Origin: Paraburkholderia caballeronis
GTDB taxonomy: Bacteria > Pseudomonadota > Gammaproteobacteria > Burkholderiales > Burkholderiaceae
Assembly: GCF_900104845.1 (NCBI RefSeq)
Contig: NZ_FNSR01000002.1
Coordinates: forward strand, 1,550,001 to 1,614,000
Length of the DNA: 64,000 nt
Direction of reading: 5' to 3'
The position numbers and the translations under genes were made by a program. How positions within the stretch are numbered: position 1 is the first letter of the stretch; each line of letters starts with the position of its first letter. Below are positions 1 to 64,000 of the stretch, one piece after another. Below the pieces are notes generated by a model, which did not search any database, had not been told where the DNA came from, and saw only the letters and a program-made list of their open reading frames with translations.

Positions 1-1
1 G

Positions 2-97
2 TTCGTCGCGCAGCTTCAGCGGGCCGCCGACTGGCTCGCGGAACGCAGGATCATCAATTCGCGCATCAAGGTCGCGGACTACAGCATCAAGGTTTGA
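2..97 (+). CDS. C-terminal end of a probable sulfonate-type ABC transporter substrate-binding protein (partial)
   Basis: The window opens inside a gene. Only the last 31 codons are visible, ending in ADYSIKV before a TGA stop. A tail of the form LQRAADWLAER...IKVADY resembles periplasmic binding proteins of the aliphatic sulfonate/taurine (SsuA-like) type, which would bind an organosulfur substrate for import. The SfnB-type oxidoreductase that starts about 80 bp downstream supports a sulfur-scavenging context. The assignment rests on a short tail and on context, so the substrate is inferred and the family is only probable. Confidence 0.45.
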   Translation, partial: FVAQLQRAADWLAERRIINSRIKVADYSIKV

Positions 98-178
98 CGA
101 GGCCGGCGATGATTGCACGTTCCATTCACGCCGGCATCGACGCGGGCGGTTGCGCCGCGATTTCGAAGGGACACAGAC

Positions 179-1423
179 ATGTCTTCTGACGCAACGGTCG
201 CTCATGACGCCGGGCTTCGGCTCGTTTCTCCGTTGTCCGCGGCGCTGGGTTTCGCGGACGCCATCACCGATATCGGATCGACGGCGGCGGAGCGCGAAGT
301 CGCGCATCGTCTGCCGCGCGAAGAGATCGCGCGCCTCAAGGCGCTCGGCTTCGGCGCGCTGCGCCTGGCGGCCGATGCGGGCGGGCGCGGCGTGTCGTTG
401 CGCGAACTGTTCGGCGTGGCCCGCGACGTCGCGGCCGCGGATTCGAACGTCGCACATGCGTTCCGCAACCATCTGTGGCAGGTCGAAGCCGCGTTGCGGC
501 AGCGGGGCCACCCGTTCCATGCGCACGTTCTCGATCTGACGAAGCAGCACAAGACGGTCGGGCTGGGTTTTGCGCAAAGCGATGCGGTCGCGGCGGGCGC
601 GCGCTCAAGCAAGGTGTTGAGCCGGCTCGAATGGGACGAACGCCGGCACGCGTATGTCGGCTCGGGAGACAAGGTCTACGCGACGGGCAACCTGTACAAC
701 GACGCGTTCGTCGGCCTCGCGGTCGAAAGCCGCCACGGGGAGACCGTGCAGTACGTGCTCGAACGCGGCGACGGCGTCAGCGACGAGGACGACTGGCAGG
801 GGTTCGGCCAGCGCCTGACCGGGTCCGGCACCGCGAGATTCCGCGCCGTGACGGTGCCGGCCGCGCACGTCTATCCGCCCGATCCGCCGAAGTCCGCCGA
901 AGCCGCGCCGTGGGGATACACGTTTCACCAGGTCTACCTGACGAACTGCATCGCGGGCATCGTCCGGCGCGTGGCGCTGGACGCCGTCGAAGTGCTGCGC
1001 GCGAGACGGCGCAATTTCTATCACGGCGAAGCCGACCATCCCGCCGGGGAGGCCGTGTTGCAGGCGCTGCTGGGCCGTATCCGGGCCTACGCGGCGTGCG
1101 TTGACGCGACAGCGGACCGCGCCGTCGATGCGCTGCAACGCGCGTGGGACAGCTACGGCACTTCTGCCGAATACGAGGCCACGCTGACTGCGACGCATTC
1201 GGCGGCGGAAGCCAAGGTCGTGATCGACGATCTGGCGCCGCAGATCGCCAGCTGGCTGATCGACCTCGGGTCCGGCTCCGTCGTGTCGCGGGCCGGCGCG
1301 CTGGACCGGCACTGGCGCAATATCAAGGTCATCGCTTCGCACAACCCGCGGCTTTACAAGGAACGGCTGCTCGGCGAGAACCTGCTGACCGGGCAGTTGC
1401 CGCCCACCGGCGCGTTTTTTTGA
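179..1423 (+). CDS. Acyl-CoA dehydrogenase-fold flavoprotein, SfnB/DszC-like (organosulfur utilisation)
   Basis: A 414-aa protein with the acyl-CoA dehydrogenase fold in the version used by SfnB, DszC and related flavin monooxygenases. These act on sulfones, sulfonates and similar sulfur sources with reduced flavin rather than on acyl-CoA. Visible family features are the mid-protein GSGDKVYATGN beta segment, the DDWQGFGQRLTGSGT stretch and a C-terminal DRHWRN...HNP helix. The ATG at 179 is chosen because GAAGGG lies 8 nt upstream; an open frame continues to a TTG at 113 without a comparable site. It follows a probable sulfonate-binding protein and is paralogous to the gene at 40821. The exact substrate cannot be read from the sequence. 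Confidence 0.75.
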   Translation: MSSDATVAHDAGLRLVSPLSAALGFADAITDIGSTAAEREVAHRLPREEIARLKALGFGALRLAADAGGRGVSLRELFGVARDVAAADSNVAHAFRNHLWQVEAALRQRGHPFHAHVLDLTKQHKTVGLGFAQSDAVAAGARSSKVLSRLEWDERRHAYVGSGDKVYATGNLYNDAFVGLAVESRHGETVQYVLERGDGVSDEDDWQGFGQRLTGSGTARFRAVTVPAAHVYPPDPPKSAEAAPWGYTFHQVYLTNCIAGIVRRVALDAVEVLRARRRNFYHGEADHPAGEAVLQALLGRIRAYAACVDATADRAVDALQRAWDSYGTSAEYEATLTATHSAAEAKVVIDDLAPQIASWLIDLGSGSVVSRAGALDRHWRNIKVIASHNPRLYKERLLGENLLTGQLPPTGAFF

Positions 1424-1443
1424 CCGCCAGCTTCGAGCGTCGG

Positions 1444-1836
1444 CTACATCGCCGCCACACAATCGATCTCGATATCGAAGCGTCCCGGCCACGCCGGCAC
1501 GTTGATGAAAATCCTCGCCGGCGGATTCAGGCCGAAGAAGCGCCGATATACGTCATTCACGGCAGCGAACGCATCGACCGACGTGCAATAGACGTTGCAC
1601 TTGAGCACCCGGTCGAGCGACGAACCCGCAGTCTCCACGCATAACTTCAACTGCTCCAGCACGCGCTGCGTCTGCGTCTCGATCGTCGCATCGATGATCT
1701 CGCCTGTCTTGGGATCGAACGGCGGAAAGCCGGACACATAAAGCGTATCGCCATGGCGAGTGACGGCGGAAACCGGTGCGTTCCGGCGTTCCAGCCAGGT
1801 GGACAGAGGTTCGACGCGAATGATTTCCCGGTCCAT
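1444..1836 (-). CDS. RidA family (YjgF/YER057c/UK114) protein
   Basis: A 130-aa protein, the usual size for the RidA family. The family hallmarks are present: VSGFPPFDPKTGEI near the N-terminus, an EQLK...ETAGSSLDRVLKCNVY middle, and the C-terminal PARIFINVPAWPGRFDIEIDCVA segment, where the Arg is the substrate-binding position of canonical RidA (PARxxxxV). RidA proteins hydrolyse reactive enamine/imine intermediates from PLP enzymes, but many paralogues have other or unknown substrates. It is convergent with the SfnB-type gene, 20 bp apart, and diverges from ackA across a 422-bp gap. Family is certain; physiological role is not. Confidence 0.85.
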   Translation of the reverse strand: MDREIIRVEPLSTWLERRNAPVSAVTRHGDTLYVSGFPPFDPKTGEIIDATIETQTQRVLEQLKLCVETAGSSLDRVLKCNVYCTSVDAFAAVNDVYRRFFGLNPPARIFINVPAWPGRFDIEIDCVAAM

Positions 1837-2258
1837 TGCATTTATCCGCAGGAAGGTGATGGGGCGCAGCCAGGCGAGTGGCTACTTCTCGCATTGAAAT
1901 ATGCCCGACATGGGAGCGTGAATGTTTCGCGTCGAACTGAAACGTGGAATGAGGATTCCTGCGAAAGGCTTTCACCGGCCGGGCAACGGCGAGCGAAGCT
2001 GCGACCCCTCTCCTGCACCTGACAAATCGTAAGCATCCCTGTCGCTGGCGGCGATATCGCAGCCGCTTCGACGCTGCCCTTGCAATCGTTGATCGACGTC
2101 AATCGCGAATTCAGCGTTCCCTACAGACTGTCCCCAGGTTGACGTCGGAATGATCCGAAAAGGATCGACGACACCGAAGCGGCATCGACGCAATCGCGCA
2201 GACGAAAGCCCGCGCAGACCCGCTGACGGTTATCCCCCCACGACACGGCACGGCCACC
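1837..2258. other. 422-bp divergent intergenic region (ridA-like / ackA)
   Basis: I see no convincing gene here; open frames on both strands lack ribosome sites and family resemblance. The right half carries an FNR/ANR-like dyad at 2089-2102 and a TACAGA hexamer at 2122-2127 that could serve as a -10 element for the fermentation cluster that starts at 2259. The left half presumably holds the promoter of the RidA-family gene. Confidence 0.6.
2089..2102 (+). promoter_or_regulatory. FNR/ANR-type binding site candidate upstream of ackA
   Basis: The sequence reads TTGAT-N4-GTCAA, matching 9 of 10 defined positions of the FNR/ANR consensus TTGAT-N4-ATCAA. Its centre is about 163 bp before the ackA start codon. 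If it acts as a class II site at -41.5, the transcript would begin near 2137, and TACAGA at 2122-2127 is close to the expected -10 position. The genes that follow (acetate kinase, NifJ, D-lactate dehydrogenase) are those expected to be induced by low oxygen. Regulation is inferred from the motif and context. Confidence 0.55.
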
Positions 2259-3467
2259 ATGCTCGATCCACTTTTGATTCTGAACGCCGGTTCTTCCAGC
2301 GTGAAGTTCTCGGTGTATGAAACGCGCGCCGACCGCACGCTCGCAGCGGGCGTTCACGGCCAGGTCGAACGCATCGACACCACGCCGCATCTGCGGGTCA
2401 GCGATGCCGATGGCCGGGTGCTGGCCGACGGCCCGGTCGAGCAGCGCGGCCACGACGGCGCGATCCGCGCGATTCACGACTGGTTTGCTGCGCACGTCGG
2501 CTCGGAGGACGGCTTCGACGGCGTCGGCCATCGGATCGTGCACGGCGGCAGCCGTTACACCGAGCCGATCGAAATCGACGCGGACGTGCTCGCCGGCATC
2601 GAGGCGCTGGTGCCGCTCGCGCCGCTGCATCAGCCGCATCACGTCGCCGCGATTCGCGCGGTCGCCGCCGTCGCGCCGCACGTGCCGCAGATCGCGTGTT
2701 TCGACACGTCGTTCCATCACACGCAGCCGGCCGTCGCGCAGGCGTTCGCCTTGCCGCGCGAACTGACCGCGAAGGGCGTGCATCGCTATGGCTTTCACGG
2801 GCTGTCGTACGAGTTCATCGCGACGGCGTTCAGCGAACTCGCGCCGGAACTCGCGCAGCGCAACGTCGTCGTCGCGCATCTCGGCAACGGCGCGAGCCTG
2901 TGCGCGATGCAGCGCGGCCGCAGCGTCGCGACGACGATGGGCTTCACCGCGCTCGACGGTCTGCCGATGGGCACCCGCGCCGGCGCGCTGGACCCCGGGG
3001 TCCTGCTTTATCTGCTGCAGCAGGAGCGGATGACGGCCGACGAAATCGAACACCTGCTGTACGAACGCTCGGGGTTGCTCGGCGTGTCCGGGCTGTCGGC
3101 CGACATGCGCACGCTGCTCGACAGCGATGCGCCGGCCGCGCGCGACGCCGTCGATCTGTTCGTCTATCGCGCGGGCCGCGAACTCGGCTCGCTCGCGGCC
3201 GCGCTCGGCGGGCTCGACGCGCTGGTGTTCACCGCGGGCATCGGCGAGCACGCGGACGAGATCCGCCGGCGCATCGGCGCACAGGCGCGCTGGCTCGGCG
3301 TCGAGATCGACGATGCGGCGAACCGGCGTCACGGTCCGCGCATCTCGACGGACGGCTCGCGCGTGTCGGTGTGGGTGATCCCGACCGACGAGAACCAGAT
3401 GATCGCGCGGCACACGCGGCGCGTGCTCGACCGCCGGCCGCGCGCGCAGGCCGTGCGCGCCGGTTGA
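2259..3467 (+). CDS. ackA: Acetate kinase
   Basis: A 402-aa cytosolic enzyme that interconverts acetyl phosphate + ADP and acetate + ATP. The N-terminal LILNAGSSSVKF motif is the first phosphate-binding signature, and HRIVHGG, ACFDTSFH, RYGFHG, HLGNGAS and the late FTAGIGEH block complete the ASKHA kinase pattern. Length is normal for the family. The ATG at 2259 starts exactly at the conserved N-terminus. It is the first gene of a same-strand cluster with a carrier, NifJ and D-lactate dehydrogenase. No phosphate acetyltransferase is present in the window, so acetyl phosphate must be made by a Pta encoded elsewhere. Probable FNR/ANR control is suggested by the upstream site. Confidence 0.95.
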   Translation: MLDPLLILNAGSSSVKFSVYETRADRTLAAGVHGQVERIDTTPHLRVSDADGRVLADGPVEQRGHDGAIRAIHDWFAAHVGSEDGFDGVGHRIVHGGSRYTEPIEIDADVLAGIEALVPLAPLHQPHHVAAIRAVAAVAPHVPQIACFDTSFHHTQPAVAQAFALPRELTAKGVHRYGFHGLSYEFIATAFSELAPELAQRNVVVAHLGNGASLCAMQRGRSVATTMGFTALDGLPMGTRAGALDPGVLLYLLQQERMTADEIEHLLYERSGLLGVSGLSADMRTLLDSDAPAARDAVDLFVYRAGRELGSLAAALGGLDALVFTAGIGEHADEIRRRIGAQARWLGVEIDDAANRRHGPRISTDGSRVSVWVIPTDENQMIARHTRRVLDRRPRAQAVRAG

Positions 3468-3573
3468 GCGGACGCCGCCCCGATACCGATTCATCCGAAC
3501 CCACCGCGCGGACGGCAGCCTGATCGCCGGACGCATCCGCCCTCCAGCCGTTTCCGTTAGAGGAACCCGCGTC

Positions 3574-4848
3574 ATGTCAGGCAACGTTATCAGCACCTCT
3601 CCGAGCGCCACGCAGCGCGAACCGATGCACATCGGCTTCGTGATCGCATGGCTGTTCTGCATCGTGTTCTATTTCATGCAGTACGCGCTGCGCTCCGCGC
3701 CCGGCGTGATGATGCCCGAACTCACCGCGGCGTTCGCGCGCGATGCGGTCGGCGTCAGCGCGCTGGTCGGGCTGTACTACTACACGTATTCGCTGTTCTC
3801 GATCGTCGCCGGCGCGGCGCTCGACCGGCTCGGCGGCAAGTTCGTGATTCCCATCGGCATCGTGCTCGTCGCCATCGGCGCGGCACTGTTCGGGCTCGGC
3901 CACGTGGAGACCGCGCAGATCGGCCGCCTGTTGCAGGGCGCGGGCTCCGCATGCGCGTTCACCGGCGCGGTGTATCTCGCGACGCACGGCTTTCCGCCGC
4001 GTTATCTCGCGACGGCGGTGGGCTTCACGCAGTGCTTCGGGATGCTCGGCGGCTCGGCGGGCCAGTTCGCGGTCGGACCGCTGATTCATGGCGTGATCTC
4101 GTGGCAGCAGTTCTGGTGGCTCTCGGGCATCGGCCTGTTCGTGATCGCGGTGCTCGTGCTGCTCGCGACGCCGGCCGGACATGACGACGGTCCCGCGAGC
4201 CAGGGTTCGTGGACGAAGATGTTCGCGCCGTACAAGGTGGTGCTGACCAACCCGCAGTCGTATCTGTGCGGCTTCTGCGCGGGCCTGCTGTTCCTGCCGA
4301 CGACGATCGGCGACATGATCTGGGGCGTGCCGTTCCTGCGCGGCGGTTTCGACGCGAGCTACGCGGAGGCGGTGAACCGCGCGAGCATGGTGCCGCTCGG
4401 CTGGGTGATCGGCTGCCCGCTGCTCGGTTATCTGTCCGACCACGTCGGCCGCCGCAAGCCGGTGCTGCTCGCGGGCGCGCTGCTGATGCTGGTGTCGGGC
4501 GCGGGCATCCTGTACCTGCCCGACGGCGTCGCGCCGCATTACGTGCTGGGCCTGCTGCTCGGCATCGGCTCCGGCGCGGCGATGCTGCCGTACTCGGTCA
4601 TCAAGGAGGTCAATCCGGACAACGTGAAGGGCAGCGCGACCGGTGCGATCAACTTCCTCGTGTTCACGTTCAGCGCATGGCTCACGCCGGTGTTCGGCCG
4701 GCTGCTCGCGCACTTCGCGCACGGCGGCCCGCTGACGCTGCCGGTGTTCCGCGAAGCCGGCGCGTGGCTGCTCGGCGCGATCGTGGTCGCGATGGTGCTC
4801 GCGCTGTTTCTGCGCGAGACCGGCTCGCGCGCACAGGCGAAGGCCTAG
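3574..4848 (+). CDS. MFS transporter, probable organic-acid carrier of the fermentation cluster
   Basis: A 424-aa inner-membrane protein with about 12 hydrophobic segments and MFS signatures: DRLGGKF after TM2 in the first half and SDHVGRRKP in the second. It lies 106 bp after ackA and 99 bp before the GltD-like gene, on the same strand. Position between acetate kinase and pyruvate oxidoreductase suggests transport of a carboxylate such as pyruvate, lactate or acetate, but substrate specificity cannot be read from the sequence. The ATG at 3574 has a GAGGAA ribosome site about 10 nt upstream. Confidence 0.8.
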   Translation: MSGNVISTSPSATQREPMHIGFVIAWLFCIVFYFMQYALRSAPGVMMPELTAAFARDAVGVSALVGLYYYTYSLFSIVAGAALDRLGGKFVIPIGIVLVAIGAALFGLGHVETAQIGRLLQGAGSACAFTGAVYLATHGFPPRYLATAVGFTQCFGMLGGSAGQFAVGPLIHGVISWQQFWWLSGIGLFVIAVLVLLATPAGHDDGPASQGSWTKMFAPYKVVLTNPQSYLCGFCAGLLFLPTTIGDMIWGVPFLRGGFDASYAEAVNRASMVPLGWVIGCPLLGYLSDHVGRRKPVLLAGALLMLVSGAGILYLPDGVAPHYVLGLLLGIGSGAAMLPYSVIKEVNPDNVKGSATGAINFLVFTFSAWLTPVFGRLLAHFAHGGPLTLPVFREAGAWLLGAIVVAMVLALFLRETGSRAQAKA

Positions 4849-4947
4849 ACGCGCAGGCTGTCCGCTTCGGATGCGGCCGCATCCCCATCCGGCCGCTGAG
4901 CCGGAACGCAGCCGAAGCCACCCCCCAATACGTTTTCCGGAGGTCCG

Positions 4948-6606
4948 ATGAACATCCGAATCGAGAATCTCAGCCCGGCGGTGGACCTGACGCGGCGTCA
5001 GGCCGTCGGGCCGGTTCGCACCCAGCATCCGGTCTGGCATCACCTGCTGCCGCCGTGCAACGACGCGTGTCCGGCCGGCGAGGACATCCAGGGCTGGCTC
5101 GCGCTCGCGCAGGCGGGCCGCTACGAGGCCGCGTGGCGTCGCCTCGTCGCGGACAACCCGTTCCCCGCGATTCACGGGCGCGTCTGTTATCACCCGTGCG
5201 AGACCGCATGCAATCGCGGCTCGCTCGACAGCGCCGTATCCGTGCACGCGGTCGAACGCTTTCTCGGCGACCTCGCGATCGAACACGGCTGGGCCGTTTC
5301 GCCCGCGCCCGCGACCGGCAAGCGCGTGCTGATCGTCGGCGCGGGGCCGTGCGGCCTGTCCGCCGCGTGGCATCTCGCGCAGCGCGGCCATGCGGTCGAG
5401 ATTCGCGAGGCGGGGCCGGTGGCGGGCGGCATGCTGCACTTCGGCATTCCCGCGTACCGGCTGCCGCGCGACGTGCTGAACCGCGAAATCGGACGGCTCG
5501 AAACGCTCGGCATCCGCATCGTGCTGAACCACAAGGTCGGCGACGTGCTCGTCGAGAAAACCGCAGGCGGCTTCGACGCGGTGCTGCTCGCGATCGGCGC
5601 GCAGACCGCGCGCCACATCGACATTCCCGCGCGCGACGCGGCGCAGGTGTTCGACGCGGTGAGCCTGTTGCGCGCGACCGGCACCGGCGCGCGTCCGGAA
5701 CTCGGCCGCCGCGTGATCGTGTACGGCGGCGGCAATACCGCGATGGACGCCGCGCGCACCGCGCGGCGGCTCGGCGCGGAGGAGGCGCTGATCGTCTATT
5801 ACCGCGACCGCGAGCACCTGGGCGCGCTGCCGTTCGAGGCGGAGGAGGCGCTGGAAGAGGGCGTGCGGATCCGCTGGCTGTCGAGCATCAAGGACGTCGA
5901 CGGGCAGTCGATCCGCGTCGAGAAGATGCGCCTCGACGACGCCGGCCGGCCGCATCCGACCGGCGAATACGAAACGCTGGAGGCCGATTCGCTGATCCTC
6001 GCGCTCGGCCAGCAGACCGACACGGGGTTCCTGCGCGACGTGCCGGGCGTCGAGTTCGCGCCGGACGGCACGGTGATCGTCGGCGACGATTTCCAGACCG
6101 GCTGCGCGGGCCTGTTCGCGGGCGGCGACATGACGCCCGCCAACCGCACGGTGACGACCGCGACCGGCCACGGCAAGCGCGCGGCCCGCCACATCGACGC
6201 GTGGCTGAACGGCGCGTCGTTCGCGCCGCCGCCGCGCCATGCGATCGTCGGCTTCGACGCGCTGCATCTGCCGCTCTACAGCGACGCGTTGCAGTCCGCG
6301 CAGCCGATGCTGCCGGTCGCGGCGCGCGGCGGCTTCGACGAGGTGCTCGGCAGTCTCGACGAGCGGGCCGCGCGTCACGAAGCGAGCCGCTGCCTGTCGT
6401 GCGGCAACTGCTACGAATGCGACAACTGTTATGCGGCGTGCCCGACCGGCGCGATCGAACGGCTCGGCCCGACGCGCGGCTACGAGGTGAACCTCGAACG
6501 CTGCACCGGCTGCGCCGTCTGCTTCGAACAATGCCCGTGCCATGCAATCGACATGGCGCCCGAGGCGAACGCTACAGCGAACCCGATCACGGAGGCCGCG
6601 CGATGA
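4948..6606 (+). CDS. GltD-like FAD/NAD(P)-dependent oxidoreductase with C-terminal 2x[4Fe-4S] ferredoxin domain
   Basis: A 552-aa protein. Residues about 25-105 form the cysteine-rich Fer4_20 domain of glutamate-synthase small subunits (PPCNDACPAGEDIQGW and GRVCYHPCETACNRG). An FAD site GAGPCGLSAAWHL follows at about 130 and an NAD(P) site YGGGNTAMDAART at about 260. The last ~80 residues hold a bacterial ferredoxin-like domain (CLSCGNCYECDNCYAACP, then CTGCAVCFEQCP). It overlaps nifJ by 4 nt (ATGA), implying translational coupling. The likely role is to move electrons between NAD(P)H and the iron-sulfur chain of NifJ; this is inference. The start has a TTCCGGAGG site 6-8 nt upstream. Confidence 0.85.
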   Translation: MNIRIENLSPAVDLTRRQAVGPVRTQHPVWHHLLPPCNDACPAGEDIQGWLALAQAGRYEAAWRRLVADNPFPAIHGRVCYHPCETACNRGSLDSAVSVHAVERFLGDLAIEHGWAVSPAPATGKRVLIVGAGPCGLSAAWHLAQRGHAVEIREAGPVAGGMLHFGIPAYRLPRDVLNREIGRLETLGIRIVLNHKVGDVLVEKTAGGFDAVLLAIGAQTARHIDIPARDAAQVFDAVSLLRATGTGARPELGRRVIVYGGGNTAMDAARTARRLGAEEALIVYYRDREHLGALPFEAEEALEEGVRIRWLSSIKDVDGQSIRVEKMRLDDAGRPHPTGEYETLEADSLILALGQQTDTGFLRDVPGVEFAPDGTVIVGDDFQTGCAGLFAGGDMTPANRTVTTATGHGKRAARHIDAWLNGASFAPPPRHAIVGFDALHLPLYSDALQSAQPMLPVAARGGFDEVLGSLDERAARHEASRCLSCGNCYECDNCYAACPTGAIERLGPTRGYEVNLERCTGCAVCFEQCPCHAIDMAPEANATANPITEAAR

Positions 6607-9600
6607 CCCGCAGCACGATGGATGGCAATACGGCGGTCGCGACCGTCGCGTACAAGCTGAACGAAGTGTGCGCGATCTTCCCGATCACGCCGTCGTCGAC
6701 GATGGCCGAACTGGCCGATCAATGGACGTCGGAAGGGCGGCTGAACCTGTGGGGCAACCTGCCGGTCGTGCAGGAGATGCAGGCCGAAGGCGGCGCGGCG
6801 GGCGCGGTGCACGGCGCGCTGCAGTCGGGCGCGCTGACGACGACCTTCACCGCGTCGCAGGGGCTGATGCTGATGCTGCCGAACATGTACAAGATCGCGG
6901 GCGAACTGACGTCGGCGGTCTTTCATGTCGCGGCGCGTTCGCTCGCGACGTCGGCGCTGTCGATCTTCGGCGACCACTCGGACGTGATGGCCGCGCGGAT
7001 GACCGGCTTCGCGCTGCTCAGCGCGGCGTCGGTGCAGGAGGCGCACGACAGCGCGCTGATCGCGCAGGCCGCGACGCTCGAAGCGCGGGTGCCGTTCCTG
7101 CATTTCTTCGACGGCTTTCGCACGTCGCACGAACTGAACACGCTGGAACTGCTGGACGACGACGTGCTGCACGCGATGATCGACGACGGGCTGATCCGCG
7201 CGCATCGCGGCCGCGCGTTGAGCCCCGAGCGGCCGTTCGTGCGCGGCACCGCGCACAACCCGGACACCTATTTCCAGGCGCGCGAGGCGGTGAATCCGTA
7301 TTACGACGCGGTGCCGGGCATCGTCGAGAAGCTGATGCGCCGCTTCGGCGATCTGACCGGCCGCCATTACCGGCTGTTCGAGTACAACGGCGCGCCGGAT
7401 GCGGAGCACGTGATCGTGCTGATGGGCTCCGGCGCGCAGACCGTGCAGGAAACCGTGAAGGCGCTCGCGGCGCAGGGGCGCAAGGTCGGCGTGTTGCAGG
7501 TGCGGCTCTACCGGCCGTTTTCCGCCGCGCATCTGCTGGCCGAACTGCCCGCGTCGGTCACGCGCATCGCCGTGCTCGAACAGACCAAGGAGCCGGGCGC
7601 GTCCGGCGAGCCGCTGTATCAGGACGTGCTGTCGACGCTCGCGAGCGCGTTCAGCCGCGGCGAGCGGGCCACGTTGCCGTTCGTGGTCGGCGGCCGCTAC
7701 GGGATATCGAGCAAGGACTTCACGCCCGCGATGGTCAAGGCCGTGTTCGACGAACTGGAACGCGCGCAGCCGCGCCACAGCTTCAGCGTCGGCATCGAAG
7801 ACGACGTCACGCACCTGAGCCTCGACTACGACCCGGCGTTCGACATCGAGCCGGACGACGTGACGCGCGCGGTGTTCTACGGCCTCGGCGCGGACGGCAC
7901 GGTCGGCGCGAACAAGAACAGCGTGAAGATCATCGGCGAGGACACCGGCAACTTCGCGCAGGGCTACTTCGTGTACGACTCGCACAAGTCGGGCGCGCAG
8001 ACCGTGTCGCATCTGCGCTTCGGCCCGCGCCCGATCCATGCGCCGTATCTGATCAGCCGCGCGGGTTTCGTCGCGTGCCATCGCTTCGACTTCCTGGAGC
8101 GCGTCGACGTGCTGCAATACGCGGCGGCGGGCGCGACCTTCCTGCTGAACGCGCCGTACCCGGCCGAGCAGGTGTGGACGCATCTGCCGCGCGCGGTGCA
8201 GCAGACGATCATCGACCGCAAGCTGCGCTTCTACGTGATCGACGCGTCGTCGGCCGCGCGCGAGCTGGGGCTCGGTTTTCGCGTGAACACGCTGTTGCAG
8301 ACGTGTTTTTTCGCGCTGTCCGGCGTGCTGCCGCGCGACGAGGCGATCGCGGCGATCAAGCAGGCGATCCGCAAGACCTATGGACGCCAGGGCGAGCGCG
8401 TCGTGCAGATGAACGATGCGGCAGTCGACGGCGCGCTCGCGCGGATGCAGCCGGTGACGGTGCCGGCGACGGCGGGCGGCGGCGAGTTGCCGCCGCTCGT
8501 GCCGGCCGATGCGCCCGCGTTCGTGCGCGAAGTCACCGCGAAGATGTTCGCCGGCCGCGGCGACGCGATTCCGGTGAGCGCGATGCCGGTGGACGGCACG
8601 TTCCCGTCCGGCACCAGCGCCTACGAGAAGCGCAACGTGTCCGATACCGTGCCGCAGTGGCGCAGCGACCTGTGCATCCAGTGCGGACAATGCGGCTTCG
8701 TCTGCCCGCATGGCGTGATCCGCTCGCGGTACTACCACGAGGACCGTCTCGACGGCGCGCCCGCGTCGTTCCCGTCCGCGCCGGTCAACGCGCGCGGTTA
8801 TCCGGAGGCGCGTTTCTCATTGCAGATCTACGTCGAGGACTGCACCGGCTGCGGCCTGTGCGTCGAGGCCTGCCCGGCGCACAGCGCCGTGGAGCCGCAG
8901 ACGAAGGCGCTGAACATCGTCGACAAGCTGCCGGTGCTGGAGCAGGAGCGCGAGCACATCCGCTTCTTCGAGGCGCTGCCGGTCAACGACCGCGCGCGCG
9001 TCGACTTCGCGAACGTGCGCGGCGTGCAGTTCCTGCAGCCGCTGTTCGAGTTTCCAGGCGCGTGCGCCGGTTGCGGCGAGACGCCGTATCTGCGGCTGTT
9101 GAGCCAGTTGTTCGGCGACCGCCTGCAGGTCGCGAACGCCACCGGCTGCTCGTCGATCTACGGCGGCAATCTGCCGGTCACGCCGTGGTCGAAGAACCAC
9201 GAAGGGCGCGGCCCCGCCTGGTCGAACTCGCTGTTCGAGGACAACGCGGAATTCGGCTTCGGCTTCCGGCTCGCGGCGGACCAGCAACTGGCGCTCGCGC
9301 ACCGGCGGCTGACCGAACTCGCGCCGCAGGTCGGCGCGGATCTGGTGAGCGCGCTTCTCGACGCGCCGCAGGCGCAGGAGTCGGAAATTCGTGCGCAGCG
9401 CGAGCGGGTGGCGCTGCTCAAGACCCGCTTGCTGGCGCTCGGCGACGACGCGCGCGCGACCGATCTGCTGTCGGTCGTGGACCATCTGGTCCGCCGCAGC
9501 ATCTGGCTCGTCGGCGGCGACGGCTGGGCATACGACATCGGCTACGGCGGGCTCGATCACGTGCTCGCGCAGGGCCGCGACGTGAACGTGCTGGTGCTGG

Positions 9601-10196
9601 ACACCGAGGTTTATTCGAACACCGGCGGCCAGTCGTCGAAGGCGACGCCGCTCGCGGCGGTCGCGAAGTTCGCGGCGGCCGGCAAGCGCGTGCCGCGCAA
9701 GGACCTCGCGTTGCAGGCGATCGCGTACGGCAACGTCTACGTCGCGCAGGTCGCGATGGGCGCGAATCCGCAGCAGACCTTGCAGGCGTTTCGCGAGGCC
9801 GAGGCCTACGACGGCCCGTCGCTGATCCTCGCGTACAGCCACTGCATCGCGCACGGCATCGACATGCGCCAGGGCATGCACCAGCAGGCGCTCGCCACCG
9901 CGAGCGGCTACTGGCCGCTGTTCCGCTACAACCCGTCGATGCGGCGGGTCGGCGCGAACCCGTTTCAGCTCGACTCGCTGCGGCCGAGCCTGCCGCTGAA
10001 GGACTACGCGTACAACGAGATCCGCTATAGCTCGCTCGCCGTCAGCGACGAGGACACGGCCGCGCAACTGCTCGACGCCGCGCAACGCTGGGTGGACGAG
10101 AAATTCCGCCAGTACGAGGATCTCGCCGCGCGCGACGGCGGCCGCTTCTGGAGCAGCGCGCCGGCCCTGGCCGACGGGCGGCGCGCGGATTCGTGA
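6603..10196 (+). CDS. nifJ: Pyruvate:ferredoxin (flavodoxin) oxidoreductase
   Basis: A 1197-aa single-chain enzyme of usual length. It decarboxylates pyruvate with CoA to acetyl-CoA, CO2 and reduced ferredoxin or flavodoxin. The N-terminal domain begins MDGNTAVATVAYKLNEVCAIFPITPSS. Two [4Fe-4S] motifs sit near residues 690 (CIQCGQCGFVCPHG) and 746 (CTGCGLCVEACPA). The thiamine-diphosphate domain has CAGCGETPYLRL at about 819, GCSSIYGGNLPVTPW, and the GDGWAYDIGYGG...NTGGQSSKATP block near 972. The ATG at 6603 overlaps the stop of the GltD-like gene. Such enzymes are typically oxygen-sensitive, which is notable in a Burkholderia-type organism and fits the upstream FNR-like site. Confidence 0.97.
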   Translation: MTRSTMDGNTAVATVAYKLNEVCAIFPITPSSTMAELADQWTSEGRLNLWGNLPVVQEMQAEGGAAGAVHGALQSGALTTTFTASQGLMLMLPNMYKIAGELTSAVFHVAARSLATSALSIFGDHSDVMAARMTGFALLSAASVQEAHDSALIAQAATLEARVPFLHFFDGFRTSHELNTLELLDDDVLHAMIDDGLIRAHRGRALSPERPFVRGTAHNPDTYFQAREAVNPYYDAVPGIVEKLMRRFGDLTGRHYRLFEYNGAPDAEHVIVLMGSGAQTVQETVKALAAQGRKVGVLQVRLYRPFSAAHLLAELPASVTRIAVLEQTKEPGASGEPLYQDVLSTLASAFSRGERATLPFVVGGRYGISSKDFTPAMVKAVFDELERAQPRHSFSVGIEDDVTHLSLDYDPAFDIEPDDVTRAVFYGLGADGTVGANKNSVKIIGEDTGNFAQGYFVYDSHKSGAQTVSHLRFGPRPIHAPYLISRAGFVACHRFDFLERVDVLQYAAAGATFLLNAPYPAEQVWTHLPRAVQQTIIDRKLRFYVIDASSAARELGLGFRVNTLLQTCFFALSGVLPRDEAIAAIKQAIRKTYGRQGERVVQMNDAAVDGALARMQPVTVPATAGGGELPPLVPADAPAFVREVTAKMFAGRGDAIPVSAMPVDGTFPSGTSAYEKRNVSDTVPQWRSDLCIQCGQCGFVCPHGVIRSRYYHEDRLDGAPASFPSAPVNARGYPEARFSLQIYVEDCTGCGLCVEACPAHSAVEPQTKALNIVDKLPVLEQEREHIRFFEALPVNDRARVDFANVRGVQFLQPLFEFPGACAGCGETPYLRLLSQLFGDRLQVANATGCSSIYGGNLPVTPWSKNHEGRGPAWSNSLFEDNAEFGFGFRLAADQQLALAHRRLTELAPQVGADLVSALLDAPQAQESEIRAQRERVALLKTRLLALGDDARATDLLSVVDHLVRRSIWLVGGDGWAYDIGYGGLDHVLAQGRDVNVLVLDTEVYSNTGGQSSKATPLAAVAKFAAAGKRVPRKDLALQAIAYGNVYVAQVAMGANPQQTLQAFREAEAYDGPSLILAYSHCIAHGIDMRQGMHQQALATASGYWPLFRYNPSMRRVGANPFQLDSLRPSLPLKDYAYNEIRYSSLAVSDEDTAAQLLDAAQRWVDEKFRQYEDLAARDGGRFWSSAPALADGRRADS

Positions 10197-10239
10197 TCCG
10201 GCACGGACTGGCATTGGCGATGATGACGGAGGGAATCAA

Positions 10240-11262
10240 ATGAATCTGGCGACACAGTATCTGGGTCTCACGCTGAAGAATCCGCTCGTCGCGTCGGCGG
10301 CGCCGTCGAACGCGGACCTCGGCCATCTGCACCGGCTGGAGGACGCCGGCGCGGCGGCCGTCGTGCTGCCTTCGCTGTTCGAGGAGCAGATTGCGTCCGC
10401 GGGCGGCCACTTCGACGCGATTCTCGCGGCGGGCGCGGACAACAATCCGGAGGCGCATCAGCACTACCTGCCGCCGGGACGCGTCACGCACGGGCCATAC
10501 GGCCTGCTGCCGGACCGTTATCTGGAGCGGGTGCGGCGCGCGCGGGAAAGCCTGTCGATCCCGGTGATCGCGAGCCTGAACGGCGCGACGCCGGACGGCT
10601 GGGCGGACTATGGCCAGCGGCTCCAGCAGGCGGGCGCGCACGCGCTGGAGCTGAACCTGTATTCGGTGCCGACCGATCTCGACGAATCGGGCGAGCAGAT
10701 CGAGGCGCGCTGCCTGCGCGTCGTGCACGAACTGCGCACGCAACTCGACATCCCGCTGGCCGTGAAGATGAGCCCGTATTTCACCGCCGTCGGCAACATG
10801 GCGCTGCGGTTCGCCGAGGTCGGCGCGAACGGGCTGGTGATCTTCAATCGTTATCTGCAACCCGACATCGACCTGCGCACGCTTTCGCTGTCGAGCGACA
10901 TCGCGCTGAGCCAGGCCGCCGACATGCGCCTGCCCATGCAATGGGTCGCGCTGCTCGCGGGCCGCGTGCCGGTGTCGCTCGCGGCGTCGACCGGCGTCGA
11001 GACGGCGGAGCAGGTGGTCAAGTATCTGTACGCGGGCGCAGACGTGGTGATGACGACGTCCGAGGTGCTGCGCGACGGCCCCGACTGTTTCCGCCGATTG
11101 CTCGACGGCCTGTGCGAATGGCTCGATGCGCGCGACCTCGGCTCGCCGGACCGCATTCGCGGCGCGATGAGCTTCGCGCGGCTGAAGGACCCGGGCGCGT
11201 ATGCGCGCGGCCACTACATCGACGCGCTTCAGACATGGACGCGCTCGCATCGCAGCGTATGA
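10240..11262 (+). CDS. Dihydroorotate dehydrogenase-like FMN-barrel protein of the nifJ cluster
   Basis: A 340-aa TIM-barrel protein resembling class 1 dihydroorotate dehydrogenase, beginning LATQYLGLTLKNPLVASAAPSN and ending with the phosphate-binding STGVETAEQVVKYLYAGADVVMTTSEVL segment. The catalytic-loop region normally reading NxSCPN is replaced by NLYSVPTDLDESG, so pyrimidine synthesis is unlikely. It starts 43 bp after nifJ with GGAGGG 4 nt before the ATG. Homologues of this kind are often found beside nifJ, but their reaction is unknown to me; it may be an FMN-dependent reductase drawing electrons from the cluster. Confidence 0.8.
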   Translation: MNLATQYLGLTLKNPLVASAAPSNADLGHLHRLEDAGAAAVVLPSLFEEQIASAGGHFDAILAAGADNNPEAHQHYLPPGRVTHGPYGLLPDRYLERVRRARESLSIPVIASLNGATPDGWADYGQRLQQAGAHALELNLYSVPTDLDESGEQIEARCLRVVHELRTQLDIPLAVKMSPYFTAVGNMALRFAEVGANGLVIFNRYLQPDIDLRTLSLSSDIALSQAADMRLPMQWVALLAGRVPVSLAASTGVETAEQVVKYLYAGADVVMTTSEVLRDGPDCFRRLLDGLCEWLDARDLGSPDRIRGAMSFARLKDPGAYARGHYIDALQTWTRSHRSV

Positions 11263-11290
11263 ACGCCCGCGCCGGGGAGCAGGAGAGCGA

Positions 11291-12298
<1,008 letters not shown>

Positions 12299-12331
12299 CG
12301 ACGGTGCCTTTTCACAGGCCGGCCGCGAATT

Positions 12332-13327
12332 TCAGGGCGACGCCGGTTGCATGCTGGAGGCGGCTACGGGTGCTTTTTTCGCGTTCTCGTTCTCGTCGCT
12401 GGTTCCGGCCGCGTCGTTGGTGATCGTCGTCGCCGACGTGTCGTCGTGGACCAGCGCCGCTTCGGCGCGCGCGCTCAACACGATGATGCTGATGCGCCGG
12501 TTCCCGGCCGCAAGCGGATCGACGCCGCTCAGGCTCTGCGATGACGCCAGGCCCGCGATGCGCAGCACTCGCGATTGATCCATGCCGGCCGCGATCAGTT
12601 CGCGCCGCGAAGCATTCGCGCGCGCGGTGGACAGTTCCCAGTTGCTGTAATTCTTCTCGCCGCCGGAGTACGGCACCGCATCGGTGTGCCCCTGGATGAT
12701 GATCCGGTTCGGCACCGAATTCACCGATCTGCCGATCGCCTGCAAGATGTCCCGCATATACGGTTCGACGGCGTCGCTTGCCGTCGCGAACATCGGACGG
12801 TTCTGCGCGTCGCGGATCTCGATGCGCAACCCCTGCTGCGTGGAGTCGATCCGGATCTGCTGGCGAAACGGGCGCAGTTCGGGGTTCGCCTCGATGGCGG
12901 CGAGCACGCTGAGCTGCAGGCTGCGCAGCCGCGCCTGCTCGATACTTTCCGGACTTTCCGAAGCGGCGGTGGCGGCGTCGCCGCGGCGCGGAACCGATTG
13001 GCCGGCGCGATCCGTCGCGCTGGTCGATAAATGGGTGACGCCCGTTCCGTCGGTCGAGAGGCCGCCGCCCGCGCCCTTGATGGCGGACGTATCGATCGCG
13101 TCCCGGTCGCCGCCCCACAGCGGGATCCGCACCGGCTCGCTGAAATAGGCCGCGATGCCCGCGCGCTGGGTGTTCGACGCCGAACTGACGATCCACAGCA
13201 GCAGGAAAAACGCCATCAGCGCGGTCATGAAATCCGCGTAGGCGAGTTTCCATGCGCCGACCGGCTGATCGGGCTTCTCGGGCGCGCGCCGCTTGACGAC
13301 TCGCGGCGCGGGTTTGTGCTTGGGCAT
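12332..13327 (-). CDS. motB: Flagellar motor stator protein MotB, orphan copy
   Basis: A 331-aa protein. Residues about 20-50 form the single transmembrane helix with the proton-carrying Asp in WKLAYADFMTALMAFFLLLWIV. The C-terminal OmpA/MotB peptidoglycan-binding domain (about 175-290) has IIIQGHTDAVPY, NWELSTARANASR and GNRRISIIVL. The last 40 residues are a low-complexity tail. MotB normally works as a MotA4-5:MotB2 ion channel encoded by an adjacent motA; here no motA is present and the 540 bp upstream hold no gene. It is therefore probably a second copy or part of a split locus. The start is fixed by the conserved basic PKHKPAPRVVKRR leader. Confidence 0.9.
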   Translation of the reverse strand: MPKHKPAPRVVKRRAPEKPDQPVGAWKLAYADFMTALMAFFLLLWIVSSASNTQRAGIAAYFSEPVRIPLWGGDRDAIDTSAIKGAGGGLSTDGTGVTHLSTSATDRAGQSVPRRGDAATAASESPESIEQARLRSLQLSVLAAIEANPELRPFRQQIRIDSTQQGLRIEIRDAQNRPMFATASDAVEPYMRDILQAIGRSVNSVPNRIIIQGHTDAVPYSGGEKNYSNWELSTARANASRRELIAAGMDQSRVLRIAGLASSQSLSGVDPLAAGNRRISIIVLSARAEAALVHDDTSATTITNDAAGTSDENENAKKAPVAASSMQPASP

Positions 13328-13869
13328 CTCCGTTCCTCTGCGGCGGCCGCCCGGGCGCCGCCCGCGTAGCCAATGGATGGATTCGCAGCGGACAACAAGA
13401 GCGATCTCTTTCCCGTGCGAGTGGTTGCGACCCCGTGCTCCCGTTCGTTGGTCCTGCGAATTTCTGGCGAACGGGTATAACGCCGGTGGCGGGTCGCGCG
13501 GTTGTTCATCGATCGTTCATCGGACCATCAATCGGACCGCGTATTTTCCAACATGTCTTCATTACCGTGCCGGCCGTGATACGGGGCGAATTCTTCCACG
13601 CCCGTTGACTACCGGCAAATTGTTGCGGAATCGCGGGACAGCCCGGCGGCAAGGGTATTGCCATTGGATAGCATCGCTATCCTTTCGACCGTTGCGTATT
13701 CCCGCTTGTTTTCCGCGACGACATTATGGACGCGTTGCTGCATCCTCGCGAGTCCTGCGTTTTGCTGTGCAAGTCCGCAGCAAACGCGCGCGGAGTGGCT
13801 GGCGACTAGCGACAGCGTTGCGGTGCGCGGCCGGCCGCGCATGATTCGGCCGCACCAACGGGTCCCACG
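13328..13869. other. 542-bp region between motB and a LysR gene, no convincing gene
   Basis: Short open frames exist on both strands (for example 13609-13842 on the minus strand) but none has a ribosome site with family resemblance. The stretch is less GC-rich than its neighbours. Near 13505-13540 it contains loosely repeated GTTCATCG and ATCGGACC words. It must include the motB promoter. It could contain an eroded gene, but I cannot identify one. Confidence 0.5.
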
Positions 13870-14775
13870 TCAATCGAGATTCAGCAGCGGAATTTCCGTC
13901 ACGAGCGCATCGATTGCACAGCGGGTTTTCGACGGCAGATACGGCGTTTTCGGCCACACCGCGTGGATACCCTGCGGTCGCACGCCGCAACGCTCCCGCA
14001 CCGCGACGAGTTCGCCCGTCGCCACATAACGCGTCATCAACCAGCACGGCAACTGCACGAGCCCGAGCCCGGCGACGCCCGCGCCGGCAATCGCCTGGAT
14101 GTCGTCGAGGCTCAGCTTCGGCTCGATCCGCAATTCGCGCTCGACGCCGTTCGCGTCGAGCACGCGCCATGGCGACACCACCCCCGCGCGCGAATAGGCG
14201 ATCCCCACATGCCCTTCGAAGTCGTCGATGTCGGCGGGCGTGCCGTGCCGCGCCAGATACGACGGCGCGGCCCCGATGCTCTGGTCCTGTACGCCGAGGC
14301 GCCGTGCCGCGAGGACCGTGCTGTCGCGCAGTTCGCCGATGCGCACCGCGAGGTCGATGTGTTCCTCGACGAGATCCACGGTCCGGTCAGAAAACGAAAT
14401 GTCGATCTGAAGTTCGGGGTGCCTGTGGGCGAGTCCGAACAGCACCGGCGCGACGCAATGGTGGCCGAATGCGAGCGGCGCGCTGACCCGCAGACGGCCG
14501 CGCGGCCTGGTGTGTCCGCTTTCCAGTTCGGTTTCGGCGGCATCGAGTTCGGCCAGCGCGCGCACGCATCGGTCGTAATAGGCCCGCCCCGCCTCGGTCA
14601 GCGTCTGGCTGCGCGTCGTGCGATGAAGCAGGCGCGCGCCGAGGCGCTCCTCCAGCCTCGCAATCACCTTGCCGACGGCCGAGCGCGTGAGGTGCATGCG
14701 CTCGGCCGCCAGCGTGAAGCTGCCCGCTTCGATCACCTGAACGAAGACGGCCACCCCATCGAGTTTGTCCGCCAT
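13870..14775 (-). CDS. LysR-family transcriptional regulator (divergent from DHA2 exporter)
   Basis: A 301-aa regulator. The winged helix-turn-helix at residues about 5-65 reads FVQVIEAGSFTLAAERMHLTRSAVGKVIARLEERLGARLLHRTTR, typical of the AaeR/DmlR-type subgroup. The rest is the periplasmic-binding-fold effector domain (RLRVSAPLAFG, DLAVRIGELRDS, VAGLGLVQLPCW). It is transcribed away from the DHA2 exporter gene at 14922. The 146-bp space between them holds a perfect inverted repeat at 14819-14839 that is a good operator candidate. Exporter control by this regulator is inferred from position. Confidence 0.9.
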   Translation of the reverse strand: MADKLDGVAVFVQVIEAGSFTLAAERMHLTRSAVGKVIARLEERLGARLLHRTTRSQTLTEAGRAYYDRCVRALAELDAAETELESGHTRPRGRLRVSAPLAFGHHCVAPVLFGLAHRHPELQIDISFSDRTVDLVEEHIDLAVRIGELRDSTVLAARRLGVQDQSIGAAPSYLARHGTPADIDDFEGHVGIAYSRAGVVSPWRVLDANGVERELRIEPKLSLDDIQAIAGAGVAGLGLVQLPCWLMTRYVATGELVAVRERCGVRPQGIHAVWPKTPYLPSKTRCAIDALVTEIPLLNLD

Positions 14776-14818
14776 ATTGGGTCCACGAAGGAATAAGTAA
14801 TGGGAAAAAAGCGCGTCA

Positions 14819-14839
14819 ATCGGGAATCTGCTTCCCGAT
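14819..14839. promoter_or_regulatory. Perfect inverted repeat, candidate LysR operator
   Basis: The repeat is ATCGGGAA-N5-TTCCCGAT, with 8-bp perfect arms, inside the divergent LysR/exporter region. LysR regulators bind interrupted dyads of this size. A TATAGT hexamer at 14839-14844, directly next to the right arm, could be the -10 box of the exporter gene, so a bound regulator would overlap the promoter. Confidence 0.5.
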
Positions 14840-14921
14840 ATAGTACCCCGACGTGTCGCCGATCGAGCCGCCCCCCACGCATGCCGGATGCGTATTCACG
14901 AACGCCTTTTTCACGCGACCC

Positions 14922-16493
14922 ATGACGCTACTTCCCCTTCGAAAGAACGCGCTCGCGCTTGCCGCGGTGTGTCTGACCTCGCTGATGTTCGGCCTCGAAA
15001 TCTCCAGCGTGCCGGCGGTGCTTGCCACCCTCGAAAGCGTGCTGCACGCGGATTTCAGGGAGATTCAATGGATCATGAACGCGTACACGCTCGCCTGCAC
15101 CACGGTGCTGATGGCGACCGGGGCGCTGGCGGACCGTTTCGGACGCAAACGCGTCTACGTGGCCAGCATCGTGACGTTCGCGGTGACGTCGCTGATCTGC
15201 GGGCTCGCGCAGAGCGCGCCCGTGCTGATCGTCAGCCGGTTTCTTCAGGGGATGGGCGGCGGCGCGATGCTGATCTGCCAGGTGGCCGTGCTTTCGCATC
15301 AGTTTCAGGCGGGGCGCGAGCGCAGCAACGCGTTCGGCGCGTGGGGAATCATCTTCGGCATCGGCCTCGGCTTCGGGCCGATCGTCGGCGGTTTGATCGT
15401 CGCCGTCGCCAACTGGCAATGGGTGTTCCTCGTCCACACGCTGCTTTCGATCGTGGCGCTGGGCCTTGCGTTCGCCGGCGTGCAGGAGTCCCGCGACCCG
15501 CATGCGCAGCAGCTGGACCTGCCGGGCATCGTTACGCTGTCCGCAGCGTGTTTCGGCCTCGTCTACTTCATCACGCAGGGGCCGGACCTCGGGCTGGACA
15601 GTCGCGCGGCGTTGGGCATCGCGGCGGCGACGGCGGTCAGCTTCGTCGCGTTTGTCTTCGTCGAGAAGCGCAGCCCCCGCCCGATGTTCGACTTTTCGGT
15701 GTTCCGGATCCGGCCGTTTTCGGGCGCGATGTCCGGCTCGATGGGCATGAACTTCAGCTACTGGCCGTTCATGATCTATCTGCCGATCTATTTTCAGGGC
15801 GCGCTCGGCTACACGAGCGTGAACGCCGGGCTGTCGCTGCTCGCCTATACGCTGCCGACGCTCGTCGTGCCGCCGCTTGCCGAACGGCTCGCGTTCCGGT
15901 TCGGCGCGCGCCGGGTGATTCCGCTCGGCCTGTTCACGATCGGCGTCGGTTTCATGCTGATGAAGTTCGGCGCGGGCGGCGCGCACCCCAGTTGGCTCAC
16001 GATGCTGCCGGGCTGCCTGTCGTGCGGCATCGGGCTGGGGCTCACGAATACGCCGGTCACGAATACGGCCACGGGTTCGGTGTCGCCGAACCGCGCGGGC
16101 ATGGCTTCGGGCATCGACATGAGCGCGCGGCTGATCAGCCTCGCGATCAATATCGCGGTGATGGGTTTCATCCTCGTGGAAGGCGTGTTGTCCCATCTTG
16201 CGCGCGCGCTTGCCGGCTGGTCCGCAGACCTGCCGCTGCGTCGACTCGCGGAACAGGTCGCGGCGGGTTCGATCGCGCCTCCTGGGCAGAGCAGCGCGGA
16301 ACTGGCGGCGGTCGATCCGCACGGCGCGATCGTGCATGCGGCGCTCGCGCACGGCTTCGGACTCGTGATGCTGTACGGGATGGTCGGCGCGTGGATGCTG
16401 GCGCTGTGCAGCGCCGCCGCGTTCGGACCTGGTGCGCGGAGGGTTCGTGAACAGGCGGAACTGGGCGAGTGCGTTCGTCACCCGAGTCCATAG
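14922..16493 (+). CDS. MFS drug:H+ antiporter, DHA2 (EmrB/QacA) type, 14 TM
   Basis: A 523-aa polytopic inner-membrane protein with about 14 hydrophobic segments. DHA2 signatures are seen: WIMNAYTLACTTVLMATGALADRFGRKRVYV (motif A region) and FLQGMGGGAMLICQVAVL (motif B), and a GFGPIVGG motif C-like segment, which marks antiporters that export drugs. The ATG at 14922 is chosen because the conserved N-terminal helix follows directly; a GTG at 14853 would add 23 unsupported residues. Local repression or activation by the divergent LysR gene is likely. The substrate is unknown. Confidence 0.85.
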   Translation: MTLLPLRKNALALAAVCLTSLMFGLEISSVPAVLATLESVLHADFREIQWIMNAYTLACTTVLMATGALADRFGRKRVYVASIVTFAVTSLICGLAQSAPVLIVSRFLQGMGGGAMLICQVAVLSHQFQAGRERSNAFGAWGIIFGIGLGFGPIVGGLIVAVANWQWVFLVHTLLSIVALGLAFAGVQESRDPHAQQLDLPGIVTLSAACFGLVYFITQGPDLGLDSRAALGIAAATAVSFVAFVFVEKRSPRPMFDFSVFRIRPFSGAMSGSMGMNFSYWPFMIYLPIYFQGALGYTSVNAGLSLLAYTLPTLVVPPLAERLAFRFGARRVIPLGLFTIGVGFMLMKFGAGGAHPSWLTMLPGCLSCGIGLGLTNTPVTNTATGSVSPNRAGMASGIDMSARLISLAINIAVMGFILVEGVLSHLARALAGWSADLPLRRLAEQVAAGSIAPPGQSSAELAAVDPHGAIVHAALAHGFGLVMLYGMVGAWMLALCSAAAFGPGARRVREQAELGECVRHPSP

Positions 16494-16628
16494 CGCGCGT
16501 TTCGGCGCATCGGCATGTTGGCCCGCTCATGCGGTCGCCTGGCAGGCTTGAGGGTTATCATTCCCGTTCGCGCGACGCGGCGGCGCGGGTCTGCGGCTTG
16601 CGCATGTTACGCCGCGCGTTTCGGCGCA
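16494..16628. repeat. 16-bp direct repeat, two exact copies 119 bp apart
   Basis: CGCGCGTTTCGGCGCA occurs at 16494-16509 and again at 16613-16628, in the intergenic space before the esterase gene. The word is close to palindromic at its ends (GCGC...GCGC). Function unknown; it could be a duplicated operator or simply a chance product of GC-rich sequence. Confidence 0.4.
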
Positions 16629-16671
16629 CCGCGCACCTGTCATCGACGCGTCACTGCCTTCGTGCCTGCCC

Positions 16672-17757
16672 ATGCCCAGGAAAAAGACCAGCGTCTGGTT
16701 CAGAGGCCTCAACCTGTTTGCCAGCCTGACGGGAATCCGGCCGAAAAAGAAAGCGGTCGTGCGCAAGACGGCGACGGTCAAGACGACGCGCGCGCCCGCG
16801 ACGAAGCGCGCCGGCCCGGCGCGCGGCCCGCGTCCGTCGTCGACGCGGACCATGGGCCGATGGACGCGCTCGTTCCACTCCGCGCCGCCGCTCGCCGGGA
16901 AACTCGTCAACCATCTCGCGTATGCGTTGTACCTGCCGTCTGCGGCGACGTCGCAGGCGGCCATGCCGCTCGTCGTGATGCTGCATGGCTGCAAGCAGAC
17001 CGCCGAGTCGTTCGCCGCCGGCACGCGCATCTGCCGGCTCGCGGAGCGCGCGGGATTCGCGGTGCTGCTGCCGGAACAGGCGAAGGCCGCGCACGCGCAT
17101 CGATGCTGGAACTGGCACGAGCCTCCGGCGCAGTCCGAGGCGCCTGCCGTCGCGTCGCTCGTGGTGTCGATCGTCGCGGAGCACGGTTTCGACCACGAGC
17201 GCGTGTATCTCGCGGGCATCTCGGCGGGGGCCGGTCTTGCCGCCGTGCTCGGCGTTCACTATCCGGCGCTGTTCGCCGCCGTGGGCCTGCATTCGGGGCC
17301 GGTGTTCGGCGCGGCCCATTCGACGTTCACCGCGATGCACGTGATGCGCGGCGGCAGCCGCGAAGACCCGCTGCACCTGATCGAAACGTCCGTCGATGTC
17401 GCCCGCTATCCGGGCATGCCCGCGATCATCGTCCACGGCGAACTCGATGCGGTCGTCGCGAAGCGCAACGCCGAGCAGCTCAGCATCGAGTTCGCGCGGC
17501 TCAACCGGCTGATCGATGCGGAAGGCGCGTTGCGCGTCGGCGAGCGGCGGACCTACAGCCGCGATGCGGCCGACTACGTGGATTATCTGAAGGCCGGGCG
17601 GCTCGTCGTCAGGGTGTGCATCGTTCGAGGCCTGGGCCACGCGTGGAGCGGCGGCGATCCGCGCGAAGCGTTTCATTCGGGCAAGGGTCCCGAGGCGACC
17701 GCGATGATGTGGAATTTCTTCCGGCACCAGCGGCGCGTCGCGACGCATCCGGTGTAG
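16672..17757 (+). CDS. PHB-depolymerase-family (LpqC/esterase) alpha/beta hydrolase
   Basis: A 361-aa hydrolase. After a lysine/arginine-rich leader of about 60 residues the alpha/beta fold begins (LYLPSAATSQAAMPLVVMLHGCKQTAESFA). The nucleophile elbow is GISAG near residue 185, the acidic residue lies in HGELDAVV, and the catalytic His in GLGHAWSGGD. The HGCKQTxxxFA and GHAWSGG motifs are diagnostic of the poly(3-hydroxybutyrate) depolymerase/feruloyl esterase family. The basic leader is not a clear signal peptide, so the cellular location is uncertain. Whether it depolymerises PHB or cleaves small esters cannot be decided from sequence. Confidence 0.85.
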   Translation: MPRKKTSVWFRGLNLFASLTGIRPKKKAVVRKTATVKTTRAPATKRAGPARGPRPSSTRTMGRWTRSFHSAPPLAGKLVNHLAYALYLPSAATSQAAMPLVVMLHGCKQTAESFAAGTRICRLAERAGFAVLLPEQAKAAHAHRCWNWHEPPAQSEAPAVASLVVSIVAEHGFDHERVYLAGISAGAGLAAVLGVHYPALFAAVGLHSGPVFGAAHSTFTAMHVMRGGSREDPLHLIETSVDVARYPGMPAIIVHGELDAVVAKRNAEQLSIEFARLNRLIDAEGALRVGERRTYSRDAADYVDYLKAGRLVVRVCIVRGLGHAWSGGDPREAFHSGKGPEATAMMWNFFRHQRRVATHPV

Positions 17758-17828
17758 CGGTGCGGCATCACGCGATGGCTTCGACGAGTTTCCCCTGCCG
17801 ATGAAGATCGGCAGCAGAACAACAGCCC

Positions 17829-18603
17829 ATGACCCTCCATTTCATCAAGATGCAGGCAAATGGCGATGACTTCGTCCCCGTCGATGCGCGCGGCAAGATC
17901 GACCCGATCACGAGCGGCGTGGCCCGTCGCCTCGGCGATCGGAATCGGGGAATCGGGGAATCGGGGAATCGGATTCGATCAGCTTGCGGTCGTGCTCGAC
18001 TGCGACGATGCCGCCGCGCGGCTGCTGTTCTGGAATCCGGACGGCACGCCGCTCGATACGTGCGGCAGCGCGACCCGTGGCGTCGCGGATCTGCTGATGC
18101 GAGAAGCGGGGGCGTCGTCGGTCACGCTGAGAACCGCGCGCGGCAGGCTGAGCTGCGGGCGGGATATCCCCCTTGCCGAAGCGGCCGATACCCCTGCGCT
18201 GCCGCTTCCCGGCCATCCGGCTGCGTGCAGCATGGGCAATCCGCATTGCACGTTTTTCGTCGACGATCTCGATGCCATCGATATTGCCGCTATCGGGCCG
18301 GGAATCGAAACCCCTCCGCTTTTCCGCAACAGGACGAACGTCCATTTTGTCCGCGTCGTTCATCGCGGCCGTATCCGGCTGCGCATCTGGGAGCGGGGCG
18401 GCGGCGTACCGCTCGGGTCGGGCTCGTGTTGTTGCGGTGCTGTCGTCGGCGGAATCCGGCGCGGTCTTCTGGACGATACCGTCGAGATGGAATGCGATGG
18501 CGCAACGGTGACGGTGCGATGGGACGGGGTTGGCGGCGTTGTGCTGACCGGACTAGTCGAGCCGGTTTTTTCGGGGGTGATCGGGGATTGGGTCTGGCGG
18601 TAA
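17829..18603 (+). pseudogene. dapF: Diaminopimelate epimerase paralogue, frameshifted at an 8-bp tandem repeat
   Basis: The first frame (from ATG 17829) encodes MTLHFIKMQANGDDFVPVDARG...RRLGDRNRGIG, the N-terminus of a DapF-fold protein. It then leaves frame in the repeat at 17947-17970. The +1 frame continues to 18603 with FDQLAVVLDCDDAAA, DTCGSATRGVADLLM (first catalytic Cys), SMGNPHCTFFVDD and ERGGGVPLGSGSCCCGAVV. Removing two 8-bp units (16 bp) restores a perfect RNRGIGFDQL junction. In the second catalytic motif the Cys of typical DapF aligns with Ser, so even an intact protein may not be a DAP epimerase. It may be a dead gene or switchable by slippage. Confidence 0.85.
17947..17970 (+). 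repeat. Three perfect 8-bp tandem repeats (GGGGAATC) inside the dapF paralogue
   Basis: GGGGAATC is repeated three times, flanked by GGAATC on the left and GGATTC on the right. One or four copies would keep the reading frame (unit length 8, frame restored every three units); three copies break it. This has the form of a slipped-strand contingency repeat, although the copy number is small. Confidence 0.85.
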
Positions 18604-18655
18604 AACGAGCGGCGTTGTGCCGATCGCGTCACTGGCGGCGAGCCAGCCGGGCAAC

Positions 18656-18683
18656 GATTGGCCACTACCGATTGGCCACTACC
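18656..18683. repeat. Perfect 14-bp tandem duplication upstream of yaiI
   Basis: GATTGGCCACTACC occurs twice in direct succession, 57 bp before the yaiI start codon. Each unit contains TGGCCA. It lies about 690 bp from the 8-bp expansion in the dapF paralogue, so this stretch appears prone to replication slippage. Confidence 0.85.
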
Positions 18684-18739
18684 GGAAACGAGCGTCGGCG
18701 ATAATAAGGCCACTCCCTCTTTCTGCTGGAAATGCCGCG

Positions 18740-19207
18740 ATGCAAGTGCTGGTTGATGCGGACGCCTGCCCGGTCGCCGTCAAGGACATACTGTTTCGGG
18801 CCGCGCGGCGCGTCGAAATAAGCGTAACGCTGGTCGCGAACCAGTATCTGCGCACGCCGCCGTCGCGTTTCATCAAGGCGTTGCAGGTGCCAGCGGGTTT
18901 CGACGCCGCCGATAACCGCATCGTCGAACTGGTCGCGAGCGGCGACCTCGTGATTACGGCGGACATCCCGCTTGCCGCCGCCGCGCTCGACAAGGGCGCT
19001 CATGTGCTCGATCCGCGCGGCAACTGGTTCACTCGCGAGAACATCCAGGAGCGCCTGACGATGCGCGACGTGCTGGATCAGCTACGCACTTCGGGCGTCG
19101 ATACCGGCGGCCCCGCACCGTACACCCCGCAGGACAGCAAGGCGTTCGCCGGTCAACTGGACCGCTTTCTTGCGCGCCACGGCTCGCGGCCAGGGGGCGT
19201 CGCCTGA
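18740..19207 (+). CDS. yaiI: YaiI/YqxD family protein (DUF188)
   Basis: A 155-aa protein spanning the whole DUF188 family: VLVDADACPVAVKDILFRAARR at the N-terminus, a middle GDLVITADIPLAAAALDKGA and DPRGNWFTRENIQERLTMRD. The conserved acidic residues (DADACP, DNRIVE, TADIPLA) match the PIN-like nuclease fold proposed for this family, but no reaction is established. The ATG at 18740 begins the conserved segment. The stop overlaps the start of the next open frame (TGATG), suggesting that the pair was once co-translated. Confidence 0.9.
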   Translation: MQVLVDADACPVAVKDILFRAARRVEISVTLVANQYLRTPPSRFIKALQVPAGFDAADNRIVELVASGDLVITADIPLAAAALDKGAHVLDPRGNWFTRENIQERLTMRDVLDQLRTSGVDTGGPAPYTPQDSKAFAGQLDRFLARHGSRPGGVA

Positions 19208-19389
19208 TGCGTGCGGCCCGGCCATCGAAGCTGCTTTTCCTGCCCGGCGCATCCGGTCACACGGCGTTCTGGCAACCACTGGCGGATCGACTGACGGAGC
19301 GAGCCGGGAAGACGATCCTCGCTTATCCGGGGTTCGGCCGGGAGCCGGCTGTCGCGGATGTCGACAGTTTCGACGGCCTCGTCCGCTGA
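19207..19389 (+). pseudogene. N-terminal stub of an alpha/beta hydrolase (truncated)
   Basis: Sixty codons encode KLLFLPGASGHTAFWQPLADRLTERAGKTILAYPGFGREPAV, the first strand, oxyanion-hole region and helix of an alpha/beta hydrolase. The frame then stops after VDSFDGLVR, well before any nucleophile elbow; intact relatives are several times longer. Its ATG overlaps the yaiI stop. The loss point coincides with the loss point of an opposite-strand gene (next entry), which suggests one deletion removed both 3' ends. Confidence 0.7.
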
Positions 19390-19532
19390 CGCGCCGCACA
19401 GTCCAGAATGACTTTGGCCGGCGCACGCACGGTCACGGAATGGATTGCCTGGAAATCGAAATGCGGGAGAAGATCGGCTGATAGCTTCGTCGAGGATTTC
19501 AAAGGCATCCTGCATATCGGCGCGGACAGCAT
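19390..19532 (-). pseudogene. N-terminal stub of a DUF2867-like protein (truncated)
   Basis: On the minus strand the frame starting at 19532 (or the Met codon at 19508) encodes LSADLLPHFDFQAIHSVTVRAPAKVILDCAA. This resembles the N-terminus of the DUF2867/SRPBCC-like proteins common in Burkholderia (a F-D-F...H...V.APA pattern). From about 19394 downward the frame runs into the antisense of the hydrolase stub and loses any resemblance. No full protein can be made. The family match is from memory and tentative. Confidence 0.45.
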
Positions 19533-19556
19533 GCGAAGCCGGCTGTCGATAAGCGC

Positions 19557-20498
19557 CTATTGCCCATGCCGCATATACAGAAGCAGCAGCGACAACGATA
19601 CGAGCGACCCGAGCGTCGACAGCAGGATGGTACGGGATGCGACGCCGGCTTCCCGTCGATAGAACTCCGCGAGCATGAACGGGCCGGTCCCGGTGGGCAG
19701 CGCGGCGAGCACGACGGTCATCTGGACCAGCGAGACCGGCAACGCAAACACCCGCGCCGCGAGCCACCATGCGAGCAACGGCTGCACGATCAGTTTGGCC
19801 CCGGCAAGGAGCAGCGAACTGCGCGCCACGCCGCCGGCGGGGCGGCGTTCCGCGAGAAACAGCCCCAGGCTGATGAGCGCACACGGACTGGCCGCGCCGC
19901 TCAGCAGCTTCAGGAAGGTCTCCGCGCTGCCCGGCAGCCTGAACTGGGCGGCGGAGACCAGCACGCCGGCTATCGGCGAAACGATCAGCGGGTTGCGGGC
20001 GAGCGACGTCAGCACCTTCAGCCCGAGCTTGTGCGGTCTGCGCTCCGACTGCAGGCTGATCTCGATGAGCACGATGGCGATCGCAAACAGCGCGCAGGCG
20101 ATCAGGATGGTCGCGATCGTGGTCGGCGTCAGGCTGCTTGAGCCGAATGCAATCAGGCACAGCGGAAAGCCGATGTAGCCGGTATTGGGGTAGGCGGCGG
20201 CGATGGCGTCGATGCTGGCGTCGGCGAGGTGGAGTCCGCCCGCCATGCGCAGCGCGAGAATCAGTACGAACACGCCGGCGCCCGCGATCCAGAACGTGGC
20301 GATAAACGCCGGTTGATCGAGTTGCTGCCAGGTGGCGTGCGCCATCGTGTCGAACAGCAGCGCGGGCAGCGCGAGCCATACGACGAAGCGGTTCAACTCG
20401 GACGCGGCAGTGGGGCCGAGCACGGCGCGGCGCCGGCAGACGAAGCCGGCGAGAATCAAGGCGAAGATCGGAATGAGGATTTCAAGGGTGGATAACAT
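19557..20498 (-). CDS. AEC family transporter (auxin-efflux-carrier type)
   Basis: A 313-aa membrane protein with about ten hydrophobic helices in two five-helix halves. The family pattern is visible: an N-terminal LEILIPIFALILAGFVCRR, the internal AAAYPNTGYIGFPL motif after helix 4, NPLIVSPIAGVLVS at the repeat boundary and PTGTGPFMLAEFY near the end. AEC members in proteobacteria move small carboxylates such as malonate or malate; the substrate here is unknown. It is divergent from the LysR gene at 20600, which is the likely regulator. Confidence 0.88.
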   Translation of the reverse strand: MLSTLEILIPIFALILAGFVCRRRAVLGPTAASELNRFVVWLALPALLFDTMAHATWQQLDQPAFIATFWIAGAGVFVLILALRMAGGLHLADASIDAIAAAYPNTGYIGFPLCLIAFGSSSLTPTTIATILIACALFAIAIVLIEISLQSERRPHKLGLKVLTSLARNPLIVSPIAGVLVSAAQFRLPGSAETFLKLLSGAASPCALISLGLFLAERRPAGGVARSSLLLAGAKLIVQPLLAWWLAARVFALPVSLVQMTVVLAALPTGTGPFMLAEFYRREAGVASRTILLSTLGSLVSLSLLLLYMRHGQ

Positions 20499-20549
20499 CG
20501 GGTAACACCGAATCGACAGGCAGGCCGCAAGGATAGGGTCTGCGAACGA

Positions 20550-20591
20550 TATAATCCAATACCGTTTAAGGCATCTGGCAATACGTTTTTT
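20550..20591 (+). promoter_or_regulatory. Promoter and direct-repeat operator candidate between AEC and LysR genes
   Basis: A consensus TATAAT lies at 20550-20555 on the plus strand, with no good -35 box, as expected for an activator-dependent promoter. Just downstream CAATACCGTTT (from 20557) is repeated as CAATACGTTT (from 20579), 22 bp apart, which puts the copies on the same face of the helix. Assignment to the LysR protein encoded at 20600 is inferred. Confidence 0.4.
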
Positions 20592-20599
20592 GCATCGTC

Positions 20600-21463
20600 A
20601 TGGACATCAAGCCGCTGCGCTACTTCGTTACGCTCGCCCAAACCCGCCACTTCGGACGGGCCGCGGCCCTGCTGCATATTTCGCAGCCGCCGCTCAGCAG
20701 GCAACTCGCGGCACTGGAAGCCGATCTCGGCGTCCGGCTGGTCGAGCGCAGCCCGCATAGCGTGACGCTCACCGCGGCGGGCGAGCGGTTCTATGGCGAT
20801 GCGCGGGCGATTCTCGCCGCGCTCGACCAGGCGAGGAGCAACGCGCGCGCCGTCGCTTCCGGCGTGGCCGGCACGCTGACGATCGGCTTCACGATGTGCG
20901 CGGCGTACAGCGTGGTGCCGGGTTATGCCAGGAGGTTCGGCTCGAAATTCCCGGAAGTCACGTTGAATCTGCGCGAGGTGGTGTCGAACGACCTGTCGGC
21001 GCAGGTGCTCAATGGCCAGATCGATGCGGCGATCCTGTTTCCCGGGACGAACGAACGAGGGCTGGCTTCGCGGATGCTGATCAGCGAACCGCTGTGCGTG
21101 GCGCTTTCGCGCGAGCATCCGATGGCGCGCTCGCGCACGCTGAAGATCGCCAGGCTGGCCGGGCAGCCGTTCGTGCTGGCGGCGACCGAGGTCGCGCCGA
21201 CGCTGCGCGCGGCGATCATGGAGCACTGTCGAAGCAGCGGCTTCGAGCCGGACATCCGCTTCGAGGTTCAGTTGCAGCAGACGGTGTTGAGCCTCGTAAA
21301 CGAAGGGGTGGGCGTGGCGCTGGTTCCCGCGTCGATGAGCAAGGTGCAGCTTGAGGGCGTCGTGTTCAGGAAGCTGGAGAATGCGCCGCTGGTCGATCAG
21401 GTGCTGTTATGGTCGTCAGCGAACCGGAACCCGTGCCTGCAAACTTTCCTCGATATGGTGTAG
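20600..21463 (+). CDS. LysR-family transcriptional regulator (BenM/CatR-like)
   Basis: A 287-aa regulator. The N-terminal HTH reads LRYFVTLAQTRHFGRAAALLHISQPPLSRQLAALEADLGVRLVERSPHSVTLT, characteristic of the BenM/CatM/CbbR-like subgroup. The effector domain includes GTLTIGFTMCAAYSVVPGYARRF and VNEGVGVALVPASM. It is divergent from the AEC transporter with 101 bp between starts, so it probably controls that transporter in response to its substrate. Confidence 0.9.
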   Translation: MDIKPLRYFVTLAQTRHFGRAAALLHISQPPLSRQLAALEADLGVRLVERSPHSVTLTAAGERFYGDARAILAALDQARSNARAVASGVAGTLTIGFTMCAAYSVVPGYARRFGSKFPEVTLNLREVVSNDLSAQVLNGQIDAAILFPGTNERGLASRMLISEPLCVALSREHPMARSRTLKIARLAGQPFVLAATEVAPTLRAAIMEHCRSSGFEPDIRFEVQLQQTVLSLVNEGVGVALVPASMSKVQLEGVVFRKLENAPLVDQVLLWSSANRNPCLQTFLDMV

Positions 21464-21646
21464 CGGCGCCGCCGCCGCGAAGAACGCCATCGCAGGCGGG
21501 CGCGCGAACACGACGCTCAGCGCCAACTCCACGGCCCCGGCGAAACCCGGCAACGCGAGATGCCGTCGACGCTCGCCGGTGCGGTCCGAATCGAAGCGGA
21601 TGTTCGTTCTCCAGAACCGCTTGCCGCCGCAGGCTCGCCCGATCCG

Positions 21647-22540
21647 CTACGCACTGTCGCGGACAGCGGCCGTACGCGCCTCGATCGCGCGCAGCACCGC
21701 GACCATGTCCTCGTGCCCATGGCCGAGTCTTTCGGTCTCGCCGTACAGCGCGAAACAGACGTCGAGCAGCGGCGAAGCGATCGCGACGCCGCGCGCCGCC
21801 TCGGCCACGAGGCGGCTGTTCTTCAGTACGTCGGAAATTGCCGCCTGCACGTTGAAGTCCTGCGTGGCGAGCTTGTCGATCTTGATGCGCGAGACGTCGC
21901 TCGCCATCGGTCCGGCGTTGAGCACCTTCGCGAACAGCGCGAGATCGATGCCGTGGCGCTGCGCGAAATGCGTGGCCTCGGTGAGGCCAGTGACCATCGT
22001 GATGAGGAACAGATTCACCGCGAGTTTCATCGTCAACGCGGACGGCACCGCGCCGCACACGAAGCTGTCGCGGTAGACCGGCTTGACGAGCGCGCGCACC
22101 GCATCGACGTCCTCGGGCTCGCCGGCCAGCATGACGACGAGCTGGCCGGCTTCCGCGGGCTTGCGCGAGCCGGAAACGGGCGCTTCGACGTAGCGGCCGC
22201 CGGCGGCTTCGATGTCGTTGGCAAGCGCGCGCGAGTGTTCGGCCGACGTCGTGCCCATGTGCACGATCGTGTGGTCCTTCATGCGCGCGGCGAAGGCGGG
22301 CGTGCCGCGTCCGAGCACGTCGTCGTTGGCGCGCTCGCTGGCGAGCATCAGGATCACCGTGCGGCATTGCGCGAACACGTCGTCGAGTTCGTCGGCCGCG
22401 TGCGCGCCGGCCGCGCGCAACGCATCGTAGCTGTCCTTCGAACGGCTCCAGACGACGAGCGGCGTGCCGGCCCGCGCGAGATTGAGCGCCATCGGCGTAC
22501 CCATCACGCCCAGCCCGATGAAGCCCGTTTTCACCTGCAT
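21647..22540 (-). CDS. NAD(P)-dependent beta-hydroxyacid dehydrogenase (3-hydroxyisobutyrate dehydrogenase family)
   Basis: A 297-aa oxidoreductase. The N-terminal Rossmann fingerprint is [20 protein letters not shown], followed by the family substrate motif [23 protein letters not shown] and the catalytic-lysine helix [15 protein letters not shown], where Lys is the catalytic residue. These enzymes oxidise 3-hydroxyisobutyrate, tartronate semialdehyde or related acids. The ATG at 22540 is chosen because AGGAG lies 7 nt upstream; longer open frames exist but lack a site. The upstream gap holds a palindrome at 22740 that shares a core with the LysR promoter. Confidence 0.88.
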
Positions 22541-22739
22541 GTCGTGTCTCCTGGAGAGATCGAAGGTATCGCGCCCGTCTTTGCGAGCGATCGGCGGGTT
22601 CGTACGACCCGCGAAGTCGAGACGGCGTGCGTGGCGGCTCGCGCGGTTTCCCGCGAGCGCAAACCGGAGACGCATCATCGGGTCATTAAAGCGCGGGCAG
22701 CCGATCCCGATCAAGCGAGCTTTTTGCGCGATTCGCATG

Positions 22740-22754
22740 CGCATGACTCATGCG
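22740..22754. promoter_or_regulatory. Palindrome CGCATGA-C-TCATGCG, candidate operator
   Basis: A perfect 15-bp palindrome about 200 bp upstream of the hydroxyacid dehydrogenase start. Its core TGACTCATG recurs exactly at 23722-23730, just before the LysR gene start. Two copies, one before the regulator and one before a neighbouring enzyme gene, are what an autoregulating LysR protein would need. A CGCATGCG word also lies at 22763-22770. Confidence 0.45.
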
Positions 22755-22777
22755 AGCGTGGACGCATGCGAGACGAA

Positions 22778-23716
22778 CTATGCGGGCAGACCGAATCGAC
22801 CGGCACTGTCCGCGCGCGCTTCATCGAGTATCCAGCCGACCACCGCGCGCACGTCGTCGCGCGGCTCCGCGTCCGCCTGATGAAGCCAGTACGCGTAACC
22901 GGTCGGCCGTCCTGCGCCGGCCTCGCCGATTGCGATCAGGCGGCCGTCCGCGAGCATCGGCTGAACCAGCGCGACGCGGCCGAGCGCGATGCCGCGTCCG
23001 GCGAGCGCCGCCTGAATCACCTGATCGTATTGATTGAAGCGCAGCACGCCGCGCGGCCGCACGGCATCGAGCCCGTATGCGCGCAGCTGATCGGACCAGT
23101 GCAGCAGCGGGCGGCGCGGGCCGTCGAATTCGATCAGCGCGTGCCGCGCGAGCGTCTTTGCATCGAGCGTCTTCACGGCGAGCGACGGATGCGCGACCGG
23201 CACCACGTATTCGTCGTACAGGCGCACGGCCGCGCCGGGCGCGAACGACGCGCCGCCGGCGGGCGCATAACGCAGCGCCAGATCGACGCCTTCCGCGTGC
23301 AGGTCGAGCACCTTGTCGGACGCCGCGACGCGCAGATCGATGTCCGGATGCAGGCGCTGTAGCGCGCCGAGCCGCGGCAGCAGCCACAACCCCGCCACGC
23401 CGATGCTCGCTGTGATCGTCACCGGCTGCCGCGTCTGCGGCTCACCGAGCGAGCCCACGATCTCCTGAAGCTGTTGAATCGCGCCGTCCGCGACCCGCAG
23501 CAGACGCTCGCCCTCGGGCGTCAGCGAGATCGAGCGATAACCGCGGTTCAGCAGGCGCACGCCGAGCATCGTCTCCAGCGTATAAATCTGGCGGCTCACC
23601 GCGGACTGCGTGAGGCAAAGGTCCTCGGCGGCGCGCGTGATGCTCATGCGGCGGCAAACCGCGACGAACCCGCGGATGAAATCGAGCGAAGGCAGCTTCG
23701 CGAGCGGTGCTGGCAT
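22778..23716 (-). CDS. LysR-family transcriptional regulator (GcvA-like)
   Basis: A 312-aa regulator of the GcvA/AmpR subgroup: LPSLDFIRGFVAVCRRMSITRAAEDLCLTQSAVSRQIYTLETMLGVRLLNRGYRSISLTPEG. The effector domain contains VTITASIGVAGLWLLPRLGALQRLHPDIDLRVAASD and DLALRYAPAGG. It lies upstream of the hydroxyacid dehydrogenase on the same strand and is divergent from the alpha/beta hydrolase gene at 23787, with only 70 bp between them. Either or both could be its targets; the shared TGACTCATG words favour the dehydrogenase as well as self-control. Confidence 0.9.
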   Translation of the reverse strand: MPAPLAKLPSLDFIRGFVAVCRRMSITRAAEDLCLTQSAVSRQIYTLETMLGVRLLNRGYRSISLTPEGERLLRVADGAIQQLQEIVGSLGEPQTRQPVTITASIGVAGLWLLPRLGALQRLHPDIDLRVAASDKVLDLHAEGVDLALRYAPAGGASFAPGAAVRLYDEYVVPVAHPSLAVKTLDAKTLARHALIEFDGPRRPLLHWSDQLRAYGLDAVRPRGVLRFNQYDQVIQAALAGRGIALGRVALVQPMLADGRLIAIGEAGAGRPTGYAYWLHQADAEPRDDVRAVVGWILDEARADSAGRFGLPA

Positions 23717-23721
23717 GCGTG

Positions 23722-23730
23722 TGACTCATG
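23722..23730. promoter_or_regulatory. TGACTCATG word before the LysR gene, second copy of the 22740 motif
   Basis: The nine bases match the centre of the palindrome at 22740-22754 exactly. The flanks (GCGTG on the left, GGAA on the right) make it an imperfect dyad. It lies a few bases upstream of the LysR start codon, in the 70-bp divergent region shared with the hydrolase gene. Confidence 0.4.
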
Positions 23731-23786
23731 GGAATGTGGCGAAAAGATTGATTGAGCCGCGCGGCGCGGTCAAGTGAAATCGCGGT

Positions 23787-24836
23787 ATGTCGACCCCCAT
23801 GAGGAACGCGTTCATGTCAGTGTCCGGTCCGGACGAACCGCAGCCGGCCGAAATCGCCGTGGCCGCCGCCGACGGGTATCCGATCCGCGGTTACGTGTGG
23901 CGGCATGACTCGCCGCCGGAGAGCGGAGGCGTTCGCCCGGTGGCGATCGTCAACGCGGCGACGTCGGTGCGCTGCCGCTACTATTTCCGCTTCGCGGCGT
24001 GGCTGCATCGTCACGGGTATGACGCGCTGGTCTACGACTATCGCGGCATCGGCGTGTCGCGTCCCGCCGATCTAGCGACGCTCGACGCAAGCTGGCTCGA
24101 CTGGGGCGAGCGCGATTTCGACGCGGTGCTGCGCTACGTGCGCGCCCGGTTTCCCGCGCAGCCGATCGACGTGGTCGGGCATAGCATCGGCGGCTTTCTG
24201 ATCGGGCTCTCGCCGTCGAACCCGCTGATTCGCCGCGTCTTCACGATGGGGGCGCAGTACGCGTACTGGCGCGACTATGCGCGATCGAGCCTGCCGTCGA
24301 TGCTATGGAAATGGCATGTCGTGATGCCGGCGCTCACGCGTTTATACGGCTATTTTCCGGCGTCGCGGCTGGGATGGATGGAGGACACGCCGCGCGGCGT
24401 CGTGCAGGCGTGGAGCCGCAGCCGCGCGCGCTTCGAGGACGGTTTTATTCGAGGACCGTTCGCGCGTCCGGCCGAACAGCGGGCCGGACTCGTTGCCCGC
24501 TTCGCCGGACTCACCGCGCCGATCCTCGCGGTCAGCGTCACCGACGATCCGTTCGGGACGACGCCCGCGATCGAACGGGCGCTGCGGTATTTCACGCAGA
24601 GCCGGACGGTGCATCTGCGGCTTGCGCCCGCGTCGATCGGCGAGCAGCGCATCGGGCATTTCGCGTTTTTCAACAGCCGCTATGAGTCGAGCCTGTGGCC
24701 GGTCGCGCTGCGCTGGCTGACGACCGGGGACGTGCCGCCCGACTTGGCGGCGAGCGTCGTTTCCGTGCGAAACGCGCCTGAAACACGGGATGGCGGCGGT
24801 GGCGAAGAAGCGGCGGTCGAGCGGGAGAACGCATGA
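23787..24836 (+). CDS. Alpha/beta hydrolase (serine aminopeptidase S33-like)
   Basis: A 349-aa hydrolase. The N-terminal part ADGYPIRGYVWRHD...VAIVNAATSVRCRYYFRFAAWLHRHGYDALVYDYRGIGVSRP matches a group of putative hydrolases similar to S33 peptidases. The nucleophile elbow is GHSIGG near residue 132, an Asp candidate lies in VSVTDDPFGT, and His in IGHFAFF. The last ~30 residues are low-complexity. Several Met codons (23787, 23799, 23814) are possible starts and none has a clear ribosome site. The substrate is unknown. Confidence 0.8.
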   Translation: MSTPMRNAFMSVSGPDEPQPAEIAVAAADGYPIRGYVWRHDSPPESGGVRPVAIVNAATSVRCRYYFRFAAWLHRHGYDALVYDYRGIGVSRPADLATLDASWLDWGERDFDAVLRYVRARFPAQPIDVVGHSIGGFLIGLSPSNPLIRRVFTMGAQYAYWRDYARSSLPSMLWKWHVVMPALTRLYGYFPASRLGWMEDTPRGVVQAWSRSRARFEDGFIRGPFARPAEQRAGLVARFAGLTAPILAVSVTDDPFGTTPAIERALRYFTQSRTVHLRLAPASIGEQRIGHFAFFNSRYESSLWPVALRWLTTGDVPPDLAASVVSVRNAPETRDGGGGEEAAVERENA

Positions 24837-24892
24837 GACGTCGCGAACCTGTGCAACGGCGTGACGGCGGCCTCCTTGCGCCGGCGCGTCCG

Positions 24893-26371
24893 CTAACGAG
24901 GCGTCAGCGCAACCGGCGAATCGGCGCGATAACCGCCGCCTAGCGCCTTCGCCAGCGCGATTTCCTGGCTGATGCGCTGCCCGTCGATCTCCAGCAGCGC
25001 CACCTGTTCCGCGATCACCGGCTCCCGCGCCTCCAGCGCGGCCAACTGGCTGGCGAGCCCGCGTCGATAATGCGCTTCGGCGCTGTCGCGCGCGAACGAG
25101 ACCGCCCCTATCTTTTCCGCCTGTAATTGCGCATCGGCGTCGAGGTCCTGCAGGCGGCTGCCGGTGATCGCGACGTCGCGCACGGCGTCGAGCACCGCCT
25201 GGTTGTACTGCTCGATCAGCATGTTGCTCGCCGTGCGCGCGCCGCCGAGATTCGCGTTCAGGCGGCCGCCGTCGAAGACCGGCAGATACAGCCCGGGGAT
25301 GACATTGATCTGCTGGCTCGCGTGCGTGAACAACTCGCCGAGGTGCAGCGCGTTGACACCGAAAAAAGCCTTGATGTCGAAGCTCGGATAAAACGCGGCT
25401 TTGGCGGCGTCGATCCGGTCGAACGACGCCTGCACGTACCAGCGCAGCGCCTGGAGGTCGGGGCGGCGCGCGAGCAGTTCATAAGACAGCGTGGACGGCA
25501 GCGCGGCGCGCGATGCCGGCAAACTCGTCGGCTCGATGTGGGGAAGATCGTCCGCGCCGGCTCCGATCAGCGCGCGCAGCGACTCGCGCAACTGCGTGAC
25601 CTGTCCGCGCGTGTGGACGATTTGCTGCGCGACGGCCAGTTGCCGGCCGCGCGCGGTCTCGACGGCCGTCTGCGGTTCGAGGCCGCGCGCGGCGCGCGCG
25701 TCGTGTGCATCGATCGCGAATGCGGCGATCTGTTGCGACTGCCCGAGGAGATCGAGCAGCGCGTAACGTGTCTGGATTCCGTAATAAATCTGCGCGACGT
25801 CCGCGGACAACTCCAGTTCGACCGCCGCCGTTTCCGCCAGCCGCGCGTTCCGCACGCCGAGCGCCGCCGCGACCTGCGCGCGCTGTTTGCCCCACAGATC
25901 GACGTTCAGGCTCGCGCCGAGGCCGACGATGCCCGACGTGTACCACGGGCCGGAGACGCCTAGCGCGGGATCGTCGAGTGCATAGGGGCCGAGAAATCCG
26001 TTCGCTGAAACGTGCTGGCGGTCGAGCAGGCCGAGCGCGACGACCTGCAGGTCCGTGCCGGCCTTGACCAGTTCGACGTCCGATCGCGCCTGGGCGACGC
26101 GCGTGCGCGCGATCGCCATCGTCGGCGCGCCGGCGAGCGCGCGGCCGATCAGCGCGTCGAGTTGCGCATCGCCGTACACGGTCCACCAGCGCGCGGACGG
26201 CCAGCCGTCGCGCGCGAGGTGGATATCGTCCGCGAGACGGATGTTTTCGGCGGCGATCGGCGCGCGGGGTGCGCTGTCGTGATGGATCAGCGCGCAGCCG
26301 GACAGGACCCATGCGAGCGGACCGACGAGCAGGCGGCGCAACGGTGTAGCCGGACGAAGGCGGGTGCGCAT
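24893..26371 (-). CDS. Outer-membrane efflux factor (NodT/OprM type lipoprotein)
   Basis: A 492-aa protein with a lipobox near residue 25 (LAWVLSGC), so it is probably an outer-membrane-anchored lipoprotein. Two homologous OEP repeats follow, with family blocks WWTVYGDAQLDALIGRAL, LGASLNVDLWGKQRAQV, LARRPDLQALRW and YPSFDIKAFFG. It forms the outer channel of a tripartite pump. The ATG at 26371 lies 2 bp after the stop of the FUSC gene, so it is the last gene of a five-gene operon. The encoded pump partners are the HlyD-type and FUSC proteins. Confidence 0.93.
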   Translation of the reverse strand: MRTRLRPATPLRRLLVGPLAWVLSGCALIHHDSAPRAPIAAENIRLADDIHLARDGWPSARWWTVYGDAQLDALIGRALAGAPTMAIARTRVAQARSDVELVKAGTDLQVVALGLLDRQHVSANGFLGPYALDDPALGVSGPWYTSGIVGLGASLNVDLWGKQRAQVAAALGVRNARLAETAAVELELSADVAQIYYGIQTRYALLDLLGQSQQIAAFAIDAHDARAARGLEPQTAVETARGRQLAVAQQIVHTRGQVTQLRESLRALIGAGADDLPHIEPTSLPASRAALPSTLSYELLARRPDLQALRWYVQASFDRIDAAKAAFYPSFDIKAFFGVNALHLGELFTHASQQINVIPGLYLPVFDGGRLNANLGGARTASNMLIEQYNQAVLDAVRDVAITGSRLQDLDADAQLQAEKIGAVSFARDSAEAHYRRGLASQLAALEAREPVIAEQVALLEIDGQRISQEIALAKALGGGYRADSPVALTPR

Positions 26372-26373
26372 CG

Positions 26374-28470
26374 TCACGTCGCCGGGTCGTGTTCGCCCGG
26401 CCGGCGCAGCGCGTCGGCGTGCGGCGTCGCCGGGTGCCAGGACGGCAGGCCGGTGATTTCGCGCGTCAGGTGGCGCGCGGCCGACCAGAGCGGTGCGTCG
26501 GGCGAGCCGTCGGGCGGCGCGGGTACGTCGATGACGAGGCGCGGGCGGTCCGCGAGCGGCGGGCTCGCGCACAGTTCGTCCGCATACCGGTCGATGCACG
26601 CGGCGGCCTGTCGTTGAACCGTGCGCACCGCATCGACCGCTTCGCCGGGCGTTCTGGCGTCGAGCGCGACGCGAAGCGCATCGGCGGCCAGCATGATTTC
26701 GCGGCCTTGCGCGAGAATGGTTTGCGCGCGCATCGTCAGGCGAGGCTGCTCGCCTTCTTCCCAGTTCGGCTCGATCGCGACGCGCGCGAGCATGGCTTCG
26801 CAGTCGGCCAACGCGGTCCAGCTTTGCAACTGCCGCTGCGCGTACGACACGGGTTCGGCCATAGGCGGGTCTGCCGCCGGCGCATGCAGCAGCGCGGACA
26901 CCGACCGCAGCATCGACGCCAGCTTGAGCCGCAGCGCGTCGCTTTCGCCTTCGCGCCAGAACGCGATCTGGACGAACGTCGCGACCGCGACGCCGAGCAC
27001 GATGCCGACCATGCGGTCGCGGATCTCGGTGAGATTCGTGGTCGGCCCGAACTGTCCGAGCACCGCGAGCGAAAACGTGAACAGCAGTTGCACGCCCGCA
27101 TAACCGATGCGCTCGGAGCCGGCGGCGATCCACGCGGCCGCCGCCGCGATCGGCAGCACGAGCAGCAGCAGGCCGACGACGCTGTCGAGTTGCGGGATCA
27201 CGAATACGATCGCGAACAGCGCGAGCGCGCTGCCGCCGAGCGCGCCGGCCATGCGCAGCAACGCGCGTTGCGTCGATGCGCCAAGGCTCGGCAGCGCGAT
27301 GATCAGACAGGTCAGCATGATCGTGTGCACGCCCTGCCAGTCCGTCGCGTTGTAGAACGTGTACGACACCAGCACCGCGAGCAGCGTCTTCAGCGAGAAG
27401 CGCGCATAGGCCGGGTTGGTCCATGCGTCGGGCGCGAGCATCGGCTCCTGTGCGCTCGATTGGCCGGCCGGCACGCCGCGCGCGGACAAATCGCTCAACG
27501 CGTGCAGTGCGCGTTGCATGTCCATCACGGTATCGGATGTGTCGCCGGCGGACGGCGGCAACGTCGGGTCGATACGGTACGGCTGGTCCGCGGCGAGCGC
27601 CGTAGCCAGCGCGCGGCAGTTCGAGCGCAATGCGAGCAGCGCCGGCCGTTGCGCGTCGTTCGGCCGAAACGCGCTTGCCGATAACGTTGCGGCAGCCAGA
27701 TACAGACGCGACACCGTCGCGACCGACGCAAGCTGCCACGCCCGCGTGTCGCGATAGCGGGCATCGCGCATCGCCGCGAACCGCAGCAGCTTCTGCAACG
27801 TCAGCGCGCCTTGCTCGACGGCCTGCGGCGTGACCGGCGCGGGTCCGGGGCCGCCGTCGATCAGGTGCGTCAGTTGCGCGTCGACAGTGGATAACTGCCG
27901 CCGGATTTCCGCATGCAACTGGAGTTGCGGCTCGGCGGGCAGCAGCAGCGAATTGACGGCGAGCGCCAGCGCGATCGGGTAGTTCACCGCGACCCAGACC
28001 CACAGCACCGCGCGGATCAGCAGTTCGGCTTCGTCGGTCTGATCGACGAAGCTCTGCACGTAGATAATGACGATCGCGACGATGAAGAACACGATGCCGA
28101 TCTTCAGCACGCGCATCAGGTACACGCTCGCGAAGAACAGCGCGCTGGCGACGACGATGCGGATCAGCGGATAGTCGAACGTGAACTTCAGCAACAGGAT
28201 CGAACTGCCGATGGCGAGCGTCGAACCGACGATGAACATCAGGCCGACGAGCCGCGTAATTACCACGTTCGACTGCGTGACGTAGAACACCACCAGCAGC
28301 GACAGCGGCAGTTCCGGCACTTCGAGCGCGAGCGAAACGACGATCACGATCGCGCTTGTCAGCAGCGCGCGCAGCATCACGTTCGTGCGGCCCGGAAATG
28401 GCGCGAGTTCGGCGCGCAGGAATGCAAAGCCGCGGCGCAGCGGGTCCGGCAGGACATCGGTCAGGCGCAT
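26374..28470 (-). CDS. FUSC-family inner-membrane exporter (AaeB/fusaric-acid-resistance type)
   Basis: A 698-aa protein built from two membrane blocks, each of about five to six helices (residues about 30-180 and 365-500), each followed by a soluble helical region. This layout is typical of AaeB and fusaric acid resistance proteins, which export aromatic carboxylic acids. The second block begins ARFSLKTLLAVLVSYTFYNATDWQGVHTIMLTCLIIALPSLG, a family signature. It lies between the HlyD-type and outer-membrane genes with gaps of 9 and 2 bp. Aromatic acids are the likely substrates by family; this is inferred. Confidence 0.92.
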   Translation of the reverse strand: MRLTDVLPDPLRRGFAFLRAELAPFPGRTNVMLRALLTSAIVIVVSLALEVPELPLSLLVVFYVTQSNVVITRLVGLMFIVGSTLAIGSSILLLKFTFDYPLIRIVVASALFFASVYLMRVLKIGIVFFIVAIVIIYVQSFVDQTDEAELLIRAVLWVWVAVNYPIALALAVNSLLLPAEPQLQLHAEIRRQLSTVDAQLTHLIDGGPGPAPVTPQAVEQGALTLQKLLRFAAMRDARYRDTRAWQLASVATVSRLYLAAATLSASAFRPNDAQRPALLALRSNCRALATALAADQPYRIDPTLPPSAGDTSDTVMDMQRALHALSDLSARGVPAGQSSAQEPMLAPDAWTNPAYARFSLKTLLAVLVSYTFYNATDWQGVHTIMLTCLIIALPSLGASTQRALLRMAGALGGSALALFAIVFVIPQLDSVVGLLLLVLPIAAAAAWIAAGSERIGYAGVQLLFTFSLAVLGQFGPTTNLTEIRDRMVGIVLGVAVATFVQIAFWREGESDALRLKLASMLRSVSALLHAPAADPPMAEPVSYAQRQLQSWTALADCEAMLARVAIEPNWEEGEQPRLTMRAQTILAQGREIMLAADALRVALDARTPGEAVDAVRTVQRQAAACIDRYADELCASPPLADRPRLVIDVPAPPDGSPDAPLWSAARHLTREITGLPSWHPATPHADALRRPGEHDPAT

Positions 28471-28479
28471 GGGTCGGCC

Positions 28480-29565
28480 TCAGCGGCGGCCGGCGTCGTC
28501 GCCGCGCGCTGGATGCAGCACGGCGACCGCGGACGTGCCGACGCGAAACAGAACCGGGTCCGGCTGCTCGATCCGGATCTTGACCGGAAAGCGTTGCGCG
28601 ACGTGGACCCAGTTGAGCGTGCGCTCGATGTGCGGCAGGCCGCCGGGCAACGCGAGGCCGCCTTCGTTCGGCAGCACGCCGTAGCTGATGGAATCGACGG
28701 TGCCGCGAAAGCGCCGGCCGCTGTCGCTCAACAGATAGACGGTGGCCGGCGTGCCGGCCGCGATCCCCTTCAGTTCGGTCTCGCGAAAATTGGCGACCAC
28801 GTACCACTGCCGCGTGTCGATCAGCGTGAACACCGGTTTGAGCGCGGACGCGAATTGTCCCGCCGACGTTTTCAACGACACGACCCGCCCGTCGAACGGC
28901 GCGCGCACGGTCGCGAATTCCAGGTTCAGCGCGGCGATCGCGATCTCGGCTTCGACGACCGCCCGCTGCGCGACGAGCGCATCGACGCCGCTGACCGCCG
29001 CGGCGGCCTGCTGCGCCTGCAACTCGGCCGCCGCAAGCTCGGCCTGCGTCGCGCGCTGTGCGGTGCGCGCGACATCGACGTCCTGTGCGGACACGTACCC
29101 GCCGGACAGCAGCGGCGCGGTGCGATGCAGCGTGTCGGTCGCCTGCGTGGCGGCGGCGCGCGCGCGTTCGACGGCCGCGCGCACGGACTGCGCGTTGTAC
29201 TGCTGCGCGTCGACGGTGCGCCGGGTCAGCCCGATCTGCCGGTCGAGCGCGACGAGGCTCGCCTTCGCGCGCGTCAGCGCGGCCTCGTAAGGACGCGGAT
29301 CGATCTGGAGCAACAGGTCGCCGCGCCGGACCGCCTGGTTGTCGCGGACCGCCAGTTCGGCGATGCGTCCGCTGACCTCGGGCACCACGTCGATCGTGTC
29401 GGCATAGACATACGCGTCGTCGGTGCGCGGCGCGGCGTCGAGCAGGCGGATCACGAACACGAGCACGAGCAGCGTCGCCGCGACGAGCAGGATCGCGAAA
29501 TACTTCCCATAGCGGGCGAGGCCCGTGTTCCGCGTCGCCATCGCATCCCCGTTGCCCGCGCTCAT
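28480..29565 (-). CDS. HlyD-family periplasmic adaptor (AaeA/EmrA type)
   Basis: A 361-aa membrane-fusion protein: one N-terminal anchor helix (YFAILLVAATLLVLVFVIRLL), a biotinyl-lipoyl half motif (TDDAYVYADTIDVVPEVSGRIAELAVRDNQAVRRGDLLLQIDPRPY), a long alpha-hairpin and the second lipoyl half (FATVRAPFDGRVVSLKTSAGQFA). It bridges the FUSC exporter and the outer-membrane factor. The ATG at 29565 is chosen because it overlaps the stop of the DUF1656 gene in the ATGA arrangement; an earlier Met at 29586 would extend into that gene. Confidence 0.93.
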   Translation of the reverse strand: MSAGNGDAMATRNTGLARYGKYFAILLVAATLLVLVFVIRLLDAAPRTDDAYVYADTIDVVPEVSGRIAELAVRDNQAVRRGDLLLQIDPRPYEAALTRAKASLVALDRQIGLTRRTVDAQQYNAQSVRAAVERARAAATQATDTLHRTAPLLSGGYVSAQDVDVARTAQRATQAELAAAELQAQQAAAAVSGVDALVAQRAVVEAEIAIAALNLEFATVRAPFDGRVVSLKTSAGQFASALKPVFTLIDTRQWYVVANFRETELKGIAAGTPATVYLLSDSGRRFRGTVDSISYGVLPNEGGLALPGGLPHIERTLNWVHVAQRFPVKIRIEQPDPVLFRVGTSAVAVLHPARGDDAGRR

Positions 29566-29846
29566 TGTCGAAAGAAGATCAGCCATGCGATCGATGCGAA
29601 CAGCGTGGCGAGCGCGGGATAGACCAGTGCGGGCGCGACGACGCGGCGGTTTTCAGGACCGGGCAGACGCGCGAGAACCCGATACGCGGCCACGGCCAGC
29701 GCGACGCCCGCGACGATGCAGAACAGCCAGTCGGGGAAATACGCGCCGAGCACGTTGACGGACGGCGCGCAGCCCGTCTCCAGCAGTCCCGCTGCGATGG
29801 CGGCGCTGGCCGCCCGCGCGATGCGCCGCGTTTCCAAAACCCGCAT
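29562..29846 (-). CDS. DUF1656 small membrane protein (AaeX-like)
   Basis: A 94-aa protein of the DUF1656 group that accompanies FUSC pumps. The conserved start of the domain is VNVLGAYFPDWLFCIVAGVALAVAAYRVL, followed by a second hydrophobic helix (VYPALATLFASIAWLIFF). A leading stretch ends LLETGCAPS, which could be a lipobox. It overlaps the HlyD gene by 4 nt and follows the small monooxygenase gene by 6 bp. Its molecular role is unknown. Confidence 0.85.
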   Translation of the reverse strand: MRVLETRRIARAASAAIAAGLLETGCAPSVNVLGAYFPDWLFCIVAGVALAVAAYRVLARLPGPENRRVVAPALVYPALATLFASIAWLIFFRQ

Positions 29847-29852
29847 GCCTGC

Positions 29853-30155
29853 CTACGCGTCGTTCTTCAGGCCCAGCACGTCGACGAGTTCGATCGCCGG
29901 CGCGGCGGCGAACAGTTCGGCCGCGCGCGCCATCAACGCCTGCCCGATCGGGCCGGACAGATGCGCGTCGCGGTCGGCGGCGGATGCGAACGCGTCGAAG
30001 ATGCCGAACGTCGAGTCGGAGAGCCGCAGCGCGAACCAGATCGGCGTGGTCGTTTCCCGGTTCGCCATCTCCAGCGCCTGCGCGAGAAATGCCGCTACGG
30101 CCTCTTCGTGGCCGGGTTTTGCTTCGAACCTTGCGTATAGCGCGTAGCGGATCAT
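29853..30155 (-). CDS. Antibiotic-biosynthesis-monooxygenase-fold (ABM) small protein
   Basis: A 100-aa single-domain protein with the ABM/YgiN ferredoxin-like fold: RYALYARFEAKPGHEEAVAAFLAQALEMA and PIWFALRLSDSTFGIFDAFASAADRDAHLSGPIGQAL. Members act on quinones or other aromatic compounds, or have no known substrate. GGAG lies 7 nt before the ATG at 30155. It is the first gene of the efflux operon, 6 bp before the DUF1656 gene, which suggests that it modifies or protects against the same aromatic compounds the pump exports. Confidence 0.85.
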   Translation of the reverse strand: MIRYALYARFEAKPGHEEAVAAFLAQALEMANRETTTPIWFALRLSDSTFGIFDAFASAADRDAHLSGPIGQALMARAAELFAAAPAIELVDVLGLKNDA

Positions 30156-30442
30156 CTTTGCTCTCCGGGGTCGTGCGGCGTCGCGAAAAAACGATACGTG
30201 GATCGGCGCGCGAACGATTGCCGCTTCTTGCTCGAATTTGACGATGGATGCTTTTGTGGTCGCCGTGCTTTTACGCATCGCGAGCACCGCAAAAGAACAG
30301 CCCCGCCCGCCGTGTCCAGGCGAGCGGGTTGTGGACTATGATCCCCATGCTCGCGGATCGAAGAAGAAACGACCGGCCCACGCACACGGCGCGCGTCGGC
30401 CATCCATCGGCCATGCACGGCGCGCAAGCCCGGAGACAGACC

Positions 30443-32098
30443 TTGAAAACGATCACCGTCACGCTCGTGCTGCTCGGATGCGTCATCGCGGGCAGCTTCA
30501 TCAAGCGCGCCGCCCGGATTCCGCTGCCCGTCGCGCTGGTGCAGATCGCGACCGGCGCGCTGGTCGCGGAGGTGTTCGACTTCCGGGTTACCGTCGCCCC
30601 CGATGTGTTTCTGCTGCTGTTCGTCGCGCCGCTGCTGTTCCTCGACGGCTGGCGGATCTCGAAGGAGGGGCTGTTTCGCGACAGGTGGACGATCGGCGCG
30701 CTCGCGCTCGGCCTCGTCGTGTTCACCGTCGTCGGCGCGGGCTGCTTCATTCACTGGCTGATTCCGCTGATGCCGCTGCCCGTCGCGTTCGCGCTCGCGG
30801 CCACGCTTTCGCCGACCGACGCGGTCGCGGTGTCGGCCATCGCGGCGCGCGTGCCGGTGCCGCAGCGGTTGATGCGCGTGCTGGAAGGCGAGGCGCTGCT
30901 GAACGATGCGTCGGGGCTCGTCTGCCTTCGTTTCGCGATCGCGGCGGCCGTAACCGGCTCGTTCTCGCTGGTCGAAGCGGGCGGGACGTTTCTGTGGCTG
31001 GTCGCGGGCGGCGTCGCCGCGGGCGTGGTCGTGACGCTCGTCGCGAACGCGGCGAAGGACTGGGCCGCGACCCGCTTCGGCGAGGACACCGGCACGCAGA
31101 TCCTGATCAGCCTGCTGCTGCCGTTTGCGTCGTACGTCGTGGCCGACCGGCTCGCGGCGTCGGGCATCCTCGCCGCCGTGACCGCCGGCATCGTGATGAG
31201 CTACGAGGAACTGGCGGGCAGGGCGCTCGCGGGGACGCGCATTCGCCGCGCCGCCGTGTGGGATGCGTTGCAGTTCGCCGGCAACGGCGTGGTGTTCGTG
31301 CTGCTCGGGCAGCAGTTGACGGGCGTGATCGCCCGCGCCGGTCAGGCGGTCGAGCAGACCGGCCGGCACGCGGAAGGATGGCTGCTCGTGTACGTCGCGG
31401 CGGTCAGCGGCGTGCTGTTCGTGCTGCGTTCGCTGTGGGCATGGACCACGCTGCGGCTGATCGCGTTTCGCGCCGGCCGTGGCGCTCCGATGACGATTCG
31501 CGCGCCGGGCTGGCGCGTGGTCGCGGTGACGTCGCTGGCCGGCGTGCGGGGCGCGGTGACGCTGTCCGGCGCGATGGCGCTGCCGCTGTTTCTCGCGGAC
31601 GGCTCGCCGTTTCCGGCGCGCGATCTGGCGATCCTGATCGCCGCGGGCGTCATCATCGTGACGCTGATCGCGGCGAACGTCGGTTTGCCCCATGCGTTGC
31701 GCGGCATCGACGTGTCGCCCGGCACGCGCGAGCAGCGGCAGGAGGACGAAGCGCGCTGCGCGGCCGCGCGCGCGGCGATCGAAGCGGTGACGCGCGCGCT
31801 CGGCGAAGCGGAGAAGGACGCGGACGAGGCCGATTTTTTCGCCCAGGCCGGCGCGCGGCTCATCGCGCATTATCGCGAGCAGATCGAACTGCACGTGCGT
31901 TCGGGCGCGGACTCGGCGCGCGGCCTGAAGATCGACGCGAGCGAGCGCGAGTTGCGTCTGCTCGCGCTCGGCGCGGAGCGCGAAGAGCTTTATCGGTTCG
32001 CCCGCCTCGGCCGCCTGACGGACGAACAGACCCGCCATCTGGTGCGGGAGATCGACTTGCAGGAGTCGCGGTTCAGTGTCCATCGTCCGCGCGACTGA
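30443..32098 (+). CDS. Na+/H+ antiporter, CPA1 family
   Basis: A 551-aa polytopic membrane protein with about 12 helices and a cytoplasmic C-terminal tail of about 130 residues. The ion-binding helix reads LAATLSPTDAVAVSAIAARVPVP with the family ND/TD motif, followed by LEGEALLNDASGLV, and LAGVRGAVTLSGAMALPL later. It exchanges cytosolic Na+ (or K+) for protons. The start is taken at TTG 30443 because GGAG lies 8 nt upstream and relatives begin with an equivalent TITVTLVLLGC segment; an ATG at 30413 is the alternative. Confidence 0.85.
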   Translation: MKTITVTLVLLGCVIAGSFIKRAARIPLPVALVQIATGALVAEVFDFRVTVAPDVFLLLFVAPLLFLDGWRISKEGLFRDRWTIGALALGLVVFTVVGAGCFIHWLIPLMPLPVAFALAATLSPTDAVAVSAIAARVPVPQRLMRVLEGEALLNDASGLVCLRFAIAAAVTGSFSLVEAGGTFLWLVAGGVAAGVVVTLVANAAKDWAATRFGEDTGTQILISLLLPFASYVVADRLAASGILAAVTAGIVMSYEELAGRALAGTRIRRAAVWDALQFAGNGVVFVLLGQQLTGVIARAGQAVEQTGRHAEGWLLVYVAAVSGVLFVLRSLWAWTTLRLIAFRAGRGAPMTIRAPGWRVVAVTSLAGVRGAVTLSGAMALPLFLADGSPFPARDLAILIAAGVIIVTLIAANVGLPHALRGIDVSPGTREQRQEDEARCAAARAAIEAVTRALGEAEKDADEADFFAQAGARLIAHYREQIELHVRSGADSARGLKIDASERELRLLALGAEREELYRFARLGRLTDEQTRHLVREIDLQESRFSVHRPRD

Positions 32099-32147
32099 AA
32101 CTTCGCGGCCGCCGCGCAGCGTCGATGGTGTGCGATCGCGCCTCTCG

Positions 32148-33539
32148 CTAACCGTGCATCATCCATCCGCCCGCCGCCATGGCCGCCTGGCGCAACGCTT
32201 CCGACCACGCGGGATACGGATGGCAGACTCGCGCGAAGTCCTCGCAGATCATCGACGCCTCCATCGCGACGGCGACCTGCGAAACCAGTTCGGCCGCGCC
32301 CGCGCCGATCAGATGCGCGCCGGCGATCAGGTTCGTGCGGGCATCGACCAGCAGCTTCACGAAGCCTTCCGGCGCGCGATGGATCGCGGCATGCGCGTTC
32401 GCGGCGAGCGCGCAGCGGCCGACCTTGTACGGCACGCCGCCGAACCGAAGCTCGTCCTCGGTCTTGCCGATCGTCGCGACCTCGGGGCTCGTGTAGAGCA
32501 CGGCCGGCATGGACGAATAGTCGACGAAACCGGGCAGGCCCGCGATCTGTTCCGCGCACGCGATCGCTTCTTCTTCCGCCTTCGTCATCGACATCGGGCC
32601 GATGGCGGCGTCGCCGACGGTCCAGATTCCGGTCGAAGCGTGTCGTTGAGGCAATGCGCCGTCGCGGTCCGGCCACATGCCGACGCTCGCGAGGTTCAGC
32701 CCCGCGGTCGATGCGCGGCGGCCGATCGCGATCAGCACCGCGTCCGCATCGAGCGTGGCTGGCGCGTTGTCCTGCGGGACGCGCAGCGCGAGCGACACGC
32801 CGTCGGCGCGCGTGTCGATGCGCACGACCTCGGTCGATAGCCGGATGCCGATGCCCTGCCGCCTTAGCGCGCGGTCGAGCGCGGCCGCGATTTCGTGATC
32901 GAGCCAGTGGCAGATGCGCTCGCGGCGCTCGACGAGCGTCACGCGGGCGCCGAGACGACGCCAGAGGGACCCGAGTTCGACGCCGGCCGCGCCGGCGCCG
33001 ACGATGGCGAGATGCCGGGGGATCCGGTCGAGCGACAACGCGTCGGTGGAATCGAGAATCCGCGCGTGATCGAATGCGGCAGCCGCGAGCGGAATCGGCT
33101 CGGAGCCGGTCGCGATCACGATGGCCGGCGCGGACAACGTCTGCTGTGCGCCGTTCATCGACGTGACGATGACCCTGCCCGCGCCGTCGAGCCGCGCATG
33201 TCCGCCGGCGAGCGTGACGTGCTGCGCGCGAAGCCGTTGGCGGACCTGCGCGGACAGCTTCTGCACCGTCGCCGTTTTATGGGCCATCAGCCGCGCGAGG
33301 TCGAGGGTCGGCGGACCGTCGATTCCCAGCGCGGCGTGTTTTCGTCTGCGGCCCGCGTCGTAGAGCGCGGACGCGTGAAGCAGCAGCCGCGACGGAACGC
33401 AGCCGGTGCGGAGGCCCGCTCCGCCGATATCCGGTCCGCGTTCGACGCACGCGACCTGGAGGCCGAGCTGGCTCGCGCGAATCGCGGTGTTGTATCCGCC
33501 CGCGCCGCATCCGATGACAATCACGTCGTATCGATTCAT
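32148..33539 (-). CDS. Dihydrolipoyl-dehydrogenase-like FAD protein lacking one redox cysteine
   Basis: A 463-aa protein with the full class-I pyridine-nucleotide disulfide reductase layout. The FAD site is VIVIGCGAGGYNTAIRASQLG (residues 7-27), the NAD site is HLAIVGAGAAGVELGSLWRRLG, the second FAD motif is IWTVGDA, and the dimerisation domain is C-terminal. The redox-centre motif, normally GGTCLNVGC, reads GGAGLRTGC: the first Cys is Gly42 while Cys47 remains. Near the C-terminus the catalytic His of CHAHPTLSE aligns with Tyr in CHPYPAWSE. Normal lipoamide chemistry is therefore unlikely. No dehydrogenase-complex E1/E2 genes are nearby. It is convergent with the antiporter gene. Confidence 0.87.
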   Translation of the reverse strand: MNRYDVIVIGCGAGGYNTAIRASQLGLQVACVERGPDIGGAGLRTGCVPSRLLLHASALYDAGRRRKHAALGIDGPPTLDLARLMAHKTATVQKLSAQVRQRLRAQHVTLAGGHARLDGAGRVIVTSMNGAQQTLSAPAIVIATGSEPIPLAAAAFDHARILDSTDALSLDRIPRHLAIVGAGAAGVELGSLWRRLGARVTLVERRERICHWLDHEIAAALDRALRRQGIGIRLSTEVVRIDTRADGVSLALRVPQDNAPATLDADAVLIAIGRRASTAGLNLASVGMWPDRDGALPQRHASTGIWTVGDAAIGPMSMTKAEEEAIACAEQIAGLPGFVDYSSMPAVLYTSPEVATIGKTEDELRFGGVPYKVGRCALAANAHAAIHRAPEGFVKLLVDARTNLIAGAHLIGAGAAELVSQVAVAMEASMICEDFARVCHPYPAWSEALRQAAMAAGGWMMHG

Positions 33540-33886
33540 CCGGCCTGTCCCGTGGAATTCCGTCGGCGAGGAGCGATGAATGGGGGAAACATTCGTCCTC
33601 GCGGCCACGGAAACGGGGCGGCGAAGCAGGGACGTATGCCGAACATAACAGCGCGAACGCGCGCCGGATTGAACGCTCATGCGCGTGGTGGTCGATATTT
33701 GACCGCGTATGCAAGGGTTATTCGCGATTCCGGTCGAATGACGGGACGATAGCTTTCATCGGCGCATTGCGCCGCCATACGCTGATATATCGAGAGTGGA
33801 AAATGTCGTCGTGGTAAATTCGGATTCCAGAATTCGTGTCACGCGGATTGCCATGCATTCGATTTATCTGCCGAGCGGAGCCGATG
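33540..33886. other. 347-bp divergent region between lpd-like and AraC genes
   Basis: No gene is apparent. The stretch is AT-richer than the average of the window. It contains a 6-bp-arm dyad CGGCGC-ATT-GCGCCG at 33760-33774 and several TA-rich words (for example around 33780-33800) that could be promoter elements for the AraC gene. Confidence 0.5.
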
Positions 33887-34834
33887 ATGACCGGGCTACA
33901 GCATGACGGTGCCGAAGCGCCGAAGCTCGTCTCGATCGACGAGATCATGCACGTGCTGTCGCATCGCCCTACCGCGACGACGCGCGAGCGCAACTGGGCC
34001 GGCGTCACGGTCGACATGTACGCGCCGCTCTCCAACATATCGGAGCGTTATCCGCCGCTCGATCATCATCTGATCTGCTATTGCCCGACCGGAACCGCGC
34101 GTCTCGTTCAGGGGCGGGGCGGGATCGTCCACGAAGGCGTCGTGTGCGCCGGCGTGTCGATGCTGATGCCGGCCGGCTACGACTCGCTGTGGGAAGGGCA
34201 TGCGTCCGCGACGGCGCGGCTGCGCATCCCGACCGGGCTGATCGCGGCGGCCGGCGAACAGTTGGGACGCCGCAGCACGTCGCAGGTCGAGATCCGCAAC
34301 GTGTTCGAAACGCGCGACGCCGTGATCGGCCACATCGCGCAGATCCTGATCGCGGAACTCGAACGCAAGCCGCATCCCGCGCAGGCGCTGCTCGTCGATT
34401 GCGTGTCGGCCGCGCTGGCCGCGCATCTGCTGCGCAGCTACAACGGCTTCGAGCCGGTCGCGGAGCAGGCGTTGCCCGCGTTGAGCCGGGTCGAACTGGC
34501 CCGGCTGACCGAATACATCGAGGACAATCTGGACCGTCCGATCGGGCTCGGCGAACTGGCGGGCGTCGTGAACGTGAGCCGCTTCCACTTCAGCCGTCTG
34601 TTCAAGCGAAGCATGGGAATGACGGCGATCAGCTATGTCGAGCAATGCCGGATTCGGCGCGCCCAGACGCTGATCCTGGAGACCGTCATTCCGCTTTCGG
34701 AGATCGCGCTGATGACGGGTTTCGCGGATCAGAGCCACTTCACGAGGCGTTTCCATCGCCACGTCGGCTGCACGCCCGCGACGTTCGCTCGCGAGCATGG
34801 GCGACGGAGGTCGGCGGGCGGCGGGCGTAGCTGA
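33887..34834 (+). CDS. AraC-family transcriptional regulator
   Basis: A 315-aa regulator. The N-terminal ~200 residues are a cupin-like effector domain of the AraC-binding-like type. The C-terminal double HTH starts at about residue 215 with LARLTEYIEDNLDRPIGLGELAGVVNVSRFHFSRLFKRSMGMTAISYVEQCRIRRAQTLIL and continues LSEIALMTGFADQSHFTRRFHRHVGCTPATF. Tandem ATGs occur at 33884 and 33887; GGAG at 33877 favours the second. It ends next to the DoxX gene (convergent, no gap) and its target is unknown; the divergent lpd-like gene is a candidate. Confidence 0.9.
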   Translation: MTGLQHDGAEAPKLVSIDEIMHVLSHRPTATTRERNWAGVTVDMYAPLSNISERYPPLDHHLICYCPTGTARLVQGRGGIVHEGVVCAGVSMLMPAGYDSLWEGHASATARLRIPTGLIAAAGEQLGRRSTSQVEIRNVFETRDAVIGHIAQILIAELERKPHPAQALLVDCVSAALAAHLLRSYNGFEPVAEQALPALSRVELARLTEYIEDNLDRPIGLGELAGVVNVSRFHFSRLFKRSMGMTAISYVEQCRIRRAQTLILETVIPLSEIALMTGFADQSHFTRRFHRHVGCTPATFAREHGRRRSAGGGRS

Positions 34835-35347
34835 TCAGCGCCGGGTTTCGATATCGCGCCGGTGCTGCCCGCGGTCGATCAGGCGATCCAGCGACAGCGG
34901 GCCGGGTCCGAGCGCCATGATGCCGACCGCAAGCGATGCCCAGTAGAGGTGGAAATTCGCCCAGCCATCGGGAAACACCAGTTGAATCACGCCGGTCATC
35001 AGCAGCAGCGCGAGCGCGGCCAGCCTCGTGGCGAGTCCCAGCAGCAGTAAAACCGGAAGCGCGATTTCCGCCACGGCGACGATGAACGCAATCGTATCCG
35101 GCGCGGGAAAGCCGTATGCCGCGCCGAACACGTGGACCTTGAACTGGTTCTCGAACAGATAGAGCGTGGCGGGCGAGATCGACAGGAATCCGTCCCATCG
35201 CGTGCGGCCCGACCGAAGGAACGGCAGCGCAAGCGCGAGCCGCAGCAGCGGCGGCGCGACGAGCCAGGCAACCGACTGGATGCGCTCCAGCGCCGGGCGG
35301 AGCAGCGATTCGACACGGCTTTTCGCCGGGCGGACGAACGGATTCAT
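34835..35347 (-). CDS. DoxX-family membrane protein of the bufferin operon
   Basis: A 170-aa inner-membrane protein with four hydrophobic helices and the DoxX pattern (LLRLALALPFLRSGRTRWDGF, ending in LYWASLAVGIMALGPGPLSLDRLI). DoxX-type proteins are frequent partners of DUF692/DUF2063 gene pairs. It overlaps bufC by 4 nt (ATGA) and is the last gene of the operon, ending head-on against the AraC gene. Its role in the peptide pathway is unknown, perhaps membrane redox or export. Confidence 0.88.
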   Translation of the reverse strand: MNPFVRPAKSRVESLLRPALERIQSVAWLVAPPLLRLALALPFLRSGRTRWDGFLSISPATLYLFENQFKVHVFGAAYGFPAPDTIAFIVAVAEIALPVLLLLGLATRLAALALLLMTGVIQLVFPDGWANFHLYWASLAVGIMALGPGPLSLDRLIDRGQHRRDIETRR

Positions 35348-36186
35348 GCGGGCCTCGCCATCGTTGTCGAATCGCAGTCGTCGCGCTCGCTCCATCCGGC
35401 TATCGCATCGGTGGCGAAGAGGTTTGCCAGCGCGTTTGTGAGGTCGAATGTGGAATCGTCATCGAGTGCGAGCGCCGTCGCTTCCGCTATCGTCGCGCCG
35501 TCGGCGAGGCCCTGAATGAAGGTGGCCGCGCCGACAGTCACGCGGCGAACTTCGACGTCGGCGACCGGACGCATGACGATGGCGTGCTCGCCGCCGCGAA
35601 AGAGGTCGATTGCAACGGGCGCGTTTTCGCTGACGTTCATCAGCCAGATTGCGACCACCGGAAAAGCCGAGCGCACGATGCGCACCGATGGATGCAGCGT
35701 CAGCGCGATCTGTGAGAGACGACGCGAATCGATCGCGCCGAGCCGCGCGAGATCGACAGGCCGCGACTCGGCGGCGTGATAGGCGTCCATCCACGCGCGT
35801 TCGAGCCGCGCGACGTCGGCCAGATACGGCACGCTTCGCGCGGGTTCGAAGGTACCGACGAAGTCAGCGAACGTCGCGCCATAGTCCAGCATCACCGGAG
35901 TACGCGGCGGCTCGGACGCGACGTAGAGGCGGGCCATCGCCGCGAAGAATTCGTCGCCGACGATGCGGCGCACGGCGGGAAACGTGGCCTTGAGCGTATC
36001 GACGAGGCTCGTCACGACATTGTTCCGGTAGACGTTGAAGCGCCGGACCGACGGCTCGCGGTCGGGGCCGACCAGTCCGTCGGGCATCGGCATATCGGGG
36101 TTCAGCAGCGCGGCGGCGAAGTGCTTCTGCCGTTCGTATAGAGAGCGCCCGTTGGCGGCCGCTTGAGACGACGAAACGCGAATCAT
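35344..36186 (-). CDS. bufC: DUF2063 (HvfC/BufC-type) RiPP-maturation partner protein
   Basis: A 280-aa protein. The N-terminal DUF2063 domain (residues about 15-105) reads LYERQKHFAAALLNPDMPMPDGLVG...RRFNVYRNNVVTSLVDTLKATFPAVRRIVGDEFFAAMARLYV. The conserved YRNN and FPA(V) motifs are diagnostic. The C-terminal half is a beta-rich region, as in other BufC-type partners. Family members accompany MNIO enzymes and are thought to present or recognise the precursor peptide. It starts 7 bp after the unrecognised 325-aa gene and overlaps the DoxX gene. Confidence 0.9.
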   Translation of the reverse strand: MIRVSSSQAAANGRSLYERQKHFAAALLNPDMPMPDGLVGPDREPSVRRFNVYRNNVVTSLVDTLKATFPAVRRIVGDEFFAAMARLYVASEPPRTPVMLDYGATFADFVGTFEPARSVPYLADVARLERAWMDAYHAAESRPVDLARLGAIDSRRLSQIALTLHPSVRIVRSAFPVVAIWLMNVSENAPVAIDLFRGGEHAIVMRPVADVEVRRVTVGAATFIQGLADGATIAEATALALDDDSTFDLTNALANLFATDAIAGWSERDDCDSTTMARPA

Positions 36187-36193
36187 GGCCGCC

Positions 36194-37171
36194 TCACGAC
36201 CGGAACGGCCGTTGCACGACGTTCGTCCATAGCCGGCGAAGACTATCGACGCCGCCGGCCGTCGAACTCCACAGCGTCGTATCGCTGACGAACAGGCTGC
36301 CGGCGAACGTATCCGCGCGGGATTGCAGCAGCGCGTCGAACGTGTCGCGCCCGACGGCGAACGGATGCGGCGCAGCGGTGACGTCGATGCGTTGACGCGC
36401 AAGGACGTCTAGTTTTTCCATTGCGTCGCCGATACGTTCCAGTTGGGGCAGATGCGGATGCAGATTGAAGGTATCGACATGGTCGAGCATGCCTAACCGG
36501 TCCAGCGTCGTCTCGATTTCGAGCGGCGCGGGAGATCCGTCCGGCCCGGCTGCGGGCCGGAGTCCGAAGCGGTTCTCCACGGGGAGGCCGAGTCCCGCGA
36601 GGAGCGAGCGGGCGAAGCCGCCGAAGCGTTGCCGGGGCGGAATCGTTCTGTCGCCGTGATGCTGGAATTCCGCGATTCGCCGCTGCAACGCAGCGTCTTC
36701 CGCGAGTTCATCCGCGGCTCCTATGTCGTGATGCGGGCAAACGAACGCGAGATGATCGGGCTGGCCGAGAAACGCGCGGACAGCGTTTATCTCGCCGCTT
36801 TCCGCGTGTTGCGACGTTCGAATCGAATCGAAGCTGATGACGATGAGCGTATCGACGCCATCGAGCAGGCGGGCGTCGAGCGGCGTCAGCGTGCCGTCGT
36901 CCGCGACGCGCTCGATTTCGATCACCGGCTGGCCCGTCAGCGTGGTCGCCAGATCGACGAACGCGGTGAAGTTGTGCTTCATGATGTGATCGAGAAAACC
37001 CGCGATGCCCTGGTCGAACCGCTGCGGGTCCGCGAATTCGTGAAAGCGCGGGAAACCCATCCGGCGGCTTTCGAACAGCGCCGGGAACCGGTCGTCGATC
37101 ACGTGCAGCGGCGCGCCGGTTTCGCCGGGCCGGCTCCACGCGTAATAGACAAGGACGTTTCGTTTGCTCAT
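36194..37171 (-). CDS. Unrecognised 325-aa histidine-rich protein within the bufferin operon
   Basis: I do not recognise a family. The N-terminus ([33 protein letters not shown]) and a central alternating strand/helix segment ([15 protein letters not shown]...[22 protein letters not shown]) suggest a Rossmann-like or class-I-amidotransferase-like alpha/beta fold. Histidine clusters (PHHD, QHHGD, NLHPHLP, APHP) could bind a metal; only one cysteine is present. There is no signal peptide or membrane helix. The ATG at 37171 overlaps the bufB stop by 4 nt, and bufC begins 7 bp after its stop, so it is translated with both. Embedding between maturase and partner implies a role in the same pathway. 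Confidence 0.8.
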
Positions 37172-38082
37172 GTCGCATGCTCCTCTGCGCGCCGGTGCGG
37201 GACGGCGGTTCGCGGTTCGGCGCGCGCGGTGGCCCGCATGATGGCTTCGGCGCGCTCGGCTTCCGCTGCGAGCGTGAGCCAGCCGGGCAGGTTCGCGTCC
37301 CATTCGACGAGGGTCGGCACCGGACCGGTTCGACGGATCACGCGTGCGAACAGCTCCCATACGAAGTCCGCGACGTGCCGGTCGTGCGTATCGATCAGAA
37401 GCGGACGGCCAGCTTCGTCCGCTTCCCGCGCGTGGCCGGCCAGATGGATTTCCTGCACGGCCGCGAGCGGATACGCGTCGAGATACGCGACAGGATCCCA
37501 CTGTTGATTCACGGACGCCACATAGGCGTTGTTGACGTCGAGCAGCAGGCCGCATCCGGTCCGTCTCGCGACCGCGGCGATGAAATCGACTTCCGCGTAC
37601 GTGTTTTCGTCGAAGGCCAGATAGGTGGATGGATTCTCCAGCAGCATCCGCCGGCCGAGCGCCTCCTGCACCTGATCGACGTGCTGCACGACGCGGGCGA
37701 GGCTTGCGTCGGTGTACGGGATCGGCAGCAGATCGTCGAGGAACCCGCAATCGTGGCTGGACCACGCGAGATGCTCGGAAAAAAGCCCCGGCTCATAACG
37801 GGCGACGAGCGCCTTCAGCCGCCGGAGATGGTCCTGGTCGAGCGGGCGGTCCGCGCCGATCGACAGGCCGACGCCGTGAACCGACAGCGGATAACTCGCC
37901 CTGATGGCCGACAGGAAACGGTGAGGCGGGCCGCCCGCGCCCATGTAGTTTTCCGCGTGGACCTCGAAGAACCCGACGTCGGGCGACGATTCGAGAATCG
38001 TGCGGTAGTGTTCCGCCTTGAGCCCGACGCCGGCGCGAAGAGGCACGCTCAGACGGGCGTCGACGAACGATGAGTCGGACAT
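37168..38082 (-). CDS. bufB: MNIO-family (DUF692) peptide-modifying enzyme, BufB type
   Basis: A 304-aa TIM-barrel protein of the multinuclear non-heme iron oxidase family. Expected metal ligands are visible: His69 ([10 protein letters not shown]), Glu104 and His105 (FSEHLAW), Asp183/Asn185 (LLDVNNAYV), His214 and His218 (EIHLAGH), Asp232/His234 (IDTHD). The N-terminal [15 protein letters not shown] and [11 protein letters not shown] segments are family hallmarks. MNIOs modify cysteine residues of peptide precursors; BufB members act on bufferins, giving copper-binding thiooxazole groups. It sits 67 bp after the precursor gene and overlaps the next gene. Confidence 0.95.
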
Positions 38083-38149
38083 GGGCGGTCGCGGTCGCAG
38101 AGTGGATGAGCGGGCCGGGTCGTGTCGCCGACCCGGCCGCCGATGGGTT

Positions 38150-38482
38150 TCAGACCTTCGGAGACAGGCTGCCGGGTCCCTTCGGCGTGGAAATGCTCTT
38201 GCAGGTGCCGGTCGGCACCAGCTTGAACGCGTTGCCCTGATAGTCGGCCGTGCTCGTTCCGGCGCAGGTCGTGCCGGCGCCCGCGTAACAGTCGTTCTGG
38301 CCTTTCAGCGCGGTGCCGAAACACGGTTCGACCTTGCCGGCCTTGACGAGGGCCGTGTGCTCGGCCTGGATCTTCTTCTGGGCTTCGGTGAACTCCTGCG
38401 CGCTGGCCGGCGTGGCGCAGACTGCGGCAAGCGCAGCCGCGAACGCGCCGGCAACGAACGTGGTCATTTTGTGATCGGCCAT
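38150..38482 (-). CDS. bufA: Bufferin-type RiPP precursor (DUF2282, BufA)
   Basis: A 110-aa protein with a signal peptide ending near ATPASA-Q29. The mature part has four cysteines (54, 65, 73, 94) in the DUF2282 arrangement: [41 protein letters not shown]. This is the layout of bufferin precursors, which are exported and bind copper after cysteine modification by an MNIO enzyme. GGAG lies 6 nt before the ATG at 38482; an internal ATG six codons later is the alternative. It is the first gene of the operon bufA-bufB-unknown-bufC-doxX. Copper as ligand is by family, not shown by the sequence. Confidence 0.93.
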
Positions 38483-38508
38483 GGGATTTCTCCGGATTGA
38501 GTGAGCGT

Positions 38509-38538
38509 GACGGCGTTCGACACGACGGTGTTCGAGCG
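38509..38538. promoter_or_regulatory. 15-bp imperfect tandem repeat upstream of bufA
   Basis: GACGGCGTTCGACAC is followed immediately by GACGGTGTTCGAGCG, 11 of 15 positions identical, 27-56 bp upstream of the bufA start. The placement suits an operator or a repeated half-site for a regulator or ECF sigma factor. I do not recognise the motif. Confidence 0.4.
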
Positions 38539-38721
38539 TCGGAAGGGAATCAATGCGGCGACGCGGTTCGCGGCGGTATGCCGACGATGAACTGCTACGT
38601 CACCGCACGCTCAGAATACGGAAGCGGCGTGGGCCGAAGATTGCACGGTGTTGTGCGATTTGGTATCGGATTGCGATCGGGGGCGATGGCTGGGCGGCTT
38701 CGCATCGCGTCGGCGAGCGGC

Positions 38722-39024
38722 CACGCGTTCAGAATACCGGCCGCCCATGGCCGTGGGATTCAACGACGGCGATCGGGTCGTCCCGCGCAGCCGGCCTTCA
38801 TCACCGACGACCCGGAGACCGCGTGCGAAGCCCTGCTGGCCGCAGGATCGGTGTCGGGCTGTTGCCCTGGCATCTGGCGTTGCCGCTGATGCGCGAAGGC
38901 CGCCTGGCGTCGCTGCTCGACCGTCTGCGGCTGGAGCCTTCGACCGCTTATGTGTATCGTCCGCAGCGCACGCCGGTGCTGTTCCGGGTCCGGCCGATCT
39001 TCGATGCGACCTGCGAAGGGTTCG
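38722..39024 (+). pseudogene. C-terminal remnant of a LysR-type regulator, frameshifted
   Basis: In one frame the sequence reads PAFITDDPETACEALLAAG; in the next, IGVGLLPWHLALPLMREGRLASLLDRLRLEPSTAYVYRPQRTPVLFRVRPIFDATCEGF. Together they are the typical C-terminal third of a LysR effector domain. They join if one base is added near 38852, so a 1-nt deletion broke the gene. No HTH or upstream half is present between here and bufA. The downstream end has been cut by, or lies against, the LysE gene terminus at 39031. Confidence 0.7.
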
Positions 39025-39030
39025 CGCCTG

Positions 39031-39669
39031 TTACAGCGTGTTCCGGTTCGCCACCAGAATCAACCGCAACCCGAGCGCCGCAATCACGCCGCTCGCGGCC
39101 CGATCGATCCACTTCTTCGCACGCAGATACATGTCGCGCGGCCGCTGCCCGGAAAAACACCATGCGACGACCGTGTACCAGCCCGCTTCGATCGCAAAGA
39201 CCAGCGGCGGCAGCGCGACGTAGCACCAGACCGGCGGATGCTGCGGCAGCAGCGCGACGAAGATGCTGCCGTAAACGACGGCCGTTTTCGGATTGCTCAA
39301 CTGCGTGGTCAGCCCGAGCCAGAACGAGCGCGACAGGCCGTGCCGCCCCGTGCCGCCGGCGCGGTCGAAAACGATCGGCTCGGCCGCGCCGCGCCAGATC
39401 CGGACCGCCAGATAGACCAGATAAGCGCCGCCCGCGACTTTCAGCGCGACGTACAGCCATGCGACGCTCGCGAGCAGCGTATACAGCCCGGCAAGCGCGA
39501 TGCCGCTGAAGAAGATGCCGCCGACTCCCATCCCGAGTGCGGTCGCGATGCCGTCGCCGCGCGACAGCCCGATCGCGTTGCGCGCGACCATCACGAAACT
39601 CGGCCCGGGGCTCATCGCACCCAGTAGCAGTGCGGCGAGAATTCCTGCGATGCTGGCTGATGCGCTCAT
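39031..39669 (-). CDS. LysE-family amino-acid exporter
   Basis: A 212-aa membrane protein with about six helices and the family start MSASASIAGILAALLLGAMSPGPSFVMVARNAI, where SPGP is diagnostic of LysE/RhtB transporters. LTTQLSNPKTAVVYGSIFVALLP is the conserved central helix. It exports an amino acid or derivative. GGAG 6 nt upstream fixes the ATG at 39669. A perfect 16-bp palindrome lies 50 bp upstream. No linked regulator gene survives, although a LysR remnant lies immediately 3'. Confidence 0.9.
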   Translation of the reverse strand: MSASASIAGILAALLLGAMSPGPSFVMVARNAIGLSRGDGIATALGMGVGGIFFSGIALAGLYTLLASVAWLYVALKVAGGAYLVYLAVRIWRGAAEPIVFDRAGGTGRHGLSRSFWLGLTTQLSNPKTAVVYGSIFVALLPQHPPVWCYVALPPLVFAIEAGWYTVVAWCFSGQRPRDMYLRAKKWIDRAASGVIAALGLRLILVANRNTL

Positions 39670-39719
39670 CGGCGGCTCCTGGGCGGGGGTGGTCGGTCCG
39701 TGGTCGAAAACCGAAAATA

Positions 39720-39735
39720 GCATGGCCGGCCATGC
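39720..39735. promoter_or_regulatory. Perfect 16-bp palindrome upstream of LysE gene
   Basis: GCATGGCCGGCCATGC is fully self-complementary and lies 51-66 bp before the LysE start codon, in the divergent region shared with the small exported protein at 40017. It is a candidate operator; the regulator is unknown. Confidence 0.4.
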
Positions 39736-40016
39736 GGCGGATAGAAAAGCGGTCGAATCCGGCCGCGTGCGCTGAATGCGACATCGAAAACGATCCCATT
39801 GGCGAATTAGTTGCCAGGATTCTTTGGCGATGGCACGATACCGGCTCAGGTTCAATCCGTTTTGCATTCGCGGTTATTCCGGCATTCGGCGCTATTCAGC
39901 CGGATTTCGCGCGATTTATCCGGACGGAATGAGCCGCTTGTCCGTTCCATGCTTGCCGCAATTGTGCGCGCCGGGGTTATGGCCGTAGTGTGACGATCAA
40001 TCAACGATAAAAAAGA
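39736..40016. other. Remainder of the divergent region between LysE and a small exported protein
   Basis: About 280 bp with mixed GC content. Open frames exist but lack ribosome sites or any resemblance to known proteins. Close to the downstream gene the sequence becomes AT-rich (GATAAAAAAGA before the ATG at 40017). The promoter of that gene probably lies here. Confidence 0.4.
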
Positions 40017-40370
40017 ATGGTCCGTATTGCCTGCAGTCTGTCTGTCGCCAGCCTCGTGCTGGTCGCCACTGTGGCTGCCGCTGCCGCTCAACCGCCCCAT
40101 CCCGCATCCGATCTCGCCCATGCGCAGCAACTGGTCGGGCAGAGCCGCCGCCTCGTGCGGGACGCGCACCGGCAAAGCCCGGACGGCTTCGGCGGTCACG
40201 AGGCGAAGGCGGAAAAGCTGCTGAGACGCGCATCGGTCGAACTCAACGCGGCGCACGACTTCGCGTCGTACAACACGGTCAAGACGCCGCCCCGCCCGCA
40301 TACGGTCAAGCACCGGAAGCGCCGCCGGATCGTGAGGGTCGCGCAGCACGTGGAGCCCGCGTCGCAATAG
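40017..40370 (+). CDS. Small exported hypothetical protein
   Basis: A 117-aa protein with a clear signal peptide (VRIACSLSVASLVLVATVAAAAAQ, cleavage after AAAAA or AQ). The mature part is helical, DLAHAQQLVGQSRRLVRDAHRQ and HEAKAEKLLRRASVELNAAHD, then a basic proline-containing tail (HTVKHRKRRRIVRVAQH). The arrangement resembles small periplasmic helical proteins of Burkholderia of unknown role. An AAAAAAGA stretch before the ATG supplies only a weak ribosome site. Function unknown. Confidence 0.65.
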   Translation: MVRIACSLSVASLVLVATVAAAAAQPPHPASDLAHAQQLVGQSRRLVRDAHRQSPDGFGGHEAKAEKLLRRASVELNAAHDFASYNTVKTPPRPHTVKHRKRRRIVRVAQHVEPASQ

Positions 40371-40820
40371 CGCGCCGTCATTGCCGAACGGGTTTCGGCA
40401 ATCCGCGCGATTGCGATGGCTAAAACATCCGGTAAGTCTGTTTCAGCGGAAACGGACTGCGCACCTGCTTTTCCGATAGAACAGGAAGCTCGTTGCCGTC
40501 GAAACACGTCGACGGTTTTCCCATTGCGACGATTCGAAATAAACCACGATAAAACAATCGTTTGCAGTGAAAGAATAATTCCACATAAGCAACGAAGCAC
40601 TCGATGGTAGGTGCCGCCGTCGAGACTTTTTAAACTTGCCCGCATGCAATCGTCGCCGGGCAGGTTGTCGATGCAACGTTCATCGCGGGTTTTATCGCAC
40701 ACTTTGTCGTGACGGATGCGCAGCGCGTATCGATCGTCCATTGGCTGGCCCGGCCGGTTGCCCAGGCGAATTTCTCCAAGGCTTTACCCGTCGGTAAAGC
40801 GGCATCCAGGCAAGCATTCA
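40371..40820. other. 450-bp region before the second sulfur module, no convincing gene
   Basis: The middle (about 40470-40600) is AT-rich compared with its surroundings and contains several short inverted words. Open frames on both strands have no support. It probably contains the promoter and control sites of the operon that begins at 40821. I looked for a sigma-54 GG-N10-GC element, as used for sfn genes in Pseudomonas; the best match, near 40745-40760, has the wrong spacing. Confidence 0.45.
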
Positions 40821-42056
40821 ATGGCAACCGAAGCTACCGAAAATATCGAACTCGTTCCGGAAACGGAAGCCCGCAAGTCCGTCCCGATCATCGGCTCCGA
40901 TGCGCACGCATTGACCGTCGCGCGTGAAGTCGCGGCCAGGCTGAAGGAACACGCCGCGTTGCGCGATCGCGAGCGCAAGCTGCCGCACGACGAAATCGAA
41001 CTGTTCTCGTCGAGCGGTCTGTGGGGGATCACCGTGCCGAAGGAATACGGCGGCGCGGAAGTGTCGAACGTCACGCTCGCGGAGGTGATCGCGATCGTGT
41101 CCGAAGCCGATCCGTTGATCGGCCAGATTCCGCAGAACCACTACTGCCTGATCGAGGACATTCGCCTTGAAGGCACCGAAGAGCAGAAGCGCTTTTTCTT
41201 CGACCTGGTGCTGAAGGGCACGCGCTACGGCAATGCGTTTTCCGAGGCGGGCGGCAAGAACGTGCTCGACATCCAGACGCGCATCCGCCGCGACGGCGAC
41301 GGTTTCGTGCTGAACGGCCGCAAGTTCTATTCGACCGGCACGCTGTTCGCGCACTGGATCCCGGTGCTCGCCCTCGACGAGCAGGATGAGGCGGTGCTCG
41401 CGTTCGTCAAACAGGGGACGCCGGGCCTTGCGGTGATCGACGACTGGAGCGGCTTCGGCCAGCGCACGACGGCGAGCGGCACGGTGGTCGCGCAGAACGT
41501 GCGCGTCGGCCCGTTCGAGATTTTCCATACGCAGCGTTCGTACGACCGGCCCACGTTCGCCGGCCCGTTCGCGCAGATCACGACGGCCGCGATCGACCTC
41601 GGCATCGCGCGCGCTGCGCTGCATGACACGATCGAATTCGTGCAGCAGCATGCGCGTCCGTGGATCGACAGCGGCGTCGAGCGCGCCGCGCAGGACCCGT
41701 TGACGATCGCGCAGATCGGCGACCTCGCGTACCGCATCCATGCGGCCGAAGCGTTGCTCGAACGCTCGGGGCGCTTCGTCGATGTCGCAAAACGCGAGCC
41801 GACCGAGGAATCGGTTGCGCACGCGGCGATCGCGGTCGGCGAGGCGAAGATCGCGACGACCGAAGTCGCGCTGCTCGCGGCGAGCAAGCTGTTCGAACTC
41901 GGCGGCAGCAAGTCGACGCTCGCGAAATACAACTTCGACCGGCACTGGCGCAACGCGCGCGTGCATACGCTGCACGACCCGGTGCGCTGGAAGTATCACG
42001 CGATCGGCAACTACTACCTGAACGGCGTCAAACCCGCGCGCCACTCGTGGAACTGA
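40821..42056 (+). CDS. SfnB-family acyl-CoA-dehydrogenase-type sulfur acquisition oxidoreductase
   Basis: A 411-aa flavoprotein of the acyl-CoA dehydrogenase fold. The SfnB/DszC pattern is strong: HDEIELFSSSGLWGITVPKEYGGAEVSNVTLAEVIAIVSEADPLIGQIPQNHY, GRKFYSTGTLFAHWIPV, IDDWSGFGQRTTASGTV and C-terminal FDRHWRNARVHTLHDPVRWKYHAIGNYYLNG. Reduced flavin probably comes from a separate reductase. It is followed by an NtaA/DmoA-type monooxygenase 5 bp later and an APC permease. It would help liberate sulfur from organosulfur compounds when sulfate is scarce. Confidence 0.88.
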   Translation: MATEATENIELVPETEARKSVPIIGSDAHALTVAREVAARLKEHAALRDRERKLPHDEIELFSSSGLWGITVPKEYGGAEVSNVTLAEVIAIVSEADPLIGQIPQNHYCLIEDIRLEGTEEQKRFFFDLVLKGTRYGNAFSEAGGKNVLDIQTRIRRDGDGFVLNGRKFYSTGTLFAHWIPVLALDEQDEAVLAFVKQGTPGLAVIDDWSGFGQRTTASGTVVAQNVRVGPFEIFHTQRSYDRPTFAGPFAQITTAAIDLGIARAALHDTIEFVQQHARPWIDSGVERAAQDPLTIAQIGDLAYRIHAAEALLERSGRFVDVAKREPTEESVAHAAIAVGEAKIATTEVALLAASKLFELGGSKSTLAKYNFDRHWRNARVHTLHDPVRWKYHAIGNYYLNGVKPARHSWN

Positions 42057-42061
42057 CGCGC

Positions 42062-43423
42062 ATGAGCAACGAAATCAGGCTCAACGCGTTTACGATCAAC
42101 AGTCCGGGGCATCTGTCCGCCGGGCTGTGGCGGCATCCGGACGACCAGTCGCACCGGTACACCGATCTGCGCTACTGGACCGATCTCGCGGTCACGCTCG
42201 AACGCGGATTGTTCGACGGCCTCTTCATTGCCGACGTGCTGGGCGTCTACGACGTGTACGGACACAGCGCGGACGCCGCGCTGCGCAACGCGGCCCAGGT
42301 GCCGATCAACGATCCGCTGCAACTGGTGTCCGCGATGGCGGCCGCGACCCGTCATCTCGGCTTCGGCGTGACCGCGTCGGTGTCGTTCGAGCATCCGTAT
42401 CCGTTCGCGCGCCGGCTGTCGACCGCCGACCATCTGAGCGGCGGACGCATCGGCTGGAACATCGTCACGTCGTATCTGGAAAGCGGCGCGCGCAATCTCG
42501 GCCACGCTGCGCAACTCACGCACGACAACCGCTACGAACTCGCGGACGAATACCTGGAGGTCTGCTACAAGCTGTGGGAAGGCAGCTGGGAGGCCGGCGC
42601 GGTGAAGCGGGATGCGGCGCGCGGCGTGTATGCGGATCCGCGGCAGGTGCACGAGATCGGCCACCGCGGCAAGTTCTTCACGGTGCCGGGTTTCCATCTG
42701 AGCGAGCCGTCGCCGCAGCGCACGCCGGTGCTGTACCAGGCGGGCGCGTCGTCGCGCGGGCGGCAGTTCGCGGCGCGGCATGGCGAGTGCATCTTCGTCG
42801 CCGCGCCGACGCGCGGCATCCTGCGCCGCCAGGTCGACGCGTTGCGCGCGGAAGCCGTGAAGCAGGGCCGCCGCGCGGACGACCTCCTGATCTTCAACCA
42901 GATCACCATCGTGGTCGCGCCGACCGACGCCGCCGCACGCGCGAAATTCGACGACTATCGCCGCTACGTCAGCCGCGACGGTTCGCTCGCGCTGATGTCC
43001 GGCTGGACCGGCATCGACTTCAGCCGCTTCGATCCGGACGACACGCTCGAACACGCGGACAGCAACGCGATCCAGTCGGCGGTCGAGGCGTTCACGTCGG
43101 CGGACCCGGAGCGCAAGTGGACCGTGGGCGAGATCGCCGACTACTGCGGCATCGGCGGCGACGGCCCGGTGATCGTCGGCTCGCCCGTGACGGTCGCGGA
43201 CGCGTTGCAGGCGTGGATCGACGAGACCGGCGTCGACGGTTTCAACATTGGCGCGGTCGTCAATCCGGGCAGTTTCGCGGACATCGTCGAGTGGCTCGTG
43301 CCGGAGTTGCAGCGGCGCGGCGTCTACAAGCGCGCGTATCGCGACGGCACGCTGCGCGAGAAATTGTTCGGCCATGGCGCGGGCTTGCCGCCCGCGCACT
43401 ACGGCACGCGCTTTCGCGTCTGA
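42062..43423 (+). CDS. NtaA/DmoA-family FMN-dependent monooxygenase (bacterial luciferase-like)
   Basis: A 453-aa protein of the NtaA/SnaA/DszA branch of the luciferase superfamily. Landmarks are FTINSPGHLSAGLWRHPDD near the N-terminus, DLAVTLERGLFDGLFIADVLG, HLSGGRIGWNIVTSYLESGARNLG and GFHLSEPSPQRTPVLYQAGASSRGRQFAARHGECIFV. These enzymes use FMNH2 and O2 on substrates such as nitrilotriacetate, dimethylsulfide or dibenzothiophene sulfone. The pairing with an SfnB-type protein points to a sulfur substrate. The ATG at 42062 follows the SfnB stop by 5 bp. Confidence 0.9.
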   Translation: MSNEIRLNAFTINSPGHLSAGLWRHPDDQSHRYTDLRYWTDLAVTLERGLFDGLFIADVLGVYDVYGHSADAALRNAAQVPINDPLQLVSAMAAATRHLGFGVTASVSFEHPYPFARRLSTADHLSGGRIGWNIVTSYLESGARNLGHAAQLTHDNRYELADEYLEVCYKLWEGSWEAGAVKRDAARGVYADPRQVHEIGHRGKFFTVPGFHLSEPSPQRTPVLYQAGASSRGRQFAARHGECIFVAAPTRGILRRQVDALRAEAVKQGRRADDLLIFNQITIVVAPTDAAARAKFDDYRRYVSRDGSLALMSGWTGIDFSRFDPDDTLEHADSNAIQSAVEAFTSADPERKWTVGEIADYCGIGGDGPVIVGSPVTVADALQAWIDETGVDGFNIGAVVNPGSFADIVEWLVPELQRRGVYKRAYRDGTLREKLFGHGAGLPPAHYGTRFRV

Positions 43424-43461
43424 ACCTTCGTTCGACGCCATCCAGACCAGAGGAAACACGC

Positions 43462-44910
43462 ATGACTTACGAGTCGAGCAACGCATCGGCGCTGGCCGCG
43501 CCGGCCGACGCGCCGCATACGGGCGGACTGCGGCGCAATTATCTGAACCTGCCCGAACTGATCGCGCAGTCGATCGGCCTCGTCGGCGTATCGGGCGGCA
43601 TCGGCGTGCTGATTCCGGCCGTCTTCGCGACGGCGGGCAACGGCACGTGGCTCGCGTATGTGTTCGCGATCGTCGCGCTGCTGTTCTCGTCGTGGAGCAT
43701 TTCGATCTTCGCGCGCGACTCCGCTTCGCCGGGCGCGCTGTATTCGTATGTGTCCGCCGGCATCGGCCCGCTCTGGGGGGCGATCTGCGGATGGTCGCTG
43801 CTGATCGCCTATGCGCTCGCGGCGGCGGGCATCCTGCAAGGCACGCTCAGCACGTTCCTCGTGCTCGGGCGCGAAGTCGGCCTGCTCGGCGGCACGGTGT
43901 CGACGAGTGTCACGCTCGGCCTCACCGTCGTCACCGCGTTTGCCGCGTGGTACATCGCGTTTCGCGACATCCGCCTGTCCACGCGCTTCACGCTGCTGGT
44001 CGAACTGGCGACGCTGCTGCTGATCGCGATCGTCGTGATCGGCACGATCGCGTTCGGCGGGCATCCGGTCGATCGCGCGCAGATCGCGCTGGACGGCGTG
44101 AAGCCGACGCAGCTGCAACTGGGCATGGTGCTGGCGTTCTTCAGCTTCACCGGATTCGAGAGCGCGACCGTGCTCGGCGCGGAAGCGAAGGACCCGTTCC
44201 GGGCGATTCCGCGCGCGGTGGTGATCAGCGTCGTCGGGCCGGCGGTCTTTTTCGTGATCGGCGCGTATGGGCTCGTCAGCGCGTTCCAGGGGCAGACGCC
44301 GGCGCTCGATCACGTCGATGGTCCGCTCGCGGTGCTCGCGCATCGGCTCGGCGCGGGCTGGGTCGGCGTGTTGATCGACGCGGGCGTGTCGCTGAGTTTC
44401 TTCGCCGCGTTTTTCTCGTCGATCAACGCGGCGGCGCGCATCGTCTACACGTTCGGCCGCCAGGGGCTGCTGCACGAACTGACCGGCCGCGCGCACGAGA
44501 CGAATGCGACGCCGCACGTCGCCGTCGCGCTCGTCGCGCTGCTGTCGCTCGTGACCGCGCTCGTGTTCACCGCGCACGGCACCGCGCTGCTCGATTCGTA
44601 TGGGTATCTGAGTTCGATCGCGACCTACGGCTGGCTGCTCGCGTACGTGCTGGTCGCGATCGGCGCGCCGCTGTATCTGCGCCGCCAGGGCCGGTTGAAG
44701 GCGGCGCACGTGGTGGTGAGCGTCGTCGCCGTTGCGCTGCTTGCGATTCCGCTGATCGGCAGCGTGTACCCGGCGCCGGACGGCGTGTATGCGCGGTTGC
44801 CGTACGTGTTCCTCGCGCTGCTTGCGGTCGGGCTCGCGTGGTTCGTCGTGCTGCGCGCGCGTGCTCCGGAGCGTCTGCGCGAGCTTGAAGAGGATCTGTT
44901 GACGAAGTAG
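43462..44910 (+). CDS. APC-superfamily amino acid/amine permease
   Basis: A 482-aa transporter with about 12 helices. The family pattern includes LPELIAQSIGLVGVSGGIGVLIPAVFATAGNGTWLAYVFAIVALLFSSW in helices 1-2 and FFSFTGFESATVLGAEAKDPFRAIPRAVV in helices 6-7. It lies 38 bp after the monooxygenase with AGGAA before the ATG, so it is probably part of the same operon and imports the organosulfur substrate (for example a sulfur-containing amino acid). This substrate assignment is inferred from position. Confidence 0.88.
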   Translation: MTYESSNASALAAPADAPHTGGLRRNYLNLPELIAQSIGLVGVSGGIGVLIPAVFATAGNGTWLAYVFAIVALLFSSWSISIFARDSASPGALYSYVSAGIGPLWGAICGWSLLIAYALAAAGILQGTLSTFLVLGREVGLLGGTVSTSVTLGLTVVTAFAAWYIAFRDIRLSTRFTLLVELATLLLIAIVVIGTIAFGGHPVDRAQIALDGVKPTQLQLGMVLAFFSFTGFESATVLGAEAKDPFRAIPRAVVISVVGPAVFFVIGAYGLVSAFQGQTPALDHVDGPLAVLAHRLGAGWVGVLIDAGVSLSFFAAFFSSINAAARIVYTFGRQGLLHELTGRAHETNATPHVAVALVALLSLVTALVFTAHGTALLDSYGYLSSIATYGWLLAYVLVAIGAPLYLRRQGRLKAAHVVVSVVAVALLAIPLIGSVYPAPDGVYARLPYVFLALLAVGLAWFVVLRARAPERLRELEEDLLTK

Positions 44911-44927
44911 CGAGCCGGCGGGCGGTT

Positions 44928-46553
44928 CTACAGCGTCACGGACCGGCGCGCCATCTCCGGGGCTGGATCGCCCGCGCTGACGCCGACCGGCGGCGGCGGC
45001 ATCACGCGGTTGCGGCCGGCCGCCTTCGCCTCGTACAGCCACTGGTCGGCTTCGCGAATCAGCCGCTCCGGTCCCGTGTCGGCGTGCGCGCCGGCCGCGC
45101 CGTCGAACGAACCGACGCCGATGCTGATGCTCAACACGCCGCCCGGACTGCGGTCATGCGGATGGCGTTTCGCGAGCACGGCCGCGCGGATTCTCTCCGC
45201 GACCTCGATTGCGCCGGCCAGCGCGGTGTCCGGCAGCAGCACGCAGAATTCCTCGCCGCCGTAGCGCCCCGCGAAGTCGCCCGGGCGGTGCAGACTGTCC
45301 GCGACGCAGCGCGCGATCAGCTTCAGCGCGTCATCGCCGGCCGGATGCCCATAGAGGTCGTTGTACGACTTGAAGTTGTCGACGTCGACCATCAGCACCG
45401 CAAGCGGCTGCCGGGTGCGCTGCGCGACGCGCCACGCGATGTCGAGCGTCGTATCGAGCGCGCGCCGCGTGCCGAGGCCGGTGAGCCCGTCGGTGTCGGC
45501 CAGCCGCTTCAGTTGCCGCTCCATCTCCAGCCGTCTGCGGAACTGCTTCGCGAGCAGGATCGACATCGCGACGAGCAGCAGGTCGAGCACGCCCATCACG
45601 CTGCCGATGATCCACGCGCGCTGCGTCCATTCGGCGTAGATGTCGCGCGTCGCCAGCGCGACGACGACGACCAGCGGATATTTGCCGACGTGCGAGAAGC
45701 TGTACAGGCGCTGCGCGCCGTCGAGCGCCGCGAAGCCGATGAACGAGCCGCTGCCCGGCGTGTCGCGAAGGAGCGGCCGCACCGACGCGGCGGCCGAGAT
45801 GTTGCGGCCGATGTCCGCTTCGCGATACGGCCGCCGCATCAGCACGGTGCCGTCCGTGCGCAGCAGCGTGATGGAGCCGTGCGGGCCGAGCGTCATGCCG
45901 GCGAATAACCGCCGGAAGTAGTTCAGCCGCAGCGTGCCGACCACGATGCCGGCGAACTGTCCGCGCGGATCGTCGATGCGCCGGCTCAGGCCGATCGCCT
46001 GCCCTTCGCCCGCGAGCCGCGACAGGAACGGCTTGCTGATGTACAGCCCCGCGTCGGCCGTCTGCTGCTGGACCTTGAAGTAGTCGTTGTCGCTGAGGTC
46101 GATCGCGCCCGGCCGCACCGAGCGCGAATCGAGCACGACGTTGCCGTCCGCGTCGGTGACCAGCACCGAGCCCATGTCGCGCGCGTTGGTCGAGCGGTCG
46201 AACAGGGCGAGATGGCGGACCTCGGGCGGCGACTGGAGCACCGCCGGATTCGTCGCGCCGTCGAGCACTTCCTGAATCGAGAGTTCGTAGAATTCGACGT
46301 TCCGCTCGATGTCGCGCTCCAGGATCACCGACAGGCTTTCGGTCGTGTCGCGCGCCCGCGCGAGCGCGTCCTCGCGCATCTCGTACAGCGACACGGCGAC
46401 GACGCACGCGGTGGCGAGCGCGCCGACGATGCCCGCGATCGCGAACAGGAACGGCCGCGTGATGAAAACGCCGGCGAGCCTCGTCAGCGGCATCGGACGA
46501 CGGCGGTCGGCGGCGTTTCCGGTGCGCGGGCCGTGGATCATTGCGGCGCCCAT
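44928..46553 (-). CDS. Membrane-bound diguanylate cyclase (dCache-GGDEF)
   Basis: A 541-aa inner-membrane sensor enzyme. A helix at about residues 34-56 and another at about 313-336 flank a periplasmic dCache-type ligand domain (SVLVTDADGNVVLDSRS, SDNDYFKVQQQTADAGLYISKPFLSRLAGEGQAIGLSRRI). The cytoplasmic GGDEF domain has the intact active site GGEEF at 432-436 and an RxxD inhibitory site (RPGD, 423-426), so it should make c-di-GMP and be product-inhibited. No EAL domain. Start choice among Met1, Met5 and Met21 is uncertain because none has a clear ribosome site. Confidence 0.92.
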   Translation of the reverse strand: MGAAMIHGPRTGNAADRRRPMPLTRLAGVFITRPFLFAIAGIVGALATACVVAVSLYEMREDALARARDTTESLSVILERDIERNVEFYELSIQEVLDGATNPAVLQSPPEVRHLALFDRSTNARDMGSVLVTDADGNVVLDSRSVRPGAIDLSDNDYFKVQQQTADAGLYISKPFLSRLAGEGQAIGLSRRIDDPRGQFAGIVVGTLRLNYFRRLFAGMTLGPHGSITLLRTDGTVLMRRPYREADIGRNISAAASVRPLLRDTPGSGSFIGFAALDGAQRLYSFSHVGKYPLVVVVALATRDIYAEWTQRAWIIGSVMGVLDLLLVAMSILLAKQFRRRLEMERQLKRLADTDGLTGLGTRRALDTTLDIAWRVAQRTRQPLAVLMVDVDNFKSYNDLYGHPAGDDALKLIARCVADSLHRPGDFAGRYGGEEFCVLLPDTALAGAIEVAERIRAAVLAKRHPHDRSPGGVLSISIGVGSFDGAAGAHADTGPERLIREADQWLYEAKAAGRNRVMPPPPVGVSAGDPAPEMARRSVTL

Positions 46554-47258
46554 CGGAGCGTGCCGACGGCCGTCAGGCGTTCGGGCCGCGACGATGCCCG
46601 CATGGCTACGCGTTCCCGCCGTGGCGCGCGAGTCGTGGTGCGGTTCACGGTCGAGTGAATTTCATGGGGTTTGCTGGTTTCATGCTTTGCGCGCGCCGCA
46701 TTCGATTCCGATATGTTTTTGTCCGGAGAAAATGCAGTGTCGCTTCAATTCGGGTTATTGCCGATATTCGCGGAAACCGGATTGTCGTTTTGAAGACAAT
46801 TCGTAAATCTGCCGCAGGCGGGTTGAACGGAAAAATAATGCGACCGCCGCAGAACCGCCGCGCCGGCTGGGCGGGACGCCCGCGCGGCGACGCGACCCTG
46901 CAGCCTGTCCACGCGGGCGCGCGCTGTTTTTCACATCGGATTGTCCCATTTCGGTTCTATCGCCGGCATTAATCGGCAGGCTCAAAAGCCGCCATTGACT
47001 CCTCGCCTTCGCTAACGGCATTTCTTGATAAAACTTTAAGCCAGATCAATGTGGTCAATTCGCCGCAGGTTTTTCAATTAAATGAAAACTGAATGCGTTA
47101 TGGCGTAGACTCCGCGATCGAACTGGCGATCGGTTTCGATCGAGCGCGACGGGCATGCCGCCGCGCTCCGGCCAGCGGGATTGAACAATAACGATCATCT
47201 TCGAGCGCCACGCTGCGAACCGGGCAGCGCCGCGTCGAATCCATCCGGGGAACCCTCC
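46554..47258. other. 705-bp divergent region between GGDEF and chemoreceptor genes
   Basis: The longest gene-free stretch of the window. It is markedly AT-richer at 46680-46850 and 47000-47100, with a GC-rich island at 46850-46925 containing the hairpin-forming GGGCGGGACGCCC. Open frames on both strands show no protein-family resemblance. I found no convincing flagellar sigma-28 promoter before the chemoreceptor. It could hold a small RNA or a long regulated leader. Confidence 0.5.
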
Positions 47259-48722
47259 ATGCTAGCCGATATGCCGGGCCGCGCCGAGCCGCAGCCGACG
47301 ACGCGCGCAACCAGGACCGCTGCCGGCGGCGCGTTGCGCGACATCGCGAAACAGGCCGACGTCGTCACGTATTTCACGCTGGTCTGTTCCGCGCTCGCCG
47401 CGGTGCTGATCGGCCAACACTACTTCGAGACGCAACTCGCCGTCGTCGGCAGCCTGGTGCTCGTGGCGGCCGGCAGCGCCGCGTTCTTCGGCGCGCGCGG
47501 CACCGCGCTGTCGTGCGCGGTGCTCACGCTGTGCAATGCGGCCGCGGTCGCGCTGCACATCCAGGTGTCGCACGGCACGACCGAGTTCCACTTCGGCGTG
47601 TTCGTGCTGCTCGGCCTGCTGCTCGTCTATCGCGACTGGCGTCCGCTCGTGCTGGCGGCCGGGTTCTTCGCGGTCCATCACGTTGCGTTCGACCGGCTTC
47701 AGGCGCTCGACTTCGCGGTGTTCTGCACCGAGCACGCGAATTTCCCGCGGATGCTGCTGCACGCGACCTACGTGGTCGTGCAGACCGCGATCGAGATCGT
47801 GCTCGCGCGGCAGCTGCATGCGGCGGCGGTCGAGGCGGCCGAACTGGCGACGGTCGTGCGCCGCATCGATCGCGACGGCAAGGTGTGTCTCGCGCTCGGC
47901 GACTTCGACGTCAGCGCGCCGACCGCCGTCGCGCTGAAGACGACGATCGAGAAGATGCAGGCGTCGATGCACGACGTGAGCACGAGCACGTCGCACGTCG
48001 AGCAGGCGGCGATGGAGATCGCGAACGGCAACGCGGATCTGAGCCGGCGCACCGAAAGCGGCGCGCACGACCTTCAGCAGACCGCGGCGTCGATGCAGGC
48101 GTTCGCGGGGACCGTCAAGCAGAACGCGGAGCATGCGGAGCAGGCGAGCCGTCTCGCCGATGACGCGTCGGTCGTGGCTCGCGACGGCGGCGCGGTCGTC
48201 GCGCAGGTCGTGCAGACGATGCAGGCGATCGCGGCCAGCTCGGGCAAGGTGGTCGACATCATCGGCGTGATCGAAGGCATCGCGTTCCAGACCAACATCC
48301 TCGCGTTGAACGCTGCGGTCGAGGCGGCGCGCGCGGGCGAACAGGGGCGCGGTTTCGCGGTGGTCGCGTCCGAAGTGCGCAGCCTCGCGCAACGCTCGGC
48401 GACCGCCGCGAAGGAAATCAAGCAGTTGATCGAGGAGGCGGCGGGCAACGTGGATGCGGGCACGCGTCTCGTCGACGAAGCCGGTGCGACGACGCAGAGC
48501 GTCGTGAACAGCATCCGGCGTCTGGCGGACCTGATGGGCGAGATCACCGCCGCGAGCCAGGATCAGGCGCAGGGCATCGAGCAGGTGCATCGCGTGATCG
48601 AGCAGATGGACGATGCGACCCGGCGCAATGCGGCGCTGGTCGAAGAGGCCGCGGCGGCGTCGGCTTCGCTGCACGAGTCGACGCAGACGCTCAGGCAGGT
48701 GGTCGGGGTGTTCGTGCTGTAG
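47259..48722 (+). CDS. Methyl-accepting chemotaxis protein with polytopic membrane sensor
   Basis: A 487-aa chemoreceptor. Instead of a periplasmic ligand domain it has about six closely packed helices in the first ~190 residues. Conserved histidines lie at or near helix ends: [45 protein letters not shown]. The signalling domain contains the canonical hairpin tip [45 protein letters not shown] and ends without a CheR-docking pentapeptide. The ATG at 47259 has GGGGAA about 7 nt upstream. A strong terminator follows. The ligand is unknown; sensing of a membrane-soluble or redox cue is plausible. Confidence 0.9.
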
Positions 48723-48738
48723 CGGTTCGGGTCGGACG

Positions 48739-48767
48739 CGGGCCTGCCGGAGCGGGCAGGCCCGTTT
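48739..48767 (+). terminator. Rho-independent terminator after the chemoreceptor gene
   Basis: CGGGCCTGCC and GGCAGGCCCG form a perfect 10-bp stem with a 6-nt loop, followed by TTTCTG. It begins 17 nt after the stop codon. Confidence 0.85.
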
Positions 48768-48815
48768 CTGCATGGGTGTTTCGGGATCAGCCTGACTGCC
48801 TGCCGGCGGCGACAC

Positions 48816-49196
48816 TCATTCCACGAGCTTGGCCCGCAGACGCCGGTATTCGTCTTCGCTGATCGATCCGCCCGATTTCAGCCGGTCGAGTTTTTCGAGT
48901 TCGTCCGCGACGCTGAACCCGACGACCTGGCGCAGTTCGTCGCGCGCCTGCTGCGCCCGTTCCTGATTGCGCCCGGCCATGCCGCGGCCCTGCGTGAGCA
49001 GGTACGCGAATATGCCGATATACGGCAGCACGATCAGCAGGATCACCCACAACACTTTGCCGATGCCGGATACGTCGCTGCGGCGGAACAGGTCGCTCGA
49101 AATCGTGATGAAAAGCCAGAACCACAAGATGAACATGAAGACGGAAAAGACGTCGACGATGAAGTTCGCAAACGAGAAGCCTCCGGTAAATATCAT
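48816..49196 (-). CDS. PLDc_N / SHOCT-domain membrane protein
   Basis: A 126-aa protein. Two hydrophobic helices in the first ~70 residues (FSVFMFILWFWLFITI and IGKVLWVILLIVLPYIGIFAYLLTQGRGM) form a PLDc_N-type membrane module. The C-terminal SHOCT motif reads ELEKLDRLKSGGSISEDEYRRLRAKLVE. Such proteins are widespread and usually of unknown function; SHOCT is thought to mediate oligomerisation. It is convergent with the chemoreceptor gene. Confidence 0.88.
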   Translation of the reverse strand: MIFTGGFSFANFIVDVFSVFMFILWFWLFITISSDLFRRSDVSGIGKVLWVILLIVLPYIGIFAYLLTQGRGMAGRNQERAQQARDELRQVVGFSVADELEKLDRLKSGGSISEDEYRRLRAKLVE

Positions 49197-49592
49197 TTAG
49201 ATTCTCCGTGGTTCAGGTGAGGAGCTTCACTTATTACCAGAATCCGTAAAAACGGGGTTCGTGGCGGTGCGGTGGTTTGCTGGCGTTCGATGCGGCGGGG
49301 GCGTTGGGGTTTCGAGGCTGGTGGAATGCGGCGAGTTAATTGCGCATACACCTACATAACGCTGCGCTCCCGGCTCTCTTTTTGATGGCATTTCCCGGCG
49401 GTGCGAATAGGACTTTCAGACGTATTGCATCGACGCATCTTCATTGGATGGGCGACGCGTCGCAACTAACGGTCAAGCCCGGCGAGACCCTCGAAATTGC
49501 CGGGATTGAAGCGTCGACAGTTCGCCTGGCTGGTCAACAGCCTGTGGGGGAAGCGACCCGCCAGGTCAACGCGCGTTCAGTTGCAGCTCCGC
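49197..49592. other. 396-bp region without an assignable gene
   Basis: A frame from 49340 to beyond 49592 encodes LHWMGDASQLTVKPGETLEIAGIEASTVRLAGQ, which might be a degraded small beta-sheet protein, but it has no ribosome site and runs into the antisense of the next gene. Another frame from 49497 contains LKRRQFAWLVNSLWGKR. I cannot assign either. The left end must hold the promoter of the PLDc_N/SHOCT gene. Confidence 0.4.
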
Positions 49593-49826
49593 TCAACGAT
49601 TCCCGTCGAGCAGATCGTTCAGCAGGTCGTCGAACGCGGCCTGCGCGTCTTCGAGTTCCTGCAATGCGGCGTCGAAGGTCTGAAGCGCGAATTGCGACGG
49701 CCGGCCGTCGCCGTCGGGCGGGAATTGCGACTGCAGCGACGTGAATGCGGTCTTGACCCGTTGCGTCGCGGTCAGCACGCGCTCCATCGCGAGCGTTTCC
49801 TCGGCACGTGCGTCGGCGGGATTCAT
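49593..49826 (-). CDS. Small hypothetical protein, helical and acidic
   Basis: A 77-aa cytosolic protein rich in charged residues (RAEETLAMERVLTATQRVKTAF, then FDAALQELEDAQAAFDDLLNDLLDGN), probably two helices. GGAG lies 6 nt before the ATG at 49826, which supports it as a real gene. I recognise no family. It stands alone between the DUF-free region and the Lrp gene on the same strand. Confidence 0.65.
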   Translation of the reverse strand: MNPADARAEETLAMERVLTATQRVKTAFTSLQSQFPPDGDGRPSQFALQTFDAALQELEDAQAAFDDLLNDLLDGNR

Positions 49827-49883
49827 GGGAGGCTCCGGTTGAAGAGGTGAATAGAAAGGAAGCGGAGGGTGGACGGCCGGGGC

Positions 49884-50348
49884 TCACGACACCGGCAGCC
49901 GTCCGTCGGCCTTGACCTCGCGAAGCGACAGCGACGACTCCACCGCCGTCACGCCAGGCAGGCTGCGCAGCTGGTCGCGCAGGAACGTGCCGTAGTCGTC
50001 GAGATCGCGCGCGACGATCTGCAACAGATAGTCCGCGCTACCGGATACGTTGTGGCACGACAGGATACGCTCGATCGCGCAGACTTCGCGCTCGAAGCGG
50101 TCCGCGAGCGTGCGGTCGTGAACCGCGAAGCGCACGAGCACGAACGCGACCACGCCGAAGCCGAGCGACTGCCGCGACAGCATCGCGCGATACCGTTCGA
50201 TGTAGCCGTCCTGTTCGAGCCGCCGCAAGCGGCGTGCGCAAGGCGTTTCGCTGAGCCCGACGAGTTCCGCGAGCCGTGCGTTGGACAGTCGCCCGTCCGC
50301 TTGCAGCGCGTTCAGGATTGCGCGGTCGATCTTGTCGATGTCGTTCAT
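49884..50348 (-). CDS. Lrp/AsnC-family transcriptional regulator
   Basis: A 154-aa regulator. The HTH reads IDRAILNALQADGRLSNARLAELVGLSETPCARRLRRLEQDGYIERY; the RAM ligand domain follows (ILSCHNVSGSADYLLQIVARDLDDYGTFLRDQLRSLPGVTAVESSLSL). It is divergent from a LysE-type exporter with 138 bp between starts, the standard arrangement in which an Lrp-type protein senses an amino acid and switches on its export. Confidence 0.93.
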   Translation of the reverse strand: MNDIDKIDRAILNALQADGRLSNARLAELVGLSETPCARRLRRLEQDGYIERYRAMLSRQSLGFGVVAFVLVRFAVHDRTLADRFEREVCAIERILSCHNVSGSADYLLQIVARDLDDYGTFLRDQLRSLPGVTAVESSLSLREVKADGRLPVS

Positions 50349-50395
50349 TGGGGAAGGGGAATTGTCGCGTCGTGTGAACAGATGTTAGCGCAATC

Positions 50396-50434
50396 CGCCA
50401 ATTCATGGCGAGACAGCCACGAAAATCGCCAATA
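50396..50434. promoter_or_regulatory. CGCCA dyad region between Lrp and LysE genes
   Basis: CGCCA-ATTCA-TGGCG at 50396-50410 is an inverted repeat with 5-bp arms; a further TCGCCAAT lies at 50426-50433. Spaced dyads of this type are plausible sites for the adjacent Lrp-family protein. The motif itself is not diagnostic. Confidence 0.35.
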
Positions 50435-50486
50435 TTCCCTCCGTCGACAGCGGCAACATGGAGCCCTTAACAACAAGAGGCTACCC

Positions 50487-51113
50487 ATGATCTCCGTTCA
50501 CCTGCTGCTGATGTTCGTCGTCGCCCTGATCGTCGTTTGCGCGCTGCCAGGCGCGGACATGGCGCTCGTGATGCAGACGAGCCTGAGCCGCGGCGCCGCA
50601 AGCGGGTTCGCGGCGGCGGCCGGTCTCGGCGTGTCGCGCGCGATCCACGTGACGCTGTCCGCGTGCGGGATGGCCGCGCTGCTGCGCAGCGCGCCGTGGC
50701 TTTACGAGGCCGTGCGTTATGGCGGCGCGGTGTACCTCGCGTGGATCGCGGTGCAGATATTCCGCGCGCCGATGTTCACGCCGCCGGCCGCGAACGCGGA
50801 CGCGGTGGCCCGGCTGCGCCGCGTGTGTTTCGTGAAAGGTCTGCTGACGAACCTGCTGAACCCGAAGGCGCTGCTGTTCTGCTCGGTGCTGCTGCCGCAG
50901 TTCCTGCGTCCCGAGGCGGGGCGGATCGGAACGCAGATGCTCGAACTGGGCGTGATTCTCGTGATCGTCTGCGCGACATTCGATGCGCTGTACGTGATCG
51001 GCGCCGCGCGGATCGCCGGCTGGCTGCGCGCCCATCCGTTCGCGCAGAACGCGCAGCGCTGGCTTTTCTCGTCGGCGCTGGTCGCGTTCGCGGTGCGCCT
51101 CTCGCTCGACTGA
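50487..51113 (+). CDS. LysE-family exporter (divergent from Lrp regulator)
   Basis: A 208-aa membrane protein with about six helices. The family start is HLLLMFVVALIVVCALPGADMALVMQTSLSRGAASGFAAAAGLGVSRAIHV, with LPGAD in place of SPGP, and the central GLLTNLLNPKALLFCSVLLPQFLRPE is diagnostic of LysE/RhtB transporters. It probably exports an amino acid under control of the divergent Lrp-type regulator. AAGAGG lies about 7 nt before the ATG. Confidence 0.9.
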   Translation: MISVHLLLMFVVALIVVCALPGADMALVMQTSLSRGAASGFAAAAGLGVSRAIHVTLSACGMAALLRSAPWLYEAVRYGGAVYLAWIAVQIFRAPMFTPPAANADAVARLRRVCFVKGLLTNLLNPKALLFCSVLLPQFLRPEAGRIGTQMLELGVILVIVCATFDALYVIGAARIAGWLRAHPFAQNAQRWLFSSALVAFAVRLSLD

Positions 51114-51137
51114 AGCGGGAGGCCGGACGGCGGCTGG

Positions 51138-51165
51138 CGGCGGCGCGCCATCGCGCGCGCCGCCG
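51138..51165. terminator. Strong hairpin between convergent LysE and DUF1993 genes
   Basis: CGGCGGCGCGC and GCGCGCCGCCG form a perfect 11-bp stem with a 6-nt loop. It lies in the 76-bp space between two convergent genes and could stop transcription from both sides, although neither side has a run of T residues. Confidence 0.5.
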
Positions 51166-51189
51166 ACGCTGAACGAAACCGTGTCCGCG

Positions 51190-51702
51190 TCAGGCGTTGG
51201 GCTTGCCGAGGTAGTCGAGCTTGCCCACTTCCACACCGTTGTGACGCAGGATGTCGTACGCGGTGGTCAGGTGGAAATAGAAGTTGGGCAGCGCGAAATA
51301 CAGCAGATAGTTCTGGCCGGTGAACTCGATCGGGCCGCTGCGCATCTTCAGCGTGATGCTGCGTTCCTCGGAGCCGTCGATCTGCGCGGCCGAGAACGTT
51401 TTCAGGAAGTCGATCGTCTTCTGGATGCGCGCATGCAGTTCGTCGAACGTCACTTCGACGTCGTCGAATTTCGGCGCTTCCACATCCGCGAGCCGCGCGG
51501 CGCAGCCCTTCGCGGTGTCGGTCGCGATGTGGATCTGGCGCGCAAACGGCAGCATGTCGGGGAAGAGCCGCGCGCCGGTCAGCGCGGTCGGGTCGATCTG
51601 CTTCTCGGCCGCATGCGCCTGCGCCTTGCCGATGATGTGTTGCAGGTTGCCGAGGCCGCGAATCAGCACCGGCACCGATGCCTGGAACATGGAAATGGAC
51701 AT
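51190..51702 (-). CDS. DUF1993 family protein
   Basis: A 170-aa protein with the DUF1993 pattern: SISMFQASVPVLIRGLGNLQHIIGKAQAHA, LFPDMLPFARQIHIATDTAKGCAARL, DELHARIQKTIDFLKTF, and a C-terminal NYLLYFALPNFYFHLTTAYDILRHNGVEVGKLDYLG. It belongs to the DinB-like four-helix fold; the conserved His in FYFHLTTAYDILRHNG could be metal-linked. No activity is established. The start at 51702 begins the conserved domain. It is monocistronic. Confidence 0.88.
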   Translation of the reverse strand: MSISMFQASVPVLIRGLGNLQHIIGKAQAHAAEKQIDPTALTGARLFPDMLPFARQIHIATDTAKGCAARLADVEAPKFDDVEVTFDELHARIQKTIDFLKTFSAAQIDGSEERSITLKMRSGPIEFTGQNYLLYFALPNFYFHLTTAYDILRHNGVEVGKLDYLGKPNA

Positions 51703-52079
51703 GGGAATTCCTCGTTTCTTCGAATGGGCTCGCGCCGGTCCACGACGGAGTCCGGCGGGCGAGCCATTATCCGCTATCGGGTCGCGGGTCGCCATCGGCC
51801 GAACGGCATGGTGTTCGCAACGCGTACGCATCGGCATGATGACTGGAACGGGCAGTCGCGGATCGGCGGGTTTCTCGCCAGCCGCTATCCGGTCTTGGAT
51901 TAAAAGATCGGGATGGCGAAATATCGGCCGGTAATTCGCCCATGAAGCACGGCCATTCGATCAGATGTAACGGAATATTATGTGATGCCTATGCGAATCT
52001 AGTTTTCATTATCTGTTTTGAATGTGTTTTAATTGCCTCGCGAAGATCATCCAGTCCGCATCGCAAGGTGCACCGAGGT
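51703..52079. other. 377-bp region between DUF1993 and an HNH-like gene
   Basis: No gene is apparent. A hairpin with arms GGCGAA and TTCGCC (51915-51920 and 51935-51940) and a TA-rich segment at 51965-52035 are the visible structures; the latter probably contains the promoter of the gene at 52080. Confidence 0.4.
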
Positions 52080-52685
52080 ATGAAGGCAAGAAACACACGC
52101 AGGCGCGGCATCGTCCGTTGCGCCGTCGAACGCTTCGAGCATCGCCGTGACGCACGGGCGCGTGTCGCTCGTGCATTGCATATCGCCGTGCTGGTGCTCG
52201 TCGCCGGCGGCGCGATGCAGCGCGCGCCGGCGAAGGCGCAGGAAAGGCAACTGCTCGACACGCGCGTCACGCAGCAGTCGGTGGCCGACACGATCTGTCG
52301 CCCGGGTTATGCGGACACGGTATCGCCGTCGCTCGACGAGATCATGGCGCACAAGAGCCGGCTGCTCGCCGCGCGCGGGATCGATCCGGACGACGGGATG
52401 TCGTATGCGCTGGACCGGCGCGTGCCGATCGTGCTCGGCGGCTCGCCGAACGCGCTCGCGAACTTCGACCTGCTGCCGTGGGCGGGCCGCAACGGCGAGC
52501 GGCGCAAGGAACTGGTGACCGCGCGTCTGAAGCGTTGCGTGTGCGCGGGGCGGATGAGTCTCGCCGACGCGCAGGCGGCGATCGTCGGCAACTGGACGAG
52601 CCAGTACGGGCAGATCGCGCGCATGTCGTGCGACGGCGGCGCGACGGACACCGACACGGCGGGGCGCGACGATGACGGTTCCTGA
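52080..52685 (+). CDS. Degenerate HNH-endonuclease-like protein
   Basis: A 201-aa protein with a basic leader and one hydrophobic segment (LHIAVLVLVAGGAMQRAPAKAQ), probably exported or membrane-anchored. The rest resembles exported HNH-fold proteins: QQSVADTICRPGYADTVSPS at the start, YALDRRVPIVLGGSPNALANFDLLPW, RRKELVTARLKRCVCAGRMSLADAQAAIVGNWTSQYGQI at the end. In relatives the middle reads DHLxPLELGG...NLWPE; here the His is Arg (LDRR), so metal-dependent cleavage is unlikely. GAGG shortly before 52080 supports the start. Confidence 0.7.
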   Translation: MKARNTRRRGIVRCAVERFEHRRDARARVARALHIAVLVLVAGGAMQRAPAKAQERQLLDTRVTQQSVADTICRPGYADTVSPSLDEIMAHKSRLLAARGIDPDDGMSYALDRRVPIVLGGSPNALANFDLLPWAGRNGERRKELVTARLKRCVCAGRMSLADAQAAIVGNWTSQYGQIARMSCDGGATDTDTAGRDDDGS

Positions 52686-52913
52686 TGTCGTTTCGGCGGT
52701 ACGCCGGCGGCCTCATGGAAAGCGCCCAACCGTGCCGATCCTGGGCGCACCGTGACATGGGCGACGCGTTCCGTCACCTCATCGCCAAGCCTTTTTCGTC
52801 CCGTTCATTGCCGCCGGTGTTGCGCAAATCGTCTGATGGCAAAATGCCACATCGCACGATTATTAAATTAGGATTATTCTGATTGCGATCAATAAAAACG
52901 GGAGGGCGTTGAA

Positions 52914-53045
52914 ATGATTGCTTCCTTTCTCTTGCTGGTGGTCGCGGCCGGATTTCTCGGTCATACCGCGATGACGCGTGCGAAGCTGCGCGCGAGTCTG
53001 CAACCCGTGCGCGTACGAGCCGATCGCCCGCGTCGCTTCCGTTGA
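52914..53045 (+). CDS. 43-aa single-pass membrane peptide
   Basis: A short frame encoding one hydrophobic N-terminal helix (MIASFLLLVVAAGFLGHTAM) followed by a strongly basic tail (13 Arg/Lys in the last 23 residues). GGAGGG lies 7 nt before the ATG, a near-ideal ribosome site, and the upstream sequence is AT-rich as in promoters. It ends 6 bp before the RRM-domain gene, so the two may be co-transcribed. I recognise no family; function unknown. Confidence 0.6.
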   Translation: MIASFLLLVVAAGFLGHTAMTRAKLRASLQPVRVRADRPRRFR

Positions 53046-53051
53046 TGCGCC

Positions 53052-53318
53052 ATGCATCTCACCGTCTGGAATGTCCCCGAATCCTGTAGCGAACAGGACG
53101 TGCGGGAGTTTTTCGAGCGTGAACTAGGCCACTACGCGAAGGGCGTGACCGTGTACGACGCGGGCACGTCGAACGCGCATGCGGACCTGGAACTGGATTC
53201 GGATGTGCCGTACGTCGCCGACGCGGTCGCGCGCGAACTGCAGGGCCGCAGGCTGGCCGGTGTCGCGTTGCGCGTCAGCGCCGCGCCGTTCGACGAAGAA
53301 GAGTCGCCGCGCGGCTGA
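53052..53318 (+). CDS. Single-domain RNA-recognition-motif (RRM) protein
   Basis: An 88-aa protein made of one RRM-like fold: LTVWNVPESCSEQDVREFFERELG at the N-terminus (RNP2 equivalent), GVTVYDAGTSNAHADLELD (RNP1 region, without the usual aromatic pair), then AVARELQGRRLAGVALRVSAAPF. The C-terminus is acidic. RRM proteins bind single-stranded RNA, but the unusual RNP1 makes this uncertain. A terminator hairpin overlaps the stop codon. Confidence 0.75.
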   Translation: MHLTVWNVPESCSEQDVREFFERELGHYAKGVTVYDAGTSNAHADLELDSDVPYVADAVARELQGRRLAGVALRVSAAPFDEEESPRG

Positions 53319-53330
53319 TCCGCGTTTTTT
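53310..53330 (+). terminator. Rho-independent terminator overlapping the RRM stop codon
   Basis: CGCGG-CTGAT-CCGCG followed by six T residues. The TGA stop codon of the RRM gene lies in the loop, so translation to the end would compete with hairpin formation. A pyrimidine-rich tract continues downstream to about 53390. Confidence 0.75.
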
Positions 53331-53661
53331 CCTCCCGCTTTTCTCCGTTTTTCCCCGCTTTTCCCCTTTCTGTCGCCGTTTCCCGTGTCGTCGCTTCGCA
53401 CGCGGAGCGTCGTCATGTCCGGCGCATCCGCTGTTTCCTGAATGGCTCGCACGGCCGGTCCCGGCTGCGGTGGGGCGGTTTTGTCCACAGGCGTAACGCG
53501 CCGCGCCGTGACTCAAGCGCGTGGGGAGCGGGTTGTCTGGTTTAATGGCGAAGGATCGCGGTTCGCGGTCGATGAAACCGGATGCCGTCGGTCAGCGACG
53601 ATGCGGCCCTGACGCAGCATCCGGCAAGCCAACTCCTCTTTACGCGTCTGCCTGCAATCCG
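53331..53661. other. 331-bp leader region before the L,D-transpeptidase gene
   Basis: The first part is a pyrimidine-rich stretch (53331-53390). Nothing gene-like is visible. A Met codon at 53572 upstream of the chosen L,D-transpeptidase start is in frame and would lengthen the protein by 30 residues. Confidence 0.4.
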
Positions 53662-54846
53662 ATGAAGAACAAAGAAGTATCGCGTCGCATCGATTCCCAT
53701 GCGCGCGGATCTGCGCTGCGCGAGCGCACGCAGCGCGGCGTTGCGGCCGGTTTTGCGCGATTTGCGTCGTTCGCGCGCGGCGTTTTGTGGGTGGCCGGGT
53801 GTCTGGGGGCGTCGGCAGGTGTCGCGTGGGCGGCCGACAATGCGCCGGCGTCGAGCGCGTCCGCACCCGCTTCGACGGCTTCCGCTCCCGTACATCGCGC
53901 GCCGGTAGCGGCGTCGGCACAGCACGCATCGTCGGCGTCGGCCGCCAGCGGCGCGTCCGCGCCGGCCGTGGCTTCCGCCGCATCGACTCCATCGGCGGCC
54001 TCCGCTGCGATTCCCGTCCCGTTGCCGCTCGTCGTCCCGCAGCATCCGCCGCTGACGCCCGAAGAAGCCGCCGACGAAACCCGTGCCGCGCTCGCTCTGC
54101 GCGACGTGTACGCGCGCGAGGTCACGCGTCGTCTGCGTGTGCCGGCCGCCGGGCAGCGCGCATACGGCCAGTTGCTGCAACAGGCGCTAGACGAGAAGAA
54201 CGTCGGCGCGCTGGCCGGCGAGTACGTGATTCTCGTCGATCGCGCGCCGAACGTGCAGGCGCTGTTCGTCTATTTCCGCGCGACCGTTGACGATCCGTGG
54301 CAGATGGTCGGCGCGTCGCCGGTCGCGACCGGGCGTCCGGGCGAGTTCGATCATTTCCTGACGCCGCTCGGCGTGTTCCTGCACTCGCCGGCGAACATGG
54401 ACTTCCGCGCGGAAGGGACGATGAACCAGAACGGCATCCGCGGCTATGGCAAGCGCGACATGCGGATCTACGATTTCGGCTGGATCGACGGCGAGCGCGG
54501 TTGGGGCAAAGGCGGTTATTCGCCGATGCGCTTCCAGATGCACGCGACCGATCCGGACCGGCTGGAGCCGCTGCTCGGCATCCGCCATTCGAAAGGCTGC
54601 GTGCGGATTCCGGCATCGCTGAACGTGTTCCTCGACCATCACGGGATCATCGACGCCGAGTACGAGGCGCTCGTCGCGTCCGGCAAGTCGCTGTGGGTGC
54701 TGCACACCGACCGGCAGCCCACGCGGTGGGCCGGGCGCTTTGTCGTGGTCGTCGATTCGGCGCGCAAGACGCGTCCCGCGTGGTCGCCGGCGCCGGGCAG
54801 CAAGGCGCATGCGAAGCTGCCGCCGGGTGGCGATACGGCCGACTGA
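53662..54846 (+). CDS. L,D-transpeptidase (YkuD domain), exported
   Basis: A 394-aa protein. After a long basic leader comes a signal-type helix (FARGVLWVAGCLGASAGVAWA-AD). Residues about 65-120 are a low-complexity Ala/Ser/Pro linker. The YkuD domain follows, with the catalytic motif HSKGCVRIP (SxGCxR) near residue 310 and supporting TPLGVFLHSPANMDFRAEGTMNQNGIRGYG and RFQMHATDP. It would crosslink or anchor to peptidoglycan in the periplasm. The start at 53662 is provisional; upstream in-frame Met codons exist and no ribosome site is clear. Confidence 0.88.
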   Translation: MKNKEVSRRIDSHARGSALRERTQRGVAAGFARFASFARGVLWVAGCLGASAGVAWAADNAPASSASAPASTASAPVHRAPVAASAQHASSASAASGASAPAVASAASTPSAASAAIPVPLPLVVPQHPPLTPEEAADETRAALALRDVYAREVTRRLRVPAAGQRAYGQLLQQALDEKNVGALAGEYVILVDRAPNVQALFVYFRATVDDPWQMVGASPVATGRPGEFDHFLTPLGVFLHSPANMDFRAEGTMNQNGIRGYGKRDMRIYDFGWIDGERGWGKGGYSPMRFQMHATDPDRLEPLLGIRHSKGCVRIPASLNVFLDHHGIIDAEYEALVASGKSLWVLHTDRQPTRWAGRFVVVVDSARKTRPAWSPAPGSKAHAKLPPGGDTAD

Positions 54847-55340
54847 CGCGGTGTGGGGCGTTGCGGTGCGAGTGGTCGGGCGGGCAGGCCAGGAGCGCGG
54901 AGCGTAGCGGTAGACCGCTTGCGCCGACCTGTAACGCGGCGGCAGATCGTTGCGACGAACCGGGCGCGTCCCGCCCCATTGAACAACTGCTTCGCCATTC
55001 GTGCGGGCGGAGGGCGGCCCGCGGGCGCCGAGCGGCAACGCAGCGGCAAGCCGCTGCGACGACCCGGCTGCGTGCCGACCTGTCGGTAACCGCTGAGGGG
55101 TCCGTCCGGGTTAGGGCGGCCCATCGGTATCGATCGACAGCCTGTCGCCAGACCTTAGTGACAAACTCACTGCGATCCGCGACCGATCTCTGATCGGCCG
55201 ATAACGCGGCGGCAATCCGCCGGGACCCTCCGGCTTATGCCGCCGCGGTCATCGACAACTGCCTGGCGACCCTCCGCGCGCGGCCAGCCTTCGCGTCCAT
55301 CATCGGCCCGCGTCGATCTTGCCGCCGCCGGCCCACAACC
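54847..55340. other. 494-bp non-coding region with degenerate GC-rich repeats
   Basis: No gene is seen. The region is filled with imperfect copies of a roughly 38-bp unit (next entry). It separates the L,D-transpeptidase gene from the end of the EamA transporter gene. Confidence 0.55.
54901..55239. repeat. Degenerate ~38-bp repeats with internal dyads
   Basis: Related units lie at 54932-54969, 55036-55073 and 55202-55239, with a shorter relative at about 54901-54931. The first two share about three quarters of positions, around a core AACGC-GCGGCA...TGCGACGA-CCGG. Several contain a small dyad of the GCGGCAAGCCGC type. They resemble REP-like palindromic elements rather than an insertion sequence. 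Confidence 0.45.
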
Positions 55341-56237
55341 CTATCCCCGCCGCGCGACCGAAACCCCGATCAGCGCGACCGCGAACCCCGCGATCTGCAC
55401 CGGCAGCAGCGTTTCCCCGAACCCGACGTAACCTTCGAGCGCCGCAAGCGGCGGCGCGAGGAAAAACAGCGCGGTCGCGCGCGCGGCGTCGCCGCGTCTC
55501 ACCATCCACACGAGCAGCGTGACGCCCGCGCCGGACAGCATCAGCACGCCCCACGCGAGCGAGATCCACAGCGTCGGCGACGCGATCCAGCGGTGCTCGC
55601 CGAGCGCGCCGGCCAGCAGCGCGGCGACGAACGCCGCGCCGAGGTTCTGCACGGCGCTCGCGCTGCGGATGTCGGCCTGTGCGAGCGACGTCTTCTGGTA
55701 CAGCGTGCCGGCCGTGATCGAGCAGATCGCGACGATCGCGACCGTCACGACGAGCCAGCCGGGCGCATGTCCGCCGTTCGCCGGCGCGGCTGCGCCGGCG
55801 CTCGCTTTCGCCGCCGCGCCGAGCTTCGGCGCGAGCACCAGCACGACGCCCGCGAGGCCGAGCCCCATGCCGGTCCAGCGGCGCGGCGTCAGCGTCTCGC
55901 CGAACAGGCGCGCGGCGAACGCGGCCGTCAACAGCGGCTGCAACGCGCCGAGCAGCGCCATCACGCCCGCGCTCAAGCCCTGCGCGACCGCCCAGTAGCC
56001 CGCGCCGAGATACACGCCTTGCAGCAGCGCGCCCGCGAGCAGGTGCTTGCCGAGTTCGCGTCCGGTCGGCCACTTCGCGCGTGCGACGAGCGCGGCGGCC
56101 GCGAACAGCAGCGCGGTGCCGACGAAGCGCGCGAGCAGGTACAGGTTCGGGTCGGCATACGGCGCGATCGCGCGGGCGACGACGAAGCCGGTCGACCACA
56201 GGACGACAAAAACGGCGGGAGCGAGCGAGGCGAACAT
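55341..56237 (-). CDS. EamA/DMT-family transporter
   Basis: A 298-aa protein with about ten helices in two EamA repeats. The N-terminal repeat reads FASLAPAVFVVLWSTGFVVARAIAPYADPNLYLLARFVGTALLF and ends MALLGALQPLLTAAFAARLFGETL; the second ends TALFFLAPPLAALEGYVGFGETLLPVQIAGFAVALIGV. DMT transporters mostly export metabolites or amino acids. The substrate is unknown. It lies downstream of the UbiB-like gene on the same strand with about 100 bp between, so co-transcription is possible. Confidence 0.9.
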   Translation of the reverse strand: MFASLAPAVFVVLWSTGFVVARAIAPYADPNLYLLARFVGTALLFAAAALVARAKWPTGRELGKHLLAGALLQGVYLGAGYWAVAQGLSAGVMALLGALQPLLTAAFAARLFGETLTPRRWTGMGLGLAGVVLVLAPKLGAAAKASAGAAAPANGGHAPGWLVVTVAIVAICSITAGTLYQKTSLAQADIRSASAVQNLGAAFVAALLAGALGEHRWIASPTLWISLAWGVLMLSGAGVTLLVWMVRRGDAARATALFFLAPPLAALEGYVGFGETLLPVQIAGFAVALIGVSVARRG

Positions 56238-56342
56238 CGGTGACGGCGGACGGTGGGAACGGGCGGCAGTATCGCCCGCGCCGTCGGGCCGGTCTTGTTC
56301 AGGACTGCACTGCCCGTGACCCCGGCCGTCGACGGTCGATGC

Positions 56343-57911
56343 TCAAAGCACGAACAGCATCGCGCCCGCGCCGATCAGTCCGCCGCATACCGCGCACGCG
56401 ATCAGCAGCGCGCGCGTGCGGCGCTGCTCGCGGCGGAACGCGGCGACGAGCGCCGTTTGCTGCGCATGTGGCGCATGGGCGGGGGCGGCCGCGAGCTGGT
56501 GTTGCAGCGAGTGGATCACGAGACGCGGCATGCGCGGCACGATCTGCGCGAGATTCGGCAGTTCTTTCGACAGGCTGCGCAGCCAGCCGCGATGCCCGAG
56601 TTCGCGGCGCGCGATGTCCGCGAACGTGCGTTGCGCGATGCCCCACGCGTCCACGTCCGGATGGATCGCGCGCGCGAGCGCCTCGGCCTCGCCGAACGCG
56701 CGCTGCGCGGCGGCGAGCCGCGGCGACACCTGGCCGTCGAACGGCTGCACCGCATGCAGCAGTTGATGGAGCAGCGCGCCCGCGCTGCGCTCGCCCGGCT
56801 CCGCCGCGAAATGCGCCTCGCTGCGGGTCCGCAGTTCCGCTTCGAGCCGCTCGGGCCGCGTCTGCGGCGGCACGTGCCCCGCAACCTGATGTAGCGTCGC
56901 GAGCCGCCCGTAGTCCTGCTCGAACAGCGCGGTCGCGCCATGCACGAAGAACTCGCGCTCCGGCGACGACAGGCTCGACATCAGCGCGGCGCCGGCGAGC
57001 ACGAGCCGGCCGGCGGTCGGCGGCTCGATGCTCACCGCGACGTGCCGCGCATCGAGCGCCGCGTGAAAGAACCCGTGCTCGAATGCCTGCCGCGCAATCA
57101 CCTCGACGAGATGCGCGGCGACGCCCGCGACGCTGATCCGATGCGCGGCGAGTGCCGCGACGTCGGTCGCGCGGACCGTGTCGATGTGCTGGACCGTCAG
57201 CGTCCGTGCGGTGCACAGGTCCCAGATCACGTCCGGCACGATGACGCGCGGATCGTCGTCGAAATGATGGCCGCTCTGGCTCAGGTTCGCGGCCTGCGCG
57301 CGCAGGTCGAAGCGGCGGTGCAGGTCGTCGCGCAATGCGTCGGCGAGCGCGCGCAGCCGCAGCCGCCGCGCGCCGCGCGACACGCGTTCGAGCCAGCGCG
57401 CGACCGCGCACAGCAACGCCGCGTCGTCGTCGACCTGCTGGACCTGCGCGGTCCGCAGCACGCGGATCGTCACGGCCGGATGGCCGTTGACCGGCTGCGC
57501 GAGCCGCGCGACGTGGGTCTGTTCGCACCAGCCGTTCGATACCGGCTGCGGGTCGACCCACGCGAAGCGCGCGGACGGCGGCTCGCCGAACGCGGCATGG
57601 AGCACCGCATCGAGTTCGTCCGGCGCGAGCGGCGCCTCGAAATGCCCGATCGCGTTGACCGCGTCGTGCAGCGTCGCGACGGCCAGTTGCGGACGCGTCG
57701 CGAGCGTCCGCGCGAACGCGCCGGCGAGCGGCGCGAGTTGCGGCAATACGCCGTGCAACTGCGCGGACAGGCGGGCGTCGTCGCGCATGCGCGACGCGAG
57801 CGACAGGAACCAGTGCAGCCGGTGATGCTTCGGCGACGCAAGCCAGATCAGCCGGAAGCCGTAGCGCAAGGCACAGAAGAACAGGCGAAGTCGGCGAAGT
57901 CTTGAACGCAT
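56343..57911 (-). CDS. UbiB/ABC1-like pseudokinase, membrane-anchored
   Basis: A 522-aa protein with the overall length and C-terminal membrane helix (LLIACAVCGGLIGAGAMLFVL) of UbiB. Family landmarks survive: RLRALADALRDDLHRRFDLRAQAANLSQ, DDPRVIVPDVIWDLCTARTLTVQHID and FEHGFFHAALDARHVAV. The catalytic elements do not: the KxGQ motif is absent (LAGAFARTLATRP instead), the VAVKV lysine is VTIRV, the DMHPGN motif is ALDARHV and DFG is AGA. It should therefore not phosphorylate or hydrolyse ATP in the normal way. A genuine UbiB is presumably encoded elsewhere. A structural or regulatory role in ubiquinone synthesis is possible. Confidence 0.8.
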   Translation of the reverse strand: MRSRLRRLRLFFCALRYGFRLIWLASPKHHRLHWFLSLASRMRDDARLSAQLHGVLPQLAPLAGAFARTLATRPQLAVATLHDAVNAIGHFEAPLAPDELDAVLHAAFGEPPSARFAWVDPQPVSNGWCEQTHVARLAQPVNGHPAVTIRVLRTAQVQQVDDDAALLCAVARWLERVSRGARRLRLRALADALRDDLHRRFDLRAQAANLSQSGHHFDDDPRVIVPDVIWDLCTARTLTVQHIDTVRATDVAALAAHRISVAGVAAHLVEVIARQAFEHGFFHAALDARHVAVSIEPPTAGRLVLAGAALMSSLSSPEREFFVHGATALFEQDYGRLATLHQVAGHVPPQTRPERLEAELRTRSEAHFAAEPGERSAGALLHQLLHAVQPFDGQVSPRLAAAQRAFGEAEALARAIHPDVDAWGIAQRTFADIARRELGHRGWLRSLSKELPNLAQIVPRMPRLVIHSLQHQLAAAPAHAPHAQQTALVAAFRREQRRTRALLIACAVCGGLIGAGAMLFVL

Positions 57912-58067
57912 GTAAGCAGGCAGTCAGGCCGGCGATGACGTGCATCGTCGGCCGGTGTCCGGACGGCGAAGAGGGAGAGTATCAGGGAATGCGGGCGGCG
58001 ACGCACAGGTGTCCGCTCGCGGGTCGCCTGTCACAAGTAATACAATACGCCGGCCCTTCGTTTCCCC

Positions 58068-58835
58068 ATGCCGACGCCGATGCTTGCCGAACAACGCCAC
58101 CACTACATCCTTTCGCAGGTCACGCGAAACGGGGCGCTGTCGGTGGCCGAACTCGTGCGCGAGCTGCGCGTGTCGCGCGAAACGATCCGCCGCGACCTGA
58201 ACATGCTCGCCGCGCGCGGGCTGCTCGTCACCACCCATGGGGGCGCGCTGTCGAGCGACCGGCGCGAGCCGGACCTCGACGTGCGCGAGGCGGCGAACGC
58301 GAGCGCGAAACGCGCGATCGGCGAGCGCGCGGCCGAACTCGTGCCGGACGGCGCGTCGGTGATCGTCGATTCTGGCAGCACCACGCATGCGCTCGCGCGG
58401 GCGCTGACCGGCCGGCACCGGCTGACCGTCTATACGAACGACTGGCGCATCGCGCTGCTGCTCGGCCGGCGCAACGACAATCGCGTGACGCTGCTCGGCG
58501 GCGAACTGTCCGACCAGGAGGACGCCACGTTCGGCCTCGACACCGTGCAGCAGCTTGCGCAGTACCACGCGGATTATGCGTTCGTCGGCGCGGGCGGCAT
58601 CACGCCGGACGGTTATCTGACCGACTACTCGCGGATGGTCGCCGAGGTGCGCGGCCGGATGCTCGCGGCCGCGGGTTGCGCGGTCGTCGTCGCGGACCAT
58701 TCGAAGTTCGGCCGTCTGACGCCGGTGCGGATCAACGGCTTCGAGCGCGTGCGCTTCGTGATTACCGAACTGGCGCCGGAGAAGGCGGTCGCGCGCGCGA
58801 TCGAGGCGCGCGGGCCGGAACTTCTGATCGCGTAA
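58068..58835 (+). CDS. DeoR/GlpR-family transcriptional regulator
   Basis: A 255-aa regulator. The DeoR HTH is complete: AEQRHHYILSQVTRNGALSVAELVRELRVSRETIRRDLNMLAARGLLVTTHGGAL. The effector domain has the sugar-phosphate-type features VIVDSGSTTHALARAL, VTLLGGELSDQEDATFGLDTVQQL, and FVGAGGITPDGYLTDYSRMVAEVRG. It lies on the same strand before the phnSTUV operon, 384 bp away, so it may control it. The effector is unknown; a phosphorylated metabolite is likely by family. Confidence 0.92.
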   Translation: MPTPMLAEQRHHYILSQVTRNGALSVAELVRELRVSRETIRRDLNMLAARGLLVTTHGGALSSDRREPDLDVREAANASAKRAIGERAAELVPDGASVIVDSGSTTHALARALTGRHRLTVYTNDWRIALLLGRRNDNRVTLLGGELSDQEDATFGLDTVQQLAQYHADYAFVGAGGITPDGYLTDYSRMVAEVRGRMLAAAGCAVVVADHSKFGRLTPVRINGFERVRFVITELAPEKAVARAIEARGPELLIA

Positions 58836-59219
58836 GCGGCGCGCTTTCGTCGTCCTGCCGGCCGGCTCGCACCGGCTCATTTCCGCTGTATTTCGCTGTA
58901 TTCCGCTGTTTCCCGTGCCCGCGCGTTGACGCGCAAGTTGGCGTTTTGTGTCGTTGCTTGCCGATCGTTGCGATCGTCACGGCGCTGTCACGAAAAAAAG
59001 TGATTCTTGCGAAGCCCGACCAGACGGGCTCGTCAGGCGAACGCGCAGGTTTTTCCCGCCATTGCGCGCGCCGTGCCCGGCCCGCCGCGCGCCGGATTGC
59101 AGGCAATCTGCAATCGACGGCGCCGCGCACCGGAACACGCGCGCCGCGCAGTCCGCCGACGTTCGATCCCACCCGCATCGGATTTCCCGAGCGACAGCGT
59201 ATTGCCTTCGGAGAGCGAC
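58836..59219. other. 384-bp promoter region before phnS, with a 10-bp tandem repeat
   Basis: Three imperfect 10-bp units (TTCCGCTGTA, TTTCGCTGTA, TTCCGCTGTT) lie at 58881-58910, with exact helical-turn spacing. A small GCGCG-TTGA-CGCGC hairpin is at 58921-58934. No gene is seen. The region probably holds the phnS promoter and binding sites for the DeoR or GntR protein. Confidence 0.5.
58881..58910 (+). repeat. Three 10-bp tandem repeats upstream of phnS
   Basis: The units differ at one or two positions and share the CGCTGT core. A 10-bp period places three identical faces in line on the DNA, as in cooperative operators. Assignment to a regulator is not possible from the sequence. Confidence 0.5.
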
Positions 59220-60302
59220 ATGAACACCTCGAATTCCCATCGCGCGGGCCTCGTGCGCAAGCTGCTGCCGATCGCGGCCGCCGCGATGATGCTGGGCGGC
59301 GCGGCCTGTGCGCACGCCGCCGACGCGGTCGTGCTGTACACGGCCGACGGCCTCGAAAACCTGTACCGCGACGTGCTGCCGGCGTTCGAGAAGAAGGAAG
59401 GCGTGAAGGTCAACATCGTCACCGCCGGCAGCGGCGAAGTGGTGAACCGCGCGAACGTCGAGAAGGATTCGCCGAAGGCGGACGTGCTGGTCACGCTGCC
59501 GCCGTTCATTCAGCAGGCGAGCCAGAGCGGCCTGCTGCAAAGCTATCAGAGCGCGAACTACCGCAACGTGCCGGCGATCGCGAAGGCGTCGGACGGCGCG
59601 TGGGCGACGTTCGTGAACAACTATTTCTCGTTTGCGATCAATCCGGAAGTCGTGAAGAGCCAGCCGAAGACCTTCGCGGACCTGCTGCATCCGGACTACA
59701 GCGGCAAGGTCGCGTATTCGAACCCGGCGACCGCCGGCGACGGGATGGCGGTCATCATCCTGACGACGTCGCTGATGGGCGAGGACAAGGCGTTCGACTA
59801 CCTGAAGAAGCTGGAGCAGAGCGCGAAGTTCCATACGAAGGGCACCGGCTACCTCGACGTGCTGCTGTCGCGCAACGAGATCTCGGTCGCGAACGGCGAC
59901 CTGCAGATGGACCTCGACGACGCGGCGAACGGCGGGCTGTCGCTGAAGCCGATCTTCCTCGCGGCGGATGCGAGCGGCCGTCCGACGACGTTCCAGCTGC
60001 CGTATGCGATCGGCCTGATCAAGAACGGTCCGAACCAGGCCGAGGGCAAGAAGCTGATCGACTATCTGATGTCGACGGACGTGCAGTCGAAGGTGCCGGA
60101 CATCTACGGCATCCCGGGCCGCACCGACGTGCCGCTCGCCGGCAAGAACGGCGAGGCGGTGAAGCAGGCGATCGCGGGCGTGAAGCTGATTCCGGTGGAC
60201 TGGAACCAGGTGATGGCGAAGAAGGCCGACTGGACGACGCGCTGGAAGAACGAGGTGATCGGCTCGTCGGGCAAGCAGACCGAAGTCGTGAAGCCGCAGT
60301 AA
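59220..60302 (+). CDS. phnS: 2-Aminoethylphosphonate ABC transporter, substrate-binding protein
   Basis: A 360-aa periplasmic binding protein. The signal peptide (LVRKLLPIAAAAMMLGGAACAHA-AD) precedes a type-2 binding fold: VVLYTADGLENLYRDVLPAFEKKEGVKVNIVTAGSGEVVNRANVEKDSPKADVLVTLPPF, then HPDYSGKVAYSNPATAGDGMAVIILTT and FQLPYAIGLIKNGPNQAEGKKLIDYLMS. This pattern and the following ATPase, two permeases and GntR gene match the phnSTUV system for AEP. It delivers AEP to the PhnUV permease. The ATG at 59220 begins directly after a GGAGAG ribosome site. Confidence 0.9.
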   Translation: MNTSNSHRAGLVRKLLPIAAAAMMLGGAACAHAADAVVLYTADGLENLYRDVLPAFEKKEGVKVNIVTAGSGEVVNRANVEKDSPKADVLVTLPPFIQQASQSGLLQSYQSANYRNVPAIAKASDGAWATFVNNYFSFAINPEVVKSQPKTFADLLHPDYSGKVAYSNPATAGDGMAVIILTTSLMGEDKAFDYLKKLEQSAKFHTKGTGYLDVLLSRNEISVANGDLQMDLDDAANGGLSLKPIFLAADASGRPTTFQLPYAIGLIKNGPNQAEGKKLIDYLMSTDVQSKVPDIYGIPGRTDVPLAGKNGEAVKQAIAGVKLIPVDWNQVMAKKADWTTRWKNEVIGSSGKQTEVVKPQ

Positions 60303-60356
60303 GCGCATACCGTAGTGATCCCGCAGTGACTCTCGACGCAGCGTGACGGGCAGCAG

Positions 60357-61469
60357 ATGAACCAGGTGAACACCGCAGCGCTTTCTCCGGCGGGGCTTGC
60401 CCGCGCGCTGCCCGACGCGGGCGATGACGCGGGCGACGCCGCCGCGCAGGCGGGCGTGCAGATCGGGCATCTGAGCGTGCGCTTCGGCGCGCGCACGGTG
60501 CTCGACGATCTTTCGCTGACGATCCGCCGCGGCGAGTTGCTGACCGTGCTCGGCCGCAGCGGCTGCGGCAAGACCACGCTGCTGCGCTTCATCGCGGGTT
60601 TCATCGAAGCGGACGGTCTGTCCGGCTCGCTGACCGTCGCGGGCCGCGACCTCACGCACGTGCCGCCGCATCGGCGCAATCTGGGGCTGCTGTTCCAGAG
60701 TTATGCGCTGTTCCCTCATCTGTCGGTGTTCGAGAACGTCGCGTTCGGGCTGCGCGCGCGGCGCGTGCCGTCCCGCGACGTCGCTCGGCGGGTTGCCGAT
60801 GCGCTGAAGCTCGTGCAGCTCGGCGACTCGGGCCACGTGATGCCGGCGCAACTGTCGGGCGGGATGCAGCAGCGCGTCGCGCTCGCGCGCGCACTGGTGA
60901 TCGAGCCGGACGTGCTGCTGCTCGACGAGCCGCTGTCCGCGCTCGATGCGAACCTGCGCGCGTCGGTGCGTTCCGAATTGAAGGCGCTGCACGAGCGGCT
61001 GCCGAACCTGACGATCGTCTGCGTGACGCACGACCAGGACGATGCGCTGGTGCTGTCCGACCGCACGCTGCTGATGCGCGACGGGCGCATCGCGCAGCTG
61101 GGCACGCCGCAGCAGTTGTACGACACGCCGCGCGATGCGTACGTCGCGCGTTATCTGGGCGCGGCGAACCTGCTGCCGCCGCACGTCGCGTTCGCGCTCG
61201 GCGATCCGCGCCACGACGAACGCGACCGTCTCGCGTGCATCCGGCCCGAGCAGTTGACGATCGCGCCGCTCGGCGACGGCTCGCTGCACGGCACGGTAAC
61301 GTCGGTCGAATGGTATGGCGCGGTGCTGTCGGTGCAGGTCGTGCTCGATGCGATGCCGGACGAGCCGACGCTCGTGACGATGCAGCGCAGCCAGCGCATG
61401 AAGCCGGAGAAGGGGATGCGCGTGTCGCTGCGCTATGAGGCGGACGATGTCGTCCTTGTCCACCCCTGA
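60357..61469 (+). CDS. phnT: 2-Aminoethylphosphonate ABC transporter, ATPase
   Basis: A 370-aa nucleotide-binding subunit. Walker A is GRSGCGKTT near residue 65, the Q-loop is LLFQSYALFPHLSV, the signature is LSGGMQQRVALARAL, Walker B is VLLLDEPLSALD and the switch His lies in CVTHDQDDALVLSD. A C-terminal TOBE-type domain follows (CIRPEQLTIAPLGDGSLHGTVTSVEWYGAVLSVQV). The N-terminal ~30 residues before IGHLSVRFGARTVLDDLSL are a variable extension. It energises import by PhnU and PhnV and overlaps phnU by about 23 nt. Confidence 0.93.
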   Translation: MNQVNTAALSPAGLARALPDAGDDAGDAAAQAGVQIGHLSVRFGARTVLDDLSLTIRRGELLTVLGRSGCGKTTLLRFIAGFIEADGLSGSLTVAGRDLTHVPPHRRNLGLLFQSYALFPHLSVFENVAFGLRARRVPSRDVARRVADALKLVQLGDSGHVMPAQLSGGMQQRVALARALVIEPDVLLLDEPLSALDANLRASVRSELKALHERLPNLTIVCVTHDQDDALVLSDRTLLMRDGRIAQLGTPQQLYDTPRDAYVARYLGAANLLPPHVAFALGDPRHDERDRLACIRPEQLTIAPLGDGSLHGTVTSVEWYGAVLSVQVVLDAMPDEPTLVTMQRSQRMKPEKGMRVSLRYEADDVVLVHP

Positions 61470-62379
61470 CGCGGCCGGCGGCCTGTCCGCCGCGCGCCGC
61501 GCCGAAAGCGCCGCCGCGCACGCGGCCGCGGTGCGTCGCCGCGAACGGCGCGCGCAATGGCACCTGGCGTTCATCGTCGTGTTCGTGCTCGGGCCGCTCG
61601 TCGTCTATCCGCTGAGCCGGCTCGTGCTGTTGAGCCTCACCGATGCGCATGGCTTGAGCCTGCACGCGTATATCGCGTTCTTCGGCAATCCGGAGTCGCG
61701 CGGCGTGATCGGCACGACGCTGTGGATCCTGTTCGTCAGCGCGGGCCTCGCGTCGGTGCTCGGCGTCTGCCTCGCGGCGATCCTGTTTTTCAGGCCGTTT
61801 CCGGGCGCGCGGCTCGTGACGCGCTTCCTCGAACTGTTCGTCGCGTTCCCGTCGTTCCTTGTCGCGTTCACGCTGATCTTTCTGTACGGCTCGCAAGGCT
61901 CGTTCAGCATCGCGCTGCAACGGCTGCTGCATCGCGAGACGCCGCCGCTCGATTTCCTGTTCGGCATCGGCGGCGTGGTTCTGGCGGAGGTCGTGTTTTA
62001 TGCGCCGTTCGTCGTGCGGCCGACGCTCGCCGCGTTCGCGCTGCTCGACATGCGGCTCGTCGAGGCCGCGCGCAGTCTAGGCGCGAACAGCGCGATGGTC
62101 GCCGCGCGCGTGATCCTGCCGCTCGCGTGGCCAGGCATCGCGGCCGGCACGCTGCTGTGTTTCCTGCTGACGTTCAACGAGTTCGGCATCCTGCTCGTGC
62201 TCGGCAGCGCGCATCTCATCACGCTGCCGGTCGCGATCTACAGCGCGGCGACCGTCGATCTCGACCTGCCGACCGCCGCCGCGGGCGCGGTCGTGATGCT
62301 CGCGATGTCGCTGTCGCTGTATGCGCTGTACCGGCGGGTCGATCGCCGCGCGGGGCGGGGGAATCGTAATGGCCGCTGA
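61447..62379 (+). CDS. phnU: 2-Aminoethylphosphonate ABC transporter, permease 1
   Basis: A 310-aa inner-membrane permease with about six helices and the BPD_transp_1 coupling motif EAARSLGANSAMVAARVILPLAWPGIAAGTLLCFLLTFNEFG (EAA loop). An N-terminal cytoplasmic, Ala/Arg-rich segment of about 40 residues precedes the first helix. The ATG at 61447 has GAGG 6 nt upstream, whereas the earlier Met at 61435 has none. It overlaps phnT upstream and phnV downstream. Confidence 0.92.
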   Translation: MSSLSTPDAAGGLSAARRAESAAAHAAAVRRRERRAQWHLAFIVVFVLGPLVVYPLSRLVLLSLTDAHGLSLHAYIAFFGNPESRGVIGTTLWILFVSAGLASVLGVCLAAILFFRPFPGARLVTRFLELFVAFPSFLVAFTLIFLYGSQGSFSIALQRLLHRETPPLDFLFGIGGVVLAEVVFYAPFVVRPTLAAFALLDMRLVEAARSLGANSAMVAARVILPLAWPGIAAGTLLCFLLTFNEFGILLVLGSAHLITLPVAIYSAATVDLDLPTAAAGAVVMLAMSLSLYALYRRVDRRAGRGNRNGR

Positions 62380-63229
62380 TCCCGGTCGCATTGCGTTGCC
62401 GAAGCATCTGCGCGCGCGGCCCGTGACGCGCCGGTTCGCGGCGCGCGTTGCAAGCGGCGTGCTGCTCGCGTTCGCCGCGTTGCTGTGCGTGTGGCTGTTC
62501 GTGCTGCCGGTCGCCGTCGTCGCGCTGTCGAGCGTCGCGTCGCACTGGTCGGGGACGATCTTCCCGGACGGCTTCAGCACGCGCTGGTTCGAGCGTCTCG
62601 GTTCGAGCGACTTCGACGCGGTCGTCACCAGCATCGAGGTCGGCTTCGGCGTCGCGGTGCTCGGCACCGCGGTCGGGCTGTGGCTCGCGCTGGCGCTAGA
62701 AGGTCGCGACCGGCGCGGCCTCGGCGCGCTCGTCGATCTGCTCGCGATGGTGCCGAACGGCGTGCCGAGCGTGGTGCTCGGCCTCGCGGTGCTGATCGCG
62801 TATCACAAGGCGCCGCTCGACCTGTCGGGTTCGGCCGCGATTGTCGTGCTCGTGCAGCTCGCGCTGGTGCTGCCGTTCTGCTATCGATGCGCGTCGGCCG
62901 CGCTGCGGCCCGAACTGACCGTGCTGCGCGAAGCGGCCGCGAGCCTCGGCGCGCCGCCTTCGATGGTGCTGCGGCGGGTCGTGCTGCCGCAACTCGTGCC
63001 GGCGATCCGCGCGAGTCTCGCGCTCGGTTTCGCGCTGTCGCTCGGCGAGCTGGGCGCGACGCTGACCGTCTATCCGCCCGGCTTCGCGACGGTGCCGATC
63101 GTGGTCGTGGGCCAGGTCGAGCGCGGTTATTACCTGCCGGCGTCCGCGCTGTCGCTGATCCTGCTGCTCGTGTCGCTCGCGGCGCTGGTGCTGATCGCGG
63201 CGCGCGCGCCGCGCCGTCCCGCGGACTGA
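62369..63229 (+). CDS. phnV: 2-Aminoethylphosphonate ABC transporter, permease 2
   Basis: A 286-aa permease with about six helices. The EAA coupling loop reads REAAASLGAPPSMVLRRVVLPQLVPAIRASLALGFALSLGELGATLTVYPPGFATVPIVVVGQVERGYYLPAS. The ATG at 62369 overlaps the phnU stop by 11 nt. It pairs with PhnU as the membrane channel of the AEP importer. Confidence 0.92.
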   Translation: MAADPGRIALPKHLRARPVTRRFAARVASGVLLAFAALLCVWLFVLPVAVVALSSVASHWSGTIFPDGFSTRWFERLGSSDFDAVVTSIEVGFGVAVLGTAVGLWLALALEGRDRRGLGALVDLLAMVPNGVPSVVLGLAVLIAYHKAPLDLSGSAAIVVLVQLALVLPFCYRCASAALRPELTVLREAAASLGAPPSMVLRRVVLPQLVPAIRASLALGFALSLGELGATLTVYPPGFATVPIVVVGQVERGYYLPASALSLILLLVSLAALVLIAARAPRRPAD

Positions 63230-63305
63230 CCGGCTTCGCGGACGCGGCGATGCAAAGCGCGTCCTGCGTCGCCGGCTGCGCCGATACTGACCGGATCACG
63301 CGACG

Positions 63306-63983
63306 ATGACCGATCTCACGCAGCCCGATTCCGTCACGCCGATCGACATGGTGCGTCAGCACTCGCTGACGACGCTCGTGCGCGACGAGATCGAGCGGCA
63401 TATCGCGGCCGGCGCGCTGAGGCCGGGCGACAAGCTGAACGAGGCCGAATGGGCGGCTCGATTGCAGGTGTCGCGCGGGCCAGTGCGCGAGGCGTTTCGC
63501 GCGCTGGAGCAGGCGGGGCTCGTGCGCAACGAGAAGCATCGGGGTGTGTTCGTGCGGACGGTGTCGGCGGTCGAGGCGGGCGAACTGGACGTCGTGCTCG
63601 CCGCGCTGGAGGAGACCGCGTGCCGGCTGGTCGCGGCGCGTATCGATGCGGCGCTGGTCGCGGTGCTGCACGACCGGCTCGCGAGGATGCGCGACGCGCT
63701 GGGCATTTGCGATCGCGATGCTTATGCGCGCGCGAGCGGCGAGTTTCGCGATGCGATCGTCGCGGCGGCCGGCAACGGCAGGCTGCACGATACGTATCGA
63801 CGGCTCGCAGGCGAGCTTCGGTTGTCGCGTCGTGGCGCGCAGGATGCGCGCGCGGCGGCCGGCGACGAAACGATGACGCGTTCGTATGCGGAGCATCGTG
63901 CGGTGCTGAATGCGCTGGCGTCGCGCGATGCCGACGAGGCGGTCGCGCTGATGCGCGCCTATGCGGACGACGTGCGCGCGTGA
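63306..63983 (+). CDS. GntR-family (FadR/FCD) transcriptional regulator of the phn locus
   Basis: A 225-aa regulator. The GntR HTH is TTLVRDEIERHIAAGALRPGDKLNEAEWAARLQVSRGPVREAFRALEQAGLVRNEKHRGVFV; the C-terminal FCD effector domain contains EETACRLVAARIDAALVAVLHDRLARMRDAL and a probable metal-binding His pattern in YAEHRAVLNAL. It lies 76 bp after phnV on the same strand. By comparison with AEP loci of related bacteria it probably controls phnSTUV and the AEP transaminase/hydrolase genes that would follow; those are outside the window. Confidence 0.9.
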   Translation: MTDLTQPDSVTPIDMVRQHSLTTLVRDEIERHIAAGALRPGDKLNEAEWAARLQVSRGPVREAFRALEQAGLVRNEKHRGVFVRTVSAVEAGELDVVLAALEETACRLVAARIDAALVAVLHDRLARMRDALGICDRDAYARASGEFRDAIVAAAGNGRLHDTYRRLAGELRLSRRGAQDARAAAGDETMTRSYAEHRAVLNALASRDADEAVALMRAYADDVRA

Positions 63984-64000
63984 GTCGCGATGATGGCTGT

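Follow-up and report, generated by a model that had tools for sequence, protein, structure and literature searches.

The copper-buffering bufferin operon in the window, i.e. the whole stretch of 64,000 nucleotides of DNA from the soil bacterium Paraburkholderia caballeronis that was analysed, harbors an additional gene, here named BufX. We tentatively favour, at somewhat less than an even chance, that its product works in the cytosol as an accessory enzyme, has a glutamine amidotransferase (GATase)/ThuA-like fold, was recruited into one bufferin subtype and most likely acts on the precursor BufA. New here are the finding that BufX is not bufferin-specific, its correlation with a Cys-aromatic precursor core, underlain by few independent events, and a predicted fold resemblance without the conserved Cys nucleophile.

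Operon layout and precursor

The five minus-strand genes at 34835-38482 described in an earlier note on this DNA were all found in place, with the same junctions, and adjoin a regulator gene on the plus strand:

bufA, 38150-38482, minus strand: DUF2282 precursor, 110 aa (PF10048, 75.4 bits, cut-off 22.4)
bufB, 37168-38082, minus strand: MNIO family bufferin maturase, 304 aa (PF05114, 9e-107; NF050167 (MNIO_BufB), 386 bits, cut-off 310)
bufB/BufX overlap, 37168-37171, minus strand: 4 nt (ATGA), joining the bufB stop to the BufX start
BufX (name given here), 36194-37171, minus strand: 325 aa, without named family
bufC, 35344-36186, minus strand: DUF2063 (PME-type 1) partner, 280 aa (PF09836, 2.5e-27)
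doxX, 34835-35347, minus strand: DoxX family membrane protein, 170 aa (PF07681, 9e-14)
AraC-family regulator gene, 33836-34834, plus strand: PF12833 and PF00165, tail-to-tail with doxX

A gap of 67 bp separates bufA from bufB and one of 7 bp BufX from bufC, while bufC and doxX overlap, as bufB and BufX do, by 4 nt; the ATGA overlap suggests that bufB and BufX are translationally coupled. The locus is a bufferin (Buf1) operon, as previously proposed: precursor, maturase, partner and DoxX are borne out by PF10048, PF05114/NF050167, PF09836 and PF07681, respectively, the DUF2282 precursor has a signal sequence (by eye) and four mature Cys, and BufB belongs to the MNIO family. By this assignment, its peptide would be thiooxazole-modified and copper binding. 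Concerning the partner, bufC reaches 52 bits with the HvfC RRE model NF050145, whose cut-off is 142. BufA had been described with four Cys, which holds for the mature part; the whole protein has five, at 22, 54, 65, 73 and 94, and since Cys22 lies inside the signal sequence (judged by eye), the core Cys are 54, 65, 73 and 94, with Tyr66 immediately following Cys65.

The window locus shares the DUF2282 precursor, the MNIO BufB, the DUF2063 partner and DoxX with other Buf1 operons, but differs from them in one extra gene, BufX, and in the Tyr after the second core Cys; next to doxX it has the AraC gene; a sigma factor/DUF1109 pair occurs in a number of other Buf1 loci. A 523-aa GTG frame containing BufX was rejected because it traverses bufB in another frame, as were the opposite-strand frames 36629-37507 and 37177-38073, which have no family. 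An Rfam scan of 30000-43000 and promoter and terminator scans of 38400-39100 yielded nothing.

Conservation and predicted fold of BufX

BufX was unrecognised in the earlier note, which described it as His-rich, with a single Cys and without export signal. This description stands: there are 14 His and a single Cys in BufX, which shows no signal peptide by eye and matches 0 families of Pfam and NCBIfam at E<=1 and no PHROGs family. The best PDB match by sequence has an E of 0.92, or 0.2 with a 19-row profile. Near-full-length homologues, 55-81% identical, occur in 35 loci, differences with respect to four relatives fall mainly at codon position 3 (e.g. 41/30/138), and 49 alignment columns, six of them His, are invariant among 19 diverse BufX sequences; hence, the gene is more than chance. 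The invariant motifs are PHHDxG (146-151), HHxD (171-174) and FNxHxHLP (235-242). No Cys column is invariant, Cys145 being replaced by Gly or Ala in the Streptomyces/Nostoc rows. A role as precursor was rejected, given the single non-conserved Cys, the length of 325 aa and the enzyme-like conservation.

The proposal that BufX is an undescribed component is weakened, since it is probably already in print as adjamnio-VI, an uncharacterised cluster whose genes sit, in buf1 operons, between those for the MNIO and DUF2063 proteins (Antoine et al. 2025, Microb Genom; PMC12452194). The proposed match is based on this gene position and on the lack of a Pfam signature, both of which BufX displays. In the passages of PMC12452194 consulted we found no fold, motif or non-bufferin occurrence for adjamnio-VI.

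The BufX model (pLDDT 88.9) resembles, by fold search, the class-I glutamine-amidotransferase/ThuA-like (GATase1-like) fold, and the order of the first four strands appears alike by eye. Unlike class-I GATases, BufX has no conserved Cys nucleophile, and PHHDxG seems, also by eye, to occupy the place of the nucleophile elbow. The single BFVD match at E<=0.001 is a viral aminodeoxychorismate synthase. At the sequence level, the Pfam search at E<=1 links BufX neither to ThuA (PF06283) nor to GATases, ThuA matches are rare near by, in one of 26 genomes, and no link emerged when profiles were compared with those of the genome's own GATase proteins, some of the reading frames used there being wrong. 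As for an MNIO partner (PME type 1 or 2), which would have a helical DUF2063-like domain, often with an RRE fold, BufX gives no DUF2063 match and its model is a mixed alpha/beta fold; PME-type folds are missing from its fold list, an absence that does not amount to exclusion.

Distribution, genomic contexts and the Cys-aromatic core

Homologue counts rest on a genome-contig scan, plasmid records and genome samples; the 35 BufX loci come from one such scan, which used patterns taken from the window protein and is skewed towards close relatives. Most neighbourhoods agree with the bufferin association put forward earlier: gene order is bufB-BufX-bufC in 25 of the 35 and 2 more lie near a buf operon, whereas 8 have no buf genes on the DNA examined. 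Paraburkholderia xenovorans LB400 (L040) has an operon of the same make-up. The position between bufB and bufC is retained in Burkholderiaceae, Rhizobiaceae and Rhodanobacteraceae, and L026 and L033 show a second pairing of BufX with a bufferin operon.

BufX is absent from 81 of 118 non-redundant bufferin operons, these 81 being a non-random set (nearest BufB matches of the genus, an order sample and five plasmid loci) of which many are covered by only a few kb of sequence. With so many operons lacking it, BufX should be considered accessory and not a core bufferin part. In 78 of the 81, at most 291 bp separate the bufB match from bufC, and hence these operons have no other insert between the two genes, which indirectly agrees with BufX being adjamnio-VI; two have bufC elsewhere and one has no bufC match. 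In a Rhizobium operon (L168) most of BufX is deleted, while matches to the rest persist and the Cys-Tyr core is kept.

Outside bufferin operons, a distant branch, 36-42% identical to the window protein, is found in plasmid-borne cassettes of Nostoc and Streptomyces, where it adjoins a DyP-type peroxidase and a protein of ~180 aa in all nine records, several of them near-identical. The conserved ~180-aa protein and the peroxidase stand there instead of bufferin genes, with no BufA, BufB, BufC or DoxX match on five stretches. In nine plasmid records a DyP gene is accompanied by a distant version of the ~180-aa partner, at 24-31% identity, and no BufX match was found there. Solo copies follow genes for a ribonucleotide-reductase-like protein (L016), glutamine synthetase (L021) and a tyrosine-decarboxylase-like PLP enzyme (L042). 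Of the 11 genomes whose BufX is unlinked or displaced, six give no match to the bufferin precursor (DUF2282), and hence BufA cannot be the general substrate of the family. Likewise, the occurrence in DyP cassettes and as solo genes does not favour the role dedicated to the MNIO enzyme that had been suggested.

An aromatic residue directly follows the second core Cys in 37 of 37 operons with BufX (counting L168, with BufX mostly deleted) versus 1 of 78 without. On the BufB tree this corresponds to two independent pairs on well-supported branches, or four on all branches, with which a sign test cannot reach significance; hence, shared ancestry can explain the link. Plasmid 3 of Nitrobacter hamburgensis (L167) has a Cys-Tyr core and no BufX in the operon, and three of five precursor-bearing genomes with unlinked or displaced BufX (L178, L180 and L181) have no Cys-aromatic precursor.

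Candidate functions of BufX

In our preferred explanation, BufX would stem from a wider family and have been taken up by one bufferin-operon subtype, between the MNIO and DUF2063 genes. The conserved His/Asp cluster (PHHD, HHxD, HxH) would fill the likely active site and probably bind a metal. The enzyme would most likely act in the cytosol, before Sec export, with the BufA precursor, or what MNIO has installed on it, as substrate, in the subtype whose core has the aromatic residue, perhaps making a second modification. Counted against this reading are the few independent events, L167, L168, L178, L180 and L181, the six genomes without DUF2282 match and the lack of a GATase profile link.

Possible, but somewhat less probable, is that BufX serves metal-dependent oxidising enzymes in general, MNIO and DyP-type peroxidases among them, loading or repairing their metal site or clearing a reactive by-product, with the peptide not being its substrate. 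Both contexts that recur across lineages are redox metalloenzyme operons, the His/Asp motifs are conserved, and BufX is present in genomes without precursor match; however, this role is dispensed with by the 81 MNIO operons without BufX and by the nine BufX-free DyP records, and it predicts no link to the precursor core. It is unlikely that BufX is a separate stress or metabolic enzyme with a small molecule as its substrate, sharing regulation with the bufferin operon because one signal induces both. The varied solo contexts and the molybdopterin oxidoreductase gene preceding BufX in L033 would fit, as would the AraC-regulator homologue, found in many relatives near BufX, whether bufferin-linked or solo (L016, a solo copy, and L031 among them), but the short-gap insertion in 25 of 35 loci, kept in three families, exceeds what co-regulation needs. 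Quite improbable, in turn, is a new metal-dependent tailoring enzyme on a GATase scaffold that lost its Cys, with a tyrosyl or phenolic target. In 'Cys-Tyr' bufferins this would be the Tyr next to the modified second Cys and in the DyP cassettes a phenolic product, while in one Rhizobium locus the enzyme would work beside a tyrosine-decarboxylase-like enzyme. A passenger gene without bufferin role is very unlikely: the deletion in L168 and the many operons lacking BufX agree with it, whereas the position-3 bias, the retained position and the second pairings in L026 and L033 speak against it. Overall, the interpretation in the earlier note is partly supported.

If BufX modifies bufferins, a whole subtype of copper-binding peptides has an overlooked chemistry and is identifiable from the precursor core sequence; were the tailoring reading true, the mature peptide would bear a second, undescribed modification beside the thiooxazole. 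If it serves redox enzymes generally, it is an unstudied helper common to two unrelated oxidising systems. In both cases, a published 'unknown' is now directly testable by virtue of the predicted fold, the motifs conserved in BufX, the natural loss of most of the gene in L168, and L167, where a Cys-Tyr core stands in an operon without BufX.

The bufferin operon and its 325-aa protein

The earlier note's reading of five minus-strand genes at 34835-38482 as a bufferin operon is borne out, with DUF2282, MNIO, DUF2063 and doxX genes recognised and a BufB that passes the NCBIfam MNIO_BufB model (386 bits against a cut-off of 310):

38150-38482, minus: bufA, the precursor gene (DUF2282)
37168-38082, minus: bufB, the maturase gene (MNIO)
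36194-37171, minus: gene of the 325-aa protein, here BufX, of no named family
35344-36186, minus: bufC (DUF2063)
34835-35347, minus: doxX

The BufX start lies within the bufB stop codon (ATGA overlap), and only 7 bp separate its end from bufC; the gene is real and conserved. The own genome also holds a second bufferin operon, without BufX. That the 325-aa protein is unrecognised holds for Pfam, NCBIfam and PHROGs, none of which gives a match at E<=1, and PDB sequences yield nothing of note (best E 0.92 with the protein, 0.2 with the profile).

An uncharacterised protein cluster, adjamnio-VI, is placed between the MNIO and DUF2063 genes of buf1 operons by Antoine et al. 2025 (PMC12452194), exactly the position of BufX. 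In 78 of the 81 examined operons without BufX, bufC lies no more than 291 bp from the bufB match, hence no other insert is found there; of the other three, two have bufC elsewhere (L089, L092) and one has no bufC match (L126). Given the matching position and the lack of another insert in those 78 operons, BufX is probably adjamnio-VI. Within the literature searched, the word adjamnio was found in PMC12452194 only, and the relevant passages of two MNIO papers (PMC13097082, PMC12538549) make no mention of such a protein. The undescribed component of the earlier note has thus probably been published as to its existence, while its fold, its motifs, the peroxidase cassette and the core correlation described below were not found in the literature searched, including the consulted parts of PMC12452194.

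Several neighbouring genes deserve mention. In Burkholderiaceae, Dyella and Rhizobiales, BufX repeatedly has homologues of the AraC regulator (33836-34834) and the Na+/H+ exchanger (30248-32098) in its vicinity; the AraC homologue also accompanies BufX copies lacking buf genes (L016, L031). Pyridine nucleotide-disulphide oxidoreductases usually carry a Cys pair in their motif; the one adjoining the AraC gene (32148-33545) reads GGAGLRTGCVPSR, and homologues near five BufX loci (L007, L009, L014, L017, L040) likewise show a single Cys where the pair is expected. Between bufA and a LysE-type gene, 38553-39509 (plus strand) gives a weak, below cut-off LysR substrate-binding trace (E 0.033) and is possibly a decayed regulator.

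Distribution of BufX

A single scan of genome contigs, with patterns drawn from the window protein, located BufX homologues at 35 loci (55-81% identity). Their neighbourhoods, which the earlier note had proposed as a check, favour the link with bufferin genes: BufX stands between bufB and bufC at 25 loci, and at two it lies outside this gap with a buf operon nearby, some 65 bp beyond the doxX match in L026 and about 2.4 kb on in L033. The remaining eight show no buf match on the available DNA, some contigs being short. Within Paraburkholderia, 19 of 144 genomes carry BufX, own genome included, and 103 carry BufB relatives (E<=1e-60). BufB proteins 72-100% identical to that of the window occur in 18 genomes, all among those 19, the next in the genus sample being at most 61% identical; the nineteenth, G489, has no BufB match at E<=1e-60. 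In the phylum sample only 2 of 398 genomes have BufX, own genome being one of them, which makes it rare.

Two loci show peculiarities. L025, a Mycobacteriaceae record, holds a BufX 62% identical to that of the window which clusters with proteobacterial rows, beside genes resembling by eye iron-sulphur cluster genes; it is possibly a misassigned bin. L027 contains a long array of a unit repeated in several frames (7431-10258 and 10280-12917), adjoining proteins that by eye resemble CRISPR Cas2 and Cas1.

BufX outside bufferin operons

BufX matches occur in 18 plasmid records, eight of which (five Streptomyces and three Nostoc) hold a distant form (36-42% identity). In all eight, judged by position, a protein of about 180 aa, this distant BufX and a DyP-type peroxidase lie side by side; the neighbourhood was read in five. 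As three Streptomyces records look alike and two Nostoc plasmids come from one strain, there are fewer than eight independent cases. The three genes also stand together in the proteobacterial genome G425, making nine of nine records, and the cassette (L043, L044, L045, L046, L047, L184) spans Actinomycetota, Cyanobacteriota and Pseudomonadota. The versions of the ~180-aa protein in Nostoc, Streptomyces and G425 share 59-71% identity, and Pfam gives no match for the copies in L043 and L045. Close copies (68-100%) are present in 8 of 17 plasmid records, only those with distant BufX; nine plasmid records without a BufX match have a more distant one (24-31%) near a DyP gene. In Rhizobium L042, a distant BufX (46%) shows no DyP match beside it and follows, by a few bases, a PLP enzyme bearing a tyrosine-decarboxylase C-terminal domain.

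Eleven genomes have unlinked or displaced BufX (ten genome-contig loci and G425). No DUF2282 match was obtained in six (G425, G906, G908, G910, G911, G913), an absence that is not firm as some are metagenome bins; G425 is listed as 100% complete, and G906 (L016) and G910 (L027) are not marked as bins by their record titles. Among the five with a precursor, a Cys-Tyr core, that is, Tyr directly after the second core Cys, is found in L026 and L033, where a buf operon is next to BufX, and the other three have none. In a midpoint-rooted tree built from 49 rows of BufX, those linked to bufferins form a nested group. The rows linked to DyP and most of the solo ones fall outside this group, and two solo lineages (L016/G489 and L176) fall inside it. 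From this nesting and the occurrences outside bufferins, the family looks wider, and is probably older, than its bufferin link.

The precursor core and the possible role of BufX

Among 118 operons, non-redundant by BufB and not counting that of the window (Tyr), BufX is matched on the same stretch in 37 and not in the other 81. In the 37, the second core Cys is followed by Tyr 36 times and by Phe once; in 77 of the 78 BufX-free operons yielding a core, Ala, Lys or Gly follows it. The single BufX-free Tyr operon belongs to Nitrobacter hamburgensis plasmid 3 (L167); it is accompanied by divergent sigma factor and DUF1109 genes. The 37 include L168, with BufX reduced to its ends: at 7315-7600 this Rhizobium leguminosarum plasmid shows a natural internal deletion of the gene, and bufA, bufB, bufC and doxX matches remain. 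On a BufB tree built by a quick method from 91 of the 118 rows, there are at least four changes in the BufX trait and at least three in the aromatic residue; in L026 and L033, BufX comes from another branch of its tree and Tyr is present too. The tree offers two independent pairs on well-supported branches and four on all, with which a sign test is unable to reach significance, so the tie between BufX and the Cys-aromatic core is a lead, not proof. According to the Fig. 3 legend of PMC12452194, in Buf1 the central Cys residues are modified and a disulphide joins the first to the last, which places the aromatic residue beside a modified Cys.

The main rival to a role on the peptide, and the one that better suits the DyP cassettes, is that BufX may serve redox metalloenzymes; independent stress metabolism comes third. 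With no export signal visible by eye and an overlap with bufB, BufX would meet BufA in the cytosol, ahead of Sec export. The likeliest reading is that BufX would add an optional second step, acting either on the peptide or on what the MNIO enzyme produces, and that this step would be confined to the Cys-aromatic subtype.
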